64,000 bases of DNA, from assembly GCF_001623525.1 (NCBI RefSeq), contig NZ_CP015225.1:992001-1056000 (forward strand), in the 5' to 3' direction. The notes under the pieces were generated by a model. It was not told the DNA's origin, did no database searches, and saw only the letters and a list, made by a program, of their open reading frames with translations. Origin of the DNA: Pseudomonas fluorescens. GTDB taxonomy: Bacteria > Pseudomonadota > Gammaproteobacteria > Pseudomonadales > Pseudomonadaceae. Position 1 is the stretch's first letter; the number at the start of each line of letters is the position of its first letter. Positions 1-64,000 of the stretch are shown in pieces. The position numbers and the translations under genes are program-made.

Positions 1-284
1 GCGATATGGGCGGCGGCGGTCTGGCGCTCTCGGACCTTGGCGAGCAGTTGCGCAAAGAACATGAAAAGTCCTTTTTCGATCTGGCTGACCGATATGGCGT
101 GGCCGCTGACCGACGTCACTTCATTGAAGGACACCCTGTCGCGGTGCTGAATGCGTTCGCCGATGAGCAGCATATGGATGTGATTGTGATGGGCAGGGTC
201 CAGTCCCATGGCCTGGAAAAGCTTTTGGGTAGCACGACCGAACATACCCTGTACCAGGTAACTTGCAGCATCCTGGCCATCTAG
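1..284 (+). CDS. Universal stress protein (UspA family), C-terminal part
   Basis: The gene enters from the left edge, so its start is not visible. The readable 90-odd residues show the C-terminal half of a UspA domain: a beta strand followed by DVIVMGR, then the glycine-rich nucleotide-binding segment ending in LLGSTTEHTLYQVTCSILAI. In the family this loop (G-2x-G-9x-G-S/T) binds ATP. Here the serine/threonine of the loop is kept. Usp proteins are cytoplasmic and accumulate in starvation or oxygen limitation, which fits the stress-type genes that follow on the same strand. The stop codon is at 282-284, 52 bases before the phosphoribosyltransferase start, so the two may be cotranscribed. Confidence 0.85.
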   Translation, partial: DMGGGGLALSDLGEQLRKEHEKSFFDLADRYGVAADRRHFIEGHPVAVLNAFADEQHMDVIVMGRVQSHGLEKLLGSTTEHTLYQVTCSILAI

Positions 285-336
285 CGCGATCAGGATCGTC
301 CATAACGAAGCGACATCATTGCCTCAGGAGGTTCCC

Positions 337-1041
337 ATGATTCAGAGCCCCTCATTGCAAACCACTTTGCCGAACCGCGCCGAGGCCGGTCGGCGACTGG
401 TGGAGCCCTTGCTCAAATACGCCAACCGGCCTGACGCTGTCATCCTGGCCTTGCCCCGTGGCGGCGTCCCGGTGGCTTATGAAGTGGCGACGGCCCTGAA
501 CGTTCGCCTGGACCTGATGCTGGTGCGCAAGCTTGGTGTCCCGTCGCACCCGGAGTTTGCCATGGGCGCCATTGCCAGCGCAGGCATACAAATCCTCAAC
601 GACGAGGCGCTGCGGGTGCACCCGATCGACCGCGCCAGTTTCGAGGCCGTCGTCGCCCGGGAAACGCAGGAATTGTTGCGGCGCGAACAGGTGTATCGGG
701 GTAATCGCCCGCCGTTGCAGCTCAAGGACCAGGTCGTGATCCTGATCGACGATGGCCTGGCAACTGGGTCCTCCATGATGGCCGCGGTCCATGCGGTACG
801 CCTGCAGTCCCCGGCGCGCATTGTTGTCGCGGTGCCGGTTGCTCCCCTGGAAACGGTCGAGGCGTTGCGCAGTGAAGTGAATGAAGTGATTTGCCCGCTC
901 ATTCCCGAGTGGATGATGTCGATCGGTTATTGGTATTTGGATTTTGCCCAGACGTCGGACGCAGAAGTCATTGAGCTCATGCGCCAGGCCTGGCAGCGGG
1001 AAGCGGCGAGCGGTTGCGCGACGGAGCATCCTGATGCTTGA
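337..1041 (+). CDS. Phosphoribosyltransferase family protein
   Basis: 234-residue cytoplasmic protein of the type I PRTase fold. The PRPP-binding signature VILIDDGLATGSSM lies near residues 135-148, and the N-terminal LALPRGGVPVAYEVA segment is the usual start of the fold. ATG at 337 was chosen because AGGAGG at 326-331 sits five bases before it; a TTG at 319 lies upstream of that site. It overlaps the next gene by eight bases, so translation is probably coupled. In Mycobacterium tuberculosis Rv0571c the same two domains (PRTase and dienelactone-hydrolase-like) are fused in one protein, as far as I recall, which supports a joint function. The substrate is unknown. Confidence 0.85.
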   Translation: MIQSPSLQTTLPNRAEAGRRLVEPLLKYANRPDAVILALPRGGVPVAYEVATALNVRLDLMLVRKLGVPSHPEFAMGAIASAGIQILNDEALRVHPIDRASFEAVVARETQELLRREQVYRGNRPPLQLKDQVVILIDDGLATGSSMMAAVHAVRLQSPARIVVAVPVAPLETVEALRSEVNEVICPLIPEWMMSIGYWYLDFAQTSDAEVIELMRQAWQREAASGCATEHPDA

Positions 1042-1729
1042 ACCTCAATCTCGATCCATCGACCTGCCAGGCGTCGAGTTATCGGCCGACTTGCGTTTGC
1101 CGGTGAACACCCGCGCCCTGGTGATCTTCGTCCATGGCAGCGGCAGTGGTCGTACCAGCCCACGCAATCAATACGTGGCCGATGTCCTGGCCCGTCGTGG
1201 CCTGGGGTCGCTGTTGTTCGACCTGCTCACCGGACCGGAGCAGCGCATGGACAATCTGACCGGGGAGTTGCGTTTCGATATTCCCTTGTTGGCCAAGCGC
1301 CTGATCCAGGTGATTGACTGGGCCCGCCGCGACCCTGAACTGCGCGCGCTGCGGATCGGTCTGTTTGGCGCCAGCACTGGTGCAGCTGCGGCGCTGGTGG
1401 CGGCTGCCGAGCGCGCGGATGCGGTCGCGGCAGTGGTCAGCCGGGGAGGGCGAACCGACCTGGCGGGGCCGGCGTTGGTCAGGGTGGAGGCGCCGACCTT
1501 GCAGATTGTCGGTGCACAAGACCCACTGGTGTTGGGTTTGAATGACCAGATTCGCCGGGTCCTTCGGTGTGAGCAGGCATTGGAAGTCGTGGCGGGTGCC
1601 ACGCATCTTTTCGAAGAGCCCGGCACCTTGGAGGAAGTCGCCAGGCTTACCGGCGACTGGTTTGAGAAATACCTGCTGGTTTCCAAGCCCACAACAAATT
1701 GCCTACCTCCTCATACGCCAAACGGATAG
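1034..1729 (+). CDS. Dienelactone-hydrolase-like alpha/beta hydrolase
   Basis: 231-residue alpha/beta hydrolase. The oxyanion-hole region reads VIFVHGSGSGRTS (about residues 34-46). The nucleophile elbow is GLFGASTGAAAAL, with serine in G-A-S-T-G. An aspartate in IVGAQDPLV and a histidine in GATHLFEEPG complete the likely catalytic triad. ATG at 1034 overlaps the end of the PRTase gene by eight bases. The 3' end overlaps the convergent erythromycin-esterase-like gene by 19 bases. The natural ester or lactone substrate cannot be told. Its constant partnership with a PRTase in other genomes suggests a shared step in stress metabolism, which is inference. Confidence 0.85.
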   Translation: MLEPQSRSIDLPGVELSADLRLPVNTRALVIFVHGSGSGRTSPRNQYVADVLARRGLGSLLFDLLTGPEQRMDNLTGELRFDIPLLAKRLIQVIDWARRDPELRALRIGLFGASTGAAAALVAAAERADAVAAVVSRGGRTDLAGPALVRVEAPTLQIVGAQDPLVLGLNDQIRRVLRCEQALEVVAGATHLFEEPGTLEEVARLTGDWFEKYLLVSKPTTNCLPPHTPNG

Positions 1730-3078
1730 GTTTCGTCCTCCGGTTCCAGTTGCTGGTTTTGCGGCAGGGGCAGCGCCGTGACCGGCCTGGTTTGCTCGAA
1801 CCAGATCATGGCATCGAATTGTTCGGTCAGTACCGACTCGAAGTAGTGACTGAAACGCTCGCTCTCGGGGCGGTAAATCACCCCGATGGCCCGTTCCAGC
1901 AAAGGGGTGGACAACACGCGTCGCAGTTCTTTTCGCTGCGGATCTCGCCAATCGGTCAGGGACGCCGCAACCCCGGCTTTGAGGAACTGATGTTCCCAGC
2001 TGTCCGGTCGGGAAGGGCGAATGTCCTTGATCCGCATCTCTCCGTCCCAGTCATCGGCGGCAGCCACCTGGCCTCTGTCGGTAGCCATGCCGATCAAGAC
2101 GGCGTCGCGCCCATAGGTGCTACGGCACAGTTGGCCGATGTTGAACTGCCCCTTCCAACCCATTTCCGTGGCGCCTGCATTGCCGATATGGGAGTTGTGC
2201 GCCCAAACCACCGCCTTGGCGTGCGGCCCCCGATGTTCGAGTAAGGCACGCAACGTCTCGAACATGTGTCGGTCCCGCAGGTTCCAGGAGAGCGCCGATC
2301 CTCGATAAACCGCGCGGTAATACTGTTCCGCCGCCACCACCACCTTGGCGTTCTGCGTCGCGTTGAAGAACGCTTCGTCGTCGCGGATGAGCCCGGCCAA
2401 TTGCTCGGCCAGCATGACGTTGAGCTGCTCGACCACCGCTTGTTCGCAGGGCATCACACCGTCGCGCTCGACAAAATGACCATACAACGCGGGATCATCC
2501 TGCCACGGAGTCAAGCAACCATAGCGTCGCCGGGCTTCATGGGCCAGGTGTGGGTCGACCCGTTCCAAATAGCCCAGGACTTCATGAATGGAATTGCGCA
2601 GGCTGTAGACGTCCAGGCCACGGAACTCGACTCGTTGTTCGGCAGCCAGCGGATGATTGTGTCCATGCAGCCAACGGGTGAAAGCCTTGACTTCGCTGTT
2701 GCGCCACATCCAGGTCGGGAACCTGCTGAAGATGTGGCGTTTCCACGCCGAATGCGCCAGCCCCCGGACGTACTGGTCGACATGACCGGCATCCGGCCAG
2801 TCGGCTTCAACCGCCACGATATTGAATCCGTGACGCTCGATCAGCCGTTGGGTAATCGCCGCCCTGGCTAGATAGAATTCGTGGGTTCCATGGCTCGCCT
2901 CGCCGATCAACACCACGCGCGCGTCGGCGTAGCGATCGAACAGTTCGGCAAAGCCCGGTGAGTCCAGGTCCGGCAGTGGTTCTGCGTATTGACGCAGCAA
3001 AGGGGCGATGTGGGCTCTATCAACGTGATATTGCCGGCCGTAGAGCTTTTCCATCAGTTTTTGCGAAGGTGAGTTCAT
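1711..3078 (-). CDS. Erythromycin esterase family protein
   Basis: 455-residue protein of the EreA/EreB-like superfamily. The conserved LIGEASHGTHEF and VAVEADWPDAG blocks, near residues 55-100, supply the histidine and glutamate thought to act in hydrolysis, and a second histidine motif WAHNSHIGNA lies in the C-terminal half. Despite the name, chromosomal members in stress clusters are not proven macrolide esterases. ATG at 3078 is preferred over ATG 3087, because GAGGG directly abuts the latter and is well spaced for the former. An ANR-type box at 3248-3261 lies upstream and could drive it. Confidence 0.85.
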   Translation of the reverse strand: MNSPSQKLMEKLYGRQYHVDRAHIAPLLRQYAEPLPDLDSPGFAELFDRYADARVVLIGEASHGTHEFYLARAAITQRLIERHGFNIVAVEADWPDAGHVDQYVRGLAHSAWKRHIFSRFPTWMWRNSEVKAFTRWLHGHNHPLAAEQRVEFRGLDVYSLRNSIHEVLGYLERVDPHLAHEARRRYGCLTPWQDDPALYGHFVERDGVMPCEQAVVEQLNVMLAEQLAGLIRDDEAFFNATQNAKVVVAAEQYYRAVYRGSALSWNLRDRHMFETLRALLEHRGPHAKAVVWAHNSHIGNAGATEMGWKGQFNIGQLCRSTYGRDAVLIGMATDRGQVAAADDWDGEMRIKDIRPSRPDSWEHQFLKAGVAASLTDWRDPQRKELRRVLSTPLLERAIGVIYRPESERFSHYFESVLTEQFDAMIWFEQTRPVTALPLPQNQQLEPEDETYPFGV

Positions 3079-3570
3079 GAACGTCATCCCTCAAAAGTTG
3101 AGCCACTGGTGGCCGTATGACGTTTATGTCCATCCGACGCCGCACCGCCCGGAATCATTGCGCAGGTTCTCGACACGGTGCGTTAACGCTTCGAACCTGC
3201 TGCCTTCGCCTGTTTAATTACTCCTACACCGTGCTGCCGGGGATGGGTTGAGGTTAATCAATAAAGGCTCGAATCCTCCAAGAAAGGATAAACCTCTATG
3301 CAAGCAACCCATGAGCAGCCGTACCACTGCTCATGGCGCGATCCTTCAGGCGGGTCTGATCTACATCAAGGTCGAGGAAGTGGGATCGGCGATGCTGGTG
3401 CCATCCACCCCACTGCGTCGGGATTGCGCCATGCCCCACCCGGACGGAACGCCGCTATCGCCATGGCCTTGCACGTGAGCTGCTATCAAGCCTGCGCACG
3501 ATTGGAGGCACGAACCGATCCTGAAGCGTTGCATGCCTCGGAGAAAGCGCGTCTCGAGCAGGCCATTGAT
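3079..3570. other. Intergenic stretch with an ANR-type box and a weak ORF
   Basis: No convincing gene lies here. It holds the likely promoter of the erythromycin-esterase-like gene and an ANR-type box. An ATG at 3298 follows AAGGA at 3284-3288, and the plus-strand frame stays open into the antisense of the BON gene, but its predicted protein matches nothing I recognise and its composition changes at the overlap. A short real peptide from 3298 cannot be excluded, because the ANR box is upstream of it as well. Confidence 0.4.
3248..3261. promoter_or_regulatory. Putative ANR/FNR box
   Basis: TTGAGGTTAATCAA matches the TTGAT-N4-ATCAA consensus at nine of ten fixed positions and keeps the TTGA-N6-TCAA core. 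It lies 170 bases before the erythromycin-esterase-like start on the minus strand. ANR is the Pseudomonas oxygen-sensing regulator; binding here is inferred from sequence only. Confidence 0.6.
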
Positions 3571-4218
3571 TCAGGCGATCAGCAAATGATCCTCCACCGT
3601 GTTGACCCCCGGCACAGACCACGCGGCCCGTTCCGCGATCTGGCGTTCACGCCACAGATGCACTCTGCCTTCAAGCTTGACCACGCTGCCTTCAACCTTG
3701 ATTTGAATCGCCTTGGCGTCGATTTCGGCATTGCGTTTAAGCGCTTCTTCGATGCGTCGCTGGATATCGGCCACGGCGACCCGGGGACGAAGCGTGAGCC
3801 GGTTGTCCACGCCGACCACCCCCGAAAGTTTGCGTACGGCCCGTTCTGCCGTTTCCTTCTGGTACTGCCAGTCCACCTGGCCTTCCAGGCTGATCCAGCC
3901 GTTCTCCACAATCACCTTGACGGCGCCTATTGGAAGATCGGAACTCCAATCAATGATGTGCAGCGCACGAGTGGCGATGGCGTCATCCGTTGTGCCGGCA
4001 TCCTTGTGCAGTCTTACCTGCAGTTCTTCGGCCACTGCGCGCACACCCTTCACCGCCTTGACGGCACGTTCGGCGCTGATTTTCTGGGCGTAGTCGCTGA
4101 CGTGGCCAGTCAGGGTGACAACCCCTTTGTGTACGGCAACGCCAATGTCGGCAGCATCGATGTCGGGCTGGAATTCAAGCTCTTCCAGGATAGTGTTACG
4201 CAGGCTCAGATCACTCAT
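3571..4218 (-). CDS. BON-domain protein (three BON domains, OsmY-like)
   Basis: 215-residue protein built from three BON domains at about residues 1-70, 75-145 and 148-215. Each shows the alternating VxVxxGxVxLxGxV strand pattern (GVVTLTGHV, GWISLEGQV, SVVKLEGRV). BON domains are thought to bind phospholipid or membrane surfaces. OsmY is periplasmic, but no signal peptide is visible here, so this copy is probably cytoplasmic. GAGGAC lies eight bases before the ATG. The protein is divergent from the ATPase gene, with an ANR-type box between them, so both may respond to low oxygen. Confidence 0.85.
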   Translation of the reverse strand: MSDLSLRNTILEELEFQPDIDAADIGVAVHKGVVTLTGHVSDYAQKISAERAVKAVKGVRAVAEELQVRLHKDAGTTDDAIATRALHIIDWSSDLPIGAVKVIVENGWISLEGQVDWQYQKETAERAVRKLSGVVGVDNRLTLRPRVAVADIQRRIEEALKRNAEIDAKAIQIKVEGSVVKLEGRVHLWRERQIAERAAWSVPGVNTVEDHLLIA

Positions 4219-4235
4219 GACGATGTCCTCTGAAG

Positions 4236-4267
4236 AAGGGGCAGGATTTGCCCGCTCCCCTTTTTTT
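4236..4267 (+). terminator. Hairpin followed by a T run
   Basis: GGGCA-ggatt-TGCCC (4239-4253) within a longer AAGGGG/CCCCTT pairing is followed by seven T at 4261-4267. It looks like a plus-strand intrinsic terminator, yet it sits between two divergent genes with no clear upstream plus-strand gene. It may instead be part of the BON promoter/leader. Confidence 0.35.
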
Positions 4268-4289
4268 ACCCTTGGGCAGCGTCAGCACA

Positions 4290-4303
4290 TTGAGTTAGGT
4301 CAA
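4290..4303. promoter_or_regulatory. Putative ANR/FNR box between BON and ATPase genes
   Basis: TTGAGTTAGGTCAA has the TTGA-N6-TCAA core of ANR/FNR sites and eight of ten consensus positions. A TAAAAA -10-like element on the minus strand at about 4263-4268 is at roughly the right distance for a class II promoter toward the BON gene. Confidence 0.5.
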
Positions 4304-4445
4304 GTAGATCGCAGTGCTCGTTGGCCGTTGATCGACAGGTAAGGGCCATGCCCCGAGGGGCAACGACACAGAGGCGGTTCAAGCCCTGAGCGCGCTGCCA
4401 AGATCCGCGCAGCGAGGCAGGCCAAGCGTTTATGAGGGACTTTTT

Positions 4446-6728
4446 ATGCTCGATAAATGGCTGGATCCCGTTCTCTTGCTGCTCACCGCACTGACGCTGG
4501 TGGCAGGGGCCGTTGCGCATGTCGCACAGCAACCAGAGTGGGCATCGATAGGCTGGGCGGCGGGCAGCCTGGTGATGGCTGGGGTCCTGCTGGTTGAAAT
4601 CCTGAAGCGCCTGTCCCGGGGCGAGGGTGGTGTCGACCTGATCGCCCTGCTGTCGATCACCGCCGCTCTGATCTTTGGGCAGGCCCTGGTGGCAGCGCTA
4701 ATTGCCTTGATGCTGGCGAGCGGCCGGATCCTGGAGTTTTTCACCCGCCAACGTGCCGAGCGGGAGCTCAGGGCGCTCATTGATCGGGCGCCACGTTTTG
4801 CGTGGGTGCAGGAGGAGGGCGGCCTACGCAAAATCCCTGTTGAGCAGGTCCAGCCCGAGCAAACATTACTGGTGCGGCTGGGGGAAGTGATTCCGGTTGA
4901 TGGTCGCTTGCTGAGCCCTGTGGCCATTCTCGACGAATCGGCGCTCAGCGGCGAATCGTTACCCCTGACACGCCGGGAAGGTGAGCAACTGTCCAGCGGG
5001 GTTTCCAATGTCGGTGCCTCCATCCTGCTCATCGCCACCAGCACGGCGGCGCAAAGCACCTACGCCGGGATCGTGCGCCTGGCCGAGGCGGCACGCCGTT
5101 CGCGGGCGCCTTTCGTACGCCTGGCTGACCGTTATGCGCTGTTCTTCATCCCCTTGACGTTGCTGATGGCGGCCGCGGCTTGGTACATGAGTGGCGATGC
5201 CTTGCGGGCACTGGCGGTGCTGGTGGTGGCCACGCCGTGCCCTTTGATACTGGCGGTGCCGATTGCCATCATGTCCGGTATCTCGCGGGCGGCGCGGCGT
5301 GGGATTCTGGTCAAGGATGGCGTGACCCTGGAAGCGCTGGCCGGCATTAAACAGGTATTCCTCGACAAGACCGGCACCTTGACCAGCGGGCATGCCCGCT
5401 TGCAGTCGATCGAGACGAACGGCCCCATCGATCCGCAACGCCTGCTTGGCCTGGCCGCTTCACTCGCCCAGGCTTCGACACACCCCATCTCCCAGGCCAT
5501 CGTCGACGCGGCGCATCAGCGCAAACTACTGCTGTACGTTCCGCAAGGGGTAGAGGAGAGTCCTGGTGCAGGGCTATCTGGGCAGGTCGACGGTGTACAG
5601 GTGCGTTTTGGCACATTGTCGTTTGCCAATCACGATGCGCCCGTGAGCGACTGGGCCACCACCATGCTGCGCCACATGGATTACCAGGCATGCAGCGCAA
5701 GCTTCGTCGCAGTGGACGGCGAGCTCGCTGGCCTGCTGGTTTTCCTGGACACCGTTCGGCGCGAAACCCCGCAAACCCTGCGTCGACTACGCAGTAGAGG
5801 GATTGAACGGATCGTCATGCTCACCGGGGATCGCCTGGAAACTGCCGAGATGATTGCCCTGTCCGCCGGGATAGATGAACTGCGTGCCGGGTTGAGTCCC
5901 GAGGATAAAGTGCAGGCTGTACAGCAGGGTTGCCTGCACGCCAGCACATTGATGGTCGGTGATGGCATCAACGACGCCCCCGCGCTGGCGGCGGCCAACG
6001 TCGGCGTGGCGATGGGGGCCAGCGGTGTCACCGCTTCTGCGCAAGCGGCGGGCGTTGTGCTGCTGGTTGATCGCCTCGATCGCCTGGTCGAGGCATTGGA
6101 CATCGCCCGGCGAACCCGCTTTATCGCCCGGCAAGGCGTCCTGGTGGGGATGGGAATGTCATTGCTGGCCATGGCGCTGGCGGCCCTCGGTTATCTACCG
6201 CCGTTGATTGGCGCCGTGGTGCAGGAGGGCATTGACGTGGTGATCATCGTTAACGCCTTGCGCGCCTTGGGGCCGCTGCGGGCGCTGGGGAAAAGAAAGC
6301 TGACCGCTGAGTATATTGATCACCTGCAAGCTGAACACCAGCAACTCTCTGCTCTAACGAGCGATCTGCACCGACTGGCCAATGACTTTGCCCAGCGACC
6401 ACCTGAGCAGGCACGGGCTGACCTGGCGGAATTGGTCAACTATCTGCAGACCTCACTGGCGCAGCATGAGCGCGAAGATGAGCGCACGTTGTATCCACTG
6501 CTGATGCGAAACTTGGCCGGTGAGGACCCGCTATCGGCCATGAGCCACGTCCACAGGGAGATTTTTCGCCTGATCCATTTGCTGGCGCGCATGAACGACG
6601 ACTTCAGTTGCGCCCCCGCCACGGCAACTGCCGATGAGATCCAGCACCAACTGATCCGCCTGGACACCTTGGTGCAACTGCATTTTGAACAGGAGGAAGA
6701 ACTGTTTCGCTATCTGGATGGGCGCTAG
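4446..6728 (+). CDS. P1B-type metal-transporting ATPase with C-terminal hemerythrin domain
   Basis: 760-residue inner-membrane pump. There is no N-terminal HMA domain. Membrane helices at the start are followed by the actuator loop with SALSGESLPL, then a metal-site helix with ATPCPLIL (TPCP near residue 263), the phosphorylation motif DKTGTLT (D near 307), and VGDGINDAPAL near 505. After the last membrane helices a hemerythrin-like four-helix domain fills about residues 620-760, with helices carrying HQQLS, AQHEREDERTLYP, HVHREIFRLIH and HFEQEEELFRYL. TPCP plus a hemerythrin tail is the signature of the P1B-5 subgroup; characterised members such as Sinorhizobium Nia respond to nickel and iron. 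Fe/Ni export with sensing of iron or oxygen by the tail is therefore the best guess. GAGGGA precedes the ATG. Confidence 0.88.
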   Translation: MLDKWLDPVLLLLTALTLVAGAVAHVAQQPEWASIGWAAGSLVMAGVLLVEILKRLSRGEGGVDLIALLSITAALIFGQALVAALIALMLASGRILEFFTRQRAERELRALIDRAPRFAWVQEEGGLRKIPVEQVQPEQTLLVRLGEVIPVDGRLLSPVAILDESALSGESLPLTRREGEQLSSGVSNVGASILLIATSTAAQSTYAGIVRLAEAARRSRAPFVRLADRYALFFIPLTLLMAAAAWYMSGDALRALAVLVVATPCPLILAVPIAIMSGISRAARRGILVKDGVTLEALAGIKQVFLDKTGTLTSGHARLQSIETNGPIDPQRLLGLAASLAQASTHPISQAIVDAAHQRKLLLYVPQGVEESPGAGLSGQVDGVQVRFGTLSFANHDAPVSDWATTMLRHMDYQACSASFVAVDGELAGLLVFLDTVRRETPQTLRRLRSRGIERIVMLTGDRLETAEMIALSAGIDELRAGLSPEDKVQAVQQGCLHASTLMVGDGINDAPALAAANVGVAMGASGVTASAQAAGVVLLVDRLDRLVEALDIARRTRFIARQGVLVGMGMSLLAMALAALGYLPPLIGAVVQEGIDVVIIVNALRALGPLRALGKRKLTAEYIDHLQAEHQQLSALTSDLHRLANDFAQRPPEQARADLAELVNYLQTSLAQHEREDERTLYPLLMRNLAGEDPLSAMSHVHREIFRLIHLLARMNDDFSCAPATATADEIQHQLIRLDTLVQLHFEQEEELFRYLDGR

Positions 6729-7112
6729 CGATTGAAGCCGGGCAAAAAGACCGTGCTGTCAGTCCTTCAAAGGCTGTCCGGGTCGCCAAAGAAGACATTT
6801 TGACTGGGCTCTAGAACGGTGGTTCTAGCCTGAAAAAACTAGTTGTACCCCCAGTTTTGCCCCCATTCGCACCGGGTGTGAGAGATCGCGAATGGCGATT
6901 TCTGACGGACTCCAGTATGGCAGCGACTGGTATTCAGTGCGTCTGGGGGAAGGGGGCTTACCTTGGATTTAACAAGGTTCAACCAGAGCGGTATTGCCGG
7001 TCGAAGCCGCACGTAACACTTAAGTCCGTACGGCCTCGCTTAGCTCAGCTAGCGTCGTTTGGTTGACACACCATCAGACCTGAGCGCTGAACTCACTTTA
7101 AAGCAATTGTGC
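6729..7112. other. Non-coding stretch around repeat copy A
   Basis: 384 bases between the ATPase and the SDR. Apart from repeat copy A, no supported gene was found. A short plus-strand reading from ATG 6891 stops after about 22 codons and resembles nothing. It marks the probable junction between the conserved stress cluster and the accessory DNA. Confidence 0.5.
6771..6912 (+). repeat. Direct repeat, copy A
   Basis: First of three same-strand copies (others at 45943 and 63551). Shared blocks include GCTGTCCGG, AACATTTTGACTGGGCTC-like sequence (here GACATTTTGACTGGGCTC), CCTGAAAAAA and the paired CCCCCAGTTTTGCCCCCA. This copy also has a perfect stem, CTAGAAC-GGTG-GTTCTAG (6811-6828). Copy A aligns with copy C over about 130 bases and with copy B over about 65. 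It may be an end or attachment region of an integrative element. Confidence 0.6.
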
Positions 7113-7904
7113 TTATGACTTGGAGCTCGGTCGCCCTGGGATATGGCTCAGTATCGATTTGGAGAAGCCACCATCCACACATATATCCTGTCCCGTGACA
7201 TATGCCGATAAGGGGCTAATGAGAAATTCGATCACGTTCGCGATATCCACGGGCTCACCGATTCTCGCCAGCGGAATGATTGCTTCCCGTGCTTTCTTGA
7301 TCTGGGGGTCGGTATACATTTTTTCCGACATCGGCGTACGGGTCATTCCTGGGGATACCACGTTGACACGGATCCCGTCAGGAGCCCACTCCAGCGCGAG
7401 CGTCTGGGCCAGCATTGTCAAGGCTGCCTTGGTGGGGCTGTACGCGCCTGAGCCAGCATGGGGAGTCTGGCCAGACATCGACGAGGTAAAGCACGCCGAG
7501 CCTCGGCTCTCGCGCAAATGCGGGTAGCTGGCTTTGGCAAGCAGCCAGGCGCCGCGAAGATTGACGGAGAACATGTCGTCCCAGTCCGCAATGGACAAAT
7601 CACAGATTGCGCCAGGGCTGGCGATGCCGGCATTCGCAACCAACGCGTCGAGCCCACCGAACTCCGCCACTGCAGCTGCCACAAGTTGGCTTGGGACCTC
7701 AGGGTCGCCAAGATCCCCTAACAATGCGATGGCGATGCCGCCCATGGCCTCAATGGATCGAACGACTTCTTCCTGAGCAGTAGTGGGTGTGTGCCCGCAT
7801 ACCGCAATTTTCGGCTGCGAGCCTCGGGCAAGGGCCGCCTCCGCGATCCTAAGGCATGCAGACGCACCGATACCGCTACTACCGCCACTGACCAAAGCTC
7901 TCAT
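7113..7904 (-). CDS. SDR family oxidoreductase
   Basis: 263-residue classical short-chain dehydrogenase. The cofactor motif is SGGSSGIGAS at the extreme N-terminus, NAG occurs as VANAGIAS, catalytic serine lies in TSSMSG, and the YxxxK motif is YSPTK. The C-terminus ends with a typical ITGQxxCVDGG-like segment (VTGQDICVDGGF). ATG at 7904 is chosen because AAGGAG sits just before it; an in-frame ATG at 7979 would add a 25-residue non-homologous leader. It is divergent from the TIM-barrel isomerase gene. The substrate is probably a sugar, polyol or hydroaromatic alcohol, but this is not determined by sequence. Confidence 0.88.
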   Translation of the reverse strand: MRALVSGGSSGIGASACLRIAEAALARGSQPKIAVCGHTPTTAQEEVVRSIEAMGGIAIALLGDLGDPEVPSQLVAAAVAEFGGLDALVANAGIASPGAICDLSIADWDDMFSVNLRGAWLLAKASYPHLRESRGSACFTSSMSGQTPHAGSGAYSPTKAALTMLAQTLALEWAPDGIRVNVVSPGMTRTPMSEKMYTDPQIKKAREAIIPLARIGEPVDIANVIEFLISPLSAYVTGQDICVDGGFSKSILSHIPGRPSSKS

Positions 7905-7991
7905 TGGGCACTCCTTCTTATAGTTAGACATTGAGGTAAAAGAGGCTTGTAAAGTACGAAAATAGATTTCGCTTTGCAATCAAATTGACAA

Positions 7992-8006
7992 TGGAATTTG
8001 ATTCCG
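7992..8006. promoter_or_regulatory. Putative IclR-type operator
   Basis: TGGAATTTGATTCCG is a near palindrome of the form TGGAA-N5-TTCC(A), the E. coli IclR consensus being TGGAAATNATTTCCA. It lies in the divergent space between the SDR and TIM-barrel genes. Two similar sites are at 13763 and 19852. Confidence 0.4.
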
Positions 8007-8172
8007 ATATCGTTTTTTCGTAGTCAAATACCCTTGCCACTGCAGTGTCTATAGCTATCCAGATTCATCCATCGTCGCGTTTTTCAGCTAGCGATAGTGG
8101 TCAGGTACAAAATCCATAATACGAATGGCCCGCTTCACTCCAGCGAATACTCAACTGAAAGGATGTTTCGAT

Positions 8173-8982
8173 ATGATCATCAGCACGTTTTCCTATCTGT
8201 GGTCGTCCACGGCAATTGATGCGATTGCGCAGTTGGCCGAGCACGGGCATCGCGTGTTCGAAGTCCCCGTCAGCTCGCCACATTGCTGGCCGGTAGAGCT
8301 CTCGACCGCAGACCGTTCCGCCGCAAGGGCGCGTCTTCATGAATACGGTGCGAAGATCAGGTCCCTCAACGCCGGCGGCTATGACCTCAATCTGGCCAGT
8401 CCCGCGGCGAATATGCGTCAGAAGAGCATCGAGCACATCAAGTCGGTCATTGACTTGGCTGCCGCTTGGGATACTCAGGAGGTGGTGATATCCCCCGGCA
8501 CCAGGCGCCCAATGATTTCCCCGCCGCTCGAGAAGACCTACGATTGGATGTACGAAAGCCTGGCAGTCCTGATTCCGCTGGCGAAACAGGCTGGCGTGCG
8601 CTTACTGCTGGAAAACACCCCGTATTGCTTTACCCCCACCATGCCGGAACTGGCGAAGGTTGTAAGCACCCTCAATGACGATGTGGTCAGGGTCGTCTAC
8701 GACATCGCCAATGCCGCTTACATCGGTGAAGATCCGGTGGCGAGTCTGCTGGCTTATCACGCCAGCATCGACTTTGTGCATGTGTCTGATACGGGGACGG
8801 ACGTATGGGGGCATGATCCAGTCGGCACCGGTGTAGTGGACTTTATCGGGTTGGGCGAGGCCGTTCACGCGACCTGCGGTATTGAAAACTGCGTACTGGA
8901 AATCATCCGCGAAGAAAATGCTTTGTATGAGCTGAACAAGGGTGTGCAGGATCTGCGTGCCAAGGGCTGGAAAATTCCGTAA
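8173..8982 (+). CDS. Sugar phosphate isomerase/epimerase-like TIM-barrel protein
   Basis: 269-residue member of the xylose-isomerase-like / AP-endonuclease-2 TIM-barrel superfamily. Likely divalent-metal ligands are visible at barrel strand ends: glutamate in LLLENTP, aspartate in VVYDIANA, histidine in DFVHVSD and glutamate in VLEIIRE. The ATG at 8173 follows GAAAGGA (8157-8163) at good spacing; the longer frame from 8125 lacks such a site. The superfamily includes ketose epimerases, inosose dehydratase (IolE) and 3-dehydroshikimate dehydratase (AsbF). With a shikimate-dehydrogenase-like gene and an MHS transporter nearby, the last is an attractive but unproven choice. Confidence 0.8.
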   Translation: MIISTFSYLWSSTAIDAIAQLAEHGHRVFEVPVSSPHCWPVELSTADRSAARARLHEYGAKIRSLNAGGYDLNLASPAANMRQKSIEHIKSVIDLAAAWDTQEVVISPGTRRPMISPPLEKTYDWMYESLAVLIPLAKQAGVRLLLENTPYCFTPTMPELAKVVSTLNDDVVRVVYDIANAAYIGEDPVASLLAYHASIDFVHVSDTGTDVWGHDPVGTGVVDFIGLGEAVHATCGIENCVLEIIREENALYELNKGVQDLRAKGWKIP

Positions 8983-8989
8983 TCGTCCA

Positions 8990-9020
8990 CCGGTCGCTTG
9001 TCGCTACCGTCTGCGACCGG
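8990..9020. terminator. Hairpin after the TIM-barrel gene
   Basis: CCGGTCGC (8990-8997) pairs with GCGACCGG (9013-9020) across a 15-base loop, starting eight bases after the stop codon. There is no T run, so it may be a weak terminator or only an mRNA-stabilising stem. Confidence 0.35.
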
Positions 9021-9156
9021 ATAGTTCAAGTAGCCTTGAGGCCCGCAACGGGCCCAGGTGACAGCGTTTACACCAGCAATGCATGCGCGCGATCATAGGG
9101 GGTTCGCAGGCTTCGGCCTGCTGGAGCCCGTCATGATTGCGATGATGCGCGCGGTG

Positions 9157-9963
9157 CTACCGCAGAGGTAGCGAATCATCACCACTGACCGAAGCCCAGA
9201 GCGACCAGCATTCGCCTACTCTGATCGCCGAGCGCTTCAAATGTTCGATATGAGCACTCAGGGTTTCCTCCCGCATGCGTGCGATGGGGCCGGCGACGCT
9301 CAGGGTGGCCACCGGGCCCGAGTTGTCTGGCCGCGAGGTATCGAATACAGCAACCGCCACGACACACACACCCACTTCACCTTCTTCTCGAACGACTGCG
9401 TGTCCGTCTTTGCGGATCTGAGCGATGTCATCAAAGATGTCGCGAATCGAAACGCGCGCATTGGGTCCTGCGTAGTCTCGGCTGTTCTCGATGTCCCAGG
9501 CGGCGAGAATTCGCATGGCGCGCTCATCGCGCATAGTGGAAAGCCATACTTTGCCCGCCGCGGTTGTGTGGGGAATGATTTTTTCATCCAGGGCTCGGCG
9601 GTACTGAAGCCCTCTGGTGTTTTGCGTGGCTTGCAGCACCCAGGTCAGGTGATCCTCTGCAACTGCCGCCAAGCGGACGTGCTCGCCGGTTTCGCTGGCC
9701 AGCTCGTTGAGCAAGGGTTGCATGATCCTGGCGAAGCCCGTTTCAGAGATGAAGTTCACGCCCATGCTGGGGATTTTCAGCGTCAGGCGGTAATGATCCT
9801 GTTCGTCCTGGTAGACGTAGCCTCTTTCTCGCAGCGCGCTCAATATGCGGTGGGCCGTGGCCATGGCAACTTGGGTTCGCTCGCCGATTTCAGACAGGGC
9901 GAGACCGTCCGGGTGGGACAGCAGCAGTTCCAAGGTGTTGAAGTAGCGGCCAATGTGTGACAA
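9157..9963 (-). CDS. IclR family transcriptional regulator
   Basis: 268 residues. The N-terminal winged helix-turn-helix is short and begins almost at the start codon (LSEIGERTQVAMATAHRILSALRERG, about residues 22-47, quoted in part: VAMATAHRILSALRERGYV). The C-terminal effector domain has TAAGKVWLSTM and VGVCVVAVAVFD, typical of IclR. The protein sits between the TIM-barrel gene and the Gfo/Idh gene. It probably controls the surrounding SDR, isomerase, dehydrogenase and MHS transporter genes through the TGGAA-type palindromes, which is inference. Confidence 0.87.
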   Translation of the reverse strand: MSHIGRYFNTLELLLSHPDGLALSEIGERTQVAMATAHRILSALRERGYVYQDEQDHYRLTLKIPSMGVNFISETGFARIMQPLLNELASETGEHVRLAAVAEDHLTWVLQATQNTRGLQYRRALDEKIIPHTTAAGKVWLSTMRDERAMRILAAWDIENSRDYAGPNARVSIRDIFDDIAQIRKDGHAVVREEGEVGVCVVAVAVFDTSRPDNSGPVATLSVAGPIARMREETLSAHIEHLKRSAIRVGECWSLWASVSGDDSLPLR

Positions 9964-10008
9964 TTTTTAAATCCTCTTTTTTGCCAGCAATGGCCAGCCA
10001 ACATTGTG

Positions 10009-11037
10009 TCAGGGGTACTGGAGTGTGATGGGAATGCCGCCGAGGCGGTCTGACTCATAGGCCGCCTCGATGATGCGCATGACGTGGTGCATGGTTGCAA
10101 GTCCGGCACCGGTATACGCCGTCTCACGGCCAGGGGTGAGGACATCGGTTACGAAATTGTCGTAATACACGTCAGAGTTCAGGCTCATGGTCAGGTCACT
10201 TGCCTCTCCAACCGCGTCGATCAGGCGCAAGCCATCCGGGGTCGAACGCACGTAGAACTGATCGGTTGACAATGAAAACGAGTACTCCCGTTGCTCGGGC
10301 GTGTTAGCCGGGTAATTGTAGCCAGTTTCGATGGTGCAGATGCAGCCGCTCTCGGTCACCAGGGTCATCATTGAGGCGATCTCTACGGCGGTCAGCTGCG
10401 GGTCGCGATGCATGACGGCGGACACGCTGCATATGCGCTCTCCGGACATTTGCTGCGCCAGATCGACGAAATGAGGGGCAAGGTTGATCGTGCATCCGCC
10501 ACCCGAGCGTTTCGGGTCAAGCATCCAGGCGCAACTGTTCGTCAAATAGCGTCCGGGCGGGCCGGCGTTGAATCGAAACGACAGGGTTCTCCATTTGGCG
10601 CCACTCTGCGACGCCGCATGCTTGACGCGGTTCAGTAATTCACTGTGTCTCCAAACCAACGGCACCGCGGTGAACACGCCGGCGGCTTCGGCGAGTTGGT
10701 GCAGGTCCAGTACTTCATGCTGGGTAAGCCCGCAGGGCTTCTCCATCGCGAACGGAATGTTGCGCTCGACCAATGCCTTGCCCATGGCATGCAGCTCATC
10801 GTGCGGACCAAAGGCGAAGGCGAAATCAGCCTCTTCGTTGTCCAGCAGGGTTTTCCAGTGACTGTAGAGCTGCGCTCCGAAGCGCTGGGCGAGGGCGGGA
10901 CCACGCGACCCGGTAGCGTCGGATACCGCCGTGACGGTCACATCAGGCAGGCGCTCAAGGGCATCAAGGTAGAGCGTGGTGTGCCAGTGGCTTACTTCCA
11001 GAAGAACGACTTTCAAACATTCATTCCTTATAAACAA
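10009..11037 (-). CDS. Gfo/Idh/MocA family oxidoreductase
   Basis: 342 residues. The usual EKP motif appears as MEKPCGLT near residue 99, and the family catalytic-domain pattern GGGCTINLAPHFVDL follows near 180. The N-terminal Rossmann region is unusual: the common GxGxxG is replaced by VVLLEVSHWHTTLYLDAL, so cofactor binding may differ or be weak. Family members oxidise sugars, inositols or hydroaromatic alcohols with NAD(P). It lies directly upstream (45 bases) of the IclR gene on the same strand. Confidence 0.8.
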   Translation of the reverse strand: MFIRNECLKVVLLEVSHWHTTLYLDALERLPDVTVTAVSDATGSRGPALAQRFGAQLYSHWKTLLDNEEADFAFAFGPHDELHAMGKALVERNIPFAMEKPCGLTQHEVLDLHQLAEAAGVFTAVPLVWRHSELLNRVKHAASQSGAKWRTLSFRFNAGPPGRYLTNSCAWMLDPKRSGGGCTINLAPHFVDLAQQMSGERICSVSAVMHRDPQLTAVEIASMMTLVTESGCICTIETGYNYPANTPEQREYSFSLSTDQFYVRSTPDGLRLIDAVGEASDLTMSLNSDVYYDNFVTDVLTPGRETAYTGAGLATMHHVMRIIEAAYESDRLGGIPITLQYP

Positions 11038-11312
11038 ATATGTTTGACGAACTTGCCGGTGCCCTCGGGGTGCGGATCAAGCCCGAATATAACAGCGCAC
11101 GAGCCACGTTTCCGAGGGGGCGTAGTAGGCTAGCACGACGTGATTACGAACGGAAGTTGGTTTCGTTTTGCTGAATGGCGACGTGTGGTGTCTGAGATGA
11201 GGTGCAATTTCAACAGGCGCACGAAAATGTGCACATGCCGGGGCAGTGCACATCGTTAATCGTTTCGGTTCGGATTATTGAGAGGGGAGGCAGGGTAGGT
11301 TGTACCGGACCC

Positions 11313-12137
11313 TTACAATTCGGTCGAGTAGCGACGCTCGATGTCTTCGAAACCTAGAAAACTCAATGCCAGCAGGGCTTGACCTACGTGCATAGGCTGG
11401 CCATCGAGGGTTTGACAGCCGCGCGATTGCGCCTCAAGCAGCAAGGCAGTCGGCTCTGACCTGGTGATGATATCGACCACCACCGTCGCTGGGTCCAGCC
11501 GCGTTGCGTCTATAGGCATTGGATCATCAGGGTTCATGCCGAGTGGGGTAGCATTGATCACGATGTCATGCCCTGCTGGGTCTGCCGGGCCTGCATACAC
11601 AGCGCACGGACCCTCTTTGGCAACTCGGTGTACAAGGTCCGAGGCGCGGTGTGGATCCAGGTCTGAAATGACCAGTGATCGTGCGCCAGCCGCGGCAACG
11701 GCAAACGCGATTGCCCGTCCCGAGCCGCCAGCGCCTATAAGCAGAACAGATTTTCCCACCAGGGAAACTCCATGGCGCTGCATGCCGGCTACGCAACCAA
11801 GTCCGTCGAACACAGCGCCCACCCAGCGCCCGTCATTGTCACAACGAACGACGTTGATTGCGCCGATCTGGCGCGCAGTAGGGTGGAGCTCATCCACGAT
11901 ATCCAGCATGCTCTGCTTGTGCGGCATGGTCACCAGAAGTCCAGCGAGGTTGCGCACGGCTCGCACGCCTTTGACAAACTCAGCCAGGTCCCCCGTACCT
12001 ATCTCCAATGGAATGCAGACGGCGTCAGCCTGTGCTTCGGCAAACAACTTATTCAACAGCATTGGAGACTTGGCGCTCCTGAGTGGATCACCGATCAATC
12101 CATATATACGCGTGGTGCCTGTGATGCGTGGATGCAT
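11313..12137 (-). CDS. Shikimate dehydrogenase-like protein (AroE family)
   Basis: 274 residues with both AroE domains. The substrate domain has SAKSPML (shikimate-binding serines) and VTMPHK with the catalytic lysine. The NADP domain has LLIGAGGSGRAIAF, followed by NATPLGMNP and a C-terminal GQALLALSF. The NTDG motif of housekeeping AroE reads VFDG, keeping the catalytic aspartate but not the asparagine and threonine. This suggests a catabolic or divergent paralogue rather than the biosynthetic enzyme. Pseudomonas genomes carry several such AroE-like copies. Its neighbour is an MHS transporter of the family that includes the shikimate carrier ShiA. Confidence 0.85.
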   Translation of the reverse strand: MHPRITGTTRIYGLIGDPLRSAKSPMLLNKLFAEAQADAVCIPLEIGTGDLAEFVKGVRAVRNLAGLLVTMPHKQSMLDIVDELHPTARQIGAINVVRCDNDGRWVGAVFDGLGCVAGMQRHGVSLVGKSVLLIGAGGSGRAIAFAVAAAGARSLVISDLDPHRASDLVHRVAKEGPCAVYAGPADPAGHDIVINATPLGMNPDDPMPIDATRLDPATVVVDIITRSEPTALLLEAQSRGCQTLDGQPMHVGQALLALSFLGFEDIERRYSTEL

Positions 12138-12288
12138 GTCAACCTACTTGTCATTGGCTATTGCACGCCAGTTGCCGGTATGCAGATATCGGAATCCCCC
12201 CTGACAGAGCGTGCATATCCACTGCCGTGCTGCTCGAAGCGCTGTGCAGAAAAACTGAGCAGCGCGGCGGTGGTGAAGGGGGCGGTCG

Positions 12289-13731
12289 TCAGGAGCGCAT
12301 CACCGGCGCTGATTTTTTAAATGCTTGATTGGAGGCATTGGCGTTTGACTTGGGATTGGATTTTTCCCGCACCTGTTCGTATTCCTCCTCTGACATCGGG
12401 ACAGCATTGGGGTCACCGAGGTCTTTCAGACGAATCCGGAAGGTTTCCCGGGTAGTAATAGCGGCGATAGCGGAGATTAAACAGATGCCAAAAGTCAGTG
12501 CCCCAATTTTTAGAGGGATATTCTCGCTACCGGGAGGCGCAACAGATACGAAAAGGGCCGGCAGAAACGCTGTGCATGCCACGCCTATGTTCTGTCCAAT
12601 GGCCATGCCGGTAACACGTACCCGTGTACGGAACAGTTCCGGAAACAAACTCGGGAACACACCATTGAAGCCTTGGTAAGCCACACCCCACATGAGCAAC
12701 GATAGAACCAGCGAAAGCCACATATTGTGAATGCTGATCGCATAGAGGTAGCCAAATGACAATACGCCGCCGCACAGAACGCCAACAATCACCGGAGGCT
12801 TGCGGCCAATTCTATCGGAGAGCTTACCGACGAAGGGGATAAGGATAACTGCGCATATATTGCCTAGCACCGGTATCCACATGAATAAGCCGGAAGGAAA
12901 TCCAATGCCGTAGGCGGGTTGCACTGCATAGGTCGCACCGAATACAGAGGCGACGATTGCAAGTACCGCAGAGAGCGCCATGCAGATGACGCGTAGCAGA
13001 TCGCCCCAACTCTGCGTGAGCACTTCGATCACAGGTAGTTTACGGGGCTCGGTGTGTGTCTGCGCCTCAGTGAAGATCGGAGCCTCATGAACCTGACGCC
13101 GGATGATCCATCCCATGACGAGCACCACTGCGCTGAGCAGGAATGGAATCCGCCAGCCCCAAGAAGCAAACTGATCGGCTGGCATGAACTGGGCAAGCGG
13201 CAGGAAAACCGCTGCGGCTAGCAGTTGCCCGGCTTGGACGCCTTGAAGGGTAAAACTTGCGAAGTAACCGCGACGCCCATCAGGCGCATGTTCCAGGGTC
13301 ATGGAACTTGCACAAGACACTTCACCCGCGACCGCAAAACCTTGAATCAGACGCAACAATATCAATAGGGAAGGAGCCCAGATACCAATCTGTGCATAGG
13401 TAGGGAGCAGACCGATGCACATCGTCGACGCGCCCATCAGGAACATGCAGTAAACGAGCACCGTTTTGCGTCCGTGTCGGTCGCCCATGTGCCCTAAGAC
13501 CACAGCGCCTATCGGTCGGGCAATATAACCAACGCCGAAACTGGCCAGCGAAATGATAATCCCTACCGTTGGGTTGTCTGACGGAAAGAACAGCTGTGGG
13601 AAAAGTAGCGCTGCCGCGGTGGCATAGATAAAAAAGTCGTAGTACTCCAGTGCCGAGCCTATCCAGCCGCTCGCTGCGGCCTTTTTAGACTGACGCTTGG
13701 AGTGTGAATCGCCTTGAATGCTTTGGCTCAT
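12289..13731 (-). CDS. MFS transporter, metabolite:H+ symporter (MHS) family
   Basis: 480-residue inner-membrane carrier with about 12 hydrophobic helices. The MHS hallmark WIGSALEYYDFFIYATAAAL opens helix 1. The cytoplasmic loop 2-3 motif is GHMGDRHGRKTVL, and a repeat of it occurs in the second half as GKLSDRIGRKPPVI. The C-terminal tail is hydrophilic and rich in asparagine and lysine. MHS carriers import shikimate, dicarboxylates, proline/betaine or aromatic acids. The shikimate-dehydrogenase-like gene downstream points to a hydroaromatic acid. An IclR-type palindrome lies 32 bases upstream of the start. Confidence 0.88.
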   Translation of the reverse strand: MSQSIQGDSHSKRQSKKAAASGWIGSALEYYDFFIYATAAALLFPQLFFPSDNPTVGIIISLASFGVGYIARPIGAVVLGHMGDRHGRKTVLVYCMFLMGASTMCIGLLPTYAQIGIWAPSLLILLRLIQGFAVAGEVSCASSMTLEHAPDGRRGYFASFTLQGVQAGQLLAAAVFLPLAQFMPADQFASWGWRIPFLLSAVVLVMGWIIRRQVHEAPIFTEAQTHTEPRKLPVIEVLTQSWGDLLRVICMALSAVLAIVASVFGATYAVQPAYGIGFPSGLFMWIPVLGNICAVILIPFVGKLSDRIGRKPPVIVGVLCGGVLSFGYLYAISIHNMWLSLVLSLLMWGVAYQGFNGVFPSLFPELFRTRVRVTGMAIGQNIGVACTAFLPALFVSVAPPGSENIPLKIGALTFGICLISAIAAITTRETFRIRLKDLGDPNAVPMSEEEYEQVREKSNPKSNANASNQAFKKSAPVMRS

Positions 13732-14036
13732 GACATGTCTCCGGATTCTCGGTTGTTGTTATTGTAACGCCGTTCCATCAGTAATTCTGTTACCAGATTC
13801 GTCGCCTTGTCAAGGGAGTTCCTTTAGTCGATCAAGGCATGGCGCTGGTTCTCTGCAAGGTGCCTCGTCGCACCGGGCGGGCACGCTGGAGCCCGCTCAT
13901 GCAACAGTGCGAAGTTGTTAGGAGGATGAACGGGCTTCGAAGCGTCAAGCTCTCGGCACTGTGGCTTCCTGCGAAGAGCGATGACGCCAACGACAAGTTT
14001 TACCGTTGTCGTACGCCGCCTTTCACATTTACCAAC
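13732..14036. other. Intergenic stretch between transporter and semialdehyde dehydrogenase
   Basis: 305 bases. It holds the transporter promoter with the operator at 13763-13777. A weak stem ACGACAA/TTGTCGT at 13990-14012 follows the dehydrogenase gene, with no T run. No gene is supported. Confidence 0.5.
13763..13777. promoter_or_regulatory. Putative IclR-type operator upstream of the MHS transporter
   Basis: TGTAACGCCGTTCCA differs at only two positions from the palindrome TGGAACGCGGTTCCA at 19852-19866. It is placed just before the transporter start, where a repressor could block transcription. Confidence 0.45.
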
Positions 14037-15617
14037 CTACAAGCGATCTCTCGAAAGACACCCGTCGACGAGCCTCGAAATGTTCAACGGATTCGCGTTC
14101 TTGAGCGCATCGGGAAGCAACGCGTCGGGGTAGTTCTGGAAGCAGACTGGCCTCAGGAAACGGTCGATGGCCAAGGTGCCGACCGAGGTGCCGCGGCTAT
14201 CGGACGTGGCAGGATAAGGGCCGCCGTGCACCATTGAATCGCAGACCTCGACACCCGTTGGGTAGCCATTGATGAGGATGCGACCAACCTTCATCTCCAA
14301 CAAAGCAGTCAGCTCTGTGAATTGCGTAAGGTCTTCTGGCTCGCCAATCAAGGTGGCGGTCAATTGTCCGCGAAGGGCATTGATGGCAGCGCTGAGTTGG
14401 GCCTGGTCAGCGACCTCAATGAAGATGGACGTGGGGCCGAAGATTTCTTCTTGAAGAACCTTGTCGCCGTTAAGCAGCAACTCTACGTCGGCCTTGAACA
14501 ACTGTGGCTGGGCCTGGTGAGCCTGCTGGTCGCTGCCAGCTAGGTGCACGATGCCAGGGTGCGCATGCAGGTTCTGCAAGCCAGCCGCGTAGCTGCGCAG
14601 GGTGCCCGCATTGAGCATTGTCTGTGCCGGTTGGTCGTTCATCAACGCTGCCACTCTGTCCTGAAAAGCAGTGAAAGCATCCGAGCGAATGCCCACTACC
14701 AGCCCGGGATTGGTGCAAAACTGCCCACAACCTTGAACCACCGATGCGGCAAGATCGTGAGCGATACTGTCGGCTCGACGCGAGAGCGCATGAGGCAGGA
14801 TCACGACCGGGTTGATGCTCGACATCTCAGCGAAGACTGGAATGGGCTCGGGGCGAGCGGCGGCCATATCGCACAACGCTCGACCACCCTTGAGCGAGCC
14901 GGTAAAGCCAACGCCCTTGATGAGCGGGTGTTTTACCAGGGCTTCGCCTACGCCACTGCCATAAATCATGTTGAAGACACCGGCGGGCATGCCGCTGCGT
15001 TCGGCCGCGCGGATGATCGCATTGGCGACTTGTTCTGCAGTGGCCATATGGCCGCTGTGGGCTTTGAATACCACCGGACAACCCGCCGCGAGCGCGGAGG
15101 CGGTATCGCCGCCGGCCGTGGAGAAAGCCAACGGGAAATTACTTGCCCCAAACACAGCGACCGGACCGATTGCGGTGCGGTACTGGCGAAGGTCAGGACG
15201 TGGCAACGGCTTGCGAAGGGGTAGTGCCTGGTCGATGCGGGCCCCATAGAAGTCACCACGCCGCAACACGTTTGCAAACAAGCGCATTTGACCGCTGGTA
15301 CGTGCGCGTTCGCCCTGGATGCGGGCGACAGGCAGTGCTGTTTCCCGGCAAACCAACGCAATGAACTCATCGTCCAAAGCCTCTAGCTCTTGCGCAATGG
15401 CATCGAGAAATTCAGCCCGTTTGCTCGCGCTCAGGGTGCGGTAGCTGGAAAAAGCATGGTGGGCTGCATGAGCCGCGTTCTCGACTTCTTGCGCAGTCGC
15501 CTGGTGGAACGCATAGGGTAAGGTTTCCCCTGTGCTGGCATCCACGCTCTTGACGATGATGGTGCCGGCGGCGCTACGCTGGCCGCCGATAAAGTTCTGG
15601 CCGGTGATGAGGGACAT
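14037..15617 (-). CDS. Alpha-ketoglutarate semialdehyde dehydrogenase (aldehyde dehydrogenase, NADP-type)
   Basis: 526 residues, the usual length of bacterial 2,5-dioxopentanoate dehydrogenases. The N-terminus LITGQNFIGGQ is typical of that group. Motifs in order: FGASNFPLAFSTAGGDTASA, VFKAHSGH (cofactor lysine), GFTGSLKGG, the general-base glutamate in FAEMSSINP, and the catalytic cysteine in GCGQFCTNPG. The enzyme oxidises 2-oxoglutarate semialdehyde to 2-oxoglutarate, the last step of non-phosphorylative pentose, hexarate and hydroxyproline catabolism. It lies 60 bases downstream of the UxaA/GarD-type dehydratase on the same strand, so the two form an operon. Confidence 0.88.
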   Translation of the reverse strand: MSLITGQNFIGGQRSAAGTIIVKSVDASTGETLPYAFHQATAQEVENAAHAAHHAFSSYRTLSASKRAEFLDAIAQELEALDDEFIALVCRETALPVARIQGERARTSGQMRLFANVLRRGDFYGARIDQALPLRKPLPRPDLRQYRTAIGPVAVFGASNFPLAFSTAGGDTASALAAGCPVVFKAHSGHMATAEQVANAIIRAAERSGMPAGVFNMIYGSGVGEALVKHPLIKGVGFTGSLKGGRALCDMAAARPEPIPVFAEMSSINPVVILPHALSRRADSIAHDLAASVVQGCGQFCTNPGLVVGIRSDAFTAFQDRVAALMNDQPAQTMLNAGTLRSYAAGLQNLHAHPGIVHLAGSDQQAHQAQPQLFKADVELLLNGDKVLQEEIFGPTSIFIEVADQAQLSAAINALRGQLTATLIGEPEDLTQFTELTALLEMKVGRILINGYPTGVEVCDSMVHGGPYPATSDSRGTSVGTLAIDRFLRPVCFQNYPDALLPDALKNANPLNISRLVDGCLSRDRL

Positions 15618-15677
15618 GGTTGTCTCCAGGTTGAATGTGCATGTGATAGAAGGGCAAGGCGTCCCCAGGACTGAAAA

Positions 15678-17225
15678 TCAGGTGACGGCGCCGATCTGCC
15701 AAGGCACGAACTCATTTTGTCCGTATCCGTGTTGTTCGCTCATGCTGCGTTCGCCCGAGGCAATGCGCAGCATGGTTTCAAAGATTGCTGCACCGCATGC
15801 CTCGATGGTCAAAGTGTCTTCGGCTATTTCGCCGCAGTTGATGTCCATGTCTTCTCGCTGACGTGCCCATAAGGCGCTATTGGTCGCCAGCTTGATTGAT
15901 GGGGCAGGGGCACAGCCATAGGCCGAGCCACGACCGGTGGTAAACGCAATCAGGTTCGCACCACCGGCGACCTGACCGGTTGCCGAGACCGGGTCATAGC
16001 CTGGGGTGTCCATGAAAACCAGCCCGTTGGCCGTGACGGCCTGGGCGTATTCGTAGACATCCATCAGGTTGCTCGAACCCGCCTTTGCCACCGCGCCCAG
16101 CGACTTTTCCAGAATGGTGGTCAAGCCACCGGCCTTGTTGCCGGCAGAGGGGTTATTGTTCAGTTCGGCTCCCATACGCTCGCAGTACTGTTCCCACCAA
16201 TGAATGCGAGCGATGAGTTTTTCGCCGACTTCACGGCTCACAGCCCGTCGTGTCAGCAAGTGTTCGGCACCGTATATTTCCGGGGTTTCGGAGAGAATCG
16301 CGGTACCGCCGCAGGCGACCAGGCGATCCACTGCGTTGCCCAGCGCTGGGTTGGCAGTAATGCCGGAGTAGCCATCCGAGCCGCCGCACTGAAGCCCGAC
16401 GGTCAGATGGCGAGCGCTGACCGGTTCACGCTGAATTTGATTGGCCTCGCCAAGCAATTGCTTCACATGGTCAATGCCACTGGCGATGGCCTTGGATGTA
16501 CCGCCACTGTCCTGGATATTGAACGTGCGTAGGGTATTGCTGCGGGTGAGTCCTTGCGTTGTGAGTAATGAGTCGATTTGGTTCGTCTCGCAGCCCAACC
16601 CGATCACCAGCACGGCCGCAAAGTTGGCGTGGGTCGCATATCCGGCTAATGTCCGGCGCAACATGCTCAAACCGTCACCCGCTGGATCAACGGCGCAGCC
16701 GGCGGAATGTGTCAGGGCGACAACACCGTCGACGTTTGGATACGCTTGCAGTGCAGCGGGATTGATGTCTCGACGAAAATGGTCGGCGATGGCCCGGGCG
16801 ACTGTGGCAGAGCAATTCACGGACGTAAGAATGCCGATGTAGTTACGCGTCGCGACGCGTCCATCCGGGCGTACGATACCCATGAACGACGGGGCTTCAC
16901 TGGGCGTGACGCTGGGCTTTGCATCGACGCTGAAAGCATAATCTCGAGCGAATTCCCCCATGGCCAGATTGTGCACATGGATATGCTCGCCTGCTTCTAT
17001 GTCGACAACAGCAAAACCAATGATTTGCCCATAGCGCCTTACTGGTTGGCCGGCTTCGATACGTCGGGAAGCCACTTTATGGCCCGGCACGATCGCTTGC
17101 CGGATGGTCACGCCTTCCTGTTCAAGGATTTCGCCAGCGAGTAGCGGTCGGCGTGCAATCAGCACATCGTCCAGCGGGTTCAAGCGCAGCACAGCTGCTG
17201 CGCCGGTTTTCATGATCAGTTCCAT
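15678..17225 (-). CDS. UxaA/GarD family sugar-acid dehydratase
   Basis: 515 residues with the full architecture of galactarate/altronate dehydratases: an N-terminal SAF domain (about 1-95, LNPLDDVLIARRPL), the central UxaA domain starting FMGIVRPDGRVATRNYIGIL, and the C-terminal domain with GLQCGGSDGYSGITANPALG and FTTGRGSAYGCAPAPSIKLA. Cysteines and histidines for the iron site (ALTHSAGC, IGLGCETNQ) are present. The reaction is removal of water from an aldonic or aldaric acid to give a 2-keto-3-deoxy acid. Length and ending resemble GarD more than UxaA, but the substrate (galactarate, altronate, a pentonate) is not fixed by sequence. Confidence 0.87.
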   Translation of the reverse strand: MELIMKTGAAAVLRLNPLDDVLIARRPLLAGEILEQEGVTIRQAIVPGHKVASRRIEAGQPVRRYGQIIGFAVVDIEAGEHIHVHNLAMGEFARDYAFSVDAKPSVTPSEAPSFMGIVRPDGRVATRNYIGILTSVNCSATVARAIADHFRRDINPAALQAYPNVDGVVALTHSAGCAVDPAGDGLSMLRRTLAGYATHANFAAVLVIGLGCETNQIDSLLTTQGLTRSNTLRTFNIQDSGGTSKAIASGIDHVKQLLGEANQIQREPVSARHLTVGLQCGGSDGYSGITANPALGNAVDRLVACGGTAILSETPEIYGAEHLLTRRAVSREVGEKLIARIHWWEQYCERMGAELNNNPSAGNKAGGLTTILEKSLGAVAKAGSSNLMDVYEYAQAVTANGLVFMDTPGYDPVSATGQVAGGANLIAFTTGRGSAYGCAPAPSIKLATNSALWARQREDMDINCGEIAEDTLTIEACGAAIFETMLRIASGERSMSEQHGYGQNEFVPWQIGAVT

Positions 17226-17348
17226 CGCATCCTCACGGGCTGCTGGGTGGTGGGCGGTCGCTAATAGCGCCGCACTTTTGTGCCGGCACTATAGGATTCA
17301 TGGAAATGGCTGCCTAATGAGAGCTTTCGATTGCTCGATAACTTTGCC

Positions 17349-18335
17349 TCATCGACTTTTTCTGAACTGGCTGCGGTCTCTCTTCTCTGTAGCCGTTTGC
17401 CGCTGTTTGGCGAACGCCAGCAAGGTCGCAATAAACGTCCGTGTCGGCTCTGACAGGGGCTCATCCTTGCGAGTGATAACCCCATAATCCTGGGATTCAA
17501 CTTTGAAGGGCGTGTTGAGGATTTGAAGCTGCCCGTTTTGCAGCTGTGACTGGACCATGGACTCGGGGAGCATGGCGAGCATTGGCCCGGACTGAAGCAA
17601 CTGCAGGAAGGTCTGCATCGAAATGGTCTCCACCGTGTTGGTCGGCGGGGCGATCTTGAACGTCCTGAACGCGCGCTCCATGCGTTGTCGGATCGGCGTA
17701 TTGAAGGGATACATGACCCATGGCCATTCACTGAGTGCTTCAGTGGGGACCTCCTCGAGTCGGCACAGAGGATGTGTGCTGTTCGCGACAAGGCAAAAGG
17801 GTTCAGGCCCCAGCGATGTGAATTCGAAAGGCTGACAATCCTCATCCGTGAAGCGCGCGATGATCAAATCGAGTTTCTTTTGTTCGAGCATCTCCAGCAG
17901 ATGGTTACTGGTTTGTTCGATCACCTCGATAGAAAGGAGGGGGCGCTCCCGTTTTATGCTGGCAATGGCTTCAGGCAGCACCACGGATGTGGCGGCGAAA
18001 ATAGTGCCGACTTTTAGATGACCATGCCCGCCTTTGCGCAGTTTATTGACTTGGTCGACGAACGACTCTGTGTCTTCCAAGGTAATACGCGCATAACGGG
18101 CTACGAATTCCCCTAGTTCGGTAAGAACCAGACTGCGCGTTTGACGCTCAAACAGCGGAAAACCGAGGAGAACTTCCAGATCGCGCAGCAATTTACTGAT
18201 GGCCGGTTGCGTGACATTCATGTGCTCGGCGGTTGTGTGCATGTTGCGGGTCTTGGCCAAGCTATTGACCAGTACCAAATGTTTGATCTTCAGCCATCGG
18301 GAGACACTGGCAAAAGTAATTTGATCATTTTCCAT
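17349..18335 (-). CDS. LysR family regulator, GbpR-like
   Basis: 328 residues from the ATG at 18335. The helix-turn-helix runs through NMHTTAEHMNVTQPAISKLL, a pattern typical of the galactose-binding-protein-regulator (GbpR) subgroup, followed by GFPLFERQTRSLVLTELG. The effector domain follows from about residue 90. Two upstream in-frame ATGs (18371, 18392) exist but none has a clear ribosome site, so the start is uncertain. It lies between the dehydratase operon and a divergent FAH-family gene and probably activates both in response to a sugar acid. Confidence 0.85.
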   Translation of the reverse strand: MENDQITFASVSRWLKIKHLVLVNSLAKTRNMHTTAEHMNVTQPAISKLLRDLEVLLGFPLFERQTRSLVLTELGEFVARYARITLEDTESFVDQVNKLRKGGHGHLKVGTIFAATSVVLPEAIASIKRERPLLSIEVIEQTSNHLLEMLEQKKLDLIIARFTDEDCQPFEFTSLGPEPFCLVANSTHPLCRLEEVPTEALSEWPWVMYPFNTPIRQRMERAFRTFKIAPPTNTVETISMQTFLQLLQSGPMLAMLPESMVQSQLQNGQLQILNTPFKVESQDYGVITRKDEPLSEPTRTFIATLLAFAKQRQTATEKRDRSQFRKSR

Positions 18336-18455
18336 CGGATAAGGCCTTGTCTGTCGATAACGAAACAGCATTGATGAGTGAGTTTCTTTCATTGGGATTT
18401 ACGGGGGCAGTCCATTAGTTTTACGGCTCTGATGACCAACTGATCTGGAAGCTCC

Positions 18456-19634
18456 ATGGCGAATTTGAAACTGACGCGCGAAAACACCCTGCCAGTGGAT
18501 GGCCTGGCCGGAACGCTGATCGGCCGTGCCTGGATCCCGGGGGCGATTGCCGGCCCCTCGCCGGTGGTGCTGCGCGATGAAGGTGTGTTTGATCTTTCTG
18601 AAACCTTTTCGACAATCAGCGAACTGCTGGAACACACCTCGCCGTTGTTGGTTGTTCGTCAGGCGCCAGGCAGGTACATCGGGACTGTCGAGGCGTTGCT
18701 TGGGAACACCGGCAGCCATGCCGATCCCGGCAAGGCATCGCTGCTGCCTCCGGCGGATCTGCAAGTCATCAAGGCGGCCGGGGTGACGTTCGCGTCCAGC
18801 ATGATTGAGCGGGTCATCGAGGAGCAGGCCCGAGGCGATGCAGCCAAAGCTGAAAGTGTTCGCCGCTTGGTGCACGAAGCAATAGGCGACAACTTGCGGG
18901 CAATCAAACCGGGTTCGCCAGAAGCGATGCGTCTTAAAGCGGTGCTGATCAAGCAGGGTATGTGGTCGCAATACCTGGAGGTCGGTATCGGCCCGGATGC
19001 GGAGATTTTCACGAAGGCACCGGTTTTGGCCGCGGTGGGCAGTGGCAGCGAAATCGGCATTCATCGCAAGTCCGAATGGAACAATCCGGAACCGGAAATC
19101 GTGCTGGCGGTGAACAGTCGAGGCCAAGTGCATGGCGTCACTTTGGGCAATGACGTCAATTTGCGTGATTTCGAAGGCCGCAGCGCCCTGCTGTTGAGCA
19201 AGGCCAAGGACAACAATGCGTCCTGTGCGATCGGCCCGTTCATTCGTCTGTTCGATGAAGCGTTTACGCTCGATGACGTGCGCAATTGCGTCGTGGATTT
19301 GCACGTCCAGGGCGACGACGGCTTTGCGCTTGAAGGCAGCAGTTCCATGGCCCTGATCAGCCGTGACCCGTTGGATCTCGTGGCCCAGACGGTCGGCGGG
19401 GATCACCAATACCCGGATGGCTTCATGCTTTTTCTCGGGACATTGTTTGCGCCTACCCAGGACCGTGAGGAGCCGGGAAGCGGCTTCACTCATAAGCAGG
19501 GTGATGAGGTCAGCATCGGCAGTCCGTTGCTGGGCACGCTGCGCAACACCGTCACCTACAGCCATGAAGCTGCGCCCTGGACTTTCGGCTTGCGAGCCAT
19601 GATGCACAATCTTGCTGCCCGCGGATTGCTGTAG
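18456..19634 (+). CDS. FAH-family protein, probable 2-keto-3-deoxy sugar-acid dehydratase
   Basis: 392 residues, longer than ordinary fumarylacetoacetate hydrolases. The C-terminal FAH fold contains GSGSEIGIHRKSEWNNPEPE with the metal-binding glutamates, followed by the GNDVNLRDFEGRSALLLSKA block and the QTVGGDHQYPDGFMLFLGTL block. FAH-fold proteins of this length are used as 2-keto-3-deoxy-pentonate dehydratases in Weimberg-type pathways, giving 2-oxoglutarate semialdehyde. This fits the neighbouring semialdehyde dehydrogenase and UxaA/GarD dehydratase. The role is inferred from family and context, and a hydrolase function remains possible. The gene is divergent from the LysR regulator. Confidence 0.8.
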   Translation: MANLKLTRENTLPVDGLAGTLIGRAWIPGAIAGPSPVVLRDEGVFDLSETFSTISELLEHTSPLLVVRQAPGRYIGTVEALLGNTGSHADPGKASLLPPADLQVIKAAGVTFASSMIERVIEEQARGDAAKAESVRRLVHEAIGDNLRAIKPGSPEAMRLKAVLIKQGMWSQYLEVGIGPDAEIFTKAPVLAAVGSGSEIGIHRKSEWNNPEPEIVLAVNSRGQVHGVTLGNDVNLRDFEGRSALLLSKAKDNNASCAIGPFIRLFDEAFTLDDVRNCVVDLHVQGDDGFALEGSSSMALISRDPLDLVAQTVGGDHQYPDGFMLFLGTLFAPTQDREEPGSGFTHKQGDEVSIGSPLLGTLRNTVTYSHEAAPWTFGLRAMMHNLAARGLL

Positions 19635-19714
19635 GTAAGGCAGGGTGGTGAGAGGCATTGGGCGTTCTTCCGCAAAGATTGAACATGCACAGGCGCTTGT
19701 CTATGGATAAGGAG

Positions 19715-19739
19715 CCGGGCCCGAAGGGTTCGGTTTTTA
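19715..19739 (+). terminator. Intrinsic terminator after the FAH-family gene
   Basis: CCGGGCCC (19715-19722) pairs with GGGTTCGG (19726-19733) with two G-U pairs across a GAA loop, followed by TTTTT (19734-19738). It lies 80 bases after the stop codon, in the right orientation. Confidence 0.6.
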
Positions 19740-19851
19740 TCTCCGTCCGGCGTCCCACGTTCCGGAAACCCGGCTGCGTGGCCCGCCCTGTCTCGATAGG
19801 GCCAACCCGATGCAAGCGGGTTTGACTTATTAGGGGGCGCCTGCATACTAT

Positions 19852-19866
19852 TGGAACGCGGTTCCA
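19852..19866. promoter_or_regulatory. Putative IclR-type operator
   Basis: TGGAACGCGGTTCCA is a perfect 6-bp-arm palindrome (TGGAAC-GCG-GTTCCA) matching the TGGAA-N5-TTCCA form of IclR-family sites. It lies 56 bases before the IclR start at 19922, so autoregulation of this operon is likely. Confidence 0.6.
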
Positions 19867-19921
19867 GTACGAACAATGTTGCTCGAATCCTCCTCATTGT
19901 CAAAGATAAGTCGAGAAAAAT

Positions 19922-20728
19922 ATGAGAGTCGTTAAAGGTGCTGTTGACCGTTGCCTGGAGGCGATTGAACTGCTGGCCCGCGAGGCTCGCTGGATGCGGA
20001 TGTCCGATATCGCAGCCGAGCTGGGTTTGGAGAAGGGGCCCGCCCATCGAGTGCTTGCTCAGTTAGTCGAGCAAGGGTGGGCGGAGCAGGATGAAGCCAC
20101 GTCGCAGTACCGCTTGACGCTGAAGCTGGCACTGCTGGGGCAGCGCTATTTACATGGCATTGGCTTGCCTGAGTTGGTCCAGCCGATCATCGAGCAAGTG
20201 GCTGTTCAATGTCATGAGTTGGTGCGGTTGACGGTGGTCAACGAGGGCACCTTGTCCTGGTTGTCTTCGGCCCAAGGCGCCGCGCCGGGGCTTATGTATT
20301 CGCCGGCCATGGATAAACCGATCAATCTTTATGCAACCGCCAATGGCAAAGCCTGGCTGGCAACGATGTCTGATGAGCTGGCCATTGAGCATGCGTTGCG
20401 CAGCGGGCTGGGGAAAGCTGATGCCGGGATTGGGCAGGGGCCGAAAGCGATCAACAGCATCGAAGGCTTGTTGGCCGAGCTGGCACTGACCCGAAAGCGC
20501 GGGTATGGCTTGGTCATTGAAGAAGCCGAGGCGGGTGTCTGGGCGATTGCCGTACCGGTCAAGCTGGTTCCGTCCGGCACTGTGGTCGGCACGATGAGTA
20601 TCGCCGGCCCGGTGTTGCGCATGCAGCCCGAACGCTATGAAGAATTGCATGCCCTGCTGGAAGAGGCCGCCAACAAGCTGGGTACGGTTTGGCCGCGCCA
20701 GAACAACGTGCATTCGGAGAGCGTATGA
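19922..20728 (+). CDS. IclR family transcriptional regulator
   Basis: 268 residues. The winged helix-turn-helix occupies about residues 1-65 with MSDIAAELGLEKGPAHRVLA. The effector domain contains NLYATANGKAWLATMSDE and VWAIAVPVKLVPSGTVVGT. The gene leads an operon: its TGA overlaps the ATG of the hydratase gene by ATGA (20725-20728), and two further genes follow within 25 bases. A palindromic operator at 19852-19866 lies in its promoter. It is the best candidate for control of the hydratase/FAH/DUF4286 genes and perhaps the OprD porin. Confidence 0.88.
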   Translation: MRVVKGAVDRCLEAIELLAREARWMRMSDIAAELGLEKGPAHRVLAQLVEQGWAEQDEATSQYRLTLKLALLGQRYLHGIGLPELVQPIIEQVAVQCHELVRLTVVNEGTLSWLSSAQGAAPGLMYSPAMDKPINLYATANGKAWLATMSDELAIEHALRSGLGKADAGIGQGPKAINSIEGLLAELALTRKRGYGLVIEEAEAGVWAIAVPVKLVPSGTVVGTMSIAGPVLRMQPERYEELHALLEEAANKLGTVWPRQNNVHSESV

Positions 20729-21525
20729 GCCAACTCGCACCTGCAGGGGACAAGGCGGGCGCCGGGCTGGAAGTCGCCGCTGCCGCTCTGGTCCGTGCAC
20801 GGCTGGAGGGGGTGCGGCTGGCATCCTTGCCTGATCCGAACCTGCCAAGCAGCCTGGCAGAAGGTTTTGCCATTCAGCAACACGTGGGCCTATTGGCTGG
20901 AAAAACCGTGGGAGGCTGGAAGTGCGCGTTACCGCCGGCTGGCAAATGGATCGTCGCCCCGATCTACAGCGACAGCATCGTAGAAGGCGAACGTTACCGA
21001 CTGGCCGCTGGCGCCGATAAGGCGCGCATCGAGCCCGAACTGGCGTGCGTCCTGGCCCATGATTTGCCGGCACGTGTCGAGCCGTATACCGCTGAACAGA
21101 TCGCTGCGGCGATCAGCGACGTGCGCTTGGCATTGGAAGTGATCGACTGCCGTTATACCCATCCACAGACACTGCCGTTCGAGCAATTGCTCGCGGATGG
21201 TCTATTCAATCATGGCCTGGTACTGGGGGCGCCAATCACGCTGTCGAACCCTGCCAGCATGCCCTCTGAACTGGTTATCACCCTGAGCGATGCAACGTCG
21301 GAGCCCCTGGAAATCAAGGGACGGCATCCGGACGGGGATCCGTTGTTGCCGATCGTCTGGCTGGCCAATTTTCTGTCTACACAAGGGATAGGGCTGCAAG
21401 GAGGGCAGGTGATTATCACCGGGTCCTATGCAGGTGTTCTCGATGTGCCCGTTAACCAGCCACTGCATGTTCAGTTCGGCGAAGCAGGCTCATTGTCTGT
21501 CCATTTCTCAACGCTGGAGGAGTAA
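20725..21525 (+). CDS. 2-keto-4-pentenoate hydratase-like protein (MhpD family)
   Basis: 266 residues of the FAH-related hydratase family. Recognisable blocks are AEGFAIQQHVGLLAGKTVGGWKC-type start (shortened here), IEPELACVLAHDLP with the metal-binding glutamates, VRLALEVIDCRY, and the C-terminal WLANFLSTQGIGLQGGQVII with GSYAG. MhpD-type enzymes add water to 2-hydroxypenta-2,4-dienoate in meta-cleavage routes, and relatives are decarboxylases. The start overlaps the IclR stop, so translation is coupled. Together with the next FAH gene it suggests breakdown of a ring-cleavage or unsaturated 2-keto acid. Confidence 0.83.
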   Translation: MSQLAPAGDKAGAGLEVAAAALVRARLEGVRLASLPDPNLPSSLAEGFAIQQHVGLLAGKTVGGWKCALPPAGKWIVAPIYSDSIVEGERYRLAAGADKARIEPELACVLAHDLPARVEPYTAEQIAAAISDVRLALEVIDCRYTHPQTLPFEQLLADGLFNHGLVLGAPITLSNPASMPSELVITLSDATSEPLEIKGRHPDGDPLLPIVWLANFLSTQGIGLQGGQVIITGSYAGVLDVPVNQPLHVQFGEAGSLSVHFSTLEE

Positions 21526-21528
21526 CAA

Positions 21529-22422
21529 ATGCGCTTAGTTCGTTTTGGTTTACCGGGGCAGGAACAGCCGGGAATCCTGGATTCGCAAGGAATTGTTCGA
21601 GACCTCTCGGGCATTGTCGATGACATCGATGCGTCGGCCCTGAGCCCGGCAGTGCTTGAAAAACTGCGCGCGGTCGACGTTGAAAAGCTGCCCGTGGTGG
21701 CGCCTGGTACGCGTCTTGGTCCGTGCGTGGGCAGCGTACCGAACCTGATTTGCATTGGTCTGAACTACTCCGATCACGCGGCTGAAACGAATACGCCGAT
21801 CCCGAGCCAACCGGTGGTCTTCAACAAACACACTGCGTCCATCAGCGGACCCAATGACCCGGTCATCTTGCCAACGGGCGCTCAGAAGCTGGATTGGGAA
21901 GTCGAACTGGCCATCGTCATCGGTACCCCTGCCTGGCAGATCGATGAGTCGCAGGCATTGAATCACATTGCCGGTTATTGCCTGGCCAATGATGTTTCCG
22001 AGCGGGCTTATCAGCTTGAGTACGAAGGCCAGTGGGCCAAGGGCAAAAGCGGTTTTTCTTTCGCGCCTCTGGGACCTTGGCTGGTCACCCGTGACGAAAT
22101 TTCCGATCCGCAGGCACTTGACCTCTGGCTCGACGTGAATGGCAAACGTCTCCAGACCGGCAATACCCGTACGATGATCTTCAGTGTTGCCCATATTGTC
22201 GCGTACCTCAGTCGCTTCATGCCGCTACTGCCGGGTGACGTCATCATTACCGGTACGCCACCAGGTGTGGGACTCGGGCAGAAGCCACCGGTATTCCTCA
22301 AGGCAGGTGACACCATGCGTGTCGGTGGCCAGGGGTTGGGTGAACAATTTCAGACCGTGGTTCCTTACGTTGCTGAAATGGGCGCTGCATGGGTCGCGGG
22401 TCGCCATCCCAATGTTGACTGA
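21529..22422 (+). CDS. Fumarylacetoacetate hydrolase family protein
   Basis: 297 residues. The signature is the FAH core: ICIGLNYSDHAAETN, then VVFNKHTASISGPNDPVILP, LDWEVELAIVIG with the metal-ligand glutamates, ANDVSERAYQLE, and IITGTPPGVGLGQKPP. Members are ureidoglycolate lyases, 2-hydroxyhepta-2,4-diene-1,7-dioate isomerases or acylpyruvases. The ATG follows GGAGGAG with only three bases between the previous stop and the start, so it is in the IclR operon. The precise reaction is not evident. Confidence 0.85.
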   Translation: MRLVRFGLPGQEQPGILDSQGIVRDLSGIVDDIDASALSPAVLEKLRAVDVEKLPVVAPGTRLGPCVGSVPNLICIGLNYSDHAAETNTPIPSQPVVFNKHTASISGPNDPVILPTGAQKLDWEVELAIVIGTPAWQIDESQALNHIAGYCLANDVSERAYQLEYEGQWAKGKSGFSFAPLGPWLVTRDEISDPQALDLWLDVNGKRLQTGNTRTMIFSVAHIVAYLSRFMPLLPGDVIITGTPPGVGLGQKPPVFLKAGDTMRVGGQGLGEQFQTVVPYVAEMGAAWVAGRHPNVD

Positions 22423-22444
22423 CTATCGCTAAAGGAAAAACGCT

Positions 22445-23140
22445 ATGAGCTTTGCAGGAACAGGTGTAGTCGCGATCTGGCATGATCTTTTGCCCGAAGC
22501 GCGGGACGAGTTCTATGAGTGGCATAACCGTGAGCACATGCCTGAGCGGGCTGGAATTCCGGGCTTTTTGCGCGGACGCCGGTACATCGCTTTGGATGCC
22601 GGGCCGACTTATTTCAACCTCTATGAGGCTGATTCTGTGCAGGTGTTGGGCGGGCAGGATTATTTATCGCGTCTCAACACGCCGACGACGTGGACCCAGC
22701 AGTCGGTGAAATCCTATCGCAATGTCGCGCGATCCATTTGCGAAGTCACTTACTCCAGCGGTGTGGGGCAGGGCGCCTATTTGTTAACGGTCCGTTTCGA
22801 TGTTGTCGAAGGGCAGCATAAATCGGTGTCAGACGCATTGCGCCAACGCGTGCTGCCTCCCCTGGCGGATAAACAGGGTATTACAGGCGTGCACTTGTGT
22901 GTGGCTGATGAGGCCGTGAGCAAGGTTGAAACCGCAGAGAAAAAGGCCCGCGCCGAAGGGACCCAGATACCGGCCTGGATCGTCATGATCGAAGGTTGTG
23001 CGCCTGATTACGTTCGCGTCGCCGGCGAGTCTTTTGTGGCCGAGCTGCAACGGCTGTTGGAGGGGCAATCGACGGGACCGGAAACCACGCTCTATCAACT
23101 GGAATACACACGTTGTAAAACGCCGGGGAGTGCGGGTTGA
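22445..23140 (+). CDS. DUF4286-like dimeric alpha-beta barrel protein
   Basis: 231 residues, apparently two ferredoxin-like alpha-beta barrel halves. The first half carries WHDLLPEARDEFYEWHNREH and MPERAGIPGFLRGRRY, the pattern of EthD/DUF4286-type proteins; the second begins near residue 110 with GAYLLTVRFDV. Such small barrels are enzymes or accessory proteins in catabolic operons, and no reaction can be assigned. It follows the FAH gene by 22 bases with an AAGGAAA ribosome site and ends the IclR operon. Confidence 0.7.
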   Translation: MSFAGTGVVAIWHDLLPEARDEFYEWHNREHMPERAGIPGFLRGRRYIALDAGPTYFNLYEADSVQVLGGQDYLSRLNTPTTWTQQSVKSYRNVARSICEVTYSSGVGQGAYLLTVRFDVVEGQHKSVSDALRQRVLPPLADKQGITGVHLCVADEAVSKVETAEKKARAEGTQIPAWIVMIEGCAPDYVRVAGESFVAELQRLLEGQSTGPETTLYQLEYTRCKTPGSAG

Positions 23141-23415
23141 TCGCCGAGCGTTCGAGTACGTTTTAACTTTCAGTCGTTGTTCTCATGCAATTCCTCACGA
23201 GCGTGCCAATACAGGCATTGAGTTTAGCTCGCGTCTGCGCGCGCTCGGGTTTTGCTTAAGGCGATATTAAACAATTATCAAGTTGCTCAATAACGGGCTA
23301 GATAAGGAACTCCTTCGGCCGCTCGGAAGTTAGCTCTTCGGGCTGTCTGTGCATGCGTTGTCACGAGCTAAAAATCGCAACAAAAAACAATAATAATTCA
23401 TTGTGAGGAAACATC

Positions 23416-24696
23416 ATGCGCTACCCGGTTACTCTCCGCAGCGTGCCTGCACATCCATCGCTCATCAGTCTGACTCTTGCGTTATGCGCGGGTTCGTCAG
23501 CTGTTGTCCAAGCCGATCAAAATAGCGGTTTTGTCGATGGCGCTAAGGCCACCCTCAATTTGCGCAACGCTTACATCAATCGCAACTTCACCAACCCGAA
23601 CGTCGCCCAGGGCAAAGCCGAGGAATGGACCCAGAACTTCATCCTCGACGCCAAGTCCGGTTTCACCCAGGGCGTGGTCGGTTTCGGCGTGGACGTGCTG
23701 GGCACGTACTCGCTCAAGCTCGACGGCGGCCGTGGCACGGCCGGTACGCAATTGCTGCCGGTGCATGACGACGGTCGTCCGGCCGATGACTTCGGGCGCC
23801 TGGGCGTCGCCCTCAAGGCCAAGGTGTCGAAGACCGAGCTGAAAGTCGGCGAATGGATGCCAGTGCTGCCGATCCTGCGTTCCGACGACGGTCGCTCCCT
23901 GCCGCAAACCTTCCGTGGCGGCCAGGTGACCTCCACCGAAATCAACGGTCTGAGCCTCTACGGCGGCCAGTTCCGCGCCAACAGCCCGCGCAACGACGCG
24001 AGCATGGAAGACATGTCGATGAACGGCCGCGGCGCGTTCACCTCCGACCGGTTCAACTTCGGCGGCGGTGAATACGCCTTCAACGAAAAACGCACCCAGG
24101 TCGGCGTGTGGTACGCGGAACTGTCCGACATCTACCAGCAGCAATATTTCAACCTGACTCACAGCCAGCCCATCGGCGACTGGACCCTGGGCGCCAACCT
24201 CGGCTACTTCATCGGCAAGGAAGACGGCAGCGCCTTGGCCGGCGACCTGGACAACAAAACCGCGTTTGCCATGCTCTCGGCCAAATACGGCGGCAACACC
24301 TTTTATGTCGGCCTGCAGAAAGTCGGCGGCGATGATGCCTGGATGCGCGTCAACGGCACCAGCGGCGGCACCCTGGCCAACGACAGCTACAACTCCAGCT
24401 ACGACAATGCCAAGGAAAAATCCTGGCAACTGCGCCACGACTTCAACTTCGCCGCCGTCGGCGTGCCGGGCCTGACCCTGATGAACCGCTACATCAGCGG
24501 CGACAATGTACACACCGCCACGGTCGACGACGGCAAGGAATGGGGTCGCGAAACCGAACTGGCCTACACCGTGCAGAGCGGCGCCCTGAAAAACCTCAAC
24601 GTGAAATGGCGCAATGCGTCGATTCGCCGGGACTTCAGCACCAATGAGTTTGATGAAAACCGGATTTTCATCAACTACCCCATCTCGCTGCTATAA
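23416..24696 (+). CDS. OprD family outer-membrane porin
   Basis: 426 residues. A signal peptide of about 32 residues ends near AVVQADQNS. The mature protein begins GFVDGAKATLNLRNAYINRNF, the conserved OprD start, and proceeds as alternating amphipathic strands to an aromatic-rich end, RIFINYPISLL. WRNASIRRDF near the C-terminus is family-typical. OprD porins are substrate-specific channels for acidic or basic nutrients. The position after the IclR operon and near the sugar-acid genes suggests uptake of the same acid. It has its own 275-base upstream region and a strong terminator, so it is probably a separate transcript. Codon use looks more GC-rich than its neighbours. Confidence 0.9.
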   Translation: MRYPVTLRSVPAHPSLISLTLALCAGSSAVVQADQNSGFVDGAKATLNLRNAYINRNFTNPNVAQGKAEEWTQNFILDAKSGFTQGVVGFGVDVLGTYSLKLDGGRGTAGTQLLPVHDDGRPADDFGRLGVALKAKVSKTELKVGEWMPVLPILRSDDGRSLPQTFRGGQVTSTEINGLSLYGGQFRANSPRNDASMEDMSMNGRGAFTSDRFNFGGGEYAFNEKRTQVGVWYAELSDIYQQQYFNLTHSQPIGDWTLGANLGYFIGKEDGSALAGDLDNKTAFAMLSAKYGGNTFYVGLQKVGGDDAWMRVNGTSGGTLANDSYNSSYDNAKEKSWQLRHDFNFAAVGVPGLTLMNRYISGDNVHTATVDDGKEWGRETELAYTVQSGALKNLNVKWRNASIRRDFSTNEFDENRIFINYPISLL

Positions 24697-24721
24697 AACA
24701 TCTCCGATTCCACTTGATGAG

Positions 24722-24751
24722 TAGCGGCGTGCAGGTACGCCGCTATTTTTT
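24722..24751 (+). terminator. Intrinsic terminator after the OprD porin
   Basis: TAGCGGCGT (24722-24730) and ACGCCGCTA (24737-24745) form a perfect nine-pair stem with a six-base loop, followed by six T. It overlaps the last codons of the minus-strand remnant, which also ends here. Confidence 0.88.
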
Positions 24752-25009
24752 CAATAATTTCTGCGCCAGCGCCAAGGCTTCATCTTCAGTGGTTGCGATG
24801 AGCATGGGATAACCCCAAAATTTTTCATACATGATTGCGAACGCTTTGCCTGCCAGCCGTTTGGCGAGATTTGATTCGATATAATCAATGTCAACAATGT
24901 GTTCGATAAAAAATATGCAACCCAGAAAGGCGATTTCGATACTGTCAGTTACGGAGCGCCGCGTAATGCCCTGATGACGTTGAACTATAAACTGTAGTTT
25001 GCGCGGCTA
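24743..25009 (-). pseudogene. 5'-truncated gene remnant, unknown function
   Basis: The minus strand stays open for 88 codons from a stop at 25007-25009 to a stop at 24743-24745. The reading includes SIEIAFLGCIFFIEHIVDID and then AFAIMYEKFWGYPMLIATTE and DEALALAQKLLKK, which looks like genuine coding sequence ending in an amphipathic helix. No ATG, GTG or TTG stands before the internal methionine near the end, and the HxlR gene abuts it, so the 5' part seems deleted. I do not recognise the family. A functional short form from the internal ATG (30 residues) is possible but unlikely. Confidence 0.5.
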
Positions 25010-25015
25010 ACCGAA

Positions 25016-25399
25016 TCACTCCATCACCTTAAGCTCCGCGGCCTCGTCAAACTTCGACCGGGCCGCTTCAACCTCGAGCAATTTGTCGAGCGTCCATTTA
25101 TGCAACTCGCGAAATGGCTGCTGCAGTGTTCGACCCAGTGGGGTGATCTCATACTGCACTGCCACGGGCGAGAACGAAATGATCTGGCGCGAGACGAGAC
25201 CATTGCGTTCCAGCCGCCGCAGGCACTGGGTAAGTGCCTTCTGGGTGACGCCTTCCAGGCGACGTTTGATGGCGTTAAAACGATTCGGCCCTTCATCAAG
25301 CACTGCCAGAACCATCATTGACCACTTATCCGCGATCTGGTCGAACAACGCCCGGCTTGGGCACTCCGACGAAAAACACTGCGGCTTTAATTCCAGCAT
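25016..25399 (-). CDS. HxlR family transcriptional regulator
   Basis: 127 residues of the HxlR/MarR-like winged helix type. The family pattern is clear: a conserved N-terminal cysteine (SSECPSRALFDQIADKWSMM), then RFNAIKRRLEGVTQKALTQC and LRRLERNGLVSR, with the wing ending in VQYEITPLG. It is divergent from the Old Yellow Enzyme gene, with 101 bases between the two starts, and very likely controls it, as HxlR proteins often sense electrophiles through the N-terminal cysteine. Confidence 0.88.
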   Translation of the reverse strand: MLELKPQCFSSECPSRALFDQIADKWSMMVLAVLDEGPNRFNAIKRRLEGVTQKALTQCLRRLERNGLVSRQIISFSPVAVQYEITPLGRTLQQPFRELHKWTLDKLLEVEAARSKFDEAAELKVME

Positions 25400-25500
25400 T
25401 GAAGTTTCCTCACGTATACCTAGGCGACTTTAAGTGCCTAATTGACATCAGGTTTACAAAATATACTTTATGGCCTCCGAAAACAAATGGAGTCCATCCG

Positions 25501-26619
25501 ATGTCGATCCTCGATACCAGCATCTTATTCCGTCCTTTTTCCATCCGGTCGCTCGAACTGAAAAACCGCATTGTCATGGCGCCGATGACGCGTCTGTTCT
25601 CACCCGAGGGCATCCCGGGTGAAGCGAGCACTGCCTATTACCGGCGGCGGGCAGAGGGAGGTGTCGGGCTGATTTTGTCGGAAGGTACCGTGATTGATCG
25701 CCCGGCATCGCGCAATGATGCCGGTATTCCTTTTTTTCACGGCGAAGCGGCGCTGGCTGGATGGAAGAACGTGATTGATGCCGTCCACACGGCTGGCGGG
25801 CGCATGGCACCGCAGATCTGGCACACCGGCTCCACGCGTTACATCAACGACTGGGAGCCAGATGCACCCGTTGAAAGCCCGTCGGGCCTTGTTTCGCCAG
25901 GTGACCTGCGTGGCGTGGCGATGAGTGAAGAGGACATTGCCGACACGGTAGCCGCCTTCGCCAAGGCCGCAGCGGATGCCAAGCGACTGGGCTTCGATAC
26001 CGTTGAGATCCACGGAGCCCATGGTTATCTGATCGATCAGTTTTTCTGGTCTGGTAGCAATCTGCGCACCGACCGCTACGGCGGGCCGACAATCAAGGAA
26101 CGCTCGCGTTTTGCCAGTGAGGTCGTCTCTGCCGTTCGTCAGGCTGTTGGCCCTGAATTCCCGATCATCATGCGCGTCAGCCAGTGGAAGCAACAGGACT
26201 ACGGGGTGCGCGTTGCTGAAACGCCGGCGGTGATGGAGGACTGGTTGTTGCCCCTGGTCGAGGCCGGTGTCGACGTCCTGCACTGCTCGCAGCGCCGCTT
26301 CTGGGAACCTGAGTTTCCCGAAATTGACGGTGAGAACGGGTTGAACTGCGCGGGCTGGGCGAAGAAAGTCACTGGAGCCACAACCATTAGCGTCGGTTCG
26401 GTTGGGCTGGAGAATGATGTCACTAACGCCTTCGCCGGAAAGGGCTCAACCCCCGCGAGTCTGGATCGGCTCATTGAGCGTATGGAGCGCGGAGAGTTCG
26501 ATCTGATTGCAGTAGGGCGTGTGTTGCTGAGTGACAAGGATTGGGTCGCCAAGGTGGAAAGAGGCGATTACGCGGATTTGAAGGGCTTCAATCCGGCCTC
26601 TTTAGCTGAATTGGTTTGA
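25501..26619 (+). CDS. NADH:flavin oxidoreductase, Old Yellow Enzyme family
   Basis: 372-residue FMN-dependent ene-reductase fold. It opens with LFRPFSIRSLELKNRIVMAP (FMN site), has IWHTGSTRY in place of the usual QLWHxGR, and the conserved FDTVEIHGAHGYLIDQFFW with the substrate-binding histidine pair region, then RTDRYGG. FMN phosphate contacts lie in ISVGSVG and IAVGRVLLSD. ATG at 25501 with GGAG upstream is preferred to the in-frame ATG at 25318, which lies inside the divergent HxlR gene. The likely role is reduction of activated alkenes or detoxification of electrophiles. Confidence 0.88.
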   Translation: MSILDTSILFRPFSIRSLELKNRIVMAPMTRLFSPEGIPGEASTAYYRRRAEGGVGLILSEGTVIDRPASRNDAGIPFFHGEAALAGWKNVIDAVHTAGGRMAPQIWHTGSTRYINDWEPDAPVESPSGLVSPGDLRGVAMSEEDIADTVAAFAKAAADAKRLGFDTVEIHGAHGYLIDQFFWSGSNLRTDRYGGPTIKERSRFASEVVSAVRQAVGPEFPIIMRVSQWKQQDYGVRVAETPAVMEDWLLPLVEAGVDVLHCSQRRFWEPEFPEIDGENGLNCAGWAKKVTGATTISVGSVGLENDVTNAFAGKGSTPASLDRLIERMERGEFDLIAVGRVLLSDKDWVAKVERGDYADLKGFNPASLAELV

Positions 26620-26768
26620 ATTGCGGGGTGGCCCGGGCATTTACGCGCAGGCCACACTTTCAATGTAATGCCATTCGCTACCCCCCATAAGCGCTGGCCC
26701 AAACAATACAACTGAGAAGCGTTCGTAGTATTATCGCTGCCTGTTTCCCTTGGTAGTCCTGCGCCGCG

Positions 26769-27533
26769 ATGCCCCCAATTCCTTCCAGCAAAGCCCCTAG
26801 CGTGCTCATCGTCGATGACAGCCGCAAGATCCGCGATCCGCTGGCGACGTTTCTGCGTCGCCACACGTTCGAGGTGCGCACGGCGGCGGATGCGGCGGGC
26901 ATGTGGCAGTTGCTCAAGCAGCACAGCTTTGAGGTGATCATCCTCGACGTGTCGCTGCCCGATGGCGATGGTTTCGAGTTGTGCAGTCGCCTTTATCGGC
27001 GAAGCGATACGCCGGTGATTCTGCTGACGGCGCGCGACACCTGCGCCGATCGGGTTCGCGGTCTTGATCTGGGCGCGGACGACTACGTCACCAAACCGTT
27101 CGAGCCCCGGGAACTGGTGGCGCGGATCAACAGCGTACTGCGTCGACGCCGCCCGACCGGCACGAAACAGGCCATATCGGCGTCCGACCCTGTCGCCGTG
27201 AAAATGAGTCCCTGCTACCTGTTTGCCGACTGGCGTTACGATGCCCGTCACGCCACGCTGGCGCGTGATCAAGAGCCGCCGATTCTGCTCAGCACCGTCG
27301 AAAGCAAGCTGCTGCAAGTATTTCTCAACCATCCCAACACGCTGCTGCCCCGCGAGCGCTTGATTGATTTGACCACCGCAACCGACAGAGACGTGACAGA
27401 CCGCGCCATAGACCGTCAGGTCAGTCGTCTGCGTCGCAAGTTGGCCCATAAACCGGGGGAACCGGAATTGCTGCGTACCATCTGGGGTGGCGGCTATCTG
27501 CTGGCGTCCGATGTCGTGCTGCAGGCGCCATGA
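26769..27533 (+). CDS. OmpR-family response regulator
   Basis: 254 residues. The receiver domain (about 10-125) has the acidic pair in LIVDDSRK, the phospho-acceptor aspartate in IILDVSLPDGDG, threonine in LLTARD and lysine in DYVTKPFEPRELVARI. The DNA-binding winged helix fills about 155-250 with TVESKLLQVFLNHPN and RLRRKLAHKPGEPELLRTIWGGGYLL. It overlaps the sensor kinase start by four bases (ATGA at 27530-27533). The pair is convergent with a siderophore-type receptor gene, as in the PfeR/PirR systems, so iron-siderophore signalling is a reasonable guess. Confidence 0.9.
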   Translation: MPPIPSSKAPSVLIVDDSRKIRDPLATFLRRHTFEVRTAADAAGMWQLLKQHSFEVIILDVSLPDGDGFELCSRLYRRSDTPVILLTARDTCADRVRGLDLGADDYVTKPFEPRELVARINSVLRRRRPTGTKQAISASDPVAVKMSPCYLFADWRYDARHATLARDQEPPILLSTVESKLLQVFLNHPNTLLPRERLIDLTTATDRDVTDRAIDRQVSRLRRKLAHKPGEPELLRTIWGGGYLLASDVVLQAP

Positions 27534-28912
27534 ATCGCCTGCGTGTCTTGTGGCCGCGCAAGATGGTTCATCAACTCAGTGTGCTGCTGTTGCTTGCGTT
27601 ACTCGCTTCTAATGCAATTGCCATGCTGGTTCTGCAGCGCACCGGGGCGTTGATCCATCCGCTGTCGCGGACCATGAGCCTGGAACGTCTGGTCACCGCG
27701 CACCATGCGGCTCTCGAGGCACCCAACCAGGTCGGCGCCCGGCTACTGGCGTCGATGATCACCCCGGATGCACATTTCTGGATTGATCGGCGCGCCGACG
27801 TCGAGCCCTTCGACATGCGCGCCGAAGAACAACGCCTGGCCAATGTGCTGCGCGAGCGCCTGCAACTGGCGCCAGACCTTGCCGTGGTCATGCAACTGGA
27901 GCGGGTCACCGGCGGTCATGCCCGGGACCAGGTGTTCAGCCCAGCTGGCTGGGCTCCGTTGCGTTTGCGCAGCAGCATCGAACTGCCCGACGGCCGCTAC
28001 CTCAACGCGTTGCAGCACCCGGTCGGGGCTTACGAGTGGCGCAAAGTCCTGACGTATAGCCTGCCGGTGACGATCATTCCGGTGCTGTTGATCGTCATGT
28101 TCTGCATCAGTCGCGTGGTGCAGCCTGTGAAAACCCTCGTGCAGGCGTCCGAGCGCGTCAGTCGCGGCGAGTGGATTGCCCCGCTGCCGCTGACGGGGCC
28201 GCAGGAGGCACGGGACCTGACGGCAGCGTTCAACCACATGCAGGCCAGCATCGCCCGCCATGTCGAGGGCCGCACACGCATGCTCGCCGCGATCAGCCAT
28301 GACCTCAATACGCCAATCACCGAACTGCGCCTGCAAGTGGAACTGCTGGAGGAGGGCGATGCTCGCGAGGACATGCTGGAAAGTCTCGAAGAGTTGAGTC
28401 TGATGGTGCGCGAAACCCTCAACTTCGTCCGCGAAGACGCTGTGCAGGAGCCGACGCTGACCATTTCGTTGAACGGGTTACTGGATGACCTGGCCAAACG
28501 TTACCAACTGCTGAACCAGCCTGTAACCTGGCACGGAGCGCCGCCGATCATGCTGACGTGCCGGCCCCTGGCGCTGAAACGGGCCCTGACCAACCTGATC
28601 GACAACGCCCTGCGTCATGCCGGGGATGCCACGCTGAGCCTGTGTCGCGAAGACGCTGGCACCGTCCGCCTCGACATCCTCGACCACGGTGCAGGACTTC
28701 CCGATGCCTGGTTGAGCAGGGTGTTCGAGCCGTTCGTGCAGTTCGCCGGTGGAACGGCCGATGGGCACAAGGGCGGTGTCGGCCTGGGCCTGGCCATCGC
28801 CCGCGCCTGCGTGCAGGCACACGGTGGCGAACTGCTGCTGGAAAACCGCCCGTCCGCCGGATTGTGCGCCGTGGTCAGGCTGCCGGCCGCGCTGCTTAGA
28901 AGTTCAGCGTAG
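27530..28912 (+). CDS. Sensor histidine kinase
   Basis: 460 residues. One transmembrane helix at about 14-36 and a second at about 172-194 flank a periplasmic sensor domain of about 135 residues. A HAMP-like linker follows. The phospho-acceptor is in the H-box AISHDLNTPITELRLQ (H near 260). The kinase domain has NLIDNALRHAG (N-box), LDHGAGLP (G1) and GGVGLGLAIARACVQAHGG (G2). It pairs with the overlapping OmpR regulator. Its last 17 bases overlap the convergent TonB-receptor gene. Confidence 0.9.
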   Translation: MNRLRVLWPRKMVHQLSVLLLLALLASNAIAMLVLQRTGALIHPLSRTMSLERLVTAHHAALEAPNQVGARLLASMITPDAHFWIDRRADVEPFDMRAEEQRLANVLRERLQLAPDLAVVMQLERVTGGHARDQVFSPAGWAPLRLRSSIELPDGRYLNALQHPVGAYEWRKVLTYSLPVTIIPVLLIVMFCISRVVQPVKTLVQASERVSRGEWIAPLPLTGPQEARDLTAAFNHMQASIARHVEGRTRMLAAISHDLNTPITELRLQVELLEEGDAREDMLESLEELSLMVRETLNFVREDAVQEPTLTISLNGLLDDLAKRYQLLNQPVTWHGAPPIMLTCRPLALKRALTNLIDNALRHAGDATLSLCREDAGTVRLDILDHGAGLPDAWLSRVFEPFVQFAGGTADGHKGGVGLGLAIARACVQAHGGELLLENRPSAGLCAVVRLPAALLRSSA

Positions 28913-30863
28913 CGCCCATCCACAACGTGCGACCGTAGTTCACCGTGCCGTAGGTTTCATCGTCCAGGCGCTTGTTGGTGATGTTGTTCAGCGAGCTGTT
29001 CAACGTGATCGAATCGGTGAGCTCATAAGAGCCGCCCAGATCGGCCGTGGTGTAACCCGGTGCGCTTTCATCGGTAATGGTGTTGCCGGTTTCTTCCCCG
29101 TAGTAGCTGACCGACGCCCACGCTTGCGCGCGATCATTGATCGCCCATTCGCCGCGCAGGTTGGCTTTTTGCTTGGGCGTCAGCGCCAGTGGTGCGCCGG
29201 CATTGGCGCCGCTTTTCTGTTCCGAGTCGGTGTAGGTGTAATTGGCCTTGAGCAACACACTGGCGTTGATATCCCATTGCCCGGTCAGCTCCACACCCTG
29301 GATCACGGCCTTATCGATGTTGACCCGATCCATGACGATGTAACCGTTCCAGCGCTCGTCGGTGGTGACCGTCGACAACTTGTCCTTGAAGTCGTTGTAG
29401 AACACCGTCGCGCCCGCCGACAGATCATCGCGGTTGGACCACAACGCCGAGAACTCGTAGTTGGTGCTGGTTTCCGGTTTCAGGTCGGGGTTGCCGAGCA
29501 TCACGAAACGGTTGCGTCGCAGGTAGGCGTAATCCTTGACCACCGCGCGTAATTCGGGCGCCTTGAAACCGCGGGCGATGCCGCCCTTGAGTGTCCAGTT
29601 ATCGGTGGCGCGCCACACCCCGTAAATCCGCGGGCTGGCGTGGGTGCCATATTGTTCGTGGTCGTCTAGGCGCAGGCCGGTGGTCAGTGCGAAGCTGTCG
29701 GTCACCGACCATTCGTTTTCGGCGAACACGGCTTTTTGCAGCACCGAAAACTCGTAATCGACGCGATCGCCCAGGCCCTGGTTCCAGTCGGTCAATTCGC
29801 TTTCATTCCACTGCATGCCCACGGTACTGACATTGTGCGTGGTGGGCACCACCAGTTTGGCGTCGAACACGGTGTTCTTGACCTCCGGTTTGCGCCCGTA
29901 AATATCGGTTTGCGCCGGCGTGGCCTTGCCTTCGCGGCTGGAGGTTTCCTGGGACAAGGCGATATCCGACGTGGCCCAACCCCAACGGCCCTGGTGCGAC
30001 AGCGACCAGTGATCGCGATTGTTCTCCTGCTCGCGGGTGGCCCAATTGGCACTGATGCTGTCGCCGTTCTTCAAGCGCGTGGCGCCAGCCTCCAGCAGGA
30101 TGTCGTGGTCGACGGTCGGGGTGAAGGCCAGGCGTGCGGTCAGGTCGCGGTGATCGGCCTGGCTGAAACCGTTGGTTTGCTCGATGTCGTCATCGGCCTG
30201 ACGATCCAGGTAACGGCCCCAGACCTGCAAGCCGAGAAAATCTTCGTGCAACGGACCATTGAGGTAGAACTGCGTCTGACGGGCGTTGCCTTGATCGCTG
30301 TGCTGCCGCGCCGAATAGTCGTAGGACACCGAACCGCCCCACTGTGGCGAAACCTTGCGGGTTATCACGTTGATCACCCCGCCAATGGCGTCCGAACCGT
30401 ACAGCGACGACATCGGCCCACGCACCACTTCGATACGCTCGATGGCCGCCGCCGGCGGCACGAAACTCTGCTCGTAACCGCTGTTACCGTTGACCCGCGA
30501 TTCCCGGGCACTCTGGCGCTTGCCATCGACCAGAATCAGCGTGTAATCGGCTGGCATGCCGCGAATGGAAATGTCCGTCTCATTGGCCCCACCGTTGACC
30601 GTCACCCCCTCCACATCCCGCACCGCGTCGCCCAGATCGCGATACGACTTGCGGCGCAGCGTCTCCCCATCAATCACCGTGACAGAGGCCGGCGCATCCT
30701 CGACGCGTTGCTCGTAGCCGGAAGCGGTCACCACCACATCATCCAGGGTCAAGGCCTGCGGTTCAGCGGCTTGGGCGGAAGTGAATAGCGTGCCGGCTGC
30801 GCTGGCGGCCAGGGCGAAACGTGTCCACGGGGACAATGCTGGAAAACGAAGAGGGGAGTGCAT
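28896..30863 (-). CDS. TonB-dependent siderophore/colicin receptor (CirA/PirA-like)
   Basis: 655-residue outer-membrane receptor. A signal peptide ends near TSAQAAEP. The TonB box region is LDDVVVTASGYEQRVEDAPA. The plug (about 45-165) contains DISIRGMPADYTLILVDGKR and IEVVRGPMSSLYGSDAIGG. The barrel ends NYGRTLWMGATLNF with terminal phenylalanine. This layout matches ferric catecholate receptors such as CirA and PirA. ATG 30863 has AAAGGA six bases ahead, whereas the longer start at 30884 does not. A Fur-like box is upstream, and the adjoining two-component system is the probable regulator. Confidence 0.9.
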   Translation of the reverse strand: MHSPLRFPALSPWTRFALAASAAGTLFTSAQAAEPQALTLDDVVVTASGYEQRVEDAPASVTVIDGETLRRKSYRDLGDAVRDVEGVTVNGGANETDISIRGMPADYTLILVDGKRQSARESRVNGNSGYEQSFVPPAAAIERIEVVRGPMSSLYGSDAIGGVINVITRKVSPQWGGSVSYDYSARQHSDQGNARQTQFYLNGPLHEDFLGLQVWGRYLDRQADDDIEQTNGFSQADHRDLTARLAFTPTVDHDILLEAGATRLKNGDSISANWATREQENNRDHWSLSHQGRWGWATSDIALSQETSSREGKATPAQTDIYGRKPEVKNTVFDAKLVVPTTHNVSTVGMQWNESELTDWNQGLGDRVDYEFSVLQKAVFAENEWSVTDSFALTTGLRLDDHEQYGTHASPRIYGVWRATDNWTLKGGIARGFKAPELRAVVKDYAYLRRNRFVMLGNPDLKPETSTNYEFSALWSNRDDLSAGATVFYNDFKDKLSTVTTDERWNGYIVMDRVNIDKAVIQGVELTGQWDINASVLLKANYTYTDSEQKSGANAGAPLALTPKQKANLRGEWAINDRAQAWASVSYYGEETGNTITDESAPGYTTADLGGSYELTDSITLNSSLNNITNKRLDDETYGTVNYGRTLWMGATLNF

Positions 30864-30891
30864 GGGGTGTCCTTTACAATTCAACTTAAAA

Positions 30892-30910
30892 GAGAATCGT
30901 AATCATCTGC
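30892..30910. promoter_or_regulatory. Possible Fur box upstream of the TonB receptor
   Basis: The 19 bases, read on the minus strand as GCAGATGATTACGATTCTC, match the GATAATGATAATCATTATC consensus at 12 of 19 positions. They lie 29 bases before the receptor start, a normal place for iron repression. Confidence 0.4.
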
Positions 30911-30986
30911 ACTGGTAGAGATTGGACAAAGTGTGACAGGGCGAATCCCACGGCAACCCAAACCCACTGTAGGCGCGACTTCACTC

Positions 30987-31019
30987 GCAAAAACCCAGGA
31001 GCGCCACTGCCTGGGTTTT
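30987..31019 (-). terminator. Intrinsic terminator after the chemoreceptor gene
   Basis: AAAACCCAGG (30990-30999) and CCTGGGTTTT (31010-31019) form a ten-pair stem with a ten-base loop; on the minus strand the stem is followed by a T run. It is close to symmetric and could also stop plus-strand transcripts. Confidence 0.75.
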
Positions 31020-31062
31020 GTACGAGAAGTCGGGGTGAATAGCATGGATGCCCCGCTTGAAC

Positions 31063-32352
31063 TCAGTACCTCTCGATCATGTCGGCCGCCTGTTGGGTGG
31101 CCTGGCTGGTCCGGGTGGCCAGCTTGCGGACTTCGTCGGCGACGACTGCGAAGCCCCTTCCGGCCTCACCGGCTCTGGCCGCTTCTATGGCTGCGTTCAG
31201 TGCCAGTAGATTGGTCTGTTTGGCAATGCTTTGGATGGCGGCGACGATTTGCGTCAGCTGAGCGAGGTTTTCCTGCATCGCTTGATGCTGACGTTCCTGA
31301 GTCTGGCGCAACTGGCTTTCCTCGCGGAAGGAGTGCACGTCTGTGATCGCCCCCACTGTACGCAAGGGCGTGCCGTCGATGCTTCGCTGGGTCTGACCCC
31401 GGCCTCTGAACCAACGGTACTCGTCGTTGCGGTGCCTGAGGCGGTAGGTCACATCGAAGGGTGTTCGGCCGGAGCGGTCGGCGACATGGTCGACAAACGC
31501 TTGCACGGCACGCTGGCTGTCTTCGGGATGCAGGCGGGACAACCAGCTTTCGAACACATTGGGAAACTCTTCGATGGTTTCGTAGCCGAGCAGGCGACGC
31601 ATCTGTGACGAGAACCAGATGACGTTGTGCGGATTGGCTGGATCGCCTGCGATGATATTGATGTCCCAGAGTGCGTCTTGAATGCATTCGCGGGAAATCT
31701 CGAAGCGGGCTGAGAGCATCGCGAACTCTTCGTCTTGCAAGCGTTGTCTGTGGATGTCACGCAGCATCCCGACGCTGATCTGTGGCAGCCCCCGTTCGTC
31801 ACGGAGCGTTTCGCCGACGATCTGGACCCAGCGGTATTCTCCCAAGTGGCTCGCGAGGCGCACCTCCACCTGGTAGGGCGCGTGCCCGCTGCGATCGGCA
31901 AGATGACGAGCCAGGGCATCCAGGTTGACCTGGCGGTCGTCAGGGTGCAGGCAATCGTTCCAGGGGCCTAGATAGAAGGGGAGGTCCGCCTGAGTGGGCA
32001 GGTTGCCGAACCATTGCAGTACTGCATCGCGGGCGGGCTGCAGGCTGCCATTGAGCTGCAATTTCCAGAGCAAATCACCCGACCTGCTGGCCAGCAATTG
32101 CCAAAGTTGTGCTTGATCGTGCAACTGCGTTCCGTACTCACCCAGCTGAAGCTTGAGGCGTTGCAGTTCAGCATCAAGGTCGACCACGCTGGCCCTGAGC
32201 GCCGTGCGATCGGCGAGCAGGCGTTCGATGCCGGCCAGTACTGGTCGCAGTGACGAATCCTTCGCCGCTATCGATACTCCTTCGCCGTCGGGTTGTTCCA
32301 GTCGTTCGCCGAGCAGCTTCAATTCCTTGCGGGTGCTATTTCTGAAGAACAT
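31063..32352 (-). CDS. Soluble PAS-PAS methyl-accepting chemotaxis protein
   Basis: 429 residues with no transmembrane helix. Two PAS domains are visible: about 85-195 ([12 protein letters not shown] ... [20 protein letters not shown]) and about 215-330 ([18 protein letters not shown] ... [20 protein letters not shown]), each with a PAC-type tail ([40 protein letters not shown]). The signalling hairpin [20 protein letters not shown] and [18 protein letters not shown] follows, and the protein ends soon after it, lacking the usual C-terminal half of the MCP coiled coil. The start at 32352 has AGAGGT upstream. It lies just after the nitrile hydratase operon on the same strand and may steer the cell toward, or along, that metabolism. 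Confidence 0.85.
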
Positions 32353-32405
32353 CAAATACCTCTGGTTTTGCTCACGAGGTTTCGGGGTGGTTCTGGTTCT
32401 TGATG

Positions 32406-32437
32406 CCCCGAGCATTCCGGTCTTCGAATGCTCGGGG
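32406..32437 (-). terminator. Strong hairpin between cobalt permease and chemoreceptor genes
   Basis: CCCCGAGCATTC (32406-32417) pairs perfectly with GAATGCTCGGGG (32426-32437), loop of eight. No T run follows on the minus strand, so it may attenuate rather than fully end the nitrile hydratase operon. Confidence 0.5.
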
Positions 32438-32467
32438 ACTGTCTGACCTGGACTGGAGTCTGTCGAC

Positions 32468-33145
32468 TCAGGCGGCCTGGTACAGGCGGCGCTCGATCAG
32501 CGCGCTGCCACGCAGGCGATGTGTTGCCTTGGCACCGGCCAGCACGGCCAGGTCCAACAGCGGTTCGAGGGTGACGACGGTCATGTAGGCACTGCCGAAG
32601 GTCAGAATTGACAGGGCGTTTCCTGCGGTGAAGCCTTGTCCGTAGAAGGCCCAGAAGGCAACCCAGGCGACGATGCCGGCCTGGAAGGCGGTCGACAGCC
32701 CCAGCGCTTGTCTATAGTTCAGTTCCACATACGGCGTGTTTGGCGCGATGATGCGTTTCGCCAGGGCAGCGACTGCGAACAGCGGTACCAAAAGGGTGGT
32801 GACGTTCATGCCGTATTGCGGCAGGTCGAATGGCGCGAAGAACAGACTCTGGATCAGCAGTCCCAGGGCCAGGCCCGCTGCCGCAGGTGCGGCGCCGAGC
32901 AGCAGAAACAGCGTTGACCCCAGGATGAGATGGACCTCGGAGACGCCGACTGGATGGTGCGGTAGTAGCTCGAAGAAGCTGAATACCAGGGCCGTGGCAG
33001 TGACAGTGCGAGCCAGCAGCGAGAAGACACCACGCTCGCCCATGGCTTGGGCAGCGAGTTTGAGGGTGTAGGCGCCGGCACCTGCGGCAGTGACATAGCT
33101 CAGCCAGAGTTTTCCAGCTTCCACCAGGTTAGGTTCGATATGCAT
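32468..33145 (-). CDS. CbiM-type cobalt permease linked to nitrile hydratase
   Basis: 225-residue membrane protein with about six hydrophobic helices. It begins [17 protein letters not shown] and contains [20 protein letters not shown] and [20 protein letters not shown], the pattern of CbiM/NikM energy-coupling-factor permeases whose N-terminal histidine binds metal. No CbiN, CbiQ or ATPase gene is present in the window, so it would work alone or with components encoded elsewhere. It follows the nitrile hydratase activator by 60 bases. Since the hydratase has the cobalt-type metal motif, supply of Co2+ for its active site is the most natural role. NhlF plays the analogous part in Rhodococcus, though it is of another family. 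Confidence 0.8.
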
Positions 33146-33205
33146 GACGATTGCCCCTTGGCCGCTACGCGACCTCGAAAGTAAAAAAACAGGATGACTC
33201 CGGGC

Positions 33206-33646
33206 TCAGCTGGTGGCCCGGCTGATCGCCACCGGCTCGTGCCGCGGCAGGTGTTCGTGGCCTTTTCCATGGGCCGGTGGGCAACTCGCATTGAGCAGCG
33301 TCACCGGTTGTCCGTGGGGGGTATTCAAGTAAGCCTGCTGCCATTCCTCGGTGCGCCGGCTGATATCTTCCATACCCGTTAAACCGAGTGTGGTGACCAC
33401 TCTTTCCATCGCTGCGATCCATTGCCGGTAGTAAGTGTCGTTGACGCTTTCTCCGGGTTGCGCCGGGGCAGCCTTGATCTCTTCGCTGAATACCTGCACC
33501 CAGTCCTTCCAGGGGAACACGCCGGCTTGGTGCAAGTGCACCAGCAGGGAAAAAGCCTGAGCCTGCCAAGGCTTGTCGAACACCGGGCCTTCATCGTCGA
33601 GAGGGAGGCCGACGGCCTTGTAGTCGTGGTGCATGCTCGTGTTCAT
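33206..33646 (-). CDS. Nitrile hydratase activator / accessory protein (P14K type)
   Basis: 146 residues from ATG 33646, which overlaps the beta-subunit stop by four bases (ATGA). The sequence EGPVFDKPWQAQAFSLLVHL and FPWKDWVQVFSEEIKAA shows the relationship to the N-terminal part of the beta subunit, as in the known small chaperones of cobalt-type hydratases. A C-terminal tail with CPPAHGKGHEHLPRHEP is rich in histidine and has one cysteine, suiting cobalt handling. In characterised systems this protein delivers cobalt and promotes oxidation of the metal-ligand cysteines of the alpha subunit. A longer reading from 33709 lies inside the beta gene and was rejected. Confidence 0.87.
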   Translation of the reverse strand: MNTSMHHDYKAVGLPLDDEGPVFDKPWQAQAFSLLVHLHQAGVFPWKDWVQVFSEEIKAAPAQPGESVNDTYYRQWIAAMERVVTTLGLTGMEDISRRTEEWQQAYLNTPHGQPVTLLNASCPPAHGKGHEHLPRHEPVAISRATS

Positions 33647-34296
33647 ACGGCCTCCAGGTAGCTGTCCCATAGGTCGATGCACACACTGTCCGGTCGCGCC
33701 ACTCCCCACAGTTCTGTCGCACTGAAGCGAACGGCATAGACCTGTTGGGGCTGTTCGCCTAGACCGTGGGCCATCGTGTCTGGGGTGGCAAACGCGCCGT
33801 GTGCAATCTCGATGGTCCCGACCTTGCCGCGCGCGTAGCGCGGCAGTCGGGTGTGGGTGGTTGGGTTGAGGTTCTTCGTTCGCACCCGGTCACCGACCTG
33901 GAAGCGGCCGGAGACAGGTTCCTTTGCCCGGGAAGAGGCGCCGCCGAGCACTACGGCCTCGACGATGTCCGGTGTTAAAACCGTGACGGGCTGTGTCGGT
34001 GGGGTTGGTTTGGCCGTACCCTGCAGTTCGCCAGTGCTGATCACGCCTTTTTCCAGCAGCAGGTTCTCGAAGGCATGCAGCCAATGTTCGTAGTAACTGG
34101 ACTGCAAGTATTCAGCCGGTTCCATGCGTTCAATGGCGTGTCGGAATTCGTCGACATTGAAGTGCCCGCCGACGAAGAGCGAGGCGAACAGCGGAAAGAC
34201 CCTGCGCTCCCAGTCGTGATGGAAGAGGGGTTCATTTTCTTCGGTGAGCACCGGGCCGAAACCGTGCATACCGCCTAAATCGTGTACACCGTTCAT
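33643..34296 (-). CDS. nthB: Nitrile hydratase beta subunit
   Basis: 217 residues. The N-terminus MNGVHDLGGMHGFGPV is the hallmark of the beta subunit. The middle has HAIERMEPAEYLQSSYYEHW, and the C-terminal SH3-like barrel has RFQVGDRVRTKN, RLPRYARGKVGTIE and VYAVRFSATELWG, ending VCIDLWDSYLE. Beta forms the heterodimer with alpha and contributes arginines that contact the modified cysteines. The gene is 19 bases downstream of alpha and overlaps the activator gene, giving the usual alpha-beta-activator order of Pseudomonas cobalt enzymes. Confidence 0.93.
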   Translation of the reverse strand: MNGVHDLGGMHGFGPVLTEENEPLFHHDWERRVFPLFASLFVGGHFNVDEFRHAIERMEPAEYLQSSYYEHWLHAFENLLLEKGVISTGELQGTAKPTPPTQPVTVLTPDIVEAVVLGGASSRAKEPVSGRFQVGDRVRTKNLNPTTHTRLPRYARGKVGTIEIAHGAFATPDTMAHGLGEQPQQVYAVRFSATELWGVARPDSVCIDLWDSYLEAV

Positions 34297-34315
34297 GGTT
34301 TTCTCCTTTTCAGGT

Positions 34316-34948
34316 TCAGGCTTCGTCGCCCGGCATCTTCGGCAGGCCAGTGCCGATCATGGCGTCACGCGTCACCAGCTCGACCAGTCGTTCCTCGCTC
34401 CAGCCGTCAGTACCGACCGGACGTTCCGGCAGTACCAGGTAGCGCAACTCGGCACTGCTGTCCCAGACGCGTACTTCCTTGTCATTGGGAATAGTCAAAC
34501 CGAATTCGGCCAGCACGCTGCGCGGATCGATGACGATCCGTGACCGATAGGGCGCGGATTTGTACCAGACGGGTGGCAGACCCAGGGTCGGCCAGGGGTA
34601 GCAGGAGCACAGCGTGCAGACCGTCACGTTGTGCACGGTCGCGGTGTTCTCCACCACCACCATGTCTTCGCCCTGCACGCCGGAAAAACCCAGTTCGGCA
34701 ATGGCCGCGGTGGCATCTTCCAGCAGCCGATGTTTGTAATCGGGATCGAACCAGGCCTTGGCGACCACCTGAGCGCCGTTGCGCGGGCCGACCTTGTGTT
34801 GGTAAGTGTCCACCAGAGCATCCATCGCGGTTGGGTCGACCAAACCCTTTTCGATCAACAGGGATTCGAGCGCCTTGACACGCAAGGCGATGGCCTCGGG
34901 TGGCTCGGTGTGATCGTGATCGTGATGATGTTCGTGCGTATGGCTCAT
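34316..34948 (-). CDS. nthA: Nitrile hydratase alpha subunit, cobalt type
   Basis: 210 residues. The metal site is [10 protein letters not shown] near residues 109-118; C-T-L-C-S-C is the cobalt form, whereas iron enzymes have C-S-L-C-S-C. The flanking [20 protein letters not shown] and [19 protein letters not shown] are typical. The N-terminus carries a histidine cluster, [11 protein letters not shown], which could bind cobalt before insertion; this is an inference. The enzyme hydrates nitriles to amides in the cytoplasm, taking the product of the aldoxime dehydratase and feeding the amidase encoded 76 bases upstream. Confidence 0.94.
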
Positions 34949-35024
34949 GTCTTAGCTCCTCTGAAGTTGATACTCACTTTCAGTGCTACTTGCCGGTGTT
35001 CGTTCGCCAATGCGATGCGCAGGT

Positions 35025-36539
35025 CTACAACGTCCGCCAATCGACAGAGGCCTCGAATGCGGCTGCCGCTTGATAGAGGGTGCCTTCGGCATAATGTCTT
35101 CCGACAAGCATCAGCCCCACGGGCAGTCCGTCCACCAGGCCACACGGGATCGACATGGCGGGGTGCCCCGTAATGTCTTGAGCGGCCGTATTGCCAAGCA
35201 TCTCCAACGCACGCGTGACGGTCTCGGTGATTGAAGAACCCGGTTCCGGGAGCGGCTGAGCGGTGATTGGCACTGTCGGCATGACGAGCAGGTCATAGGT
35301 GTCCAGCGCCTTGTCATAGGCCGCTCGGGCAAAGCGCGCAATGTTCTGGGCCTTGGCGTAGTAGCGACCGTTGTAGCGCTCCAGACCGAACTGGCCGACG
35401 AACATGCAAAGCTTGAGTGACGGCGACAATGCGTTTGCCTGATCGCGCCAACCGGCCTGTTTGTCCAGCAGGCCCACGTCGTACAGCCCCTTCCAGTTAA
35501 AACCCGCGCCATTGCCGTGCATCATTTGCATGGTCAGGCCTTCACAGCCGATAGGGCTCCATAACGATCCCGCCAGGTTGTGTTCGGGAACCGATACCTC
35601 CTCGACCCGCGCGCCCAAAGCTTCGAGCCGGGCGATAGCGCTGCGTACCTTTTCTGCGATACGTGGATCTTGATTCGCGAGTTGGAAGCCTTCCTGGAGA
35701 ACCCCGATCCGAAGTCCGGTCACGCCTCGTTCCAGATAATCGCAATAGGCATCGACCTTGGGGGCGGCCTGGCGAGGGTCGAGCCCATCGGCGCCGGCCA
35801 TCACTTCGAGCATGAGCGCGTTATCGCGTACGTTGCTCGTCATGGGGCCGACATGATCGAAAGTGGACTCGATCGCCATGACCCCGGTGTAAGGCACTAG
35901 ACCCCAGGTAGGTTTCATTCCATAAATGCCGCACCATGCGGCAGGAATGCGGATGGAACCGCCTTGGTCGCCACCGATAGCCAGGTCGACCGCCCCCGTC
36001 GCCACAAGCGCCGCGCTGCCCGAAGACGAACCACCCGTCGTATAACCATGGCGAAAAGGGTTGTGCACAGGCGCGGGGTCCGAGGTATGGCTACCACCGG
36101 AGAGGCAGTAATGTTCGCAGGTGGCTTTGCCGAGGATGGTTGCACCAGCGTCGAGCAGACGCGTCACCACGGTGGCGTCAAACGAAGGTACGAAACCCTC
36201 CAGTGGTGCGGCGCCGTTCATCATCGGGACACCGGCCAGAGAGATATTGTCCTTGAGCGCGACCGTCTTGCCAGAAAGCTTGCCCGAACTGGCGCCCATC
36301 ACCTCAGTTCTGTAGTACCAGGCGTTCAGCGGATTATCCGTGCTTGAAGGGCGGTAACCAGCACTGCGCTCGTAGCGCACTGGAGGGATGAAATCTGGCA
36401 ACTCATCGACCAAGTCGTAGGCATCGAAACTGGATTGCATAAGCGCCAGGTATTCGCTGGCTTGCTCGGGTGTCAGCTGTATGTGCAGGCGGCTGGCGAG
36501 ATCCTGCACGTGTTCGAGAGTCGGGCGGATGATGGCCAT
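35025..36539 (-). CDS. Amidase (amidase-signature family) of the nitrile pathway
   Basis: 504 residues. The Ser-cisSer-Lys triad is visible: lysine in [11 protein letters not shown], the glycine-serine stretch [16 protein letters not shown] with the cis-serine, and the nucleophile in [16 protein letters not shown]. The C-terminal [20 protein letters not shown] is conserved in nitrile-cluster amidases. It converts the amide formed by nitrile hydratase to the carboxylic acid. ATG 36539 has AAAGGA six bases ahead; the frame extends upstream to 36563 without a ribosome site. It is the first gene of the amidase-alpha-beta-activator-CbiM operon, with an AraC-type repeat site at 36681-36720 upstream. 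Confidence 0.92.
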
Positions 36540-36680
36540 GGGGTGTCCTTTGTCCTGTGCCAACCCGTAGGGGCTGGCGATGTCTGTTCAAACGTCATCT
36601 CGGGGATGCCCGGGCACGGTGCGCACTCTTGGCGAGCCGTGCTCGGGGCTGGTATCAAGCTATCTCCACAGATTGAGCAG

Positions 36681-36720
36681 CGCTTGGCTGAGGAGGACAG
36701 TCGCTTGGTTGAGCGGGACT
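36681..36720 (+). promoter_or_regulatory. Tandem operator of the AraC-type regulator (amidase/NHase promoter)
   Basis: Two direct copies, CGCTTGGCTGAGGAGGACA (36681-36699) and CGCTTGGTTGAGCGGGACT (36702-36720), are spaced exactly 21 bases start to start, two DNA turns. The same arrangement recurs at 39698-39737, and one half-site at 37367. Direct repeats on one helix face are how AraC-family dimers bind. It lies 142 bases upstream of the amidase start. Confidence 0.75.
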
Positions 36721-36777
36721 CGCTTGCCCCACCACGGTCGCCCTCCATTGCTGTGGCTTAGGCTTATGCCGGGGGTA

Positions 36778-37302
36778 TCAGTCTTCGGATTCAGGCGTGG
36801 TCTGTTTCCGAGATGACTTCCCGGGTTTTGGCCAGACAACCCCAACGCTTCTCATCCCTTTGGCGGGGTCCATTTCCGGGTGTGCGAGTACGACGTCCCG
36901 ATAGGAGGGGCTCCCGATCACCGCCGGTTTGAACTTGATGAGGAAGTCATTGACCTCTTTGCGCAGATCCGGGGCCAGACCGTAGTCGTCGTAGCACGCC
37001 TCGAGACAATCGAGCACCGCTTGCCAGTGCACCTCGGTCAGGCCCATTCCGCGATGCGCGGTGACCATGTCTCTACCCCGGTATTTGGCGCTTCCACCCC
37101 AGTGCTCGGAAAGGAAATCGACAAAATTGATGTGTTCCTTTTGGAACGTCGATTCCGACATATGGGCCCAGATGTGCCCGATGGCGGGGTGTCCCATTGT
37201 CTTTCTCAATACTGCGCCTGCGAACTGATAGATCGCGTCATAGCCGCCAAGACGGGTATAGAGGGAGGGTTGTTGTTCCATGGTGGGTTGCTGGTCGGTC
37301 AT
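36778..37302 (-). CDS. Truncated hemoglobin (trHb) of the aldoxime-nitrile cluster
   Basis: 174 residues. The trHb core covers about 12-130: SLYTRLGGYDAIYQFAGAV, the HIWAHMSESTFQKEH helix B/E region, HWGGSAKYRGRDM, and AHRGMGLTEVHWQAVLDCLE, where the last histidine is the proximal heme ligand. About 45 extra residues at the C-terminus (from FKPAVIGSPSY) are lysine- and proline-rich. Truncated hemoglobins bind O2 or NO. Its placement between the aldoxime dehydratase/channel genes and the amidase operon, with its own half-site of the cluster operator upstream, suggests a dedicated role, perhaps keeping the ferrous heme of the dehydratase active or removing NO. That role is inference. Confidence 0.85.
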   Translation of the reverse strand: MTDQQPTMEQQPSLYTRLGGYDAIYQFAGAVLRKTMGHPAIGHIWAHMSESTFQKEHINFVDFLSEHWGGSAKYRGRDMVTAHRGMGLTEVHWQAVLDCLEACYDDYGLAPDLRKEVNDFLIKFKPAVIGSPSYRDVVLAHPEMDPAKGMRSVGVVWPKPGKSSRKQTTPESED

Positions 37303-37366
37303 TGTCTGGTTACTCCGTTTCGGGTGAGAGGCATCTCATTAGCCAACTGTCGCGCCGTTGGGCACA

Positions 37367-37385
37367 CGCTTGGTTGATAAGGACA
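37367..37385 (+). promoter_or_regulatory. Half-site of the AraC-type operator upstream of the hemoglobin gene
   Basis: CGCTTGGTTGATAAGGACA matches the better half-site of the other two operators (CGCTTGGTTGA-N3-GGACA). The expected partner 21 bases upstream (37346-37364) is only weakly conserved. It lies 65 bases before the hemoglobin start. Confidence 0.65.
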
Positions 37386-37408
37386 ACGGGTGGTAGAGAC
37401 GGGGGGGT

Positions 37409-38275
37409 CTAAAAAACCCTGACGTAGCGCAGGTTCATGCGAAAGTCTTCTTTGGGACCGTTCTCCACCGCTAGGTCGCGTCCAAGTTGCACTTGGAGTT
37501 GGTCCTTGGCAGTGAAAAACTTTCTGGCCGTGACGCGGAAGTTGGTGGTTTCCATCCTGTCGTCCTGGTTGACACCATCGATCTGGTTTTCCCCGCCCCA
37601 ACTGTGGCCGAAGCCGATAGCCAGCGCCGTGGTCTCGTCGGGCATGTAGCGCCCCATTAACTGAGCACCGTAGGAAACGTCCTGCTCCCGGCGGGCGGAG
37701 CTGGCGCCGAAGTCGTTGTTGTCTGCGTACCAGATGGCGTCACCGACGAGGTCGATGGCCCACTTCTGCGTGAAGTGCTTGACGTAAGCGGCCTGGAGAT
37801 CAACCTTCCAACGGTTCTCGCCAAGGTTGAGCGCGTCGTCTTTGTCATAGTCGCCAGTCGGCACGTACAAGTAGGCGGTCGCACCGAGGGTGTCGTTGGC
37901 GTCGTTGAGGCGGTACTTGAGCGGCGCAGTGAGAATGAGGTCGCCGATGCCGCTGGCGTCGCCTAAAGCAGAAGCGTCACCACCGCCTGAGACATGACCG
38001 AAGGGCAACAGGAATTGCGGCTCGATGGTCAGTCGCTCGCTCAACTGGTAGATGTGCAGCAGACGCAGAATGCCGATATCGGAAGTCAGGTTGAAATCGG
38101 AGCTGGTCTTGTGGCCCTGGGCATAGGCACTGTCCGTGGTGGCGTGCTGGTAGTAGACCACGCCGATGGTCGCTCCCACGGGGAGCGGCTCGTAATCGCC
38201 AGGATCCACCTCGAGCGCGTGGGAGGAAAGGCTGGGGAGGAGGGCGGCAAGCGACAGGTAGCGGAACTGTTTCAT
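37409..38275 (-). CDS. Outer-membrane channel-like protein (MetA/SphA type)
   Basis: 288 residues with a signal peptide of about 20 residues (LAALLPSLSSHALEVDPGDY). The mature protein shows alternating strands such as VGATIGVVYYQHATTDS, LTIEPQFLLPFGHVSGG, DLILTAPLKYRLND and TAYLYVPTGDY, the pattern of the phenol-degradation MetA-like outer-membrane family, ending with an aromatic residue in NLRYVRVF. Relatives occur in operons for hydrophobic or aromatic compounds and are thought to admit them. Within this cluster it would pass aldoximes or nitriles. ATG 38275 follows AAGGAT. A terminator separates it from oxdA, so it may depend partly on read-through. Confidence 0.8.
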   Translation of the reverse strand: MKQFRYLSLAALLPSLSSHALEVDPGDYEPLPVGATIGVVYYQHATTDSAYAQGHKTSSDFNLTSDIGILRLLHIYQLSERLTIEPQFLLPFGHVSGGGDASALGDASGIGDLILTAPLKYRLNDANDTLGATAYLYVPTGDYDKDDALNLGENRWKVDLQAAYVKHFTQKWAIDLVGDAIWYADNNDFGASSARREQDVSYGAQLMGRYMPDETTALAIGFGHSWGGENQIDGVNQDDRMETTNFRVTARKFFTAKDQLQVQLGRDLAVENGPKEDFRMNLRYVRVF

Positions 38276-38299
38276 GATCGAAGATCCTTTTTTCGGGCA

Positions 38300-38340
38300 A
38301 AAAGAGCCCCGCAATCGCCAGTCAGGCAATGCGCAGGGCT
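38300..38340 (-). terminator. Intrinsic terminator after the aldoxime dehydratase gene
   Basis: On the minus strand AGCCC-T-GC ... GC-GGGGCT folds across about 15 bases (38305-38309 with 38336-38340 as outer arms) and is followed by CTTTTT. It lies 23 bases after the oxdA stop. Confidence 0.6.
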
Positions 38341-38362
38341 AAAAGTGGAGTCAGCGATGAAG

Positions 38363-39418
38363 TCAGGTGGGCGACACTTGCGCGTCGCGCATCATCCCGG
38401 TCTGCGGGTGGCAGTTGATGTACTCGAACAGTTGCTGGCTACCGTCCGCTACCGAGACCTCGTGATACAGCCGCAGCTTCGAAAGGCCTCCGATCACTCG
38501 GAAGAACGTGGTGAAAATACGTAAATGAGTGGGGTGGGATTCTGCCCAGCGTTCCAGTTTGTCGAGGGATCGCCAGTGACCGATGTCATAGGCGATGTCG
38601 AGAAGATTGCCATCCAGGTCGACGTTGCGAACGAAGCGGTTGCTGTAGCAGCCCAGGGCCTGCCCCTCGTCACGCAGGAAGTTCATGCCGTCTTGCAGGG
38701 GCGGCAGCATCTCGTTGAAATAGAGCGCGCGCTCTTCCTCGCCGGCTTCGACCCAGTCTTGTCCGGAGCGGATCAGCGTCAGGTTGTCGTGGCCGCGCAC
38801 CACGACCCTGCCGCCCTTGGCGGGGTCGCCTGAAATGACTTGCAGTTCGCTGGTCGGCTGCATCCAGTCGGTCTGTGAGATAGCAAAGCGGTCGCGCGCC
38901 GAGCCCCAGTAGCCGTGCTCCTCGATCTCGCCGCTGATGCCGTCCATGATCGCACCGACACCTGGCAAATCGTCCTTGAATGCATACAGCGTCTCGAACT
39001 GCTCGGCACGTGGTGCGATGACTTCGCGGAAATACCCCAACCCTTCGTTCAGGCGTGCCTCGTCGCCCCACCAATCGGCCACAGGCGCTGAAAGTAACCA
39101 TCGCTGATAGGCAGCAGGATCACGCCAGTAACCCACGGCGATGAAGTTTCCATAACCCTGATTGTCGAGGTGGTAGGTCAGGTCGTGATTCCCTGGGCCA
39201 TCGGCGAGGGCAAAGCTGGCGTCAATGTAGCGCATGGCCTGCAGGGCGGCGACGCGTTGCTCGTCGCGAAATTGCACCCCGAGGTAAGCCATCACGACTT
39301 GCTTCACACTTTCGTCAGCTCGCCCGACAAACATCGGGAAGGGTGGCTGGTAATCGTCGTGAACACGACGGGACAACGTCCGGGGACATTTGAGATGTTT
39401 ATCGATTGCAGATTCCAT
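38363..39418 (-). CDS. oxdA: Aldoxime dehydratase, heme-containing (OxdA)
   Basis: 351 residues, the size of Pseudomonas aldoxime dehydratases. The N-terminus MESAIDKHLKCPRTLSRRV and the C-terminus EYINCHPQTGMMRDA nearly reproduce the P. chlororaphis enzyme as I remember it. Residues that act around the heme are present: arginine in YWGSARDRF, serine in TLIRSGQDW, the proximal histidine in ESHPTHLRIF and the second histidine in RLYHEVSV. The enzyme removes water from aldoximes to form nitriles with a ferrous b-type heme, in the cytoplasm. It heads the pathway completed by the nitrile hydratase and amidase encoded downstream on the same strand. Confidence 0.95.
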   Translation of the reverse strand: MESAIDKHLKCPRTLSRRVHDDYQPPFPMFVGRADESVKQVVMAYLGVQFRDEQRVAALQAMRYIDASFALADGPGNHDLTYHLDNQGYGNFIAVGYWRDPAAYQRWLLSAPVADWWGDEARLNEGLGYFREVIAPRAEQFETLYAFKDDLPGVGAIMDGISGEIEEHGYWGSARDRFAISQTDWMQPTSELQVISGDPAKGGRVVVRGHDNLTLIRSGQDWVEAGEEERALYFNEMLPPLQDGMNFLRDEGQALGCYSNRFVRNVDLDGNLLDIAYDIGHWRSLDKLERWAESHPTHLRIFTTFFRVIGGLSKLRLYHEVSVADGSQQLFEYINCHPQTGMMRDAQVSPT

Positions 39419-39460
39419 GGGGGCTCCTTTATCACCGTCTCAAACGGACGGTTCGCTGTT

Positions 39461-39628
39461 CTACATCCCAGTGGATGTGGGGGTTTTGCGGTGGGTACCA
39501 CTCCATCGGCGTTGCAGCGCCAAGGTCCCGAGCTGTACCAGGTAAGTGGCAAACTCTTCGGGTGCCATGTCCCATCGCTGTAAAAACCAGGATGAATCGG
39601 ACAGTCGCTGCTGTTCTTGTGGATGCAT
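39461..39628 (-). CDS. Small protein upstream of oxdA, possibly frameshifted
   Basis: 55 codons from an ATG preceded by GAGGTG. The reading MHPQEQQRLSDSSWFLQRWD and MAPEEFATYLVQLGTLALQRR looks like real coding sequence. After that the same frame ends in a low-complexity THRKTPTSTGM, while another minus-strand frame, ending at 39432, continues sensibly as MEWYPPQNPHIHWDVEQRTV. A single-base shift near 39500 would join them into a protein of about 64 residues ending 13 bases before oxdA. Either the gene is intact but odd, or it is broken by a frameshift. Its function is unknown; position suggests co-expression with oxdA. Confidence 0.4.
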   Translation of the reverse strand: MHPQEQQRLSDSSWFLQRWDMAPEEFATYLVQLGTLALQRRWSGTHRKTPTSTGM

Positions 39629-39992
39629 CAGACACCTCATCATTGGTGCTTGTAGGGACACGGCATGGATTAAAAATTATCGAGGGGCGATGAAACGTGC
39701 TTGGCTCGAATGGACAACCGTTTGGTTAAAAAGGACAGGCAAAAAGGCCGGCATAACAGCGCGCAGCAATGGTGCGGGGCTTGTGAATCAAGGGGGCGAG
39801 GTGCCCCGAGAAGAGGCATGGGGAGAGGCATGGGGAGTGTTGGAAGGATCGGCCTATGTAACGCGCAGGCGGCTATCTTCCAAGGTGTCTGACAGCGCGG
39901 GAATGAGGCGATGGAGATGGCCTGCTAATTGCTTTGCCCGCAAAAACGTTACCCCGCTTTTTTTGTTGAAACGCCGCCGCGAGGTGAATGCA
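39629..39992. other. Divergent promoter region between oxdA side and AraC gene
   Basis: About 360 bases upstream of both the oxdA transcript and the AraC-type regulator. It contains the tandem operator at 39698-39737. Beyond that no gene is supported; an in-frame extension of the regulator through here lacks a ribosome site and resembles nothing. Confidence 0.5.
39698..39737 (+). promoter_or_regulatory. Tandem operator of the AraC-type regulator (oxdA promoter)
   Basis: TGCTTGGCTCGAATGGACA (39698-39716) and CGTTTGGTTAAAAAGGACA (39719-39737) repeat with a 21-base period, matching the amidase operator. It lies 70 bases before the small ORF and 280 bases before oxdA, and 256 bases before the regulator gene. 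Confidence 0.75.
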
Positions 39993-40928
39993 ATGAGCCA
40001 GACATGTCAGTATTCAACGCTTGCCGTTACGGCACCCCTCCGGTTTGATTACTGGAAGGAGGTGGTGTGTCACCATTGCCTGGACGCAGACAGCAAACGA
40101 CTGGCGCAGAGCGATTTTGACGGGGCGCTGGAGGTGCATGGCATGGGCGCATTGGACATCTGCACGTTGTCCGCCCCCTTGCACTATTGGGAGCGATCCG
40201 CCCAGCACCTGCGCAGTGATCCTAATGACGATTTGTGGTTGGGCTTTACCCGGAGCGGTTATGGCGAACTGGAGCAGGCTGACCGACGGACGAAGCTGGC
40301 GGCGGACGATCTGTTTCTTTATGACGCATCCCAGCCGTTCAGATTCAGCTTCGGTGGTACTGATAACCACCTTGTCCGCATTCCGCGACAACTGCTCAGC
40401 CAGCGGCTGCCCGGCATAGCGGATTGCACCGCTGTGGTTCTGGATGACCGTCGTCCAGGGGTGATTCCGTTACGCGAGATGTTACGCCAAGCCGCGAGTA
40501 TGCCTTCAGGCTTCCAGAACACAGGAGTCTCCAGCCGTTACTCCAGCACGTTGCTTGACCTTCTGGTGGTCAGCCTGGAACTCCAGGATTTAAAGCAGAC
40601 GCATGATGAGTTGGACCTGTACGGCCGGATCATGAATTACATCCACCGGTATTTGACCGAGGCGGACCTGTCGCTCGAACGCATTGCTCAAGCCCACCAT
40701 GTCTCCACGCGCACTGTGACGCGCGCTTTCGCCCGTCATCAGAAATCGCCGGTCGCAGAAATCTGGAAGGCACGATTGCTTGCCAGCCGCGACGCTATTG
40801 AGCGCGGTCAAGTCCGCAGTATTTCTCAGGCGGCGCTGGATTTCGGTTTCTCCGACTTCTCTCATTTCAGCCACGCTTTTCGCAAAGCCTTTGGCGTTGC
40901 CCCCCATACTCTCCTGCGACGAGAGTGA
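39993..40928 (+). CDS. AraC family regulator of the aldoxime-nitrile cluster (OxdR-like)
   Basis: 311 residues. The N-terminal half fits the AraC-binding-like domain (PF14525 type): FDYWKEVVCHHCLDAD, then WLGFTRSGYGELEQADRRTK and LAADDLFLYDASQPFRFSF. The C-terminal AraC/XylS DNA-binding domain has two helix-turn-helix units, LSLERIAQAHHVSTRTVTRA and ISQAALDFGFSDFSHFSHAF, ending RKAFGVAPHTLLRRE. ATG 39993 follows GAGGTG. Regulators of this type activate aldoxime/nitrile operons in other bacteria. The 21-bp-period repeats upstream of oxdA and amidase, all pointing the same way, are its probable binding sites. Confidence 0.88.
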   Translation: MSQTCQYSTLAVTAPLRFDYWKEVVCHHCLDADSKRLAQSDFDGALEVHGMGALDICTLSAPLHYWERSAQHLRSDPNDDLWLGFTRSGYGELEQADRRTKLAADDLFLYDASQPFRFSFGGTDNHLVRIPRQLLSQRLPGIADCTAVVLDDRRPGVIPLREMLRQAASMPSGFQNTGVSSRYSSTLLDLLVVSLELQDLKQTHDELDLYGRIMNYIHRYLTEADLSLERIAQAHHVSTRTVTRAFARHQKSPVAEIWKARLLASRDAIERGQVRSISQAALDFGFSDFSHFSHAFRKAFGVAPHTLLRRE

Positions 40929-40959
40929 AAGAGGGGCTTTATCGCTCCTGAAGCGAAGC

Positions 40960-42378
40960 CTAACCGTACAACCGCTGCTCAATCTCTTCGAGCGTGCTGC
41001 CGCGTGTCTCCGGTACCCATACCGCGACGAAGGTCAGGGACAGGAGTCCTGCTCCCACGAACACAAAGAAGGTTTGGCCGATCCCGATCATCGCAACCAA
41101 AGATGGAAAGAACATGCCGATCATCACGTTGGTCAACCAGAACGCTGCGATCGCCATACCCATGCATCCGCCGCGGATGCGCATTGGGAAAATTTCCGCC
41201 AGAAGCACCCAAAAAGCAGGCCCGATCAGCCCTTGCATGGAGGCCAGGAACATCGCCATGGCGCCGAGGATGAGCATGGCGCGGGTGACGGAGGGATCGA
41301 CAAAAACTGAAACCAGGCCAATCAACAGCAAAGACAATGTGGTGCCAGTGAAACCGAGCAACATCATTGGACGACGCCCTACGCGGTCGAGCAACGCAAT
41401 GCCCACGAAGGTTGCGCCAATCGAAATAATGCCGTTTACGACGTTGGCGATCAGTGCGCTACGTTGCTCCAGGCCTGCTTCTGTGAGGATCTGGGTGCCG
41501 AAGTACATGATTGAATTGACTCCGGTCAGCTGCGACGTAACAGCGATACCGATGCCAATCAAAAAGATTCGCCGCGCACCCTTTTGAGACAGGTCACGCC
41601 AGCCGCCTTTTTTGATGAATCGTTCGTTGCTGATCTGCTGGGTGATCGCCTCCATCTCAGCTTTGGCGTAGTACTCCTCCCGTACCAGTTTCAGCACCTC
41701 CAGGCCCTCTCTGAAGCGCCCTTTGGTGGCCAGCCAGCGCGGGCTTTCCGGCATGTAGAGCATTCCCAACCAGAGTGCCACTGCTGGCAGGGTTGCCAAG
41801 GCAAGCATCCATCGCCACACACCATCGAGATCGCTAAACAAATTGCCCAGTGTGGCGTTGGTGGTGAAGGCCAGGAATTGTCCGGTGACGATCATCAACT
41901 CGTTGCGGGTAATGATGCGACCGCGGATGCTGGATGGCGCCATCTCCGAAAGATACGCCGGCACGACGACCGATGCGCCGCCCACCGCTAACCCCAGCGT
42001 GAAGCGGGCGGCCACCATGACGTCGAGGGTTGGCGCCAGCGCACAAGCCAACGCGCCAAGAAAAAACACTACGGCGAGGAAAAGAATGATACGGCGGCGA
42101 CCCTTGAGGTCCGATAAGCGACCGCTGAACAGTGCCCCCATCATTGCGCCGATCAATAGGGCGCTGGCGACCAGACCTTCCGTAAAGGGTGTCAGGCCCA
42201 GGTCATCTTTCATGTAGAGCAAGGCGCCGTTGATGACGCCGGTGTCGAAGCCGAATAGCAAGCCGCCAAACGTGGCAATCCAAGTGATTTTTTGCAGGTA
42301 GCGCTGTGCCTGGTGCTTTTCAGGGCTTACATAGGCGGCTGAAGTGTCTGCCGTATTTCCGTAGGAATTAATTGTCAT
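40960..42378 (-). CDS. MFS sugar/polyol transporter (sugar porter family)
   Basis: 472 residues, 12 predicted helices. Sugar-porter signatures are clear: TFGGLLFGFDTGVINGALLY in helix 1, GRLSDLKGRRRIILF, PAYLSEMAPSSIRGRIITRN, YMPESPRWLATKGR, QLTGVNSIMYFG in helix 7 and PETRGSTLEEIEQRL at the end. The closest familiar relatives are myo-inositol and xylose/arabinose:H+ symporters. It lies 95 bases downstream of a TIM-barrel isomerase on the same strand and convergent with the AraC gene. Together with the isomerase, dehydrogenase and LacI regulator it makes a polyol- or inositol-type operon. Confidence 0.88.
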   Translation of the reverse strand: MTINSYGNTADTSAAYVSPEKHQAQRYLQKITWIATFGGLLFGFDTGVINGALLYMKDDLGLTPFTEGLVASALLIGAMMGALFSGRLSDLKGRRRIILFLAVVFFLGALACALAPTLDVMVAARFTLGLAVGGASVVVPAYLSEMAPSSIRGRIITRNELMIVTGQFLAFTTNATLGNLFSDLDGVWRWMLALATLPAVALWLGMLYMPESPRWLATKGRFREGLEVLKLVREEYYAKAEMEAITQQISNERFIKKGGWRDLSQKGARRIFLIGIGIAVTSQLTGVNSIMYFGTQILTEAGLEQRSALIANVVNGIISIGATFVGIALLDRVGRRPMMLLGFTGTTLSLLLIGLVSVFVDPSVTRAMLILGAMAMFLASMQGLIGPAFWVLLAEIFPMRIRGGCMGMAIAAFWLTNVMIGMFFPSLVAMIGIGQTFFVFVGAGLLSLTFVAVWVPETRGSTLEEIEQRLYG

Positions 42379-42473
42379 TGTGATATTCCTGACTGAAACT
42401 CATGGGGATACCCACTCGCCATCGCGGTGAGCGTTTCAATATGCAATTACATGGGTTTTTCTCGTGGTGCGAT

Positions 42474-43433
42474 TCAGATGGGTTGGGGTTTGAAGTCGCT
42501 GGTGGCAACCGGCATGACGCTCTGTAGCAGTCTTACGGACTTTTCCAAACCCTCGAGGCTGTTGAGTAAAACGTCCTCATGCTCGATCGATAGCCAGCCA
42601 TCGTAGCCAGCCATCTTCAGGCGGTAACAGAACTGTCGCCACCATTGCTCACCGTGGCCGAATCCAAGTGTGATGTAGGACCAGCTTCGGGATGAGATAT
42701 CCATCAATGAGCCATTTTCCAGGAGTGAATCCACGGCCTGGACTGGCGCATTAAGCAAAGTGTCTTTGGCGTGCACATGATAAATGGCGTCGCCCAGTGC
42801 CTCGGCGGCGACCAGCGGATCAGCGCCCATCCAGAACAGATGCGAGGGATCGAGGTTGGCGCCAATCACCGGTCCGATGGCATTGCGTAGCTTCAACAGC
42901 GAGCGGACGTTGTAGACGCACTGGTTACCGTGCAATTCCAAAGCGATACGCTCCACACCATTTTCCCTGGCCAGCTCAGCTATCTCGTTCCAGAAGGGCA
43001 GTAGGCGTTCTTCCCATTGATAGCGCAGCATCGCCTGGGTTTCGGGAGGCCATGAGGCAACCACCCAGTTCGGCATCCTGTCACCGGCCCGACCCTCCGG
43101 TAAGCCAGACATGGTGCAGACAGTCTTGACTCCCAGTTCACCGGCTACGCGTATCGTGTCCCTGAGGCACTGGCCTTGTGCAGGCTGCGTGGGGTGCAAA
43201 GGGTTGCCGTTGGCGTTCAGGGAAATGATTTCCAGACCGTGCTCCTGGAAGCTGCGTTTGAGTGCCTGGCGGTGGTCGGCACTGGCGAGCATCTGCGTCA
43301 AGTCAAAGTGCGGCGCGGTCGACCATCCGCCAGTGTTGATCTCCAGGCCCGACACTCCCAGCCGTTCAGCCTGCTTGAGCATCTCCCGCAGGGGCAGGTT
43401 GCCGAGGCTGTCGGTGACGAATCCCAGCTTCAT
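42474..43433 (-). CDS. Sugar phosphate isomerase/epimerase-like TIM-barrel protein
   Basis: 319 residues from ATG 43433, which has GAAGGAG upstream and overlaps the Gfo/Idh stop by four bases; the frame extends further but through that gene. It starts MKLGFVTDSLGNLPLREML. Probable metal ligands are glutamate in IALELHGNQ, aspartate/histidine in IGANLDPSHLFWMGADP, histidine in YHVHAKDT and glutamate in GWLSIEHED. Enzymes of this kind act as inosose dehydratases, inosose isomerases or ketose epimerases. Pairing with an inositol-dehydrogenase-like gene favours an inositol or hexose-keto-acid route. Confidence 0.83.
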   Translation of the reverse strand: MKLGFVTDSLGNLPLREMLKQAERLGVSGLEINTGGWSTAPHFDLTQMLASADHRQALKRSFQEHGLEIISLNANGNPLHPTQPAQGQCLRDTIRVAGELGVKTVCTMSGLPEGRAGDRMPNWVVASWPPETQAMLRYQWEERLLPFWNEIAELARENGVERIALELHGNQCVYNVRSLLKLRNAIGPVIGANLDPSHLFWMGADPLVAAEALGDAIYHVHAKDTLLNAPVQAVDSLLENGSLMDISSRSWSYITLGFGHGEQWWRQFCYRLKMAGYDGWLSIEHEDVLLNSLEGLEKSVRLLQSVMPVATSDFKPQPI

Positions 43434-44458
43434 GACGTAGCTCCTTCTCGCGACCGGTAGAGGGGCGGTGCTTCCAGCGTCGGCAACACGACCCGGCGAC
43501 GCTGATTGAGTGCCTCGATGCCGGCTTGGGCGACAATGGCTGCGCAATAGCCGTCCCAGGCATTCGCGGCATGGACTGGGAACCGACCTGTGTTGATGAA
43601 CGCCACGAATGCTTTGTTCTGTAGGCGGTAGGCGTCGGCGAAACGCGGCCGCCAATCGGCCGCGTACCTTTCAAAACCCTGAAGACAGGTGTTGAAACGA
43701 GTATGTACGGGGGTGTTCAGTTGCACGGAACCTCGCTCACCCACCAACTCGCCACGGACGTCGTACCCGTAATGGGCGTTGTTGTTGATTTCGATGTTCA
43801 CCAGATGGCCTTCCCGGGTTTCCAGCACCATGAATACCGGGGCGCCGACGCCGTCCTCAGACGTGTGGGTGGGTTGGAACACTGAGATGGCAACGTATTC
43901 AGTGTCGAGCACGTGACGTGCCACATCGAACTCATGCGGCGCGGAGTTACTGATCGCCATTTGCCCGCTGAAGTTGGCGGGGGCTTCTACGTTGCGGTGG
44001 AAGTTGTGCATCATCACAGCCCGACCTATCACACCGTCGCTCAAGGCACTTTTCATTTCCCTGTACGAAGGGTCAAACCGGCGCATGAAGCCCAGTTGCA
44101 CGAATTGGCGACCCCGAGAGGCTTCTTTGTCGATGACCGCCAGGCACTGGTCCGGGCTTTGAGACAGTGGCTTTTCACACAGTGCGGGTTTCCCTGCCTC
44201 GATGGCTGCCATGGTCAGGACTGCATGGGTTTCGTCCGGGCTGGCGATGATGATTGCATCGACATCGGACCTTGAAAGCGTGAACAGAGGATCAGTGGAA
44301 ACGTCAGCAGCGCCATAACGGTCGGCTATCAGTTTCGCTCGCTCTGGCGACGCATCACACACCACATGCAAAGTGGCTCCCGGAAGGTCCTGGGCAATGA
44401 TGCGGGCGTGATCCTCCCCCATGATACCCGCGCCGATGACGGCGATTCGTATGCTCAT
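43430..44458 (-). CDS. Gfo/Idh/MocA family dehydrogenase (inositol 2-dehydrogenase-like)
   Basis: 342 residues. The Rossmann motif IAVIGAGIMGEDHARII starts at residue 3, followed by the ALCEKPLSQS lysine motif near 94 and the family helix SAPHEFDVARHVL with histidine and aspartate near 170. This set matches IolG-type dehydrogenases that oxidise myo-inositol or related polyols with NAD. ATG 44458 is preferred to the TTG at 44464. It is first in the operon with the isomerase and the sugar porter. Confidence 0.85.
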   Translation of the reverse strand: MSIRIAVIGAGIMGEDHARIIAQDLPGATLHVVCDASPERAKLIADRYGAADVSTDPLFTLSRSDVDAIIIASPDETHAVLTMAAIEAGKPALCEKPLSQSPDQCLAVIDKEASRGRQFVQLGFMRRFDPSYREMKSALSDGVIGRAVMMHNFHRNVEAPANFSGQMAISNSAPHEFDVARHVLDTEYVAISVFQPTHTSEDGVGAPVFMVLETREGHLVNIEINNNAHYGYDVRGELVGERGSVQLNTPVHTRFNTCLQGFERYAADWRPRFADAYRLQNKAFVAFINTGRFPVHAANAWDGYCAAIVAQAGIEALNQRRRVVLPTLEAPPLYRSREGATS

Positions 44459-44799
44459 ATTCAACGACCTATCGATGGGCGAAAGTTATCAACGCAGCGT
44501 CGAACTCGCGTGCGTGTTGACTGGGAAAGGGAGATGTATGTGGCCATAAGCGGCGTAGCCGTGGCGGTCGAAACCAACCGATGAGGCGAGTTATTCATGG
44601 GACTATCCTGGCGGTTTGTTGTGTTTGTTGTGCCTCGATTATTAGCACCGAACAAGCAATCATCAAGGCGCGCCATAGGCGATTTATGATGTGAAAAACC
44701 TCAAATTTGAAGATGGAGTAGTGGTTGTTATTGCTTTTGAAAACACCCATCAGGAATACATATATGATGTAAATGACATCAAGAGAGAGGGCAGGCTAT
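44459..44799. other. Divergent promoter region of the polyol operon and LacI gene
   Basis: 341 bases with no supported gene. It includes a palindrome at 44765-44781 and a looser inverted pair TCAACGCA / TGCGTGTTGA near 44489-44520. The right half is clearly A/T richer than the flanking genes. Confidence 0.5.
44765..44781. promoter_or_regulatory. Palindrome, candidate LacI-family operator
   Basis: TGATGT-AAATG-ACATCA has perfect six-base arms and lies 19 bases before the LacI start, as an autoregulatory operator would. No second clear copy was found before the divergent operon. Confidence 0.4.
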
Positions 44800-45825
44800 A
44801 TGACCACGCAAACATCGGCGCGCTTATGGAAGGGCCCCACTGTTCAACAGGTCGCCAAGGTGGCCAGGGTCGGAGCAGCCACCGTCGACCGCGTGCTGAA
44901 TAACCGCCCCGGCGTGCGAGAAAACACCCGTCTGAAAGTGCTGGCGGCGCTGGATAAGCTAAAGAAAGACTTGGCTGATGGCATGGCAACGTTGCAGATC
45001 AAGCTCTTTTGCGATTCGGGCGAAACCTTCAATGCAACGTTGGCCGACGCCGAGGCATTGGTGAACGCTTCGACGCCAGGCGTCGTGGTGCATGGCTACT
45101 ATGAACCGACCAACCAGGTCGATCCCGCCACGTTTGCTGATCAGGTTCAGGCTGAGGGCGCTTCAGCGGATGGTGTGATCGTCGTATCGCGCGAGCATCC
45201 GGCGATCAACCGAGCGATTCGCAAACTCTGCAGCCTGGGTATTCCAGTTGTGTGCCTGACCACCGACCTGCCTAACTCCGGGCGTAGTGCCTACGTTGGC
45301 AATGATCAATATGCGGCAGGCAGTGTCGCCGGGTTGCTGATCGGCAATGCGTTACCTAAAGAGCCCGCGAAAATCCTGCTGGTGACCAGTGTGCCGTTTC
45401 GTTGTCAGCAAGAGCGGGAGATGGGGTTTCGCCGGGTGCTCCGTTCCGAGTTTCCGTATCTGAAAATCGACGAGCGGGTGATGTCCGACGATCGCCCTCA
45501 GACCACGACTGAACAATTGACGCGTTACTTTTCCAAGCATGACTACCCGGCAGCCATCTACAACGTGGCCGGCGCCAATCGGGGCGTTGCTTGCTCAATA
45601 GATGCCATTGCGGCTGAGGATCGGCCTATTTTCGTCGGCCATGAGCTTACGGTTCATACGCGGGCGATGCTTGAGTCCGGCGTCATGGATTACGTTATCT
45701 CTCATGATTTCGTTGGCGAGACGGCCGCAGCGGTGCGCTGGATACGAGGAGCGATCGAGGGCGCGGCGAGCGCGCCACCCTCAACACAGATCATGATCCA
45801 CACTCGATATAACTGTGGTGTGTAA
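44800..45825 (+). CDS. LacI family transcriptional regulator
   Basis: 341 residues. The N-terminal helix-turn-helix reads TVQQVAKVARVGAATVDRVL followed by NNRPGVRENTRLKV, with the hinge helix region after it. The periplasmic-binding-protein-like core resembles those that sense sugars (VVCLTTDLPNSGRSAYVGND, GSVAGLLIGNALP). ATG 44800 has GAGAGGG upstream; an ATG at 44773 would add nine residues. It is divergent from the dehydrogenase/isomerase/transporter operon and likely represses it until a polyol derivative binds. Confidence 0.88.
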   Translation: MTTQTSARLWKGPTVQQVAKVARVGAATVDRVLNNRPGVRENTRLKVLAALDKLKKDLADGMATLQIKLFCDSGETFNATLADAEALVNASTPGVVVHGYYEPTNQVDPATFADQVQAEGASADGVIVVSREHPAINRAIRKLCSLGIPVVCLTTDLPNSGRSAYVGNDQYAAGSVAGLLIGNALPKEPAKILLVTSVPFRCQQEREMGFRRVLRSEFPYLKIDERVMSDDRPQTTTEQLTRYFSKHDYPAAIYNVAGANRGVACSIDAIAAEDRPIFVGHELTVHTRAMLESGVMDYVISHDFVGETAAAVRWIRGAIEGAASAPPSTQIMIHTRYNCGV

Positions 45826-45942
45826 GGCCAACGTTGCGTTCTACCCAACCGTGTCCCTCAGCAAAACCAAGGGTGGAGGCTTATGTCGGAGTCAGTACCG
45901 ATCGAGAAACGGTGCTCCTTGCCATGCAGCCGATACGATTAC

Positions 45943-46010
45943 AGACTATCCGGATCCCCGAAGAACATTTTGACTGGGCTCCAGGACGGTAGTTACAGCC
46001 CGAAAAAAGG
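45943..46010 (+). repeat. Direct repeat, copy B
   Basis: Middle copy of the three-copy repeat. It shares GACTATCCGGATCCC, AAGAACATTTTGACTGGGCT and CCGAAAAAAG with copies A and C, but lacks the CCCCCAG-rich right part. It marks the boundary between the polyol operon and a lower-GC block. Confidence 0.6.
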
Positions 46011-46027
46011 TCGCGTTGCACGCCTCA

Positions 46028-46420
46028 TTAGGCGCCACCAAAATACCTGCAAATGCAAAGCACGGCCGAGGTGGACAGTACTAAAAGAGTTGCAAAAATG
46101 CCGGCGTTACGACCAAAAGGATTGTTGTCTGTAAACGAAAGTGCGTAGCCATGTAGAATGCGTCCAACAAATAGTACCGAGCCGAGAGTGTGTAGTTGCC
46201 ATTGCGGTGAGCCGCTTAATTCTAGAAATCCAATCAACACGAGCGCCAGTGGAACGTACTCAGCGAAATTGCCGTGCCCTCTAATGCGCCGAAACATGAC
46301 GGAACTGCCACCGTCGCCAAGACTAGGACTGCCAGGCCCCATTCTTCCAATAATTACTCGGACACTTAGCGCAATGAATAAAATTGCAAGTAGGCCGCTA
46401 TAGAGAAGTGTAGCTTTCAT
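46028..46420 (-). CDS. MAPEG family membrane protein
   Basis: 130 residues with three to four hydrophobic helices. FRRIRGHGNFAEYVPLALVL is the hallmark of bacterial MAPEG proteins (YecN-like), and a GRILHGYALSF segment follows. MAPEG proteins handle glutathione conjugation or lipid-like thiols, though bacterial members are mostly uncharacterised. ATG 46420 follows AGGGAG. It stands alone next to repeat copy B. Confidence 0.83.
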   Translation of the reverse strand: MKATLLYSGLLAILFIALSVRVIIGRMGPGSPSLGDGGSSVMFRRIRGHGNFAEYVPLALVLIGFLELSGSPQWQLHTLGSVLFVGRILHGYALSFTDNNPFGRNAGIFATLLVLSTSAVLCICRYFGGA

Positions 46421-46603
46421 TGTATGCTCCCTGCCCCACAAGGGGCCTAACTAGTGGCTAAAGTTGCTCGCCTTGAAGCGTATGCAGCCCGCGTAGTGGC
46501 CGTTGGCGCTTAGGTCTTTGCTCTTCAATTGCGCTGCGCTAATCGGAGCTGAAGAACTGCTATTGGGCGTTTCTCAAGGAAAGAATGCGATTGTGATATA
46601 TAG

Positions 46604-46639
46604 CTGAAACAGGGCAAGGAATAGCCTGCCCTGTTTCAG
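46604..46639 (-). terminator. Long hairpin after the SDR gene
   Basis: CTGAAACAGGGCA (46604-46616) and TGCCCTGTTTCAG (46627-46639) form a perfect 13-pair stem with a ten-base loop, four bases after the SDR stop. There is no long T run. Confidence 0.65.
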
Positions 46640-46643
46640 GGAA

Positions 46644-47525
46644 TTACGCGTCAGCGCCGCCTAAAATATTCTCTAGTTGCATTTCTTTTAAAACACGGTC
46701 TTGAATGGGTTGCTTGGCAGCGTTAATTTCATCAACACCCCAAACCATGCCTACCGCTGTGCGTGTAGGACGTTTGCCGGCAGGCATATCTGCTAACGCT
46801 AAATAAGTATCGACGACCAATTGTGGGTCTGGTGCCAGGTCAGACTGCATGAATTTCGCGAATTCTGCGAACATAGCATCAGGTATCTTTGCCAAGTCAC
46901 CATAGCTCTCCAGTACGTCAAGACGGGAAGGCGCTTGCCCTCCAGCACTCAGACCTGTAGGGAACGGGCCTGGTTGCACGATGGCAACATCAATACCGAA
47001 GGGCGCCACTTCGTAACGTAAGCCTTGGACGTAGCCTTCCAGAGCGTGCTTGGTGGCGGCGTATGTAGAGAAATACGGCGCCGAAATCTGGCCGACCATT
47101 GATGAGGTGTTAATGATCAGACCGGATTTGGCTTCCCGCATAGCGGGCAAGACAGCCTGTATAATGCGCATGGCGCCATAGTAGTTGGTTTCCATCTGTT
47201 CCCTGGCTTGGGCAATGCTAAATGCCTCCGTAATACCCAGGTACATTACGCCTGCATTGTTAATCAAAATATCAATCTTGCCCGCTTTAGCCAGCACACC
47301 AGCAATGGCTGTCTTGACGGATTCGTCGCTGGTGACATCCATGTCTACGACATGGATGAGGTTGCTATGCGCTTCCAGCGCGGTCTTGACTGCGGCGTTC
47401 TTGCCTTCTGTGCCACGCATGGTGGCGAACACTTGGTAGCCCTTGTCTGCAAAGTCTTTCACTGCTTTTAGGCCAAATCCACTGCTGCTACCGGTGATGA
47501 TGACGCTTTTTTTGGCTTCGCTCAT
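46644..47525 (-). CDS. SDR family oxidoreductase
   Basis: 293 residues. The cofactor motif is ITGSSSGFGLKAVKDF, NAG is in ILINNAGVMYLG, catalytic serine in INTSSMVG and the YxxxK motif in YAATK. The C-terminal extension beyond the core resembles SDRs annotated as short-chain dehydrogenases acting on small carbonyls. Codons are A/T richer than in the left half of the window. It is divergent from a TetR gene with two operator palindromes between, so it is the likely target of that repressor. Confidence 0.87.
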   Translation of the reverse strand: MSEAKKSVIITGSSSGFGLKAVKDFADKGYQVFATMRGTEGKNAAVKTALEAHSNLIHVVDMDVTSDESVKTAIAGVLAKAGKIDILINNAGVMYLGITEAFSIAQAREQMETNYYGAMRIIQAVLPAMREAKSGLIINTSSMVGQISAPYFSTYAATKHALEGYVQGLRYEVAPFGIDVAIVQPGPFPTGLSAGGQAPSRLDVLESYGDLAKIPDAMFAEFAKFMQSDLAPDPQLVVDTYLALADMPAGKRPTRTAVGMVWGVDEINAAKQPIQDRVLKEMQLENILGGADA

Positions 47526-47553
47526 TTTTCTTTCCCGCTGGGTTGTCTATTAA

Positions 47554-47616
47554 GTACCATTCGGTACAAAATAGGGGGGAGGGGTGCCGTGTGTCAAGTT
47601 AAAATACCAGGTGGTA
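47554..47616. promoter_or_regulatory. Twin TetR operators between SDR and TetR genes
   Basis: GTACCATTCGGTACAAAAT (palindrome 47554-47567 GTACC-ATTC-GGTAC) and ATACCAGGTGGTACAAAAT (palindrome 47605-47616) share TACC-N4-GGTACAAAAT. The second runs into the TetR start codon at 47621, which would give tight self-repression. Confidence 0.7.
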
Positions 47617-47620
47617 CAAA

Positions 47621-48226
47621 ATGAGCTTAAATCCGACAAAGCCTTCAAGGGGACGACCTAAGACCCTGGACCGTGATCACGTTTTGGATGTGGCAATGGA
47701 AGCCTATTGGAAAGAGGGCGTACGCAGCTTATCCCTTAATGAAATTTGCAGAAGGTGCGATATATCGAAGCCAGGTCTTTATCGTGAATTTTGGAATGAA
47801 GATGGCTTGATGAAAGCCGTTATTCTTAAATATCAGGAACAGGAGCTGGATTCTGTGCTGGAGATGTTAAAGGCAGAAAAGCCGTTTCGAGAGATGCTTG
47901 ACAGCCTGGTGTCATTCGCCACCTCAGTGAGTGACAGTCAAGGGATACCAAAGGGATGTCTTTTGATAAAGATGCGCGAATCACGCATGCACCTGGGTGA
48001 GGCAACACGAGCACAAATCGATTTCATTCAAGAGCAAGCATTAACGGCTTACAGGAAATGGGTGGAGCGTGCAAAAGCCAAATGTGAATTCTCTGCAGAC
48101 ATGTCATCAGAGTTTGCATCTATCTATATTGATGCGCAATTAAGTAATGCTGCGTCACAGATATCTCGTGGCGAGGATCCGCAGATTGTAAAGAAGATGC
48201 TGTTAGTCGCTTTTTCTGTGTTCTGA
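47621..48226 (+). CDS. TetR/AcrR family repressor
   Basis: 201 residues. The N-terminal helix-turn-helix is in LSLNEICRRCDISKPGLYREF, within a TetR domain of about residues 15-65. The ligand domain contains GCLLIKMRES, typical of the group of TetR proteins paired with oxidoreductases. The divergent SDR and twin operators suggest a one-component sensor for a reactive carbonyl or quinone-like compound; the inducer is unknown. Confidence 0.87.
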   Translation: MSLNPTKPSRGRPKTLDRDHVLDVAMEAYWKEGVRSLSLNEICRRCDISKPGLYREFWNEDGLMKAVILKYQEQELDSVLEMLKAEKPFREMLDSLVSFATSVSDSQGIPKGCLLIKMRESRMHLGEATRAQIDFIQEQALTAYRKWVERAKAKCEFSADMSSEFASIYIDAQLSNAASQISRGEDPQIVKKMLLVAFSVF

Positions 48227-48439
48227 TGAGCATGCCTCTCAGCCCAGTGTTTCTGTAGAAGCAGATACTCGTTCGTCTGGGGTAAAAAAGGGGCTTGTCT
48301 GAATACTGCCTGGTAGAGCAAGTCACGCTTCTCAAACTGAAAAATGAGAGACCCAACCGGAGCGATGTTATCGCTTCAAGCGACTCAAAAACTTATCCAG
48401 CAGCCGCCATTGAAGGTCCTCAAGGAATTCACAGCCATT

Positions 48440-50548
48440 ATGAACAACGCTAAACACCTGACTCAAGTGGCTCCGCCTCCTGACACGGATTTCCATCGCG
48501 GTAATGGCTTTAATACGAAGTTCGTTGCTTCCAGATGCTTGGTACTTGCGGTGTCGCTTGGCGGGTTGTCGACTATAGCTTCCGCAGCGTCTCAATCCCC
48601 GTCGTGTGAAACACCACCAGGCGGGATAATGTTCATTACTCAAGATTGCATCGATCCGCAGTTCGACCGCCCGGTAATCGATAGCCAGGAAGATTTGAAA
48701 AGCCCTGTTCTGACGCATCGCGTTTCTGGGCACTTCGAAGGCACCGATGTAAAGTTCAGCTTTTTCTTCCCGCCGAAAGCCCAATGGAAAGGGCGTTTCT
48801 TCCACAAGGTTTATCCCTTGGGAGACGGTAGCGTTCCGGACCGGGTAATCAAATTTGGTGCCGAAAGTGGTGCGTATACCGTGGATACTGTTTCGCCCTC
48901 TGGCTATCGAGCCAACGCTGCAGCTGCGAAATTCTCGAAGATGGTTGCCGGGGAATACTATGGATTTTCCGCTTCTCAGATCCACGGTTATATCTATGGT
49001 GGCAGCGGTGGGTCTTATCTGACCATCGCGGCGGCTGAGAACTCGTCGGGGGTATGGGATGGTGCCGTCCCATTCGTCATTGGCGTCCCAACATCGATTC
49101 CAACCAATTTTTTTGTACGTGCTTTCGCACGTCTTGTACTCGAAGATAAGGCGTCACACATTGCCGACGCTATGCGACCGGGAGGTAGCGGCAATCCTTT
49201 TGCAACGCTTGACGCCACGCAGGCCTCCGTTTTTGCGGAGGTCACAGCAATGGGTGTGCCCTTGCGCGGTTGGGATAATTACGCGTACATCCTGGGTCTC
49301 AAAGACCCGCAAGGTTTACTGGGGTTTGCCAGTTCGGTCAAAGGCATTGATCCCGGTTATGCAGATGACTTCTGGAATAAACCTGGCTACCTAGGTACCG
49401 AGCAATCCACTCTGGGCAATCTTGTACGAAGGGCGAAAGTTGATCGCGTAGTGTCGGTTCAAAGGATAGATCGTGACTCAGCTGGTAAGCCACTAAGCTT
49501 GCACGTGGCCGGGCTGTCGAACCTCAAGAACAGCTCTTGGTTGGACTTTACCCTCGAAGGAGCAGAAGGGGGTAATCGAAAATTGCTTGGGTCGTTAGAT
49601 GCCGAGCACGGAGTTATTACGCTGTCCGCGCAAAATCAAGCCGATATGCTCAACGCTCTGAGAAATGGAACCCAGGTTCGTGTCGATAATCGCTGGGCAA
49701 TTGCGTTGACGTCCTACCATCGGCATCAGGTACCGGTTTCTGGTGGATTTGCTGTTTGGGATCAATTTCGCAATGCAGACGGTTCTCCACGCTACCCGCA
49801 ACGCCCCCAAGAGGTAGGCTCAATAATCAGCACAGGTGTCAGCGGAGGCGGTAGCTTCACCGGCAAGATAAACGGCAAGATGATAATTATAGCCAACGCA
49901 CTTGATGTCGATGCCTACCCTTGGGATGCCGACTGGTATGGCCAGCGATTGAAGACAGGAGAGGGGGATCAGTACGACGCGAAGGTGCGGACCTGGTTAA
50001 ACGATAATGCAGACCATTTGGATGGCAGCGTTGTTGCCTCGGGCGCGGCTGACAATCAGTTTGTAAGACTCATCGATTACAACGGCATCCTCGAACAAGC
50101 CGTCAGGGACGTAAGTGCCTGGGTGGAAAATGGTATAGCGCCGCCTCGCTCCACTCAGTATGCGCTCAATAATGGCCAGGTCTCATTACCCCCAGACGCA
50201 TCAGCAAGGCAGGGTATCCAGCCTGTTGTGAAACTCACGTCCAGGAGCGGTGAGAGAATCATTGCCAAAGTCGGGGAGCCCGTCACGCTGCTTGGTGACA
50301 TTACCGTCCCGCCCTCTGCCGGCAAAATTGTGAAAACAGAATGGAGCCAGACGGGGAGCGATGACTTTCTAGACGCTCCACTTCCTCATCAGCCGTCAGA
50401 AGCGCTCGCCACACATAAAACATTCGTCTATTCGAAACCCGGCACCTACTACCCCGTGCTCCGTGTGATATCCCAGCGTGAGGGTGACGCCAAGACGGAC
50501 TTTGCGCGGGTCGCTAACTTGGCAAGAGTACGCGTCATAGTGAACTAG
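48440..50548 (+). CDS. Secreted alpha/beta-hydrolase-like protein with PKD-like C-terminus
   Basis: 702 residues from ATG 48440, though the frame is open from 48344 and the ribosome site (AAGGA, 13 bases ahead) is loose. A signal-peptide-like segment, VASRCLVLAVSLGGLSTIAS, ends near AASQS. The middle has a nucleophile-elbow-like YIYGGSGGSYLTIAAAE, with serine in GGSGGS, and WKGRFFHKVYPLGDG before it, suggesting an esterase/tannase-type alpha/beta hydrolase. The C-terminus from about 590 resembles a PKD-like beta sandwich (ITVPPSAGKIVKTEWSQTG, FVYSKPGTYYPVLRV). I cannot name the substrate; extracellular or periplasmic breakdown of an ester or polyester is plausible. Confidence 0.65.
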   Translation: MNNAKHLTQVAPPPDTDFHRGNGFNTKFVASRCLVLAVSLGGLSTIASAASQSPSCETPPGGIMFITQDCIDPQFDRPVIDSQEDLKSPVLTHRVSGHFEGTDVKFSFFFPPKAQWKGRFFHKVYPLGDGSVPDRVIKFGAESGAYTVDTVSPSGYRANAAAAKFSKMVAGEYYGFSASQIHGYIYGGSGGSYLTIAAAENSSGVWDGAVPFVIGVPTSIPTNFFVRAFARLVLEDKASHIADAMRPGGSGNPFATLDATQASVFAEVTAMGVPLRGWDNYAYILGLKDPQGLLGFASSVKGIDPGYADDFWNKPGYLGTEQSTLGNLVRRAKVDRVVSVQRIDRDSAGKPLSLHVAGLSNLKNSSWLDFTLEGAEGGNRKLLGSLDAEHGVITLSAQNQADMLNALRNGTQVRVDNRWAIALTSYHRHQVPVSGGFAVWDQFRNADGSPRYPQRPQEVGSIISTGVSGGGSFTGKINGKMIIIANALDVDAYPWDADWYGQRLKTGEGDQYDAKVRTWLNDNADHLDGSVVASGAADNQFVRLIDYNGILEQAVRDVSAWVENGIAPPRSTQYALNNGQVSLPPDASARQGIQPVVKLTSRSGERIIAKVGEPVTLLGDITVPPSAGKIVKTEWSQTGSDDFLDAPLPHQPSEALATHKTFVYSKPGTYYPVLRVISQREGDAKTDFARVANLARVRVIVN

Positions 50549-50561
50549 GTTCTGTACGAAA

Positions 50562-50852
50562 TCAGCTGAAACTTACGGCTGCTTCCCTACCCAAACGCTG
50601 GCTGATCTGGCGGCGGAAATCTCGAAGCAGACCGGCAAGAACATCCCTTACCGCAACCTCCCGGAAGCCGACTACGCCGCAGCGCTCGAAGGTGCTGGCT
50701 TGCCGAAGGGTCTTGCCGCAGCATTGGCTTCCTATGACGTCAGCGCCTCCCAGGGGGCTCTCTACTGGAGCGAGCGCGCCTTGGCTGAACTTATCGGGAG
50801 GCCAACCACGCCGCTTGCTATCCGCGTCGAACGTGCGCTAAACGCGTTCTGA
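50562..50852 (+). pseudogene. C-terminal remnant of an NmrA-type NAD(P)H:quinone oxidoreductase
   Basis: The plus-strand frame from about 50562 to TGA 50850-50852 reads TLADLAAEISKQTGKNIPYR, YAAALEGAGLPKGLAAALAS and SERALAELIGRPTTPLAIRV. This is the last 90-odd residues of YtfG/QorB-like proteins. There is no start codon or Rossmann domain upstream, because the hydrolase gene ends 14 bases before. It is a fragment left by a recombination event, probably marking an island junction. Confidence 0.75.
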
Positions 50853-50913
50853 CGAACTGCCTGCCAGCCATTCGCGCACGTTCCGCTCCTTGAGTCGGTT
50901 TGCGTAGCGGAAA

Positions 50914-51703
50914 TCAATGACCCTTGAATTCGAGCTCCAGGCGCGGCGTACCGGCCTTCAGGGCCTTGATGGCCGAAGCAAGCCCGTTCTTCACGTCTTC
51001 TGTCTCGAACAAGGGCATGGCAATGTTGAACATCACATCGTCGGCCGCCTGGATGCCGCCGTTGGCCCAGGCGCGCAGCAAGGCCTTGTGAGCGGCGTGG
51101 GCGCGTGTGGGGCCGTGCACGAACTTCGCGGCGAACGCATGCGCCGCTGCAAGCAGTTCGGCATCGGCGACGACGCGGTTGATGACGCCGAAGCGCTCCA
51201 TCGTCGCGGCGGGGACACGCTCGGAAGTCAGCGCCCATTCCATGGCTCGTACGCGTCCCGCGCGTTCGGCGACGCGGTAGATGCCGCCCAACAGGGTCAC
51301 TAAGGCAAGCGACTGTTCCGGATGGCAGAATGTTGCGCTTTCGGCGGCAAAGATTACATCGGCACGCAACGCCAGTTCGAAACCACCGCCTGCGCACAAG
51401 CCCTGTACCACGGCGATGACAGGCAAGGGCAGACGTTCGAAGCGATTGAAGACGTCCATGTAACCCTCGAAGCGTGCACGCAACTGGCGGGGGGGTGTCA
51501 TCGGGCCAGGACGTGATGTCGCCGCCAAAGCTGAAGTTCTCGCCCTCGGCGCGCACCAGCACGACGCGTGCGTCGCTGCGTTCGATCGCGCTGACTGCCG
51601 TAGCCAGTTCGTCAACCATCTGGTCGTCGATGCGGTTTTGCGGCGAGCGATCAAGAACGATCGTTGCTATGCCGTTCTCGATGGTATGGGTGAGATGAGA
51701 CAT
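50914..51703 (-). pseudogene. Enoyl-CoA hydratase/isomerase family gene with a frameshift
   Basis: The N-terminal frame (MSHLTHTIENGIATIVLDRS ... FSFGGDITSWPDDTP) and the C-terminal frame (RFEGYMDVFNRFERLPLPVI, LCAGGGFELALRADVIFAAE, ... LELEFKGH) lie in different frames that meet at a run of seven G (51489-51495 on the plus strand). The total of 790 bases is one over a multiple of three, so removing one base restores a 262-residue crotonase with the oxyanion-hole segments SFGGD and AGGGF. Either the gene is broken or the run was miscounted in sequencing. It ends the eight-gene minus-strand operon. Confidence 0.8.
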
Positions 51704-51733
51704 GTCGGGCTCCTGCGTGGTCGCAAGTTGAGG

Positions 51734-52631
51734 TTAGGAGAGGTGTTCCTTGAACCAGTCCAGCGCGGCGCTACTTGATTGATCGAATCTGGTGATGTAC
51801 GGATCGAAGTGGCCGCCGGGAATCGTCACGAGGCGCTTTGGCTCAAGGGCACGCTCGTAGGCGGCCAGCTCAAGATCGGTCAGCGTGATCGTGTCCTGCA
51901 GCGCGACGATCAGCAGCAGTGGCGTGGGGGGACACGCGCGCAATCCACATGCCCGGTTCGTACATGCGCGCAGCGCGCGTCGAACGCACCGTGACGCTGT
52001 TCTCCCAGGCGCCGTCGGGTACGGGCTGCAGATAAAACTCGATGGCTTCCTGGGTGCGGTAAGCAGCAGGGACGGTCGGATCGGCGCTGACAATTGCCTG
52101 TCTACGCGGCGGCTCGCCGCGTGCTTGCGCGCGCTCGTCTGCCGCGAAGGCATCCTCGATGGCGGCGACAGCATCGGGCGGAATGCGGCGCAGTCCTTGC
52201 TCGAAGCCGCTGATCGTCGGCACCTGCGCGACGACCGCACGCAAGCGACGTTCGGTTGCGCCAAGCACGAGTGCGTGACCGCCGGAATAGCTCGTGCCCC
52301 ATAAGCCGATGCGCTTCGCATCGACGGCGTCCTGGTCTTCGAGGAAGCTGATCGCGCGCCGCCAATCGGCGATCTGACACCATGGGTCGATATCCTGGCG
52401 CGGCGTGCCTTCGCTGGCGCCGAAGTTACGGTGATCGTGCAGGAGGACGACAAAGCCGTTGGAGGCAAACTGCTCAGCGAATGGCTCCAGGCCGTGCTCC
52501 TTCACGCCGGCATAACCATGCGCCATCGTGATGGCAGGATAGGGCGCGGTGCCGCCGGTGGGAACATAGAGCCAGCCGCGCAGCGTGACGCCGCCCTCGG
52601 CTTCGAACGCGATATCGGTACGTCGAAACAT
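51734..52631 (-). pseudogene. Alpha/beta hydrolase gene with a frameshift
   Basis: The N-terminal frame (MFRRTDIAFEAEGGVTLRGW, MAHGYAGVKEHGLEP, nucleophile in GLWGTSYSGGHAL) continues to about residue 230, then the rest (PTPLLLIVALQDTITLTDLE, acid in that strand; histidine in TIPGGHFDPYITRF) lies in another frame. The shift falls at a run of six G on the plus strand (51926-51931). At 898 bases the gene is one over a multiple of three; deleting one base gives a 298-residue protein of the YcjY/DUF-type hydrolase group. AAGGAGA precedes the start. As for the enoyl-CoA hydratase, a sequencing error is possible. Confidence 0.8.
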
Positions 52632-52732
52632 GGAAGTTCTCCTTGTATGAAGAGGTCAGGCGGCGCCGTAAACCCTATGCACAGCGGCAGTTCACGCCTT
52701 CCACCCTTTTGCCTCGGTCACTCGATGCCTGG

Positions 52733-53353
52733 TCAATTGCCTGGGCGCTCGAGCGTGAAGAGTTGCTCCGCGCCGATTTCGAAATAGTCGGCCGGCCCAC
52801 CTCCGCGCAGGATCGGGCGCGCCTGCGCAGTCTGATACACGCCGTCCTTGATCAGTTGCTGGTCAATGTGGATCGCTACTACTTCGCCCAACACCAGCCA
52901 TGCCGGGAGCGCCGCACCGCCTTGCGCCTCAAGCTGCACGATCTGGGTGACCACGCACTCGAACTGCACCGGGCTAGCCGCAACGCGCGATGGCCGTACT
53001 TTTGCGGAGGGCAGCGTCTCCAACTTGGCCAACTCGAATTCATCGACGTCCGCTGGCGCCATCGCCGCTGAGGCGTTCATCGCCTCTGCGAGTTCTCGCG
53101 TCGCCAGATTCCATACGAACTCGCCGGTCGCACGCGCATTGGCGAGCGAGTCCTTCGCACCAAGCGAGCAAAAGCCGATAATCGGCGGCTTGTAGCTGAA
53201 TAGGTTAAAAAAGCTGTAGGGAGCGAGGTTACGTACGCCGTCGTTGGAGACAGTACTGATCCAGCCGATCGGGCGCGGAGCGACGATGGCGTTGAGCGGA
53301 TCGTGCCGCAGGGAGTGTCCCTGTGCCGGTTCGTAGAAATGCCAATCGGTCAT
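52733..53353 (-). CDS. Flavin reductase-like FMN-binding protein
   Basis: 206 residues of the split-barrel flavoprotein family. AIVAPRPIGWISTVSNDGVR and NLAPYSFFNLFSYKPPIIGF are the classic FMN-binding opening, followed by KDSLANARATGEFVWNLATR. Such proteins supply reduced flavin to monooxygenases or act as small reductases. AGAGGT precedes the ATG. It lies within the minus-strand operon 56279-50914, upstream of the two hydrolase/hydratase genes, where it may support an oxygenation or reduction step. Confidence 0.86.
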   Translation of the reverse strand: MTDWHFYEPAQGHSLRHDPLNAIVAPRPIGWISTVSNDGVRNLAPYSFFNLFSYKPPIIGFCSLGAKDSLANARATGEFVWNLATRELAEAMNASAAMAPADVDEFELAKLETLPSAKVRPSRVAASPVQFECVVTQIVQLEAQGGAALPAWLVLGEVVAIHIDQQLIKDGVYQTAQARPILRGGGPADYFEIGAEQLFTLERPGN

Positions 53354-53446
53354 AGCTTACCTCTTTGGGGGCGCGCGCAAGGACTGCCACCTGCTCGAGT
53401 CAATTCTGCTGCGCCGTTTCTAAAGAACGGGCGGCTTTCGTATTTT

Positions 53447-53860
53447 TTACTTGTTTACCCAAGGCATGGAAAGGTCAATGTCAGAGACCAGCTTGCCACC
53501 GCCGAAGCTCATGTTCTCCAGGGGAACGGCATACATGATCAGGCTGATGTCGTCCTGGCTGACGCCCACTTTTTCTACCGCGTAACGGGTGACCAACTCC
53601 GCGAGCTTGCGTTTCTGCTCCACTGTCCTGCTCATGCCTATCGTCACCGTTACGACCATGCGCTTGTCAGATCTCTTCATGTCAGGAAAAGTCGGATGGA
53701 TGAAAAGCTCATCGTCCTTGTGCTCACTGATGATGACGAAGCGGTCATCCTTGGGCGTATCCATGGCTTCATGAAGAGCGAGATTCAAGGCATCCGCCAG
53801 CGCGCGTTTCTCTTCACTAGAGAATTTTTGAGCTGGAATGTGGGCGTGAAAAACGGGCAT
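53447..53860 (-). CDS. Tautomerase family protein
   Basis: 137 residues. The N-terminal proline required as general base is exposed after Met removal (MPVFHAHIPAQKFSSEEKRA). The length is roughly twice that of 4-oxalocrotonate tautomerase monomers and fits the fused or cis-CaaD/MSAD-like forms. The motif RMVVTVTIGMSRTVEQKRKL opens the second beta-alpha-beta unit. GAGGAAA precedes the start. The product presumably isomerises a keto/enol intermediate of the operon's pathway. Confidence 0.82.
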   Translation of the reverse strand: MPVFHAHIPAQKFSSEEKRALADALNLALHEAMDTPKDDRFVIISEHKDDELFIHPTFPDMKRSDKRMVVTVTIGMSRTVEQKRKLAELVTRYAVEKVGVSQDDISLIMYAVPLENMSFGGGKLVSDIDLSMPWVNK

Positions 53861-53916
53861 GAGTGTTTCCTCAGTTGTGTTGTTCAGCTAATACGCGGCG
53901 ACGAATTGGCCCCGAC

Positions 53917-54327
53917 TTAGCTAAAGAAATCTTGACCGAGTGTTTCTTCGAGTCGCTCTTTCAGGCCAGCCGAGAACTCACGAACGACGGGGAACGGGCT
54001 TTGAAAGAGCTTGATATTGTGGACGAGGCCAGACTCATTCCGAGTGATGATGGTGGTGCCGGCGACCGGCTTACCACCGTGGATGGCATCCCACTCAAGG
54101 TAAGTCTTCGCACCGTCAACCGTCTCCGCGGTGAACACGAAGTCTTCGTACATCGTACTCGTCGCGGCAAAGAATGCCCCGATGGATGTCGGGCCGACCA
54201 CTGTCTTGCTGAGGGCTGAGGTCTGAAGGCTGGCGTCAGCAGTGAACGACTTCGCGAAGTCGCTCGTTCCTTTCTTCTTGACGATTTGCATCCATGCTGT
54301 TCCCGGTGGGTTGGTGTCAGTAGTCAT
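53917..54327 (-). CDS. NTF2/SnoaL-like protein
   Basis: 136 residues with the cone-shaped NTF2-like pattern: helix near the start (KSFTADASLQTSAL), VVGPTSIGAFFAATSTMYED, and strands FVFTAETVDGAKTYLEWDAI and VAGTTIITRNESGLVHNIKL. Such folds serve as isomerases, dehydratases or polyketide-type cyclases, or simply bind ligands. AGGAGA lies seven bases before the ATG. It lies between the tautomerase and the esterase in the operon. Confidence 0.78.
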   Translation of the reverse strand: MTTDTNPPGTAWMQIVKKKGTSDFAKSFTADASLQTSALSKTVVGPTSIGAFFAATSTMYEDFVFTAETVDGAKTYLEWDAIHGGKPVAGTTIITRNESGLVHNIKLFQSPFPVVREFSAGLKERLEETLGQDFFS

Positions 54328-54379
54328 TACAATCTCCTATTGAGTGTTTGCAGTTTTGCAATGTGTGTGCGCGCGCGTG

Positions 54380-55273
54380 CTAGTCAGCGAGGTGCCCGAT
54401 GAGAAACTCGCCGGCTCTCTGGAGCGCGTCGTGGGCCTGGGGCAAAGAGGCTGTCTGAATGTGCCAGACGTGCAACATCTCCGGCCACACCTCAAGGTGC
54501 GATTCGCCGCCGGCCGCGCGCACCTTTCGGTCAATTTCAAGCGCGTCGTCGAGAAGTACTTCGTCGCTTCCGACATGTATGAGCAGCGGAGGAAAACCGT
54601 GCATGTCGGCGAACAGGGGCGAGATGCGCGGATCCTTCAAATCGTGGTTGCCAGCGTAAGCCGCTACCATCTCCCGCATCGCGCTCGCGTTGACCATTGG
54701 GTCGCGGTGAGCCAGTTGCGTTAACGAGGGCAGCGTCAGCGTCAAGTCTGCCCATGGGCTAATGAGTAGCGCTGCTCGCGCGTCCTTGTGGCCTTTCGAG
54801 GCTGCATAGGCCAGAACGTTGAGAGCCATGCCTCCGCCACTGGAGTCACCTGTCACGGCGAATGGCTTGCCAAGCGCACGCAGTGCTTCGTAGCCGCGGA
54901 TGGACTCGTCGTAGGACGCCGGAAATGGGTGCTCAGGTGCCTTGGAGTGGTCCAGAACGATGACCTGGGACTTTGCCGCTCGAGACAGCTCCCCAAGCAT
55001 GCCTAAATGCGAGGAAGGAGAGCCAGCCACCCAGCCACCACCATGGAAATGGTAGATGACTCGGTCCTTGGAAGCGCCAGGAGCCGTAATCGCCACCGCA
55101 GCTACGCCACCGAGTTGGATCGTCTCGACGGTTAGGTCGGCTGCCGGCGGGTTCGCTTGTGAAATGGCCTCCATGCCGACGCGGAGCGTCTCGATGGTGC
55201 GTACGGGATGCGCAAAGTCGAAGGCGAACATCGCATCCCGAAGCTCACGGACGGAAGATGAATCGTAAGTCAT
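54380..55273 (-). CDS. Alpha/beta hydrolase, hormone-sensitive-lipase type
   Basis: 297 residues from ATG 55273 with GGAG upstream; the frame extends to 55384 inside the MBL gene and was not used. The HSL oxyanion motif is YHFHGGGWVAGSP, the nucleophile elbow VTGDSSGGGMALN, the acid in HVGSDEVLLDDAL and the histidine in WPEMLHVWH. Enzymes of this group hydrolyse short acyl esters. It follows the MBL gene by seven bases, so the two are translated from one message. Confidence 0.88.
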   Translation of the reverse strand: MTYDSSSVRELRDAMFAFDFAHPVRTIETLRVGMEAISQANPPAADLTVETIQLGGVAAVAITAPGASKDRVIYHFHGGGWVAGSPSSHLGMLGELSRAAKSQVIVLDHSKAPEHPFPASYDESIRGYEALRALGKPFAVTGDSSGGGMALNVLAYAASKGHKDARAALLISPWADLTLTLPSLTQLAHRDPMVNASAMREMVAAYAGNHDLKDPRISPLFADMHGFPPLLIHVGSDEVLLDDALEIDRKVRAAGGESHLEVWPEMLHVWHIQTASLPQAHDALQRAGEFLIGHLAD

Positions 55274-55280
55274 GGTCAGT

Positions 55281-56279
55281 TCACTCCAGGTTGAGGAAAG
55301 TCGCCGGTACCCAGTCATAGCCTTCGCCGTTGTCGGCTTTGCGAAGACGGCCCAGGCCAGGGAACGGCATGTGGGCTGCGGCAATCATCGTCTTGTCCGC
55401 AGCGAGTTTCACCAGCAGGTCTTCACGCGTTTTGACCGCCGACGCGCTGTCTGAGTCGAAGACGATGCTGATTTCCGGATGCGGCATCTGGACGGCGCCA
55501 ACATGAGCTACGTCGCCCCAGATGAGCAGCGACTGACCCTTTGAGGAAATCATGTAGCCGGTGTGACCGGGCGTGTGGCCGGGAATGGCATACGGTGCAA
55601 TGCCGGGAACGATTTCGGCCATGCCTTCGTACGGCTTCCATTTGCCCGCAGCGATGTAAGGCGCGGCGCCATCCTGTGCGACCTTGAAGAAGATTTTCGA
55701 TTCTTCCGGGGCCTTGGCCATGATTTCCTTCGACAGCCAGAAGTCGGCGTCGGCCTTCGTCATCATCACGGTCGCGTTCGGAAAGACGCGTTTCCCGTTT
55801 TGGTAGATACCGCCAGCATGGTCAGCGTGAAGGTGAGTCAGTAGAACCAGGTCAATCTGCTCCGGCTTGTAGCCGGAGGCCTTCAAGTTCTGCGCGAGCT
55901 TGCCCAGTGTAGGAGGGCCCCAGTGACCGCCTGAACCGGTATCGATGAGAACGAGTTTGGAGCCGGTGTTGACGAGGAAGCCTTGGACGGTTGCCGAAAC
56001 ATGCTTGGGATCGTTTTGGAAGGAGCGCGCCAAGAGGGACTGAATGAGCGCGGGATCACCGTGTAGGAGACTGGAGTCGATACTACCGCCGCCGTCATAG
56101 AGCGCAGTGACTTCATAGTCGCCAATCATCGTGCGATAGAAGCCTGGAACCTGCTTGTGCTGCATCGGCGCAGCAGCTTGGACCGGAGCTACAGCAGCGA
56201 AAGCGCCCGCGAATGCTAACGATACCGCGAGCAGGGTACGCGAAGTGATGGTGGAGAATTTCATCGTGTTCTTAACCAT
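55281..56279 (-). CDS. Exported metallo-beta-lactamase-fold hydrolase
   Basis: 332 residues. A signal peptide of about 36 residues (LLAVSLAFAGAFAAVAPVQA) precedes the mature part. Metal ligands are in THLHADHAGG (HxHxDH), histidine in IPGHTPGHTGYM, aspartate in LIWGDVAHVG and a final histidine in AAHMPFPGLG. Members are lactonases or hydrolases acting in the periplasm. It is the first gene of the minus-strand operon, divergent from an HxlR regulator with twin operator palindromes between. An internal ATG at 56264 is an alternative start. Confidence 0.88.
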   Translation of the reverse strand: MVKNTMKFSTITSRTLLAVSLAFAGAFAAVAPVQAAAPMQHKQVPGFYRTMIGDYEVTALYDGGGSIDSSLLHGDPALIQSLLARSFQNDPKHVSATVQGFLVNTGSKLVLIDTGSGGHWGPPTLGKLAQNLKASGYKPEQIDLVLLTHLHADHAGGIYQNGKRVFPNATVMMTKADADFWLSKEIMAKAPEESKIFFKVAQDGAAPYIAAGKWKPYEGMAEIVPGIAPYAIPGHTPGHTGYMISSKGQSLLIWGDVAHVGAVQMPHPEISIVFDSDSASAVKTREDLLVKLAADKTMIAAAHMPFPGLGRLRKADNGEGYDWVPATFLNLE

Positions 56280-56458
56280 TGTGTGTGGTGGATATATAGG
56301 TACGTACAGCTGTAATGATCTTCAGCAAAACGCCAACTCATCGTGCCATGTCGCTGTTACCGCCTTTCCGGCCATACGCAGCATCGAATTGCCGGTGTTA
56401 CCCGTGATGAAAGCCCGGATGTTCGATTTTTTGCCGATCCGCCTGAGCTGTCATAGCG

Positions 56459-56510
56459 CTTGCATTGTGCAAGTGGTTGAATAATATTCGAGCACCTTGC
56501 ACAATGCAAG
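56459..56510. promoter_or_regulatory. Twin HxlR-type operators
   Basis: CTTGCA-TTG-TGCAAG (56459-56473) and CTTGCA-CAA-TGCAAG (56496-56510) are perfect palindromes, each followed by TGG, 37 bases centre to centre. They lie just upstream of the HxlR start and control both it and the divergent MBL operon. Confidence 0.75.
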
Positions 56511-56532
56511 TGGAAATTTAAGGAGAGTAGCT

Positions 56533-57018
56533 GTGCAACAAACAAGACGATCGGGCTGCCCGATCAACCTGACGCTTGAGCAGATCGGCGACCGCTGGAG
56601 CTTGATCGTTATCCGCGATGTCATGTTCGAGAACAGACGCAGTTATGGCGTCCTGCTAGAGAAAAACCAGGAAGGTATCGCCACGAACATCCTCGCAAGT
56701 AGGCTGAAGCACTTGACCGCGGCTGGCCTGCTGACACGATGCCCGGATCCGAATCACCAGCAGAAAGTAATTTACAGCCTCACGGAAGCAGCAATACAGC
56801 TGGTACCTCTGCTCGCGTATGTGGCTGCCTGGGGTGTTCGGCATACGCAGCCGAGCAAGGAAGCGTCTTTGCGCGCGCAGGTGCTGGAGAAGGGCGGCCC
56901 TTCACTCTGGAGTGCCTTTATGGATGAACTACGTTACTTGCATCTCGGTGCACCGCGTCCGGAGCGCTCGGTATTGGACCAGCTCCGGGCCGACGACGAG
57001 CAGGCGATCGCTACTTAG
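56533..57018 (+). CDS. HxlR family transcriptional regulator
   Basis: 161 residues, starting at GTG 56533 with AAGGAGA at an ideal distance; the frame extends to ATG 56497 inside the operator and was rejected. The HxlR pattern is present: conserved cysteine in RRSGCPINLTLEQIGDRWSL, then LVIRDVMF-like helix (LIVIRDVMFENRRSYGVLLE), ILASRLKHLTAAGLLTR and VIYSLTEAAIQLVPLL. A C-terminal extension of about 45 residues is longer than usual. It probably represses the divergent eight-gene operon. Confidence 0.87.
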   Translation: MQQTRRSGCPINLTLEQIGDRWSLIVIRDVMFENRRSYGVLLEKNQEGIATNILASRLKHLTAAGLLTRCPDPNHQQKVIYSLTEAAIQLVPLLAYVAAWGVRHTQPSKEASLRAQVLEKGGPSLWSAFMDELRYLHLGAPRPERSVLDQLRADDEQAIAT

Positions 57019-57159
57019 TACCCATCTTTGGCGTCATGACATGCAGCATGTGGTGCAAGGCTATCCATGCTCGAATAGCTTCAGCCTTGCACGAGATGGG
57101 GTGTCATCGAGCGCACGCTGTTCATCAACGGGTGATTTTGCCTTCGAGCCTGATATCGC

Positions 57160-58077
57160 TTACTCCATTTCGAGCAAGTGCTCCAGGAACAATCCCGCCG
57201 CGACCGACAACGCCGCTCGCGACCTTACGCACACGCTGAGTTCGCGGGAGGCCCACGGTTCATCCAGCCTGATCACCTTCGCTCCGTCCATTTTGTAAAT
57301 CGCCGCGCTCCCCTCGGGCATGATGCCAATGCCCAGGCCGGCCTGAACCGTCAGGCATAGCGCGTCGTAGCTGGAGACTTCCATTCGGATCCTTAGCGAG
57401 CGCCCCAGGTCGTTGGCCGCCTTGATCAACTGAAAGTTGAGATGAGTGCCACTGCGCAATGCAATGTATTCGTGATCCAGGGTTTCGCTGAATTTGACAG
57501 AGTGGCGTGTCGCCAGCGGATGCCCAAGGGGAACCAGTAACACCAGGCGATCGGTACGAAACGGGAAAACCTCGATATCGGCACCGTGCGGAAGACGGGT
57601 GAAGATGCCAATGTCGGTACGATTTTCGGACACCGCCTTGGTGATGGCCAGGCTTGGCCTTTCTTCAAGGCTGATGTTGATCAGTGGATACAATTCCATG
57701 AACGACTTGATCAGGCTCGGGAGAAATTGGGTGATGGCGGAAATATTGGCCAGGACATGCACCGATCCACGTCGGCCGTGGGAGTAGTCACGCATCTGCA
57801 CGACGATTTCATTGAGGTTGTTCAATGCACTGCGAGCCATGAACAGTAGTGACAGGCCCGCATCGGTCGGGGTGATGCCTTTGTTGGTGCGGTTGAGCAG
57901 TTTCGAGTCGAGCAGTTCTTCCAGCTCGCTGAGGCGTTTGCTGACCGCCGCCGCTGCGATGTGCTCGCGTTTGGCGGCGGCAGCAATGGTGCCTTCTTCA
58001 ATGACGCTGACAAAGAGTCGCAACGAGACCGGATCGAGTTTCATGAGAGGTACCGATTTGGTCTGAATGGCCAGCAT
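57160..58077 (-). CDS. LysR family regulator of the maleate genes
   Basis: 305 residues. Helix-turn-helix: GTIAAAAKREHIAAAAVSKR, followed by LSELEELLDSKLLNRTNKGI. The effector domain has two subdomains from about residue 90 with VQAGLGIGIMPEGSA. It is 21 bases downstream of the maleate isomerase gene on the same strand, so transporter, isomerase and regulator form one unit. Confidence 0.87.
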   Translation of the reverse strand: MLAIQTKSVPLMKLDPVSLRLFVSVIEEGTIAAAAKREHIAAAAVSKRLSELEELLDSKLLNRTNKGITPTDAGLSLLFMARSALNNLNEIVVQMRDYSHGRRGSVHVLANISAITQFLPSLIKSFMELYPLINISLEERPSLAITKAVSENRTDIGIFTRLPHGADIEVFPFRTDRLVLLVPLGHPLATRHSVKFSETLDHEYIALRSGTHLNFQLIKAANDLGRSLRIRMEVSSYDALCLTVQAGLGIGIMPEGSAAIYKMDGAKVIRLDEPWASRELSVCVRSRAALSVAAGLFLEHLLEME

Positions 58078-58098
58078 AGTACCTCCTTAGGCATTGGC

Positions 58099-58851
58099 TC
58101 AGAACGCCCCGGACAACAGATGGCCGGCGTTGGGTACTTGAGCCTTGAGGCCCAGGGTTTTCAACATTTGATAAACGGTAGCGACCGATGCCGACAGCAC
58201 CGGTTTGTCGAGGCGATCCTGGACAAGCTGGATCGCGGGTAGCGACGGCATTTGCACGCAGCAGGACAGCACCACGCCATCAGCCTGGCCGATGTTCAGT
58301 CTGTCGGCGTGAGCCAGCAGATTCATCGGGTCCAGGCGCCCGACTTCGAGGTTGTCGGAAACCTCTAGGCTGATGGAGTCGACCACTTCGATTCCGGCCG
58401 CTTCGATGTAGTCGATGACCTGCCGGGTCAACGGCTTCATGTACGGTGTGATGATCGAGACTTTCTTGTAGTCGAGCATGTTCAAGCTATCGATCAGTGC
58501 TCCGGCGGAGCTCAGTACCGGAGCGGTCGATTGATTGGATGCCACGGTTTTACTCAGGCGCTCCTGCGAGACTTTGTGATAGCCAGCGCCTTGGCACATG
58601 ATCGCCACCAAGCAGGCATAGGCCATGACATCCACTCGCGCATCGCTCAATTCCAGTGCGCAACGGTCGCTGTCGATGTCCATCTTCTTCAGCTCTTCAG
58701 GGCTGACGTGCATCATGCGCATGCGTGAAGAGTGAAAGGTAAAATGCTCTTCGGGAAACAGTTCGTAGCGCGAAGTCAGCATGGCCGGGATTTCGGTTTC
58801 CATCGTCGTGTTGGAACTGGGGACGATTTGACCGATGCGAAAGTTTTTCAT
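58099..58851 (-). CDS. Maleate cis-trans isomerase (NicE/MaiA type)
   Basis: 250 residues. The N-terminus IGQIVPSSNTTMETEIPAML and the HSSRMRMMHVSPEELKKMD segment are near-diagnostic for maleate isomerase, as is DSDRCALELSDARVDVMAYA. The two catalytic cysteines are in YACLVAIMCQG and VLSCCVQMPSLPA. The enzyme converts maleate to fumarate, the final step of nicotinate breakdown or direct maleate use. No other nic genes are in the window, so this may be a free-standing maleate utilisation unit with its own carrier. Confidence 0.9.
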   Translation of the reverse strand: MKNFRIGQIVPSSNTTMETEIPAMLTSRYELFPEEHFTFHSSRMRMMHVSPEELKKMDIDSDRCALELSDARVDVMAYACLVAIMCQGAGYHKVSQERLSKTVASNQSTAPVLSSAGALIDSLNMLDYKKVSIITPYMKPLTRQVIDYIEAAGIEVVDSISLEVSDNLEVGRLDPMNLLAHADRLNIGQADGVVLSCCVQMPSLPAIQLVQDRLDKPVLSASVATVYQMLKTLGLKAQVPNAGHLLSGAF

Positions 58852-58875
58852 GGATTTTTCCTTTGAGCGGTCGGC

Positions 58876-60195
58876 TCAGTTGCCGCTGGTGAGTTGAACG
58901 CCTTTGGTCTCCTGCAGCGTGAACACCATGACAGCGGCGATGACGTAGGAAACGGAGGCAAGGGAAATGGTGGCGGTGAAGCCGATGAGTGGGATCAGCA
59001 CCGGGACCAGCTTGATGCCGGCGATGGCGCCGACTCGGCCGAAGTTGAAACAGAATCCCGACGCAGTTGAACGAATGCTGGTCGGGAACAACTCCGAGTA
59101 CCAGGCACCGAACCCGCTGAAATAGCCTGTGAAAAAGCCCAGCAGTGCCGCCAGCAACCCGAGGGTGATGACGTTCTGGGTGGTGAACAGCAGCTTGCCG
59201 TCCGTCAATGGCATCAAGGTCGCCGAATAGGCAAACACGGGCACCATGATCGCCATGCCACCAAAAAACACCGCGAACGACAGGCGACGGCCGATGCTTT
59301 CAGCCAGATAGCCGTAGGCCAAGTAACCAATAGTGGCGCCGATGCCGATCCAGATGACAAACACCGGGGCCTGATCGATACGCACGTTCAGAATGCTTTG
59401 CAGATAAACCGGCATGAAGGTGGTGATGATCCAGTAGCCGTACATGCCCAGAACCGAAATGCTCAGGCCCAGCAGGGTCACTTTAAGGTATTGCGGACGG
59501 AAGATTTCCATCAGCCGACCCTTGTCGCTGTTATTACGCATGAATTCACGGTTGGCCATCCAGACCGGTGATTCCTTGACGAACAACCAGATGAACACCA
59601 GGGTGAAATAGGCCGGGATCGAGGCATAGATGAACAGGTTTCTCCAGGATTCAGGATTGCCGCCATCGAGGAACGTCCAAGCGAAAATCGCTGCCAGCAG
59701 ACCACCACCCGACCAGCCGGTCTGCATCAACGCAAAGGCCTTGGCGCGACCGGCCACAGGCCAGATCTCCGAAACCAGCGCCGCCGCGGCGGACCACAAT
59801 CCACCCACGGCGATGCCCACACAAAAGCGGAACACATTGAGCTGCCACAGGCTGTCGGCAAACGCGCAGAGCAAGGTGCCGGTACCATAGACGAACACTG
59901 ACAGCATCATGGTTTTCTTGCGGCCGATCTTGTCGGAAATGTTGCCGAGGAAGAAACCACCAATCCCGGTGGCGAGCAAAAACCAGGCAACCGTGGAGAC
60001 CACGTCACCCAGGCCGACGGCGAAGGTCTGGGCGACCGCCAAAAGTACAAAACCAAAGACAGTGGCATCCAGCGCATCAAACAGCCAGGCGGCCCAGGAG
60101 CCCCCCAGCGTGACGTAACGCTGGTTGGCGGTCAGTTGGCCGACTCCGTTGACGACAGGAGCTTGCGCCGTGGAGCTGGCGGCTAGGGTTTTCAT
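58876..60195 (-). CDS. MFS transporter, probable maleate/dicarboxylate uptake
   Basis: 439 residues, about 12 helices. It opens with WAAWLFDALDATVFGFVLLA, a pattern of the aromatic-acid and sialate/lactate-type MFS groups, and has GNISDKIGRKKTMMLSVFVY in loop 2-3 and the matching YLAESIGRRLSFAVFF in the second half. It is 24 bases upstream of the maleate isomerase start on the same strand. Import of maleate or a related dicarboxylate is the obvious reading from context; family sequence alone does not prove it. Confidence 0.85.
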   Translation of the reverse strand: MKTLAASSTAQAPVVNGVGQLTANQRYVTLGGSWAAWLFDALDATVFGFVLLAVAQTFAVGLGDVVSTVAWFLLATGIGGFFLGNISDKIGRKKTMMLSVFVYGTGTLLCAFADSLWQLNVFRFCVGIAVGGLWSAAAALVSEIWPVAGRAKAFALMQTGWSGGGLLAAIFAWTFLDGGNPESWRNLFIYASIPAYFTLVFIWLFVKESPVWMANREFMRNNSDKGRLMEIFRPQYLKVTLLGLSISVLGMYGYWIITTFMPVYLQSILNVRIDQAPVFVIWIGIGATIGYLAYGYLAESIGRRLSFAVFFGGMAIMVPVFAYSATLMPLTDGKLLFTTQNVITLGLLAALLGFFTGYFSGFGAWYSELFPTSIRSTASGFCFNFGRVGAIAGIKLVPVLIPLIGFTATISLASVSYVIAAVMVFTLQETKGVQLTSGN

Positions 60196-60644
60196 GGTTC
60201 AACCTCGCGGGTTTGCGTTTTTATTCTTGGAACCCGTGTGCCGAAAGGTCATCGGCATACGGGTGGTCATGTGCGACCGATGTTAGGAGAGGCAAAAGCC
60301 GTTCGTATATCAGCCATTCGCGAGCCTGCCATCGCGGGTCGCGATGGCAGGGAGAGAAAAAGATCGCAGAGGGCAGGGGGAGGGCTGGTTGATTACTGTG
60401 ATCGGTGCATTTGGAATAGATCGCGATCGCTTCGACCGGTTTTTTTCTTTTTGGGTGCCGCAAAATCGAGTAGTTGCTCCGTCAGGGCGGCTTAACCGAA
60501 AGCTTACTGCATGGCGACGAAATGGCTGAGTAGGGAGTCAAACAGCTCAGGAAAGCGTATTCAAACTCATCTTTACGAATAGGGTTAGCATGATTGGGAT
60601 GTCTAAGTTCAGACGCCCGTTCACGCGCTTATGTCTTTAGATGG
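60196..60644. other. Intergenic stretch with a perfect hairpin
   Basis: 449 bases between the transporter start and the NmrA-like gene. No gene is supported. It holds the promoter of the maleate operon and the hairpin at 60325-60351. The portion after 60400 is A/T richer. Confidence 0.5.
60325..60351. repeat. Perfect 12-bp inverted repeat
   Basis: CCTGCCATCGCG and CGCGATGGCAGG flank a three-base GGT loop. It is upstream of the MFS/maleate operon and lacks a T run. It could be a REP-like element, an operator or a 5' leader structure; no second copy was noticed. Confidence 0.55.
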
Positions 60645-61529
60645 CTATTTTTTGAATACATCAAGGTTCTCGCGAAGCCAGGCGGACAGCGAACGCGGCG
60701 GGGCACCGGTGAGGTCTTCAACAGTAAAGGTTCGTTCTGTCAGGACGGAGTCATGGAAAACGCGATCAAGGCCCACAAGAAGATCAACTACAAATGGGGA
60801 TAGTCCCTCTGCTAGCAGTGCAGAGCGATGTTCGGCGGGGGAGCGATGAGCATAGGTGACTGTGCGGCCTAATAGACTGGATAATTCCTCGGCAATTTGC
60901 GTCATTGTCCAATTTCGAGGGCCTGTGAGGTGATACGCACGCTGGGATTTCTCCGCCACCTCCTCAAGTAATGCTGCGCGCGCAGAGTCTGCAACATCCC
61001 GTGTGTCTATCAGATTTACGCGTCCATCGTTCGCTGCGCCGGCCCAGGTGCCCATAGCAATAGTGTTGCCAGCACGCTTTAGTACGTCCATGAACGTAGT
61101 GGGCCTCAACACAGTAGATGCTATGGATTGTTGACCCAGATGTGTTTCTATCAATGAATGCCAGGCAAAGGGGTTTATCGGAGTCGATGGTCCCATAACC
61201 GAAAGCTTTACGATGTGCTGCACGCCCGCCTCTACGGCAGCGTCAATAAGGGCAATCTCGTTAGCGACTTGTCGCGGGGAAGTGCCATGTGCAATGAACA
61301 GCTTCTCAACACCTACAAGCGCTCTTCTGAGGGTTAACGGCTGATCAAAATCCAACTCTGCAGAGGCTACCCCTTCTGGGAAGGCGCCGGGTGAACTCTG
61401 GCGTGTTAGTGCAAGTAGGTTGATTGGGTCTTGTGCTAATTGACTGATCAATCGCCTTCCTACGCGGCCAGTCGCGCCAGCAACGGCGATGCTGAGTGGT
61501 TGCGCTCGATTAGTCGATTGATTGAGCAT
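60645..61529 (-). CDS. NmrA/atypical SDR NAD(P)-binding oxidoreductase
   Basis: 294 residues. The cofactor motif IAVAGATGRVGRRLISQL starts near residue 14, as in NmrA/QorB proteins, and the fold continues with HIVKLSVMGPS, STVLRPTTFMDVL and VNLIDTRDVADSA. No YxxxK motif is obvious, which is usual for this group. Roles are redox sensing or quinone/aldehyde reduction. It is divergent from a TetR repressor with two operators between. Confidence 0.86.
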   Translation of the reverse strand: MLNQSTNRAQPLSIAVAGATGRVGRRLISQLAQDPINLLALTRQSSPGAFPEGVASAELDFDQPLTLRRALVGVEKLFIAHGTSPRQVANEIALIDAAVEAGVQHIVKLSVMGPSTPINPFAWHSLIETHLGQQSIASTVLRPTTFMDVLKRAGNTIAMGTWAGAANDGRVNLIDTRDVADSARAALLEEVAEKSQRAYHLTGPRNWTMTQIAEELSSLLGRTVTYAHRSPAEHRSALLAEGLSPFVVDLLVGLDRVFHDSVLTERTFTVEDLTGAPPRSLSAWLRENLDVFKK

Positions 61530-61549
61530 AACAAAATCTTCCTATATGA

Positions 61550-61588
61550 TGGAACGATCAGTCCATCTATATTGGTCTGATCGTTCCA
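61550..61588. promoter_or_regulatory. Twin TetR operators, inverted
   Basis: TGGAACGATCAGTCCA (61550-61565) and TGGTCTGATCGTTCCA (61573-61588, reverse TGGAACGATCAGACCA) share 15 of 16 bases and face each other in the divergent promoter of the NmrA-like and TetR genes. A related site is at 63222. Confidence 0.75.
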
Positions 61589-61607
61589 GGTTGTCAACGG
61601 AGGAGTC

Positions 61608-62195
61608 ATGAGCGGTAAACCGCAATATGACGAAAGTGCAGTCCTAAAAGCGGCGATGGGTGTTTTCTGGCGTCATGGTTACGCCAATGCATCTGTTAGC
61701 GATCTGACCGAAGCAACGGGTTTGTCTCGATCAAGCCTTTACCAACGGTTCCATGATAAGGATGGGCTCTTCAATGAGTCTCTTCAGCTGTATACCGACC
61801 GCGTATTGACGCGAATGAGATCGACCCGAGCACAGACCTCCAAAGCGAGCGTAGAGACGCTGCTACGTGAGTTTCTTCCGAGGGAATCTGATGTAAAGCG
61901 CCCCTCTGGTTGCCTGATATCTCGCAGTAACGCTGAGCAGGAAGACCTCACTGCTGCTGGAAAGAAAACCGCGAACGCTGCGGCTTGCCAGCAGCGGCAG
62001 ATTTTTTTGGAGATTTTGACTCATGGGCAGCTGGAGGGTGAGATCGAGCAGCATGTCGATTTGGATCTGCTGGCGTGGTATTACTTTGGAGTATTACAGT
62101 CCATTGTAAATCTGCCTTCAGTCGGAGCTACTAGCCAGACACTTGCCCGCCTCATTGACCTGGCAATGTTGGCGTGGCCTAAAAATCATGTATAA
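61608..62195 (+). CDS. TetR/AcrR family repressor
   Basis: 195 residues. The helix-turn-helix is ASVSDLTEATGLSRSSLYQR, ending FHDKDGLFNES. RPSGCLISRSNAEQ marks the group of TetR proteins that control reductases. The start has GGAGGAG just ahead. Operators upstream are shared with the divergent NmrA-like gene, and a third copy precedes the exported MBL gene beyond its 3' end, so it probably controls all three genes. Confidence 0.87.
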   Translation: MSGKPQYDESAVLKAAMGVFWRHGYANASVSDLTEATGLSRSSLYQRFHDKDGLFNESLQLYTDRVLTRMRSTRAQTSKASVETLLREFLPRESDVKRPSGCLISRSNAEQEDLTAAGKKTANAAACQQRQIFLEILTHGQLEGEIEQHVDLDLLAWYYFGVLQSIVNLPSVGATSQTLARLIDLAMLAWPKNHV

Positions 62196-62286
62196 AAATA
62201 GCCGCGTATAAGCAGGGTGACTTAACCTTTATCGCTTGCTGACGCTTGATGAAGAGGTGTGCGATTCATCCGTCAGCCAAGGGATG

Positions 62287-63174
62287 TTATTGATAAAAAA
62301 ACTTGGCGGATGCTCTTTCAACGCTAAAAAATAGCTCTGCATCTGGGTATTTTGTTTTCATGCGGCTCTGAAGTTCTGCGCGGTTTTTTGATTTTGAAAG
62401 TTCTTCTTCAAACACTAAAAGATATTGTTTTGTGAAATTGATTGCGCTGTAGGCGTCAAGTTGTTTGTTCGGAAAGTTATGCCCTGGGATGACGATGTTG
62501 GGCTTTAACTGTGCAAGCGCATCGAGATTTTGAACCCAGCGTTTTCGGCTCTCAGGCGTCGTTTCTACGGTATAAACGTGCATCTGGTCATAGGCCATGT
62601 CACCGACAACCGCAACACGCTCTTCTGGAAACCAGAGGTAGGAGTTCTCATCAGTGTCCCCCTGGAGATGCTTACGGATCTCGATTTTTGTACCTTCAAT
62701 ACTGAGTTGATCCCCATCAAACCTAGTGATGGGGACTTCACGGGTAGCTGCCTTTGACGACAGTAGCCCATGCCATTTTTCAAGCTTGGCCTTGTACACC
62801 TCATCTATACGGCTCGCGACCTTAGAGTTGGCTAAGATCTCCACGCGTGGGAAAGCGTCCTTAAAAACCTCCAAACCGAGGAAGTGGTCAGCATGCTCGT
62901 GAGTAATATAAATTTGCTTGAGATCCTTTTTGAGTGAGCGTATCAAATTGAGGACCTCGAGCGCATTCGCTCGGGTAAGTTGTGCGTCAATTAGTAGGAG
63001 TTCGTTATCTCCCTCAACAACCACCGAGTTATCAAAGAATCCATCGTCCTCTGAGGTGAATACATGAAAATTTAGATTGAGGACTTTGGCTGATTGGTTG
63101 GCGGAAGCTGTTCCCACTCCGAGCAGAAGGGCGCAAGTTAATACTAACTTTTTAACAAATGCTGTTTTTTCCAT
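62287..63174 (-). CDS. Exported metallo-beta-lactamase-fold protein
   Basis: 295 residues from ATG 63174, with a signal peptide FVKKLVLTCALLLGVGTASA. An upstream ATG at 63219 falls next to a TetR-type operator and adds a non-signal leader. Metal ligands: ITHEHADHFLGLEVF (HxHxDH), histidine in HLQGDTDENSYLWFP, aspartate in VAVVGDMAYDQMH and histidine in IVIPGHNFPN. The overall shape is close to the periplasmic MBL proteins related to QuiP/CphA-like subgroups without full B3 features. A TetR-type operator sits at 63222. It is low in GC compared with the left of the window. Confidence 0.83.
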   Translation of the reverse strand: MEKTAFVKKLVLTCALLLGVGTASANQSAKVLNLNFHVFTSEDDGFFDNSVVVEGDNELLLIDAQLTRANALEVLNLIRSLKKDLKQIYITHEHADHFLGLEVFKDAFPRVEILANSKVASRIDEVYKAKLEKWHGLLSSKAATREVPITRFDGDQLSIEGTKIEIRKHLQGDTDENSYLWFPEERVAVVGDMAYDQMHVYTVETTPESRKRWVQNLDALAQLKPNIVIPGHNFPNKQLDAYSAINFTKQYLLVFEEELSKSKNRAELQSRMKTKYPDAELFFSVERASAKFFYQ

Positions 63175-63221
63175 GTGCAATATGCCTTTTGCTGTACCAG
63201 CGCTTTCATTAGGAATCATGC

Positions 63222-63237
63222 TGGAACGATCGATTCA
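63222..63237. promoter_or_regulatory. Third copy of the TetR operator, before the MBL gene
   Basis: TGGAACGATCGATTCA shares the first ten bases and the closing CA with the twin operators at 61550-61588. It is upstream of the MBL gene start, linking that gene to the TetR regulon. Confidence 0.55.
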
Positions 63238-63322
63238 GGATGTCAAGTCACTTTTATGACCATGTTCCGGCCTGAGAAAAAGTGGGATCGATGGTCCAGC
63301 CTGAGCCTGGCGTCAATCTGTG

Positions 63323-63490
63323 GTCAGTCGAGCACGATGTGCCGCATTTGGTCTAAATAGTCAGCCCATTCGTTGAGCCGTTTCCCGGCGCTGTACCAGC
63401 AGTTAGGCGCGCATGCATACACGGCAGCTAGTACTTCGGGCAGGGATATCGCGAGCGCTGGATACCAGTGGAATTGGACGGGCGACGGCG
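63323..63490 (-). pseudogene. Possible C-terminal remnant of a tyrosine-recombinase integrase
   Basis: The minus strand ends RLNEWADYLDQMRHIVLD before a stop at 63323-63325. The E/A-W-A-D-Y-L-D pattern followed by a short basic tail is how many Pseudomonas phage-type integrases end. The upstream 35 codons are open but unlike an integrase core, and no catalytic RHRY residues are present. Identification rests on a short motif and is tentative. Confidence 0.35.
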
Positions 63491-63550
63491 GACTCTATTA
63501 ATAACTGCATGTTATTAAAGGTTTTTTGAATCTAGTGAAAATCCATCACA

Positions 63551-63685
63551 GGCTATCCGGATCCCCAAAGAACATTTTGACTTGGCTCTAAGACGGCATT
63601 TTCAGCTTGAAAAAATCTTGATATGCCCCCAGATTTGCCCCCAGTAACACGGGATGCACGCGCGATCACGAACTGCGATCTATCT
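63551..63685 (+). repeat. Direct repeat, copy C
   Basis: Third copy, starting GGCTATCCGGATCCCCAAAG and containing AACATTTTGACTTGGCTC, CTTGAAAAAA, and CCCCCAGATTTGCCCCCAGT followed by a GCGATCACGAACTGCGAT-like tail matching the GAGATCGCGAATGGCGAT of copy A. It lies just after the integrase-like remnant and before the transposase remnant. Confidence 0.6.
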
Positions 63686-63784
63686 CATAAGTAATATAAA
63701 TTTTTAGCCGATTTATCGGCGTGTTCTCTGCGCGACAGCGCGGCGTCAAGGCGGCGGACTCCTACTCGATTTGTAGAAGGCTCT

Positions 63785-64000
63785 TCAGCCCATCAACTGC
63801 ATCATTTTCCGAGCGCCTAGGACGCTGATCGCCCGCTTAAGGTTGTAGGCGGTGACAGCTAAAGCCATTTCAGCGCTCGTCCTGCAAGTTGTCGCAACAA
63901 GAACCGCCCGATTCCAAACGGCGCTGCTCCCTGAACAAAGTAAGGTGGGAGCCGACGGCGGCATGGGTCAGTAGCAATCACGGCGAAGGCATCACAACGA
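63785..64000 (-). pseudogene. Transposase remnant (IS1182/IS5-like DDE type), frameshifted
   Basis: On the minus strand the sequence ends AEMALAVTAYNLKRAISVLG followed by ARKMMQLMG and a stop at 63785-63787. The E-M-x-L-x-V-x-A-Y-N-L-K-R ending is standard for IS1182-type transposases. A second frame, just upstream, reads RFLLRQLAG, which would normally join this motif directly, so the copy is broken by a frameshift near 63880. The rest leaves the window. It closes the accessory region. Confidence 0.6.

Follow-up and report, generated by a model that had tools for sequence, protein, structure and literature searches.

How does an aldoxime-nitrile-amide pathway come to carry a cobalt-type nitrile hydratase and, beside it, a candidate importer for the metal? 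The question is raised by a locus of Pseudomonas fluorescens (GCF_001623525.1, NZ_CP015225.1), which we analysed in a window of 64,000 nt (contig positions 992,001-1,056,000; coordinates below are window positions). The oxd-clustered hydratases described in a review are iron-type (PMC8955678), as the sequence-only reading of this DNA had it for the well-known P. chlororaphis cluster. The best explanation, to which we give a probability of roughly 80%, is an inducible catabolic operon set that exists in two metal versions in Pseudomonas and of which the window copy is a recombinant. The ten genes named by the sequence-only reading are all in place, their families were confirmed by profile scans, and the gene content supports its claim that a single module unites the complete pathway, a cobalt-type hydratase, and a gene for an importer. 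The features are:

31063-32415, minus strand: MCP-like protein, soluble, with two PAS domains and half of the MCP signalling hairpin (PF08447 twice, PF00015)
32468-33145, minus strand: solitary CbiM-family permease (PF01891)
33206-33646, minus strand: nitrile hydratase activator, P14K-type (TIGR03889)
33643-34296, minus strand: nitrile hydratase beta (TIGR03888)
34316-34948, minus strand: nitrile hydratase alpha (PF02979/TIGR01323)
35025-36539, minus strand: amidase, amidase-signature family (PRK07235, PF01425)
36684-36719, plus strand: predicted tandem operator ahead of the amidase gene
36778-37302, minus strand: truncated hemoglobin, group 1-like, with conserved C-terminal extension (PF01152)
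37370-37384, plus strand: predicted operator half-site ahead of the globin gene (exact TTGGTT-N5-GGAC)
37409-38275, minus strand: outer-membrane channel-like protein, Phenol_MetA_deg family (PF13557)
38363-39418, minus strand: aliphatic aldoxime dehydratase OxdA (NF050090)
39461-39628, minus strand: conserved, unannotated small ORF of 55 aa between operator and oxd
39701-39736, plus strand: predicted tandem operator in the AraC-oxd gap (TTGGNT-N5-GGAC, 21-bp period)
39993-40928, plus strand: AraC-family regulator, divergent from the operon (AraC_binding_2, PF14525; HTH_18, PF12833)

The starts of the activator, amidase, channel, and AraC genes are choices among in-frame codons; the chosen activator start overlaps the beta stop, and the profile scan used 33206-33616. 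Close copies (E<=1e-150, own genome included) of the flanking TonB receptor and MFS gene occur in 5 and 2 of 38 genomes, respectively. Because only one of 51 fetched loci (L031) shares the TonB-HK-RR flank, we kept this flank outside the module.

OxdA scores 650.5 bits against NF050090, above the equivalog cut-off of 600, and aligns end to end with OxdA of strain B23 (3w08, 630.8 bits). R178, S219, H299, and H320 of the B23 enzyme, which we take to be catalytic and heme residues, are present in this alignment. The channel-like protein (PF13557, 123.8 bits) is probably the substrate channel, and the amidase matches PRK07235 (844 bits, cut-off 545) and PF01425. The hydratase beta subunit (TIGR03888, 276 bits, cut-off 152) is followed by a small, beta-like activator of the P14K/NhlE type (TIGR03889, 101.9 bits, cut-off 46), with no CobW-type GTPase in this slot. 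The translated alpha subunit has the metal-claw motif C-T-L-C-S-C-Y, and its best solved relative is 3qxe, designated "Co-type" (369 bits); 1ahj, an iron-type hydratase, scores 218 bits. CTLCSCY has been given as a cobalt motif rule (PMC2667541). By motif and closest solved relative the hydratase is thus assigned to the cobalt type, as the sequence-only reading had it, the motif being a correlate and not proof of cobalt. That the enzyme loads iron in its present host despite the motif is highly improbable: metal exchange in nitrile hydratases has been forced experimentally, with very low activity (PMC7193024), but the cobalt motif, the Co-type closest relative, the Co-type activator, and a slot free of a CobW-type GTPase all speak against iron.

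We surveyed nitrile hydratases in 398 genomes of the genus Pseudomonas and found 31 clusters of the iron-type operon, every one of which retains Oxd. The cobalt version is the minority, with 5 or 6 clusters in these genomes, window included, so the combination that had been called unusual is uncommon, yet it recurs and is no one-off. Both versions have a common chassis of AraC, Oxd, channel, in part the globin, and amidase, and they differ in the middle, which is alpha-beta-CobW-type GTPase in the iron version versus alpha-beta-activator-CbiM in the cobalt version. Oxd and a CTLCSCY hydratase are combined in six clusters (the window and five others); CbiM, globin, and MCP genes are not rare there, being found in 5/6, 5/6, and 4/6, respectively. 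Among the iron-type clusters, the globin occurs in 4, the MCP gene in at least 19, and CbiM in none. Globin and MCP therefore belong to the shared chassis, and the earlier suggestion that such extras mark the cobalt form is not supported for these two. The survey also bears on a different view of the module, in which it serves mainly to handle nitriles, perhaps in contact with plants, and Oxd is minor. Nine of the 15 cobalt-motif loci in the genus sample, counting the window, lack an adjacent Oxd, and some cobalt clusters keep the same neighbours but have no Oxd (L037, L038, and plasmids). Set against this, Oxd is intact in the window, with its catalytic residues, and is kept throughout the iron-type clusters. 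The route proposed by the authors on strain UW4 likewise includes the dehydratase (PMC3596284). We consider the nitrile-centred view rather unlikely and retain the two-version aldoxime operon.

The genes of the window copy disagree about its ancestry. In quick trees with SH-aLRT support, the amidase nests with Pseudomonas iron-type rows (support 99), and Oxd and hydratase group with cobalt-type clusters. A single cobalt clade is rejected by the amidase tree (p 8.7e-5) and by the channel tree (p 1.5e-5 with two distant rows, 0.007 without them in a focused test), the channel rejecting both focused groupings; the focused-test p values flatter, because the groups were named after the first trees had been seen. 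This conflict suggests that, in the window copy, Oxd and hydratase genes of a cobalt lineage have joined an iron-type chassis by recombination, this being the probable direction of exchange. Alternatively, the apparent mosaic could stem from an artefact of the trees or from old paralogy, with the cobalt operon descending as one unit. The quick trees behind the mosaic leave room for this, and one cobalt lineage is allowed by Oxd (p 0.36), hydratase (p 0.65), and AraC (p 0.064). Descent as one unit is nevertheless unlikely given the amidase and channel rejections and the placement of the window amidase, and we continue with the recombinant. In the Oxd tree, one cobalt row (L036) is placed among iron rows.

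The permease matches PF01891 with 53.4 bits (cut-off 23.1) and hits three NCBIfam CbiM models, each with a score below the respective cut-off. Searches against PDB sequences, by single query or profile, gave no match at E<=1; a structure search found the NikM2/CbiM fold (best Foldseek E = 1.3e-3). This fold and an N-terminal Met-His, which we take to be the metal site, identify it as a CbiM/NikM-type ECF S component. Since it is distant from solved CbiM and below the NCBIfam cut-offs, it may carry nickel or both metals. CbiQ had no match in its own genome by a search that was positive in 10 of 14 control genomes, and neither had CbiN, for which the search is a weaker test (positive in only 2 of 14). 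Without such partners, the protein is a solitary S component and not a member of a CbiMNQO system. Elsewhere in the genome lies another CbiM-family gene (C1:5921422), which we considered as a partner and set aside: by eye, its ORF lacks the MHI site at the start and its neighbours resemble housekeeping genes. CbiM plus CbiN is the minimum described for cobalt transport (PMC7689651).

Is the permease a bystander or general nickel/cobalt importer, serving B12 or other uses and merely located in the operon? CbiM relatives do occur in B12 settings elsewhere in bacteria, and the low NCBIfam scores fit this. However, where cobalt clusters have CbiM, its slot directly after the activator is kept, and 16 hydratase-linked CbiM and one relic form a single group in the tree (support 99). 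On six plasmids the importer slot holds CbtB-CbtA, a cobalt importer unrelated to CbiM. The genome already has a riboswitch-linked CbtA, whereas the window has no cobalamin riboswitch or other Rfam RNA at gathering scores. Cobalamin riboswitches were found at 13/15 and 20/20 tested loci of B12-linked CbiM relatives, and the hydratase-linked importers tested were free of them. Placed in the nitrile operon, the importer would be controlled by nitriles and not, through a riboswitch, by B12. Co-expression of PsCbiM raises hydratase activity according to a review (PMC13243292), so the link between CbiM and hydratase is already in print. We consider the bystander reading improbable; the permease is probably a cobalt importer, and we strongly infer that it supplies the hydratase. 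Independent recruitment in Chelativorans and Sinorhizobium is not claimed, as a single origin of the hydratase-CbiM links is not rejected (p 0.27).

Two tandem operators, one half-site, and the conserved small ORF were absent from the sequence-only list. The AraC regulator is FeaR-like, yet scores under the FeaR model cut-off, and its divergent position recurs across the surveyed clusters. Perfect tandem matches occur only twice in the 6.92 Mb genome, at the two window sites, and the chance of tandem matches in the window is 0.05. The tandem operator of the AraC-oxd gap recurs in relatives, and the sites of the cobalt version resemble those of the iron version. The regulator most likely binds tandem boxes spaced by 21 bp. 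The globin half-site has no good partner at 21 bp and is missing in 7 of 49 clusters. The small ORF is open in 28 of 29 copies, all with ATG, and matched 12 database proteins; three scanned copies had no Pfam or NCBIfam match.

The globin has a truncated globin fold with the proximal His and, in one pairwise alignment, Leu at B10, where we assume Tyr to be the distal residue of group 1 truncated hemoglobins. Within the genus sample it is confined to nitrile clusters, and its tree (14 rows) is uninformative (support 61). No paper linking this subfamily to nitrile hydratase was found, the matches being off-topic by title and abstract start. As far as searched, with a literature search that covered the globin, the operators, the cluster-restricted globin, and the small ORF are new. 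The protein previously read as a soluble PAS chemoreceptor is indeed soluble, with no transmembrane segment by hydropathy, and has PAS and MCPsignal domains. It is no full chemoreceptor, as PF00015 is matched over profile positions 15-96 of 172, half of the signalling hairpin; all 23 relatives read in the right frame (of 26) terminate no more than about 30 residues from the hairpin tip.

In the working we propose, the outer-membrane channel would admit aldoximes, OxdA (ferrous heme) would dehydrate them to nitriles, the cobalt-type hydratase would convert nitriles to amides, and the amidase would release acid and ammonia. AraC, bound at the boxes before small ORF-oxd and amidase and at the half-site before the globin, would switch on two or three promoters, with the amidase promoter giving a predicted amidase-alpha-beta-activator-CbiM-MCP transcript. 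CbiM would import Co2+, and the activator would insert it by subunit swapping. More speculatively, and possible rather than probable, the operon is a metal-exchangeable chassis, in which one regulator/operator set serves an iron or a cobalt cassette with its own metallochaperone; the importer was recruited from B12 metabolism and lost its riboswitch; a lone CbiM suffices without CbiN, CbiQ, or an ECF module of its own; and the aldoxime or hydratase steps have dedicated partners in the cluster-restricted globin and the 55-aa protein.

Homologous operons with like operators in iron and cobalt versions make metal choice in a metalloenzyme pathway testable, and recombinants like the window copy allow cassette, chaperone, and importer to be compared in one host. 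The locus also offers a natural example in which a solitary CbiM probably supplies a cobalt enzyme outside B12 metabolism, which is of use for amide biocatalysis. It further flags a globin subfamily and a small protein in nitrile clusters.

Like the window, P. chlororaphis B23 and Pseudomonas sp. K-9 cluster oxd, amidase, and hydratase alpha-beta, but they are described with an iron-type hydratase and P47K activator (PMC8955678), in contrast to the cobalt motif, P14K-type activator, and CbiM here. The chassis genes recur in order in the 31 iron-type clusters; B23 and K-9 were compared by description and by B23 OxdA (3w08). Solitary B12-linked CbiM of Alphaproteobacteria and Pseudomonas belong to the same subfamily (hydratase-less rows are 63-77% identical), yet their tested loci mostly bear riboswitches, unlike the window CbiM in its nitrile operon. 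In Rhodococcus rhodochrous, too, a cobalt importer (NhlF) adjoins the cobalt hydratase (PMC7689651). NhlF is a NiCoT permease, a family unrelated to the window CbiM. That locus is not known to carry oxd. Rhodococcus YH3-3 has a cobalt hydratase, described as lying outside the oxd cluster (PMC4888990). Pseudomonas putida NRRL-18668 (5B) has the alpha-beta-P14K order of the window and likewise a Co-type sequence, Oxd and an importer going unmentioned in the consulted part of the source (PMC3511329). P. stutzeri CGMCC 22915 combines, as described, a cobalt hydratase with an activity-raising CbiM (PsNHase-PsCbiM; Jiang 2022, 2023, cited in PMC13243292).

All ten genes that the sequence-only reading had placed at 31063..40928 of the window were confirmed. 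Nine lie on the minus strand in the order oxd-channel-globin-amidase-alpha-beta-activator-CbiM-MCP, with the AraC gene divergent. Between amidase and MCP, the successive intergenic gaps measure 76, 19, 5, 60, and 52 bp, assuming an activator start other than the preferred one, which overlaps beta; wider gaps precede the amidase (238 bp), globin (106 bp), and channel (87 bp). The source genome is a single contig of 6.92 Mb, in which this nitrile hydratase (NHase) alpha is the only copy found. A TonB-dependent receptor and a divergent two-component system adjoin the cluster (26769-30866); they are common only to L031 among 51 fetched genus loci and were therefore rejected as part of the module.

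The hydratase had also been called cobalt type, which holds: the translated alpha motif is CTLCSCY, and the closest solved chain is the Co-type enzyme 3qxe from P. putida (369 bits), with 218 bits for the iron-type 1ahj. A published survey assigns CTLCSCY to cobalt and CSLCSCT to iron (PMC2667541). The order of the hydratase genes and the small beta-like activator agree with P. putida NRRL-18668, in which cobalt is loaded by P14K via subunit swapping (PMC3511329).

Of 398 Pseudomonas-genus genomes, 48 encode NHase alpha, 47 of them above the cut-off. The 51 fetched stretches (each ≤20 kb) cover 52 of 55 alpha matches; the other three are the window's copy and two weak matches. Their motifs are iron (31), cobalt (14, CTLCSCY/W), CTLCSCT (5), and unreadable (1). 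All 31 iron clusters have aldoxime dehydratase (Oxd) and amidase, none has CbiM, four have the globin, and at least 19 have the MCP. Of the 14 cobalt loci, four (L031-L034) repeat the window's AraC-to-CbiM arrangement, and in two of these the MCP is present too; L036 has Oxd, MCP, and activator but lacks both CbiM and globin; L037 and L038 carry globin-alpha-beta-activator-CbiM but no Oxd; and the other seven have neither Oxd nor CbiM. L037 and L038 share their genomes with iron clusters (L069 in genome G279 and L067 in G282, respectively); these partners are Oxd-bearing, and the two cobalt clusters have the globin, the small ORF described below, and an operator half-site. The CTLCSCT loci (L044, L046-L049), whose motif is intermediate between the cobalt and iron motifs, fall on the iron side of the alpha tree, and four of them have a different order (channel-Oxd-alpha-beta-amidase) and no operator half-sites.

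What follows beta differs with metal type. A GTPase directly follows beta in five of six iron clusters inspected (L050 has none by a simple rule); the three of these five scanned are all cobW-family (PF02492, PF07683), with ZigA as nearest NCBIfam model, below its cut-off. The window has activator-CbiM at this position. Among 11 fetched plasmid stretches, the activator is followed by CbtB-CbtA-histidine phosphatase in six (two Pantoea, Rahnella, Agrobacterium vitis, Klebsiella michiganensis, and Acinetobacter, the last two without Oxd) and by CbiM in three (Rhizobium, K. pneumoniae, and Citrobacter); all nine carry CTLCSCY. The A. tumefaciens stretch ends inside alpha, and the Burkholderia stretch is unannotated, with a motif of the iron type. 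To us, this apparent swap of unrelated cobalt importers in one slot is the best evidence for a cobalt-import function. Insertion sequences lie near the cobalt-type clusters on Klebsiella, Acinetobacter, and Citrobacter plasmids (L199, L208, L201, L209).

Judged from sequence, the cluster's permease is a CbiM of the solitary kind; neither CbiQ nor CbiN had a match in the source genome. The permease's structure model (pLDDT 83.5) best matches 4m58 (NikM2) and CbiM 5x3x_M. M1, H2, and H72 do not vary among 24 relatives, which fits the family's metal site. The subfamily occurs in 33 of the 398 genus genomes (seven hydratase-linked, 25 strong others, one weak). When named genomes were scanned starting from CbiM, 14 of the best 80 loci (of 544) had hydratase alpha, including Vreelandella, Halotalea, Brenneria, and P. 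oryzihabitans, with a cobalt motif in 13 and a split one in L093; since the set was chosen by CbiM, it is no measure of CbiM frequency. A cobalamin riboswitch lies within ~100 bp upstream of CbiM in all 20 non-hydratase genus loci fetched (of the 25 strong). Among the 66 non-hydratase loci of the best 80, 15 picked for shortness were tested: 13 have such a riboswitch, which in 11 precedes CbiM by no more than 300 bp, and L094 and L142 have none. For hydratase-linked importers, none was found in the window, in seven further hydratase-linked loci (L031, L032, L088, L091, L092, L122, L123), or in eight plasmid loci. In the CbiM tree, a gammaproteobacterial hydratase-linked group (support 99; 16 rows plus L105) stands apart from the Pseudomonas B12 group (99). 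L105, a Brenneria sp. locus (10001-12023) with CbiM and half-MCP but no hydratase, is probably a remnant of a nitrile cluster; its neighbours resemble, by eye, a type I secretion adhesin locus. The window's own genome also has a CbtA locus (L198, G000:C1:2455365-2456021 plus flanks) that contains two cobalamin riboswitches in opposite orientations. A review reports a 2-4 fold gain in hydratase activity upon co-expression of PsCbiM (PMC13243292).

The cluster gaps hold all five copies of TTGGNT-N5-GGAC in the window and a small unannotated ORF:

36684/36705, predicted operator pair, 21 bp apart (TTGGNT-N5-GGAC match)
37370, predicted operator half-site, single (TTGGNT-N5-GGAC match)
39701/39722, predicted operator pair, 21 bp apart (TTGGNT-N5-GGAC match)
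39461-39628, minus strand, conserved unannotated ORF of ~55 aa between operator and oxd, found in iron- and cobalt-type clusters

Only two perfect pair-pattern matches exist in the genome, both in this cluster; at ≤2 mismatches there are five, versus two for a reversed control. The half-site is present in 42 of 49 related clusters, which total 974,813 bases. Of 91 sites, 90 lie between cluster genes and none within genes; the remaining one is outside, upstream of Oxd in L036, a locus in which a close AraC was not found. Each of two control patterns matched seven times, never in cluster gaps. The half-site is missing from L051, L079, and L122 as well as from the four CTLCSCT clusters that were tested. 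We infer that the AraC protein would bind this motif. The 55-aa ORF is open in 28 of 29 copies, including the window's (L087 is broken by stops), with ATG in place in all; its variation peaks at third codon positions (5857 versus 4158 and 3244), and three copies scanned had no family match.

The group 1-like globin shows an invariant proximal His and is prolonged at its C-terminus by a conserved extension; all 11 matches at E≤1e-30 in the 398 genomes lie within nitrile clusters. At a guess, it might shield the ferrous heme of Oxd or scavenge NO. The hairpin's second half is missing from the MCP-like protein and from each of the 23 relatives read (of 26), so ordinary chemotaxis seems doubtful.

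Quick trees give a mosaic picture across the genes. In the alpha tree, iron rows fall on one side (97) and cobalt rows are compatible with one clade. The Oxd tree joins 14 of 15 cobalt rows (83), with L036 among iron rows, and a single cobalt clade is not rejected (p 0.36). Such a clade is rejected for amidase (p 8.7e-5), channel (p 1.5e-5), and MCP (p 6e-4), and has p 0.064 for AraC; the globin tree is uninformative. For amidase, a tree of 50 rows places the seven-row group that includes the window within the iron-type rows, adjoining three of them (99). In focused tests, whose groups were named only after the first trees were inspected, the amidase puts the window and all iron rows together on one side (support 100) and rejects a grouping of the window with other cobalt rows (p 0.00019); Oxd rejects the iron grouping and accepts the cobalt one (p 0.45); the channel rejects both (iron 0.017, cobalt 0.007); and AraC accepts iron (0.61) without rejecting cobalt (0.064). 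Because these gene trees conflict, the operon looks recombinant.
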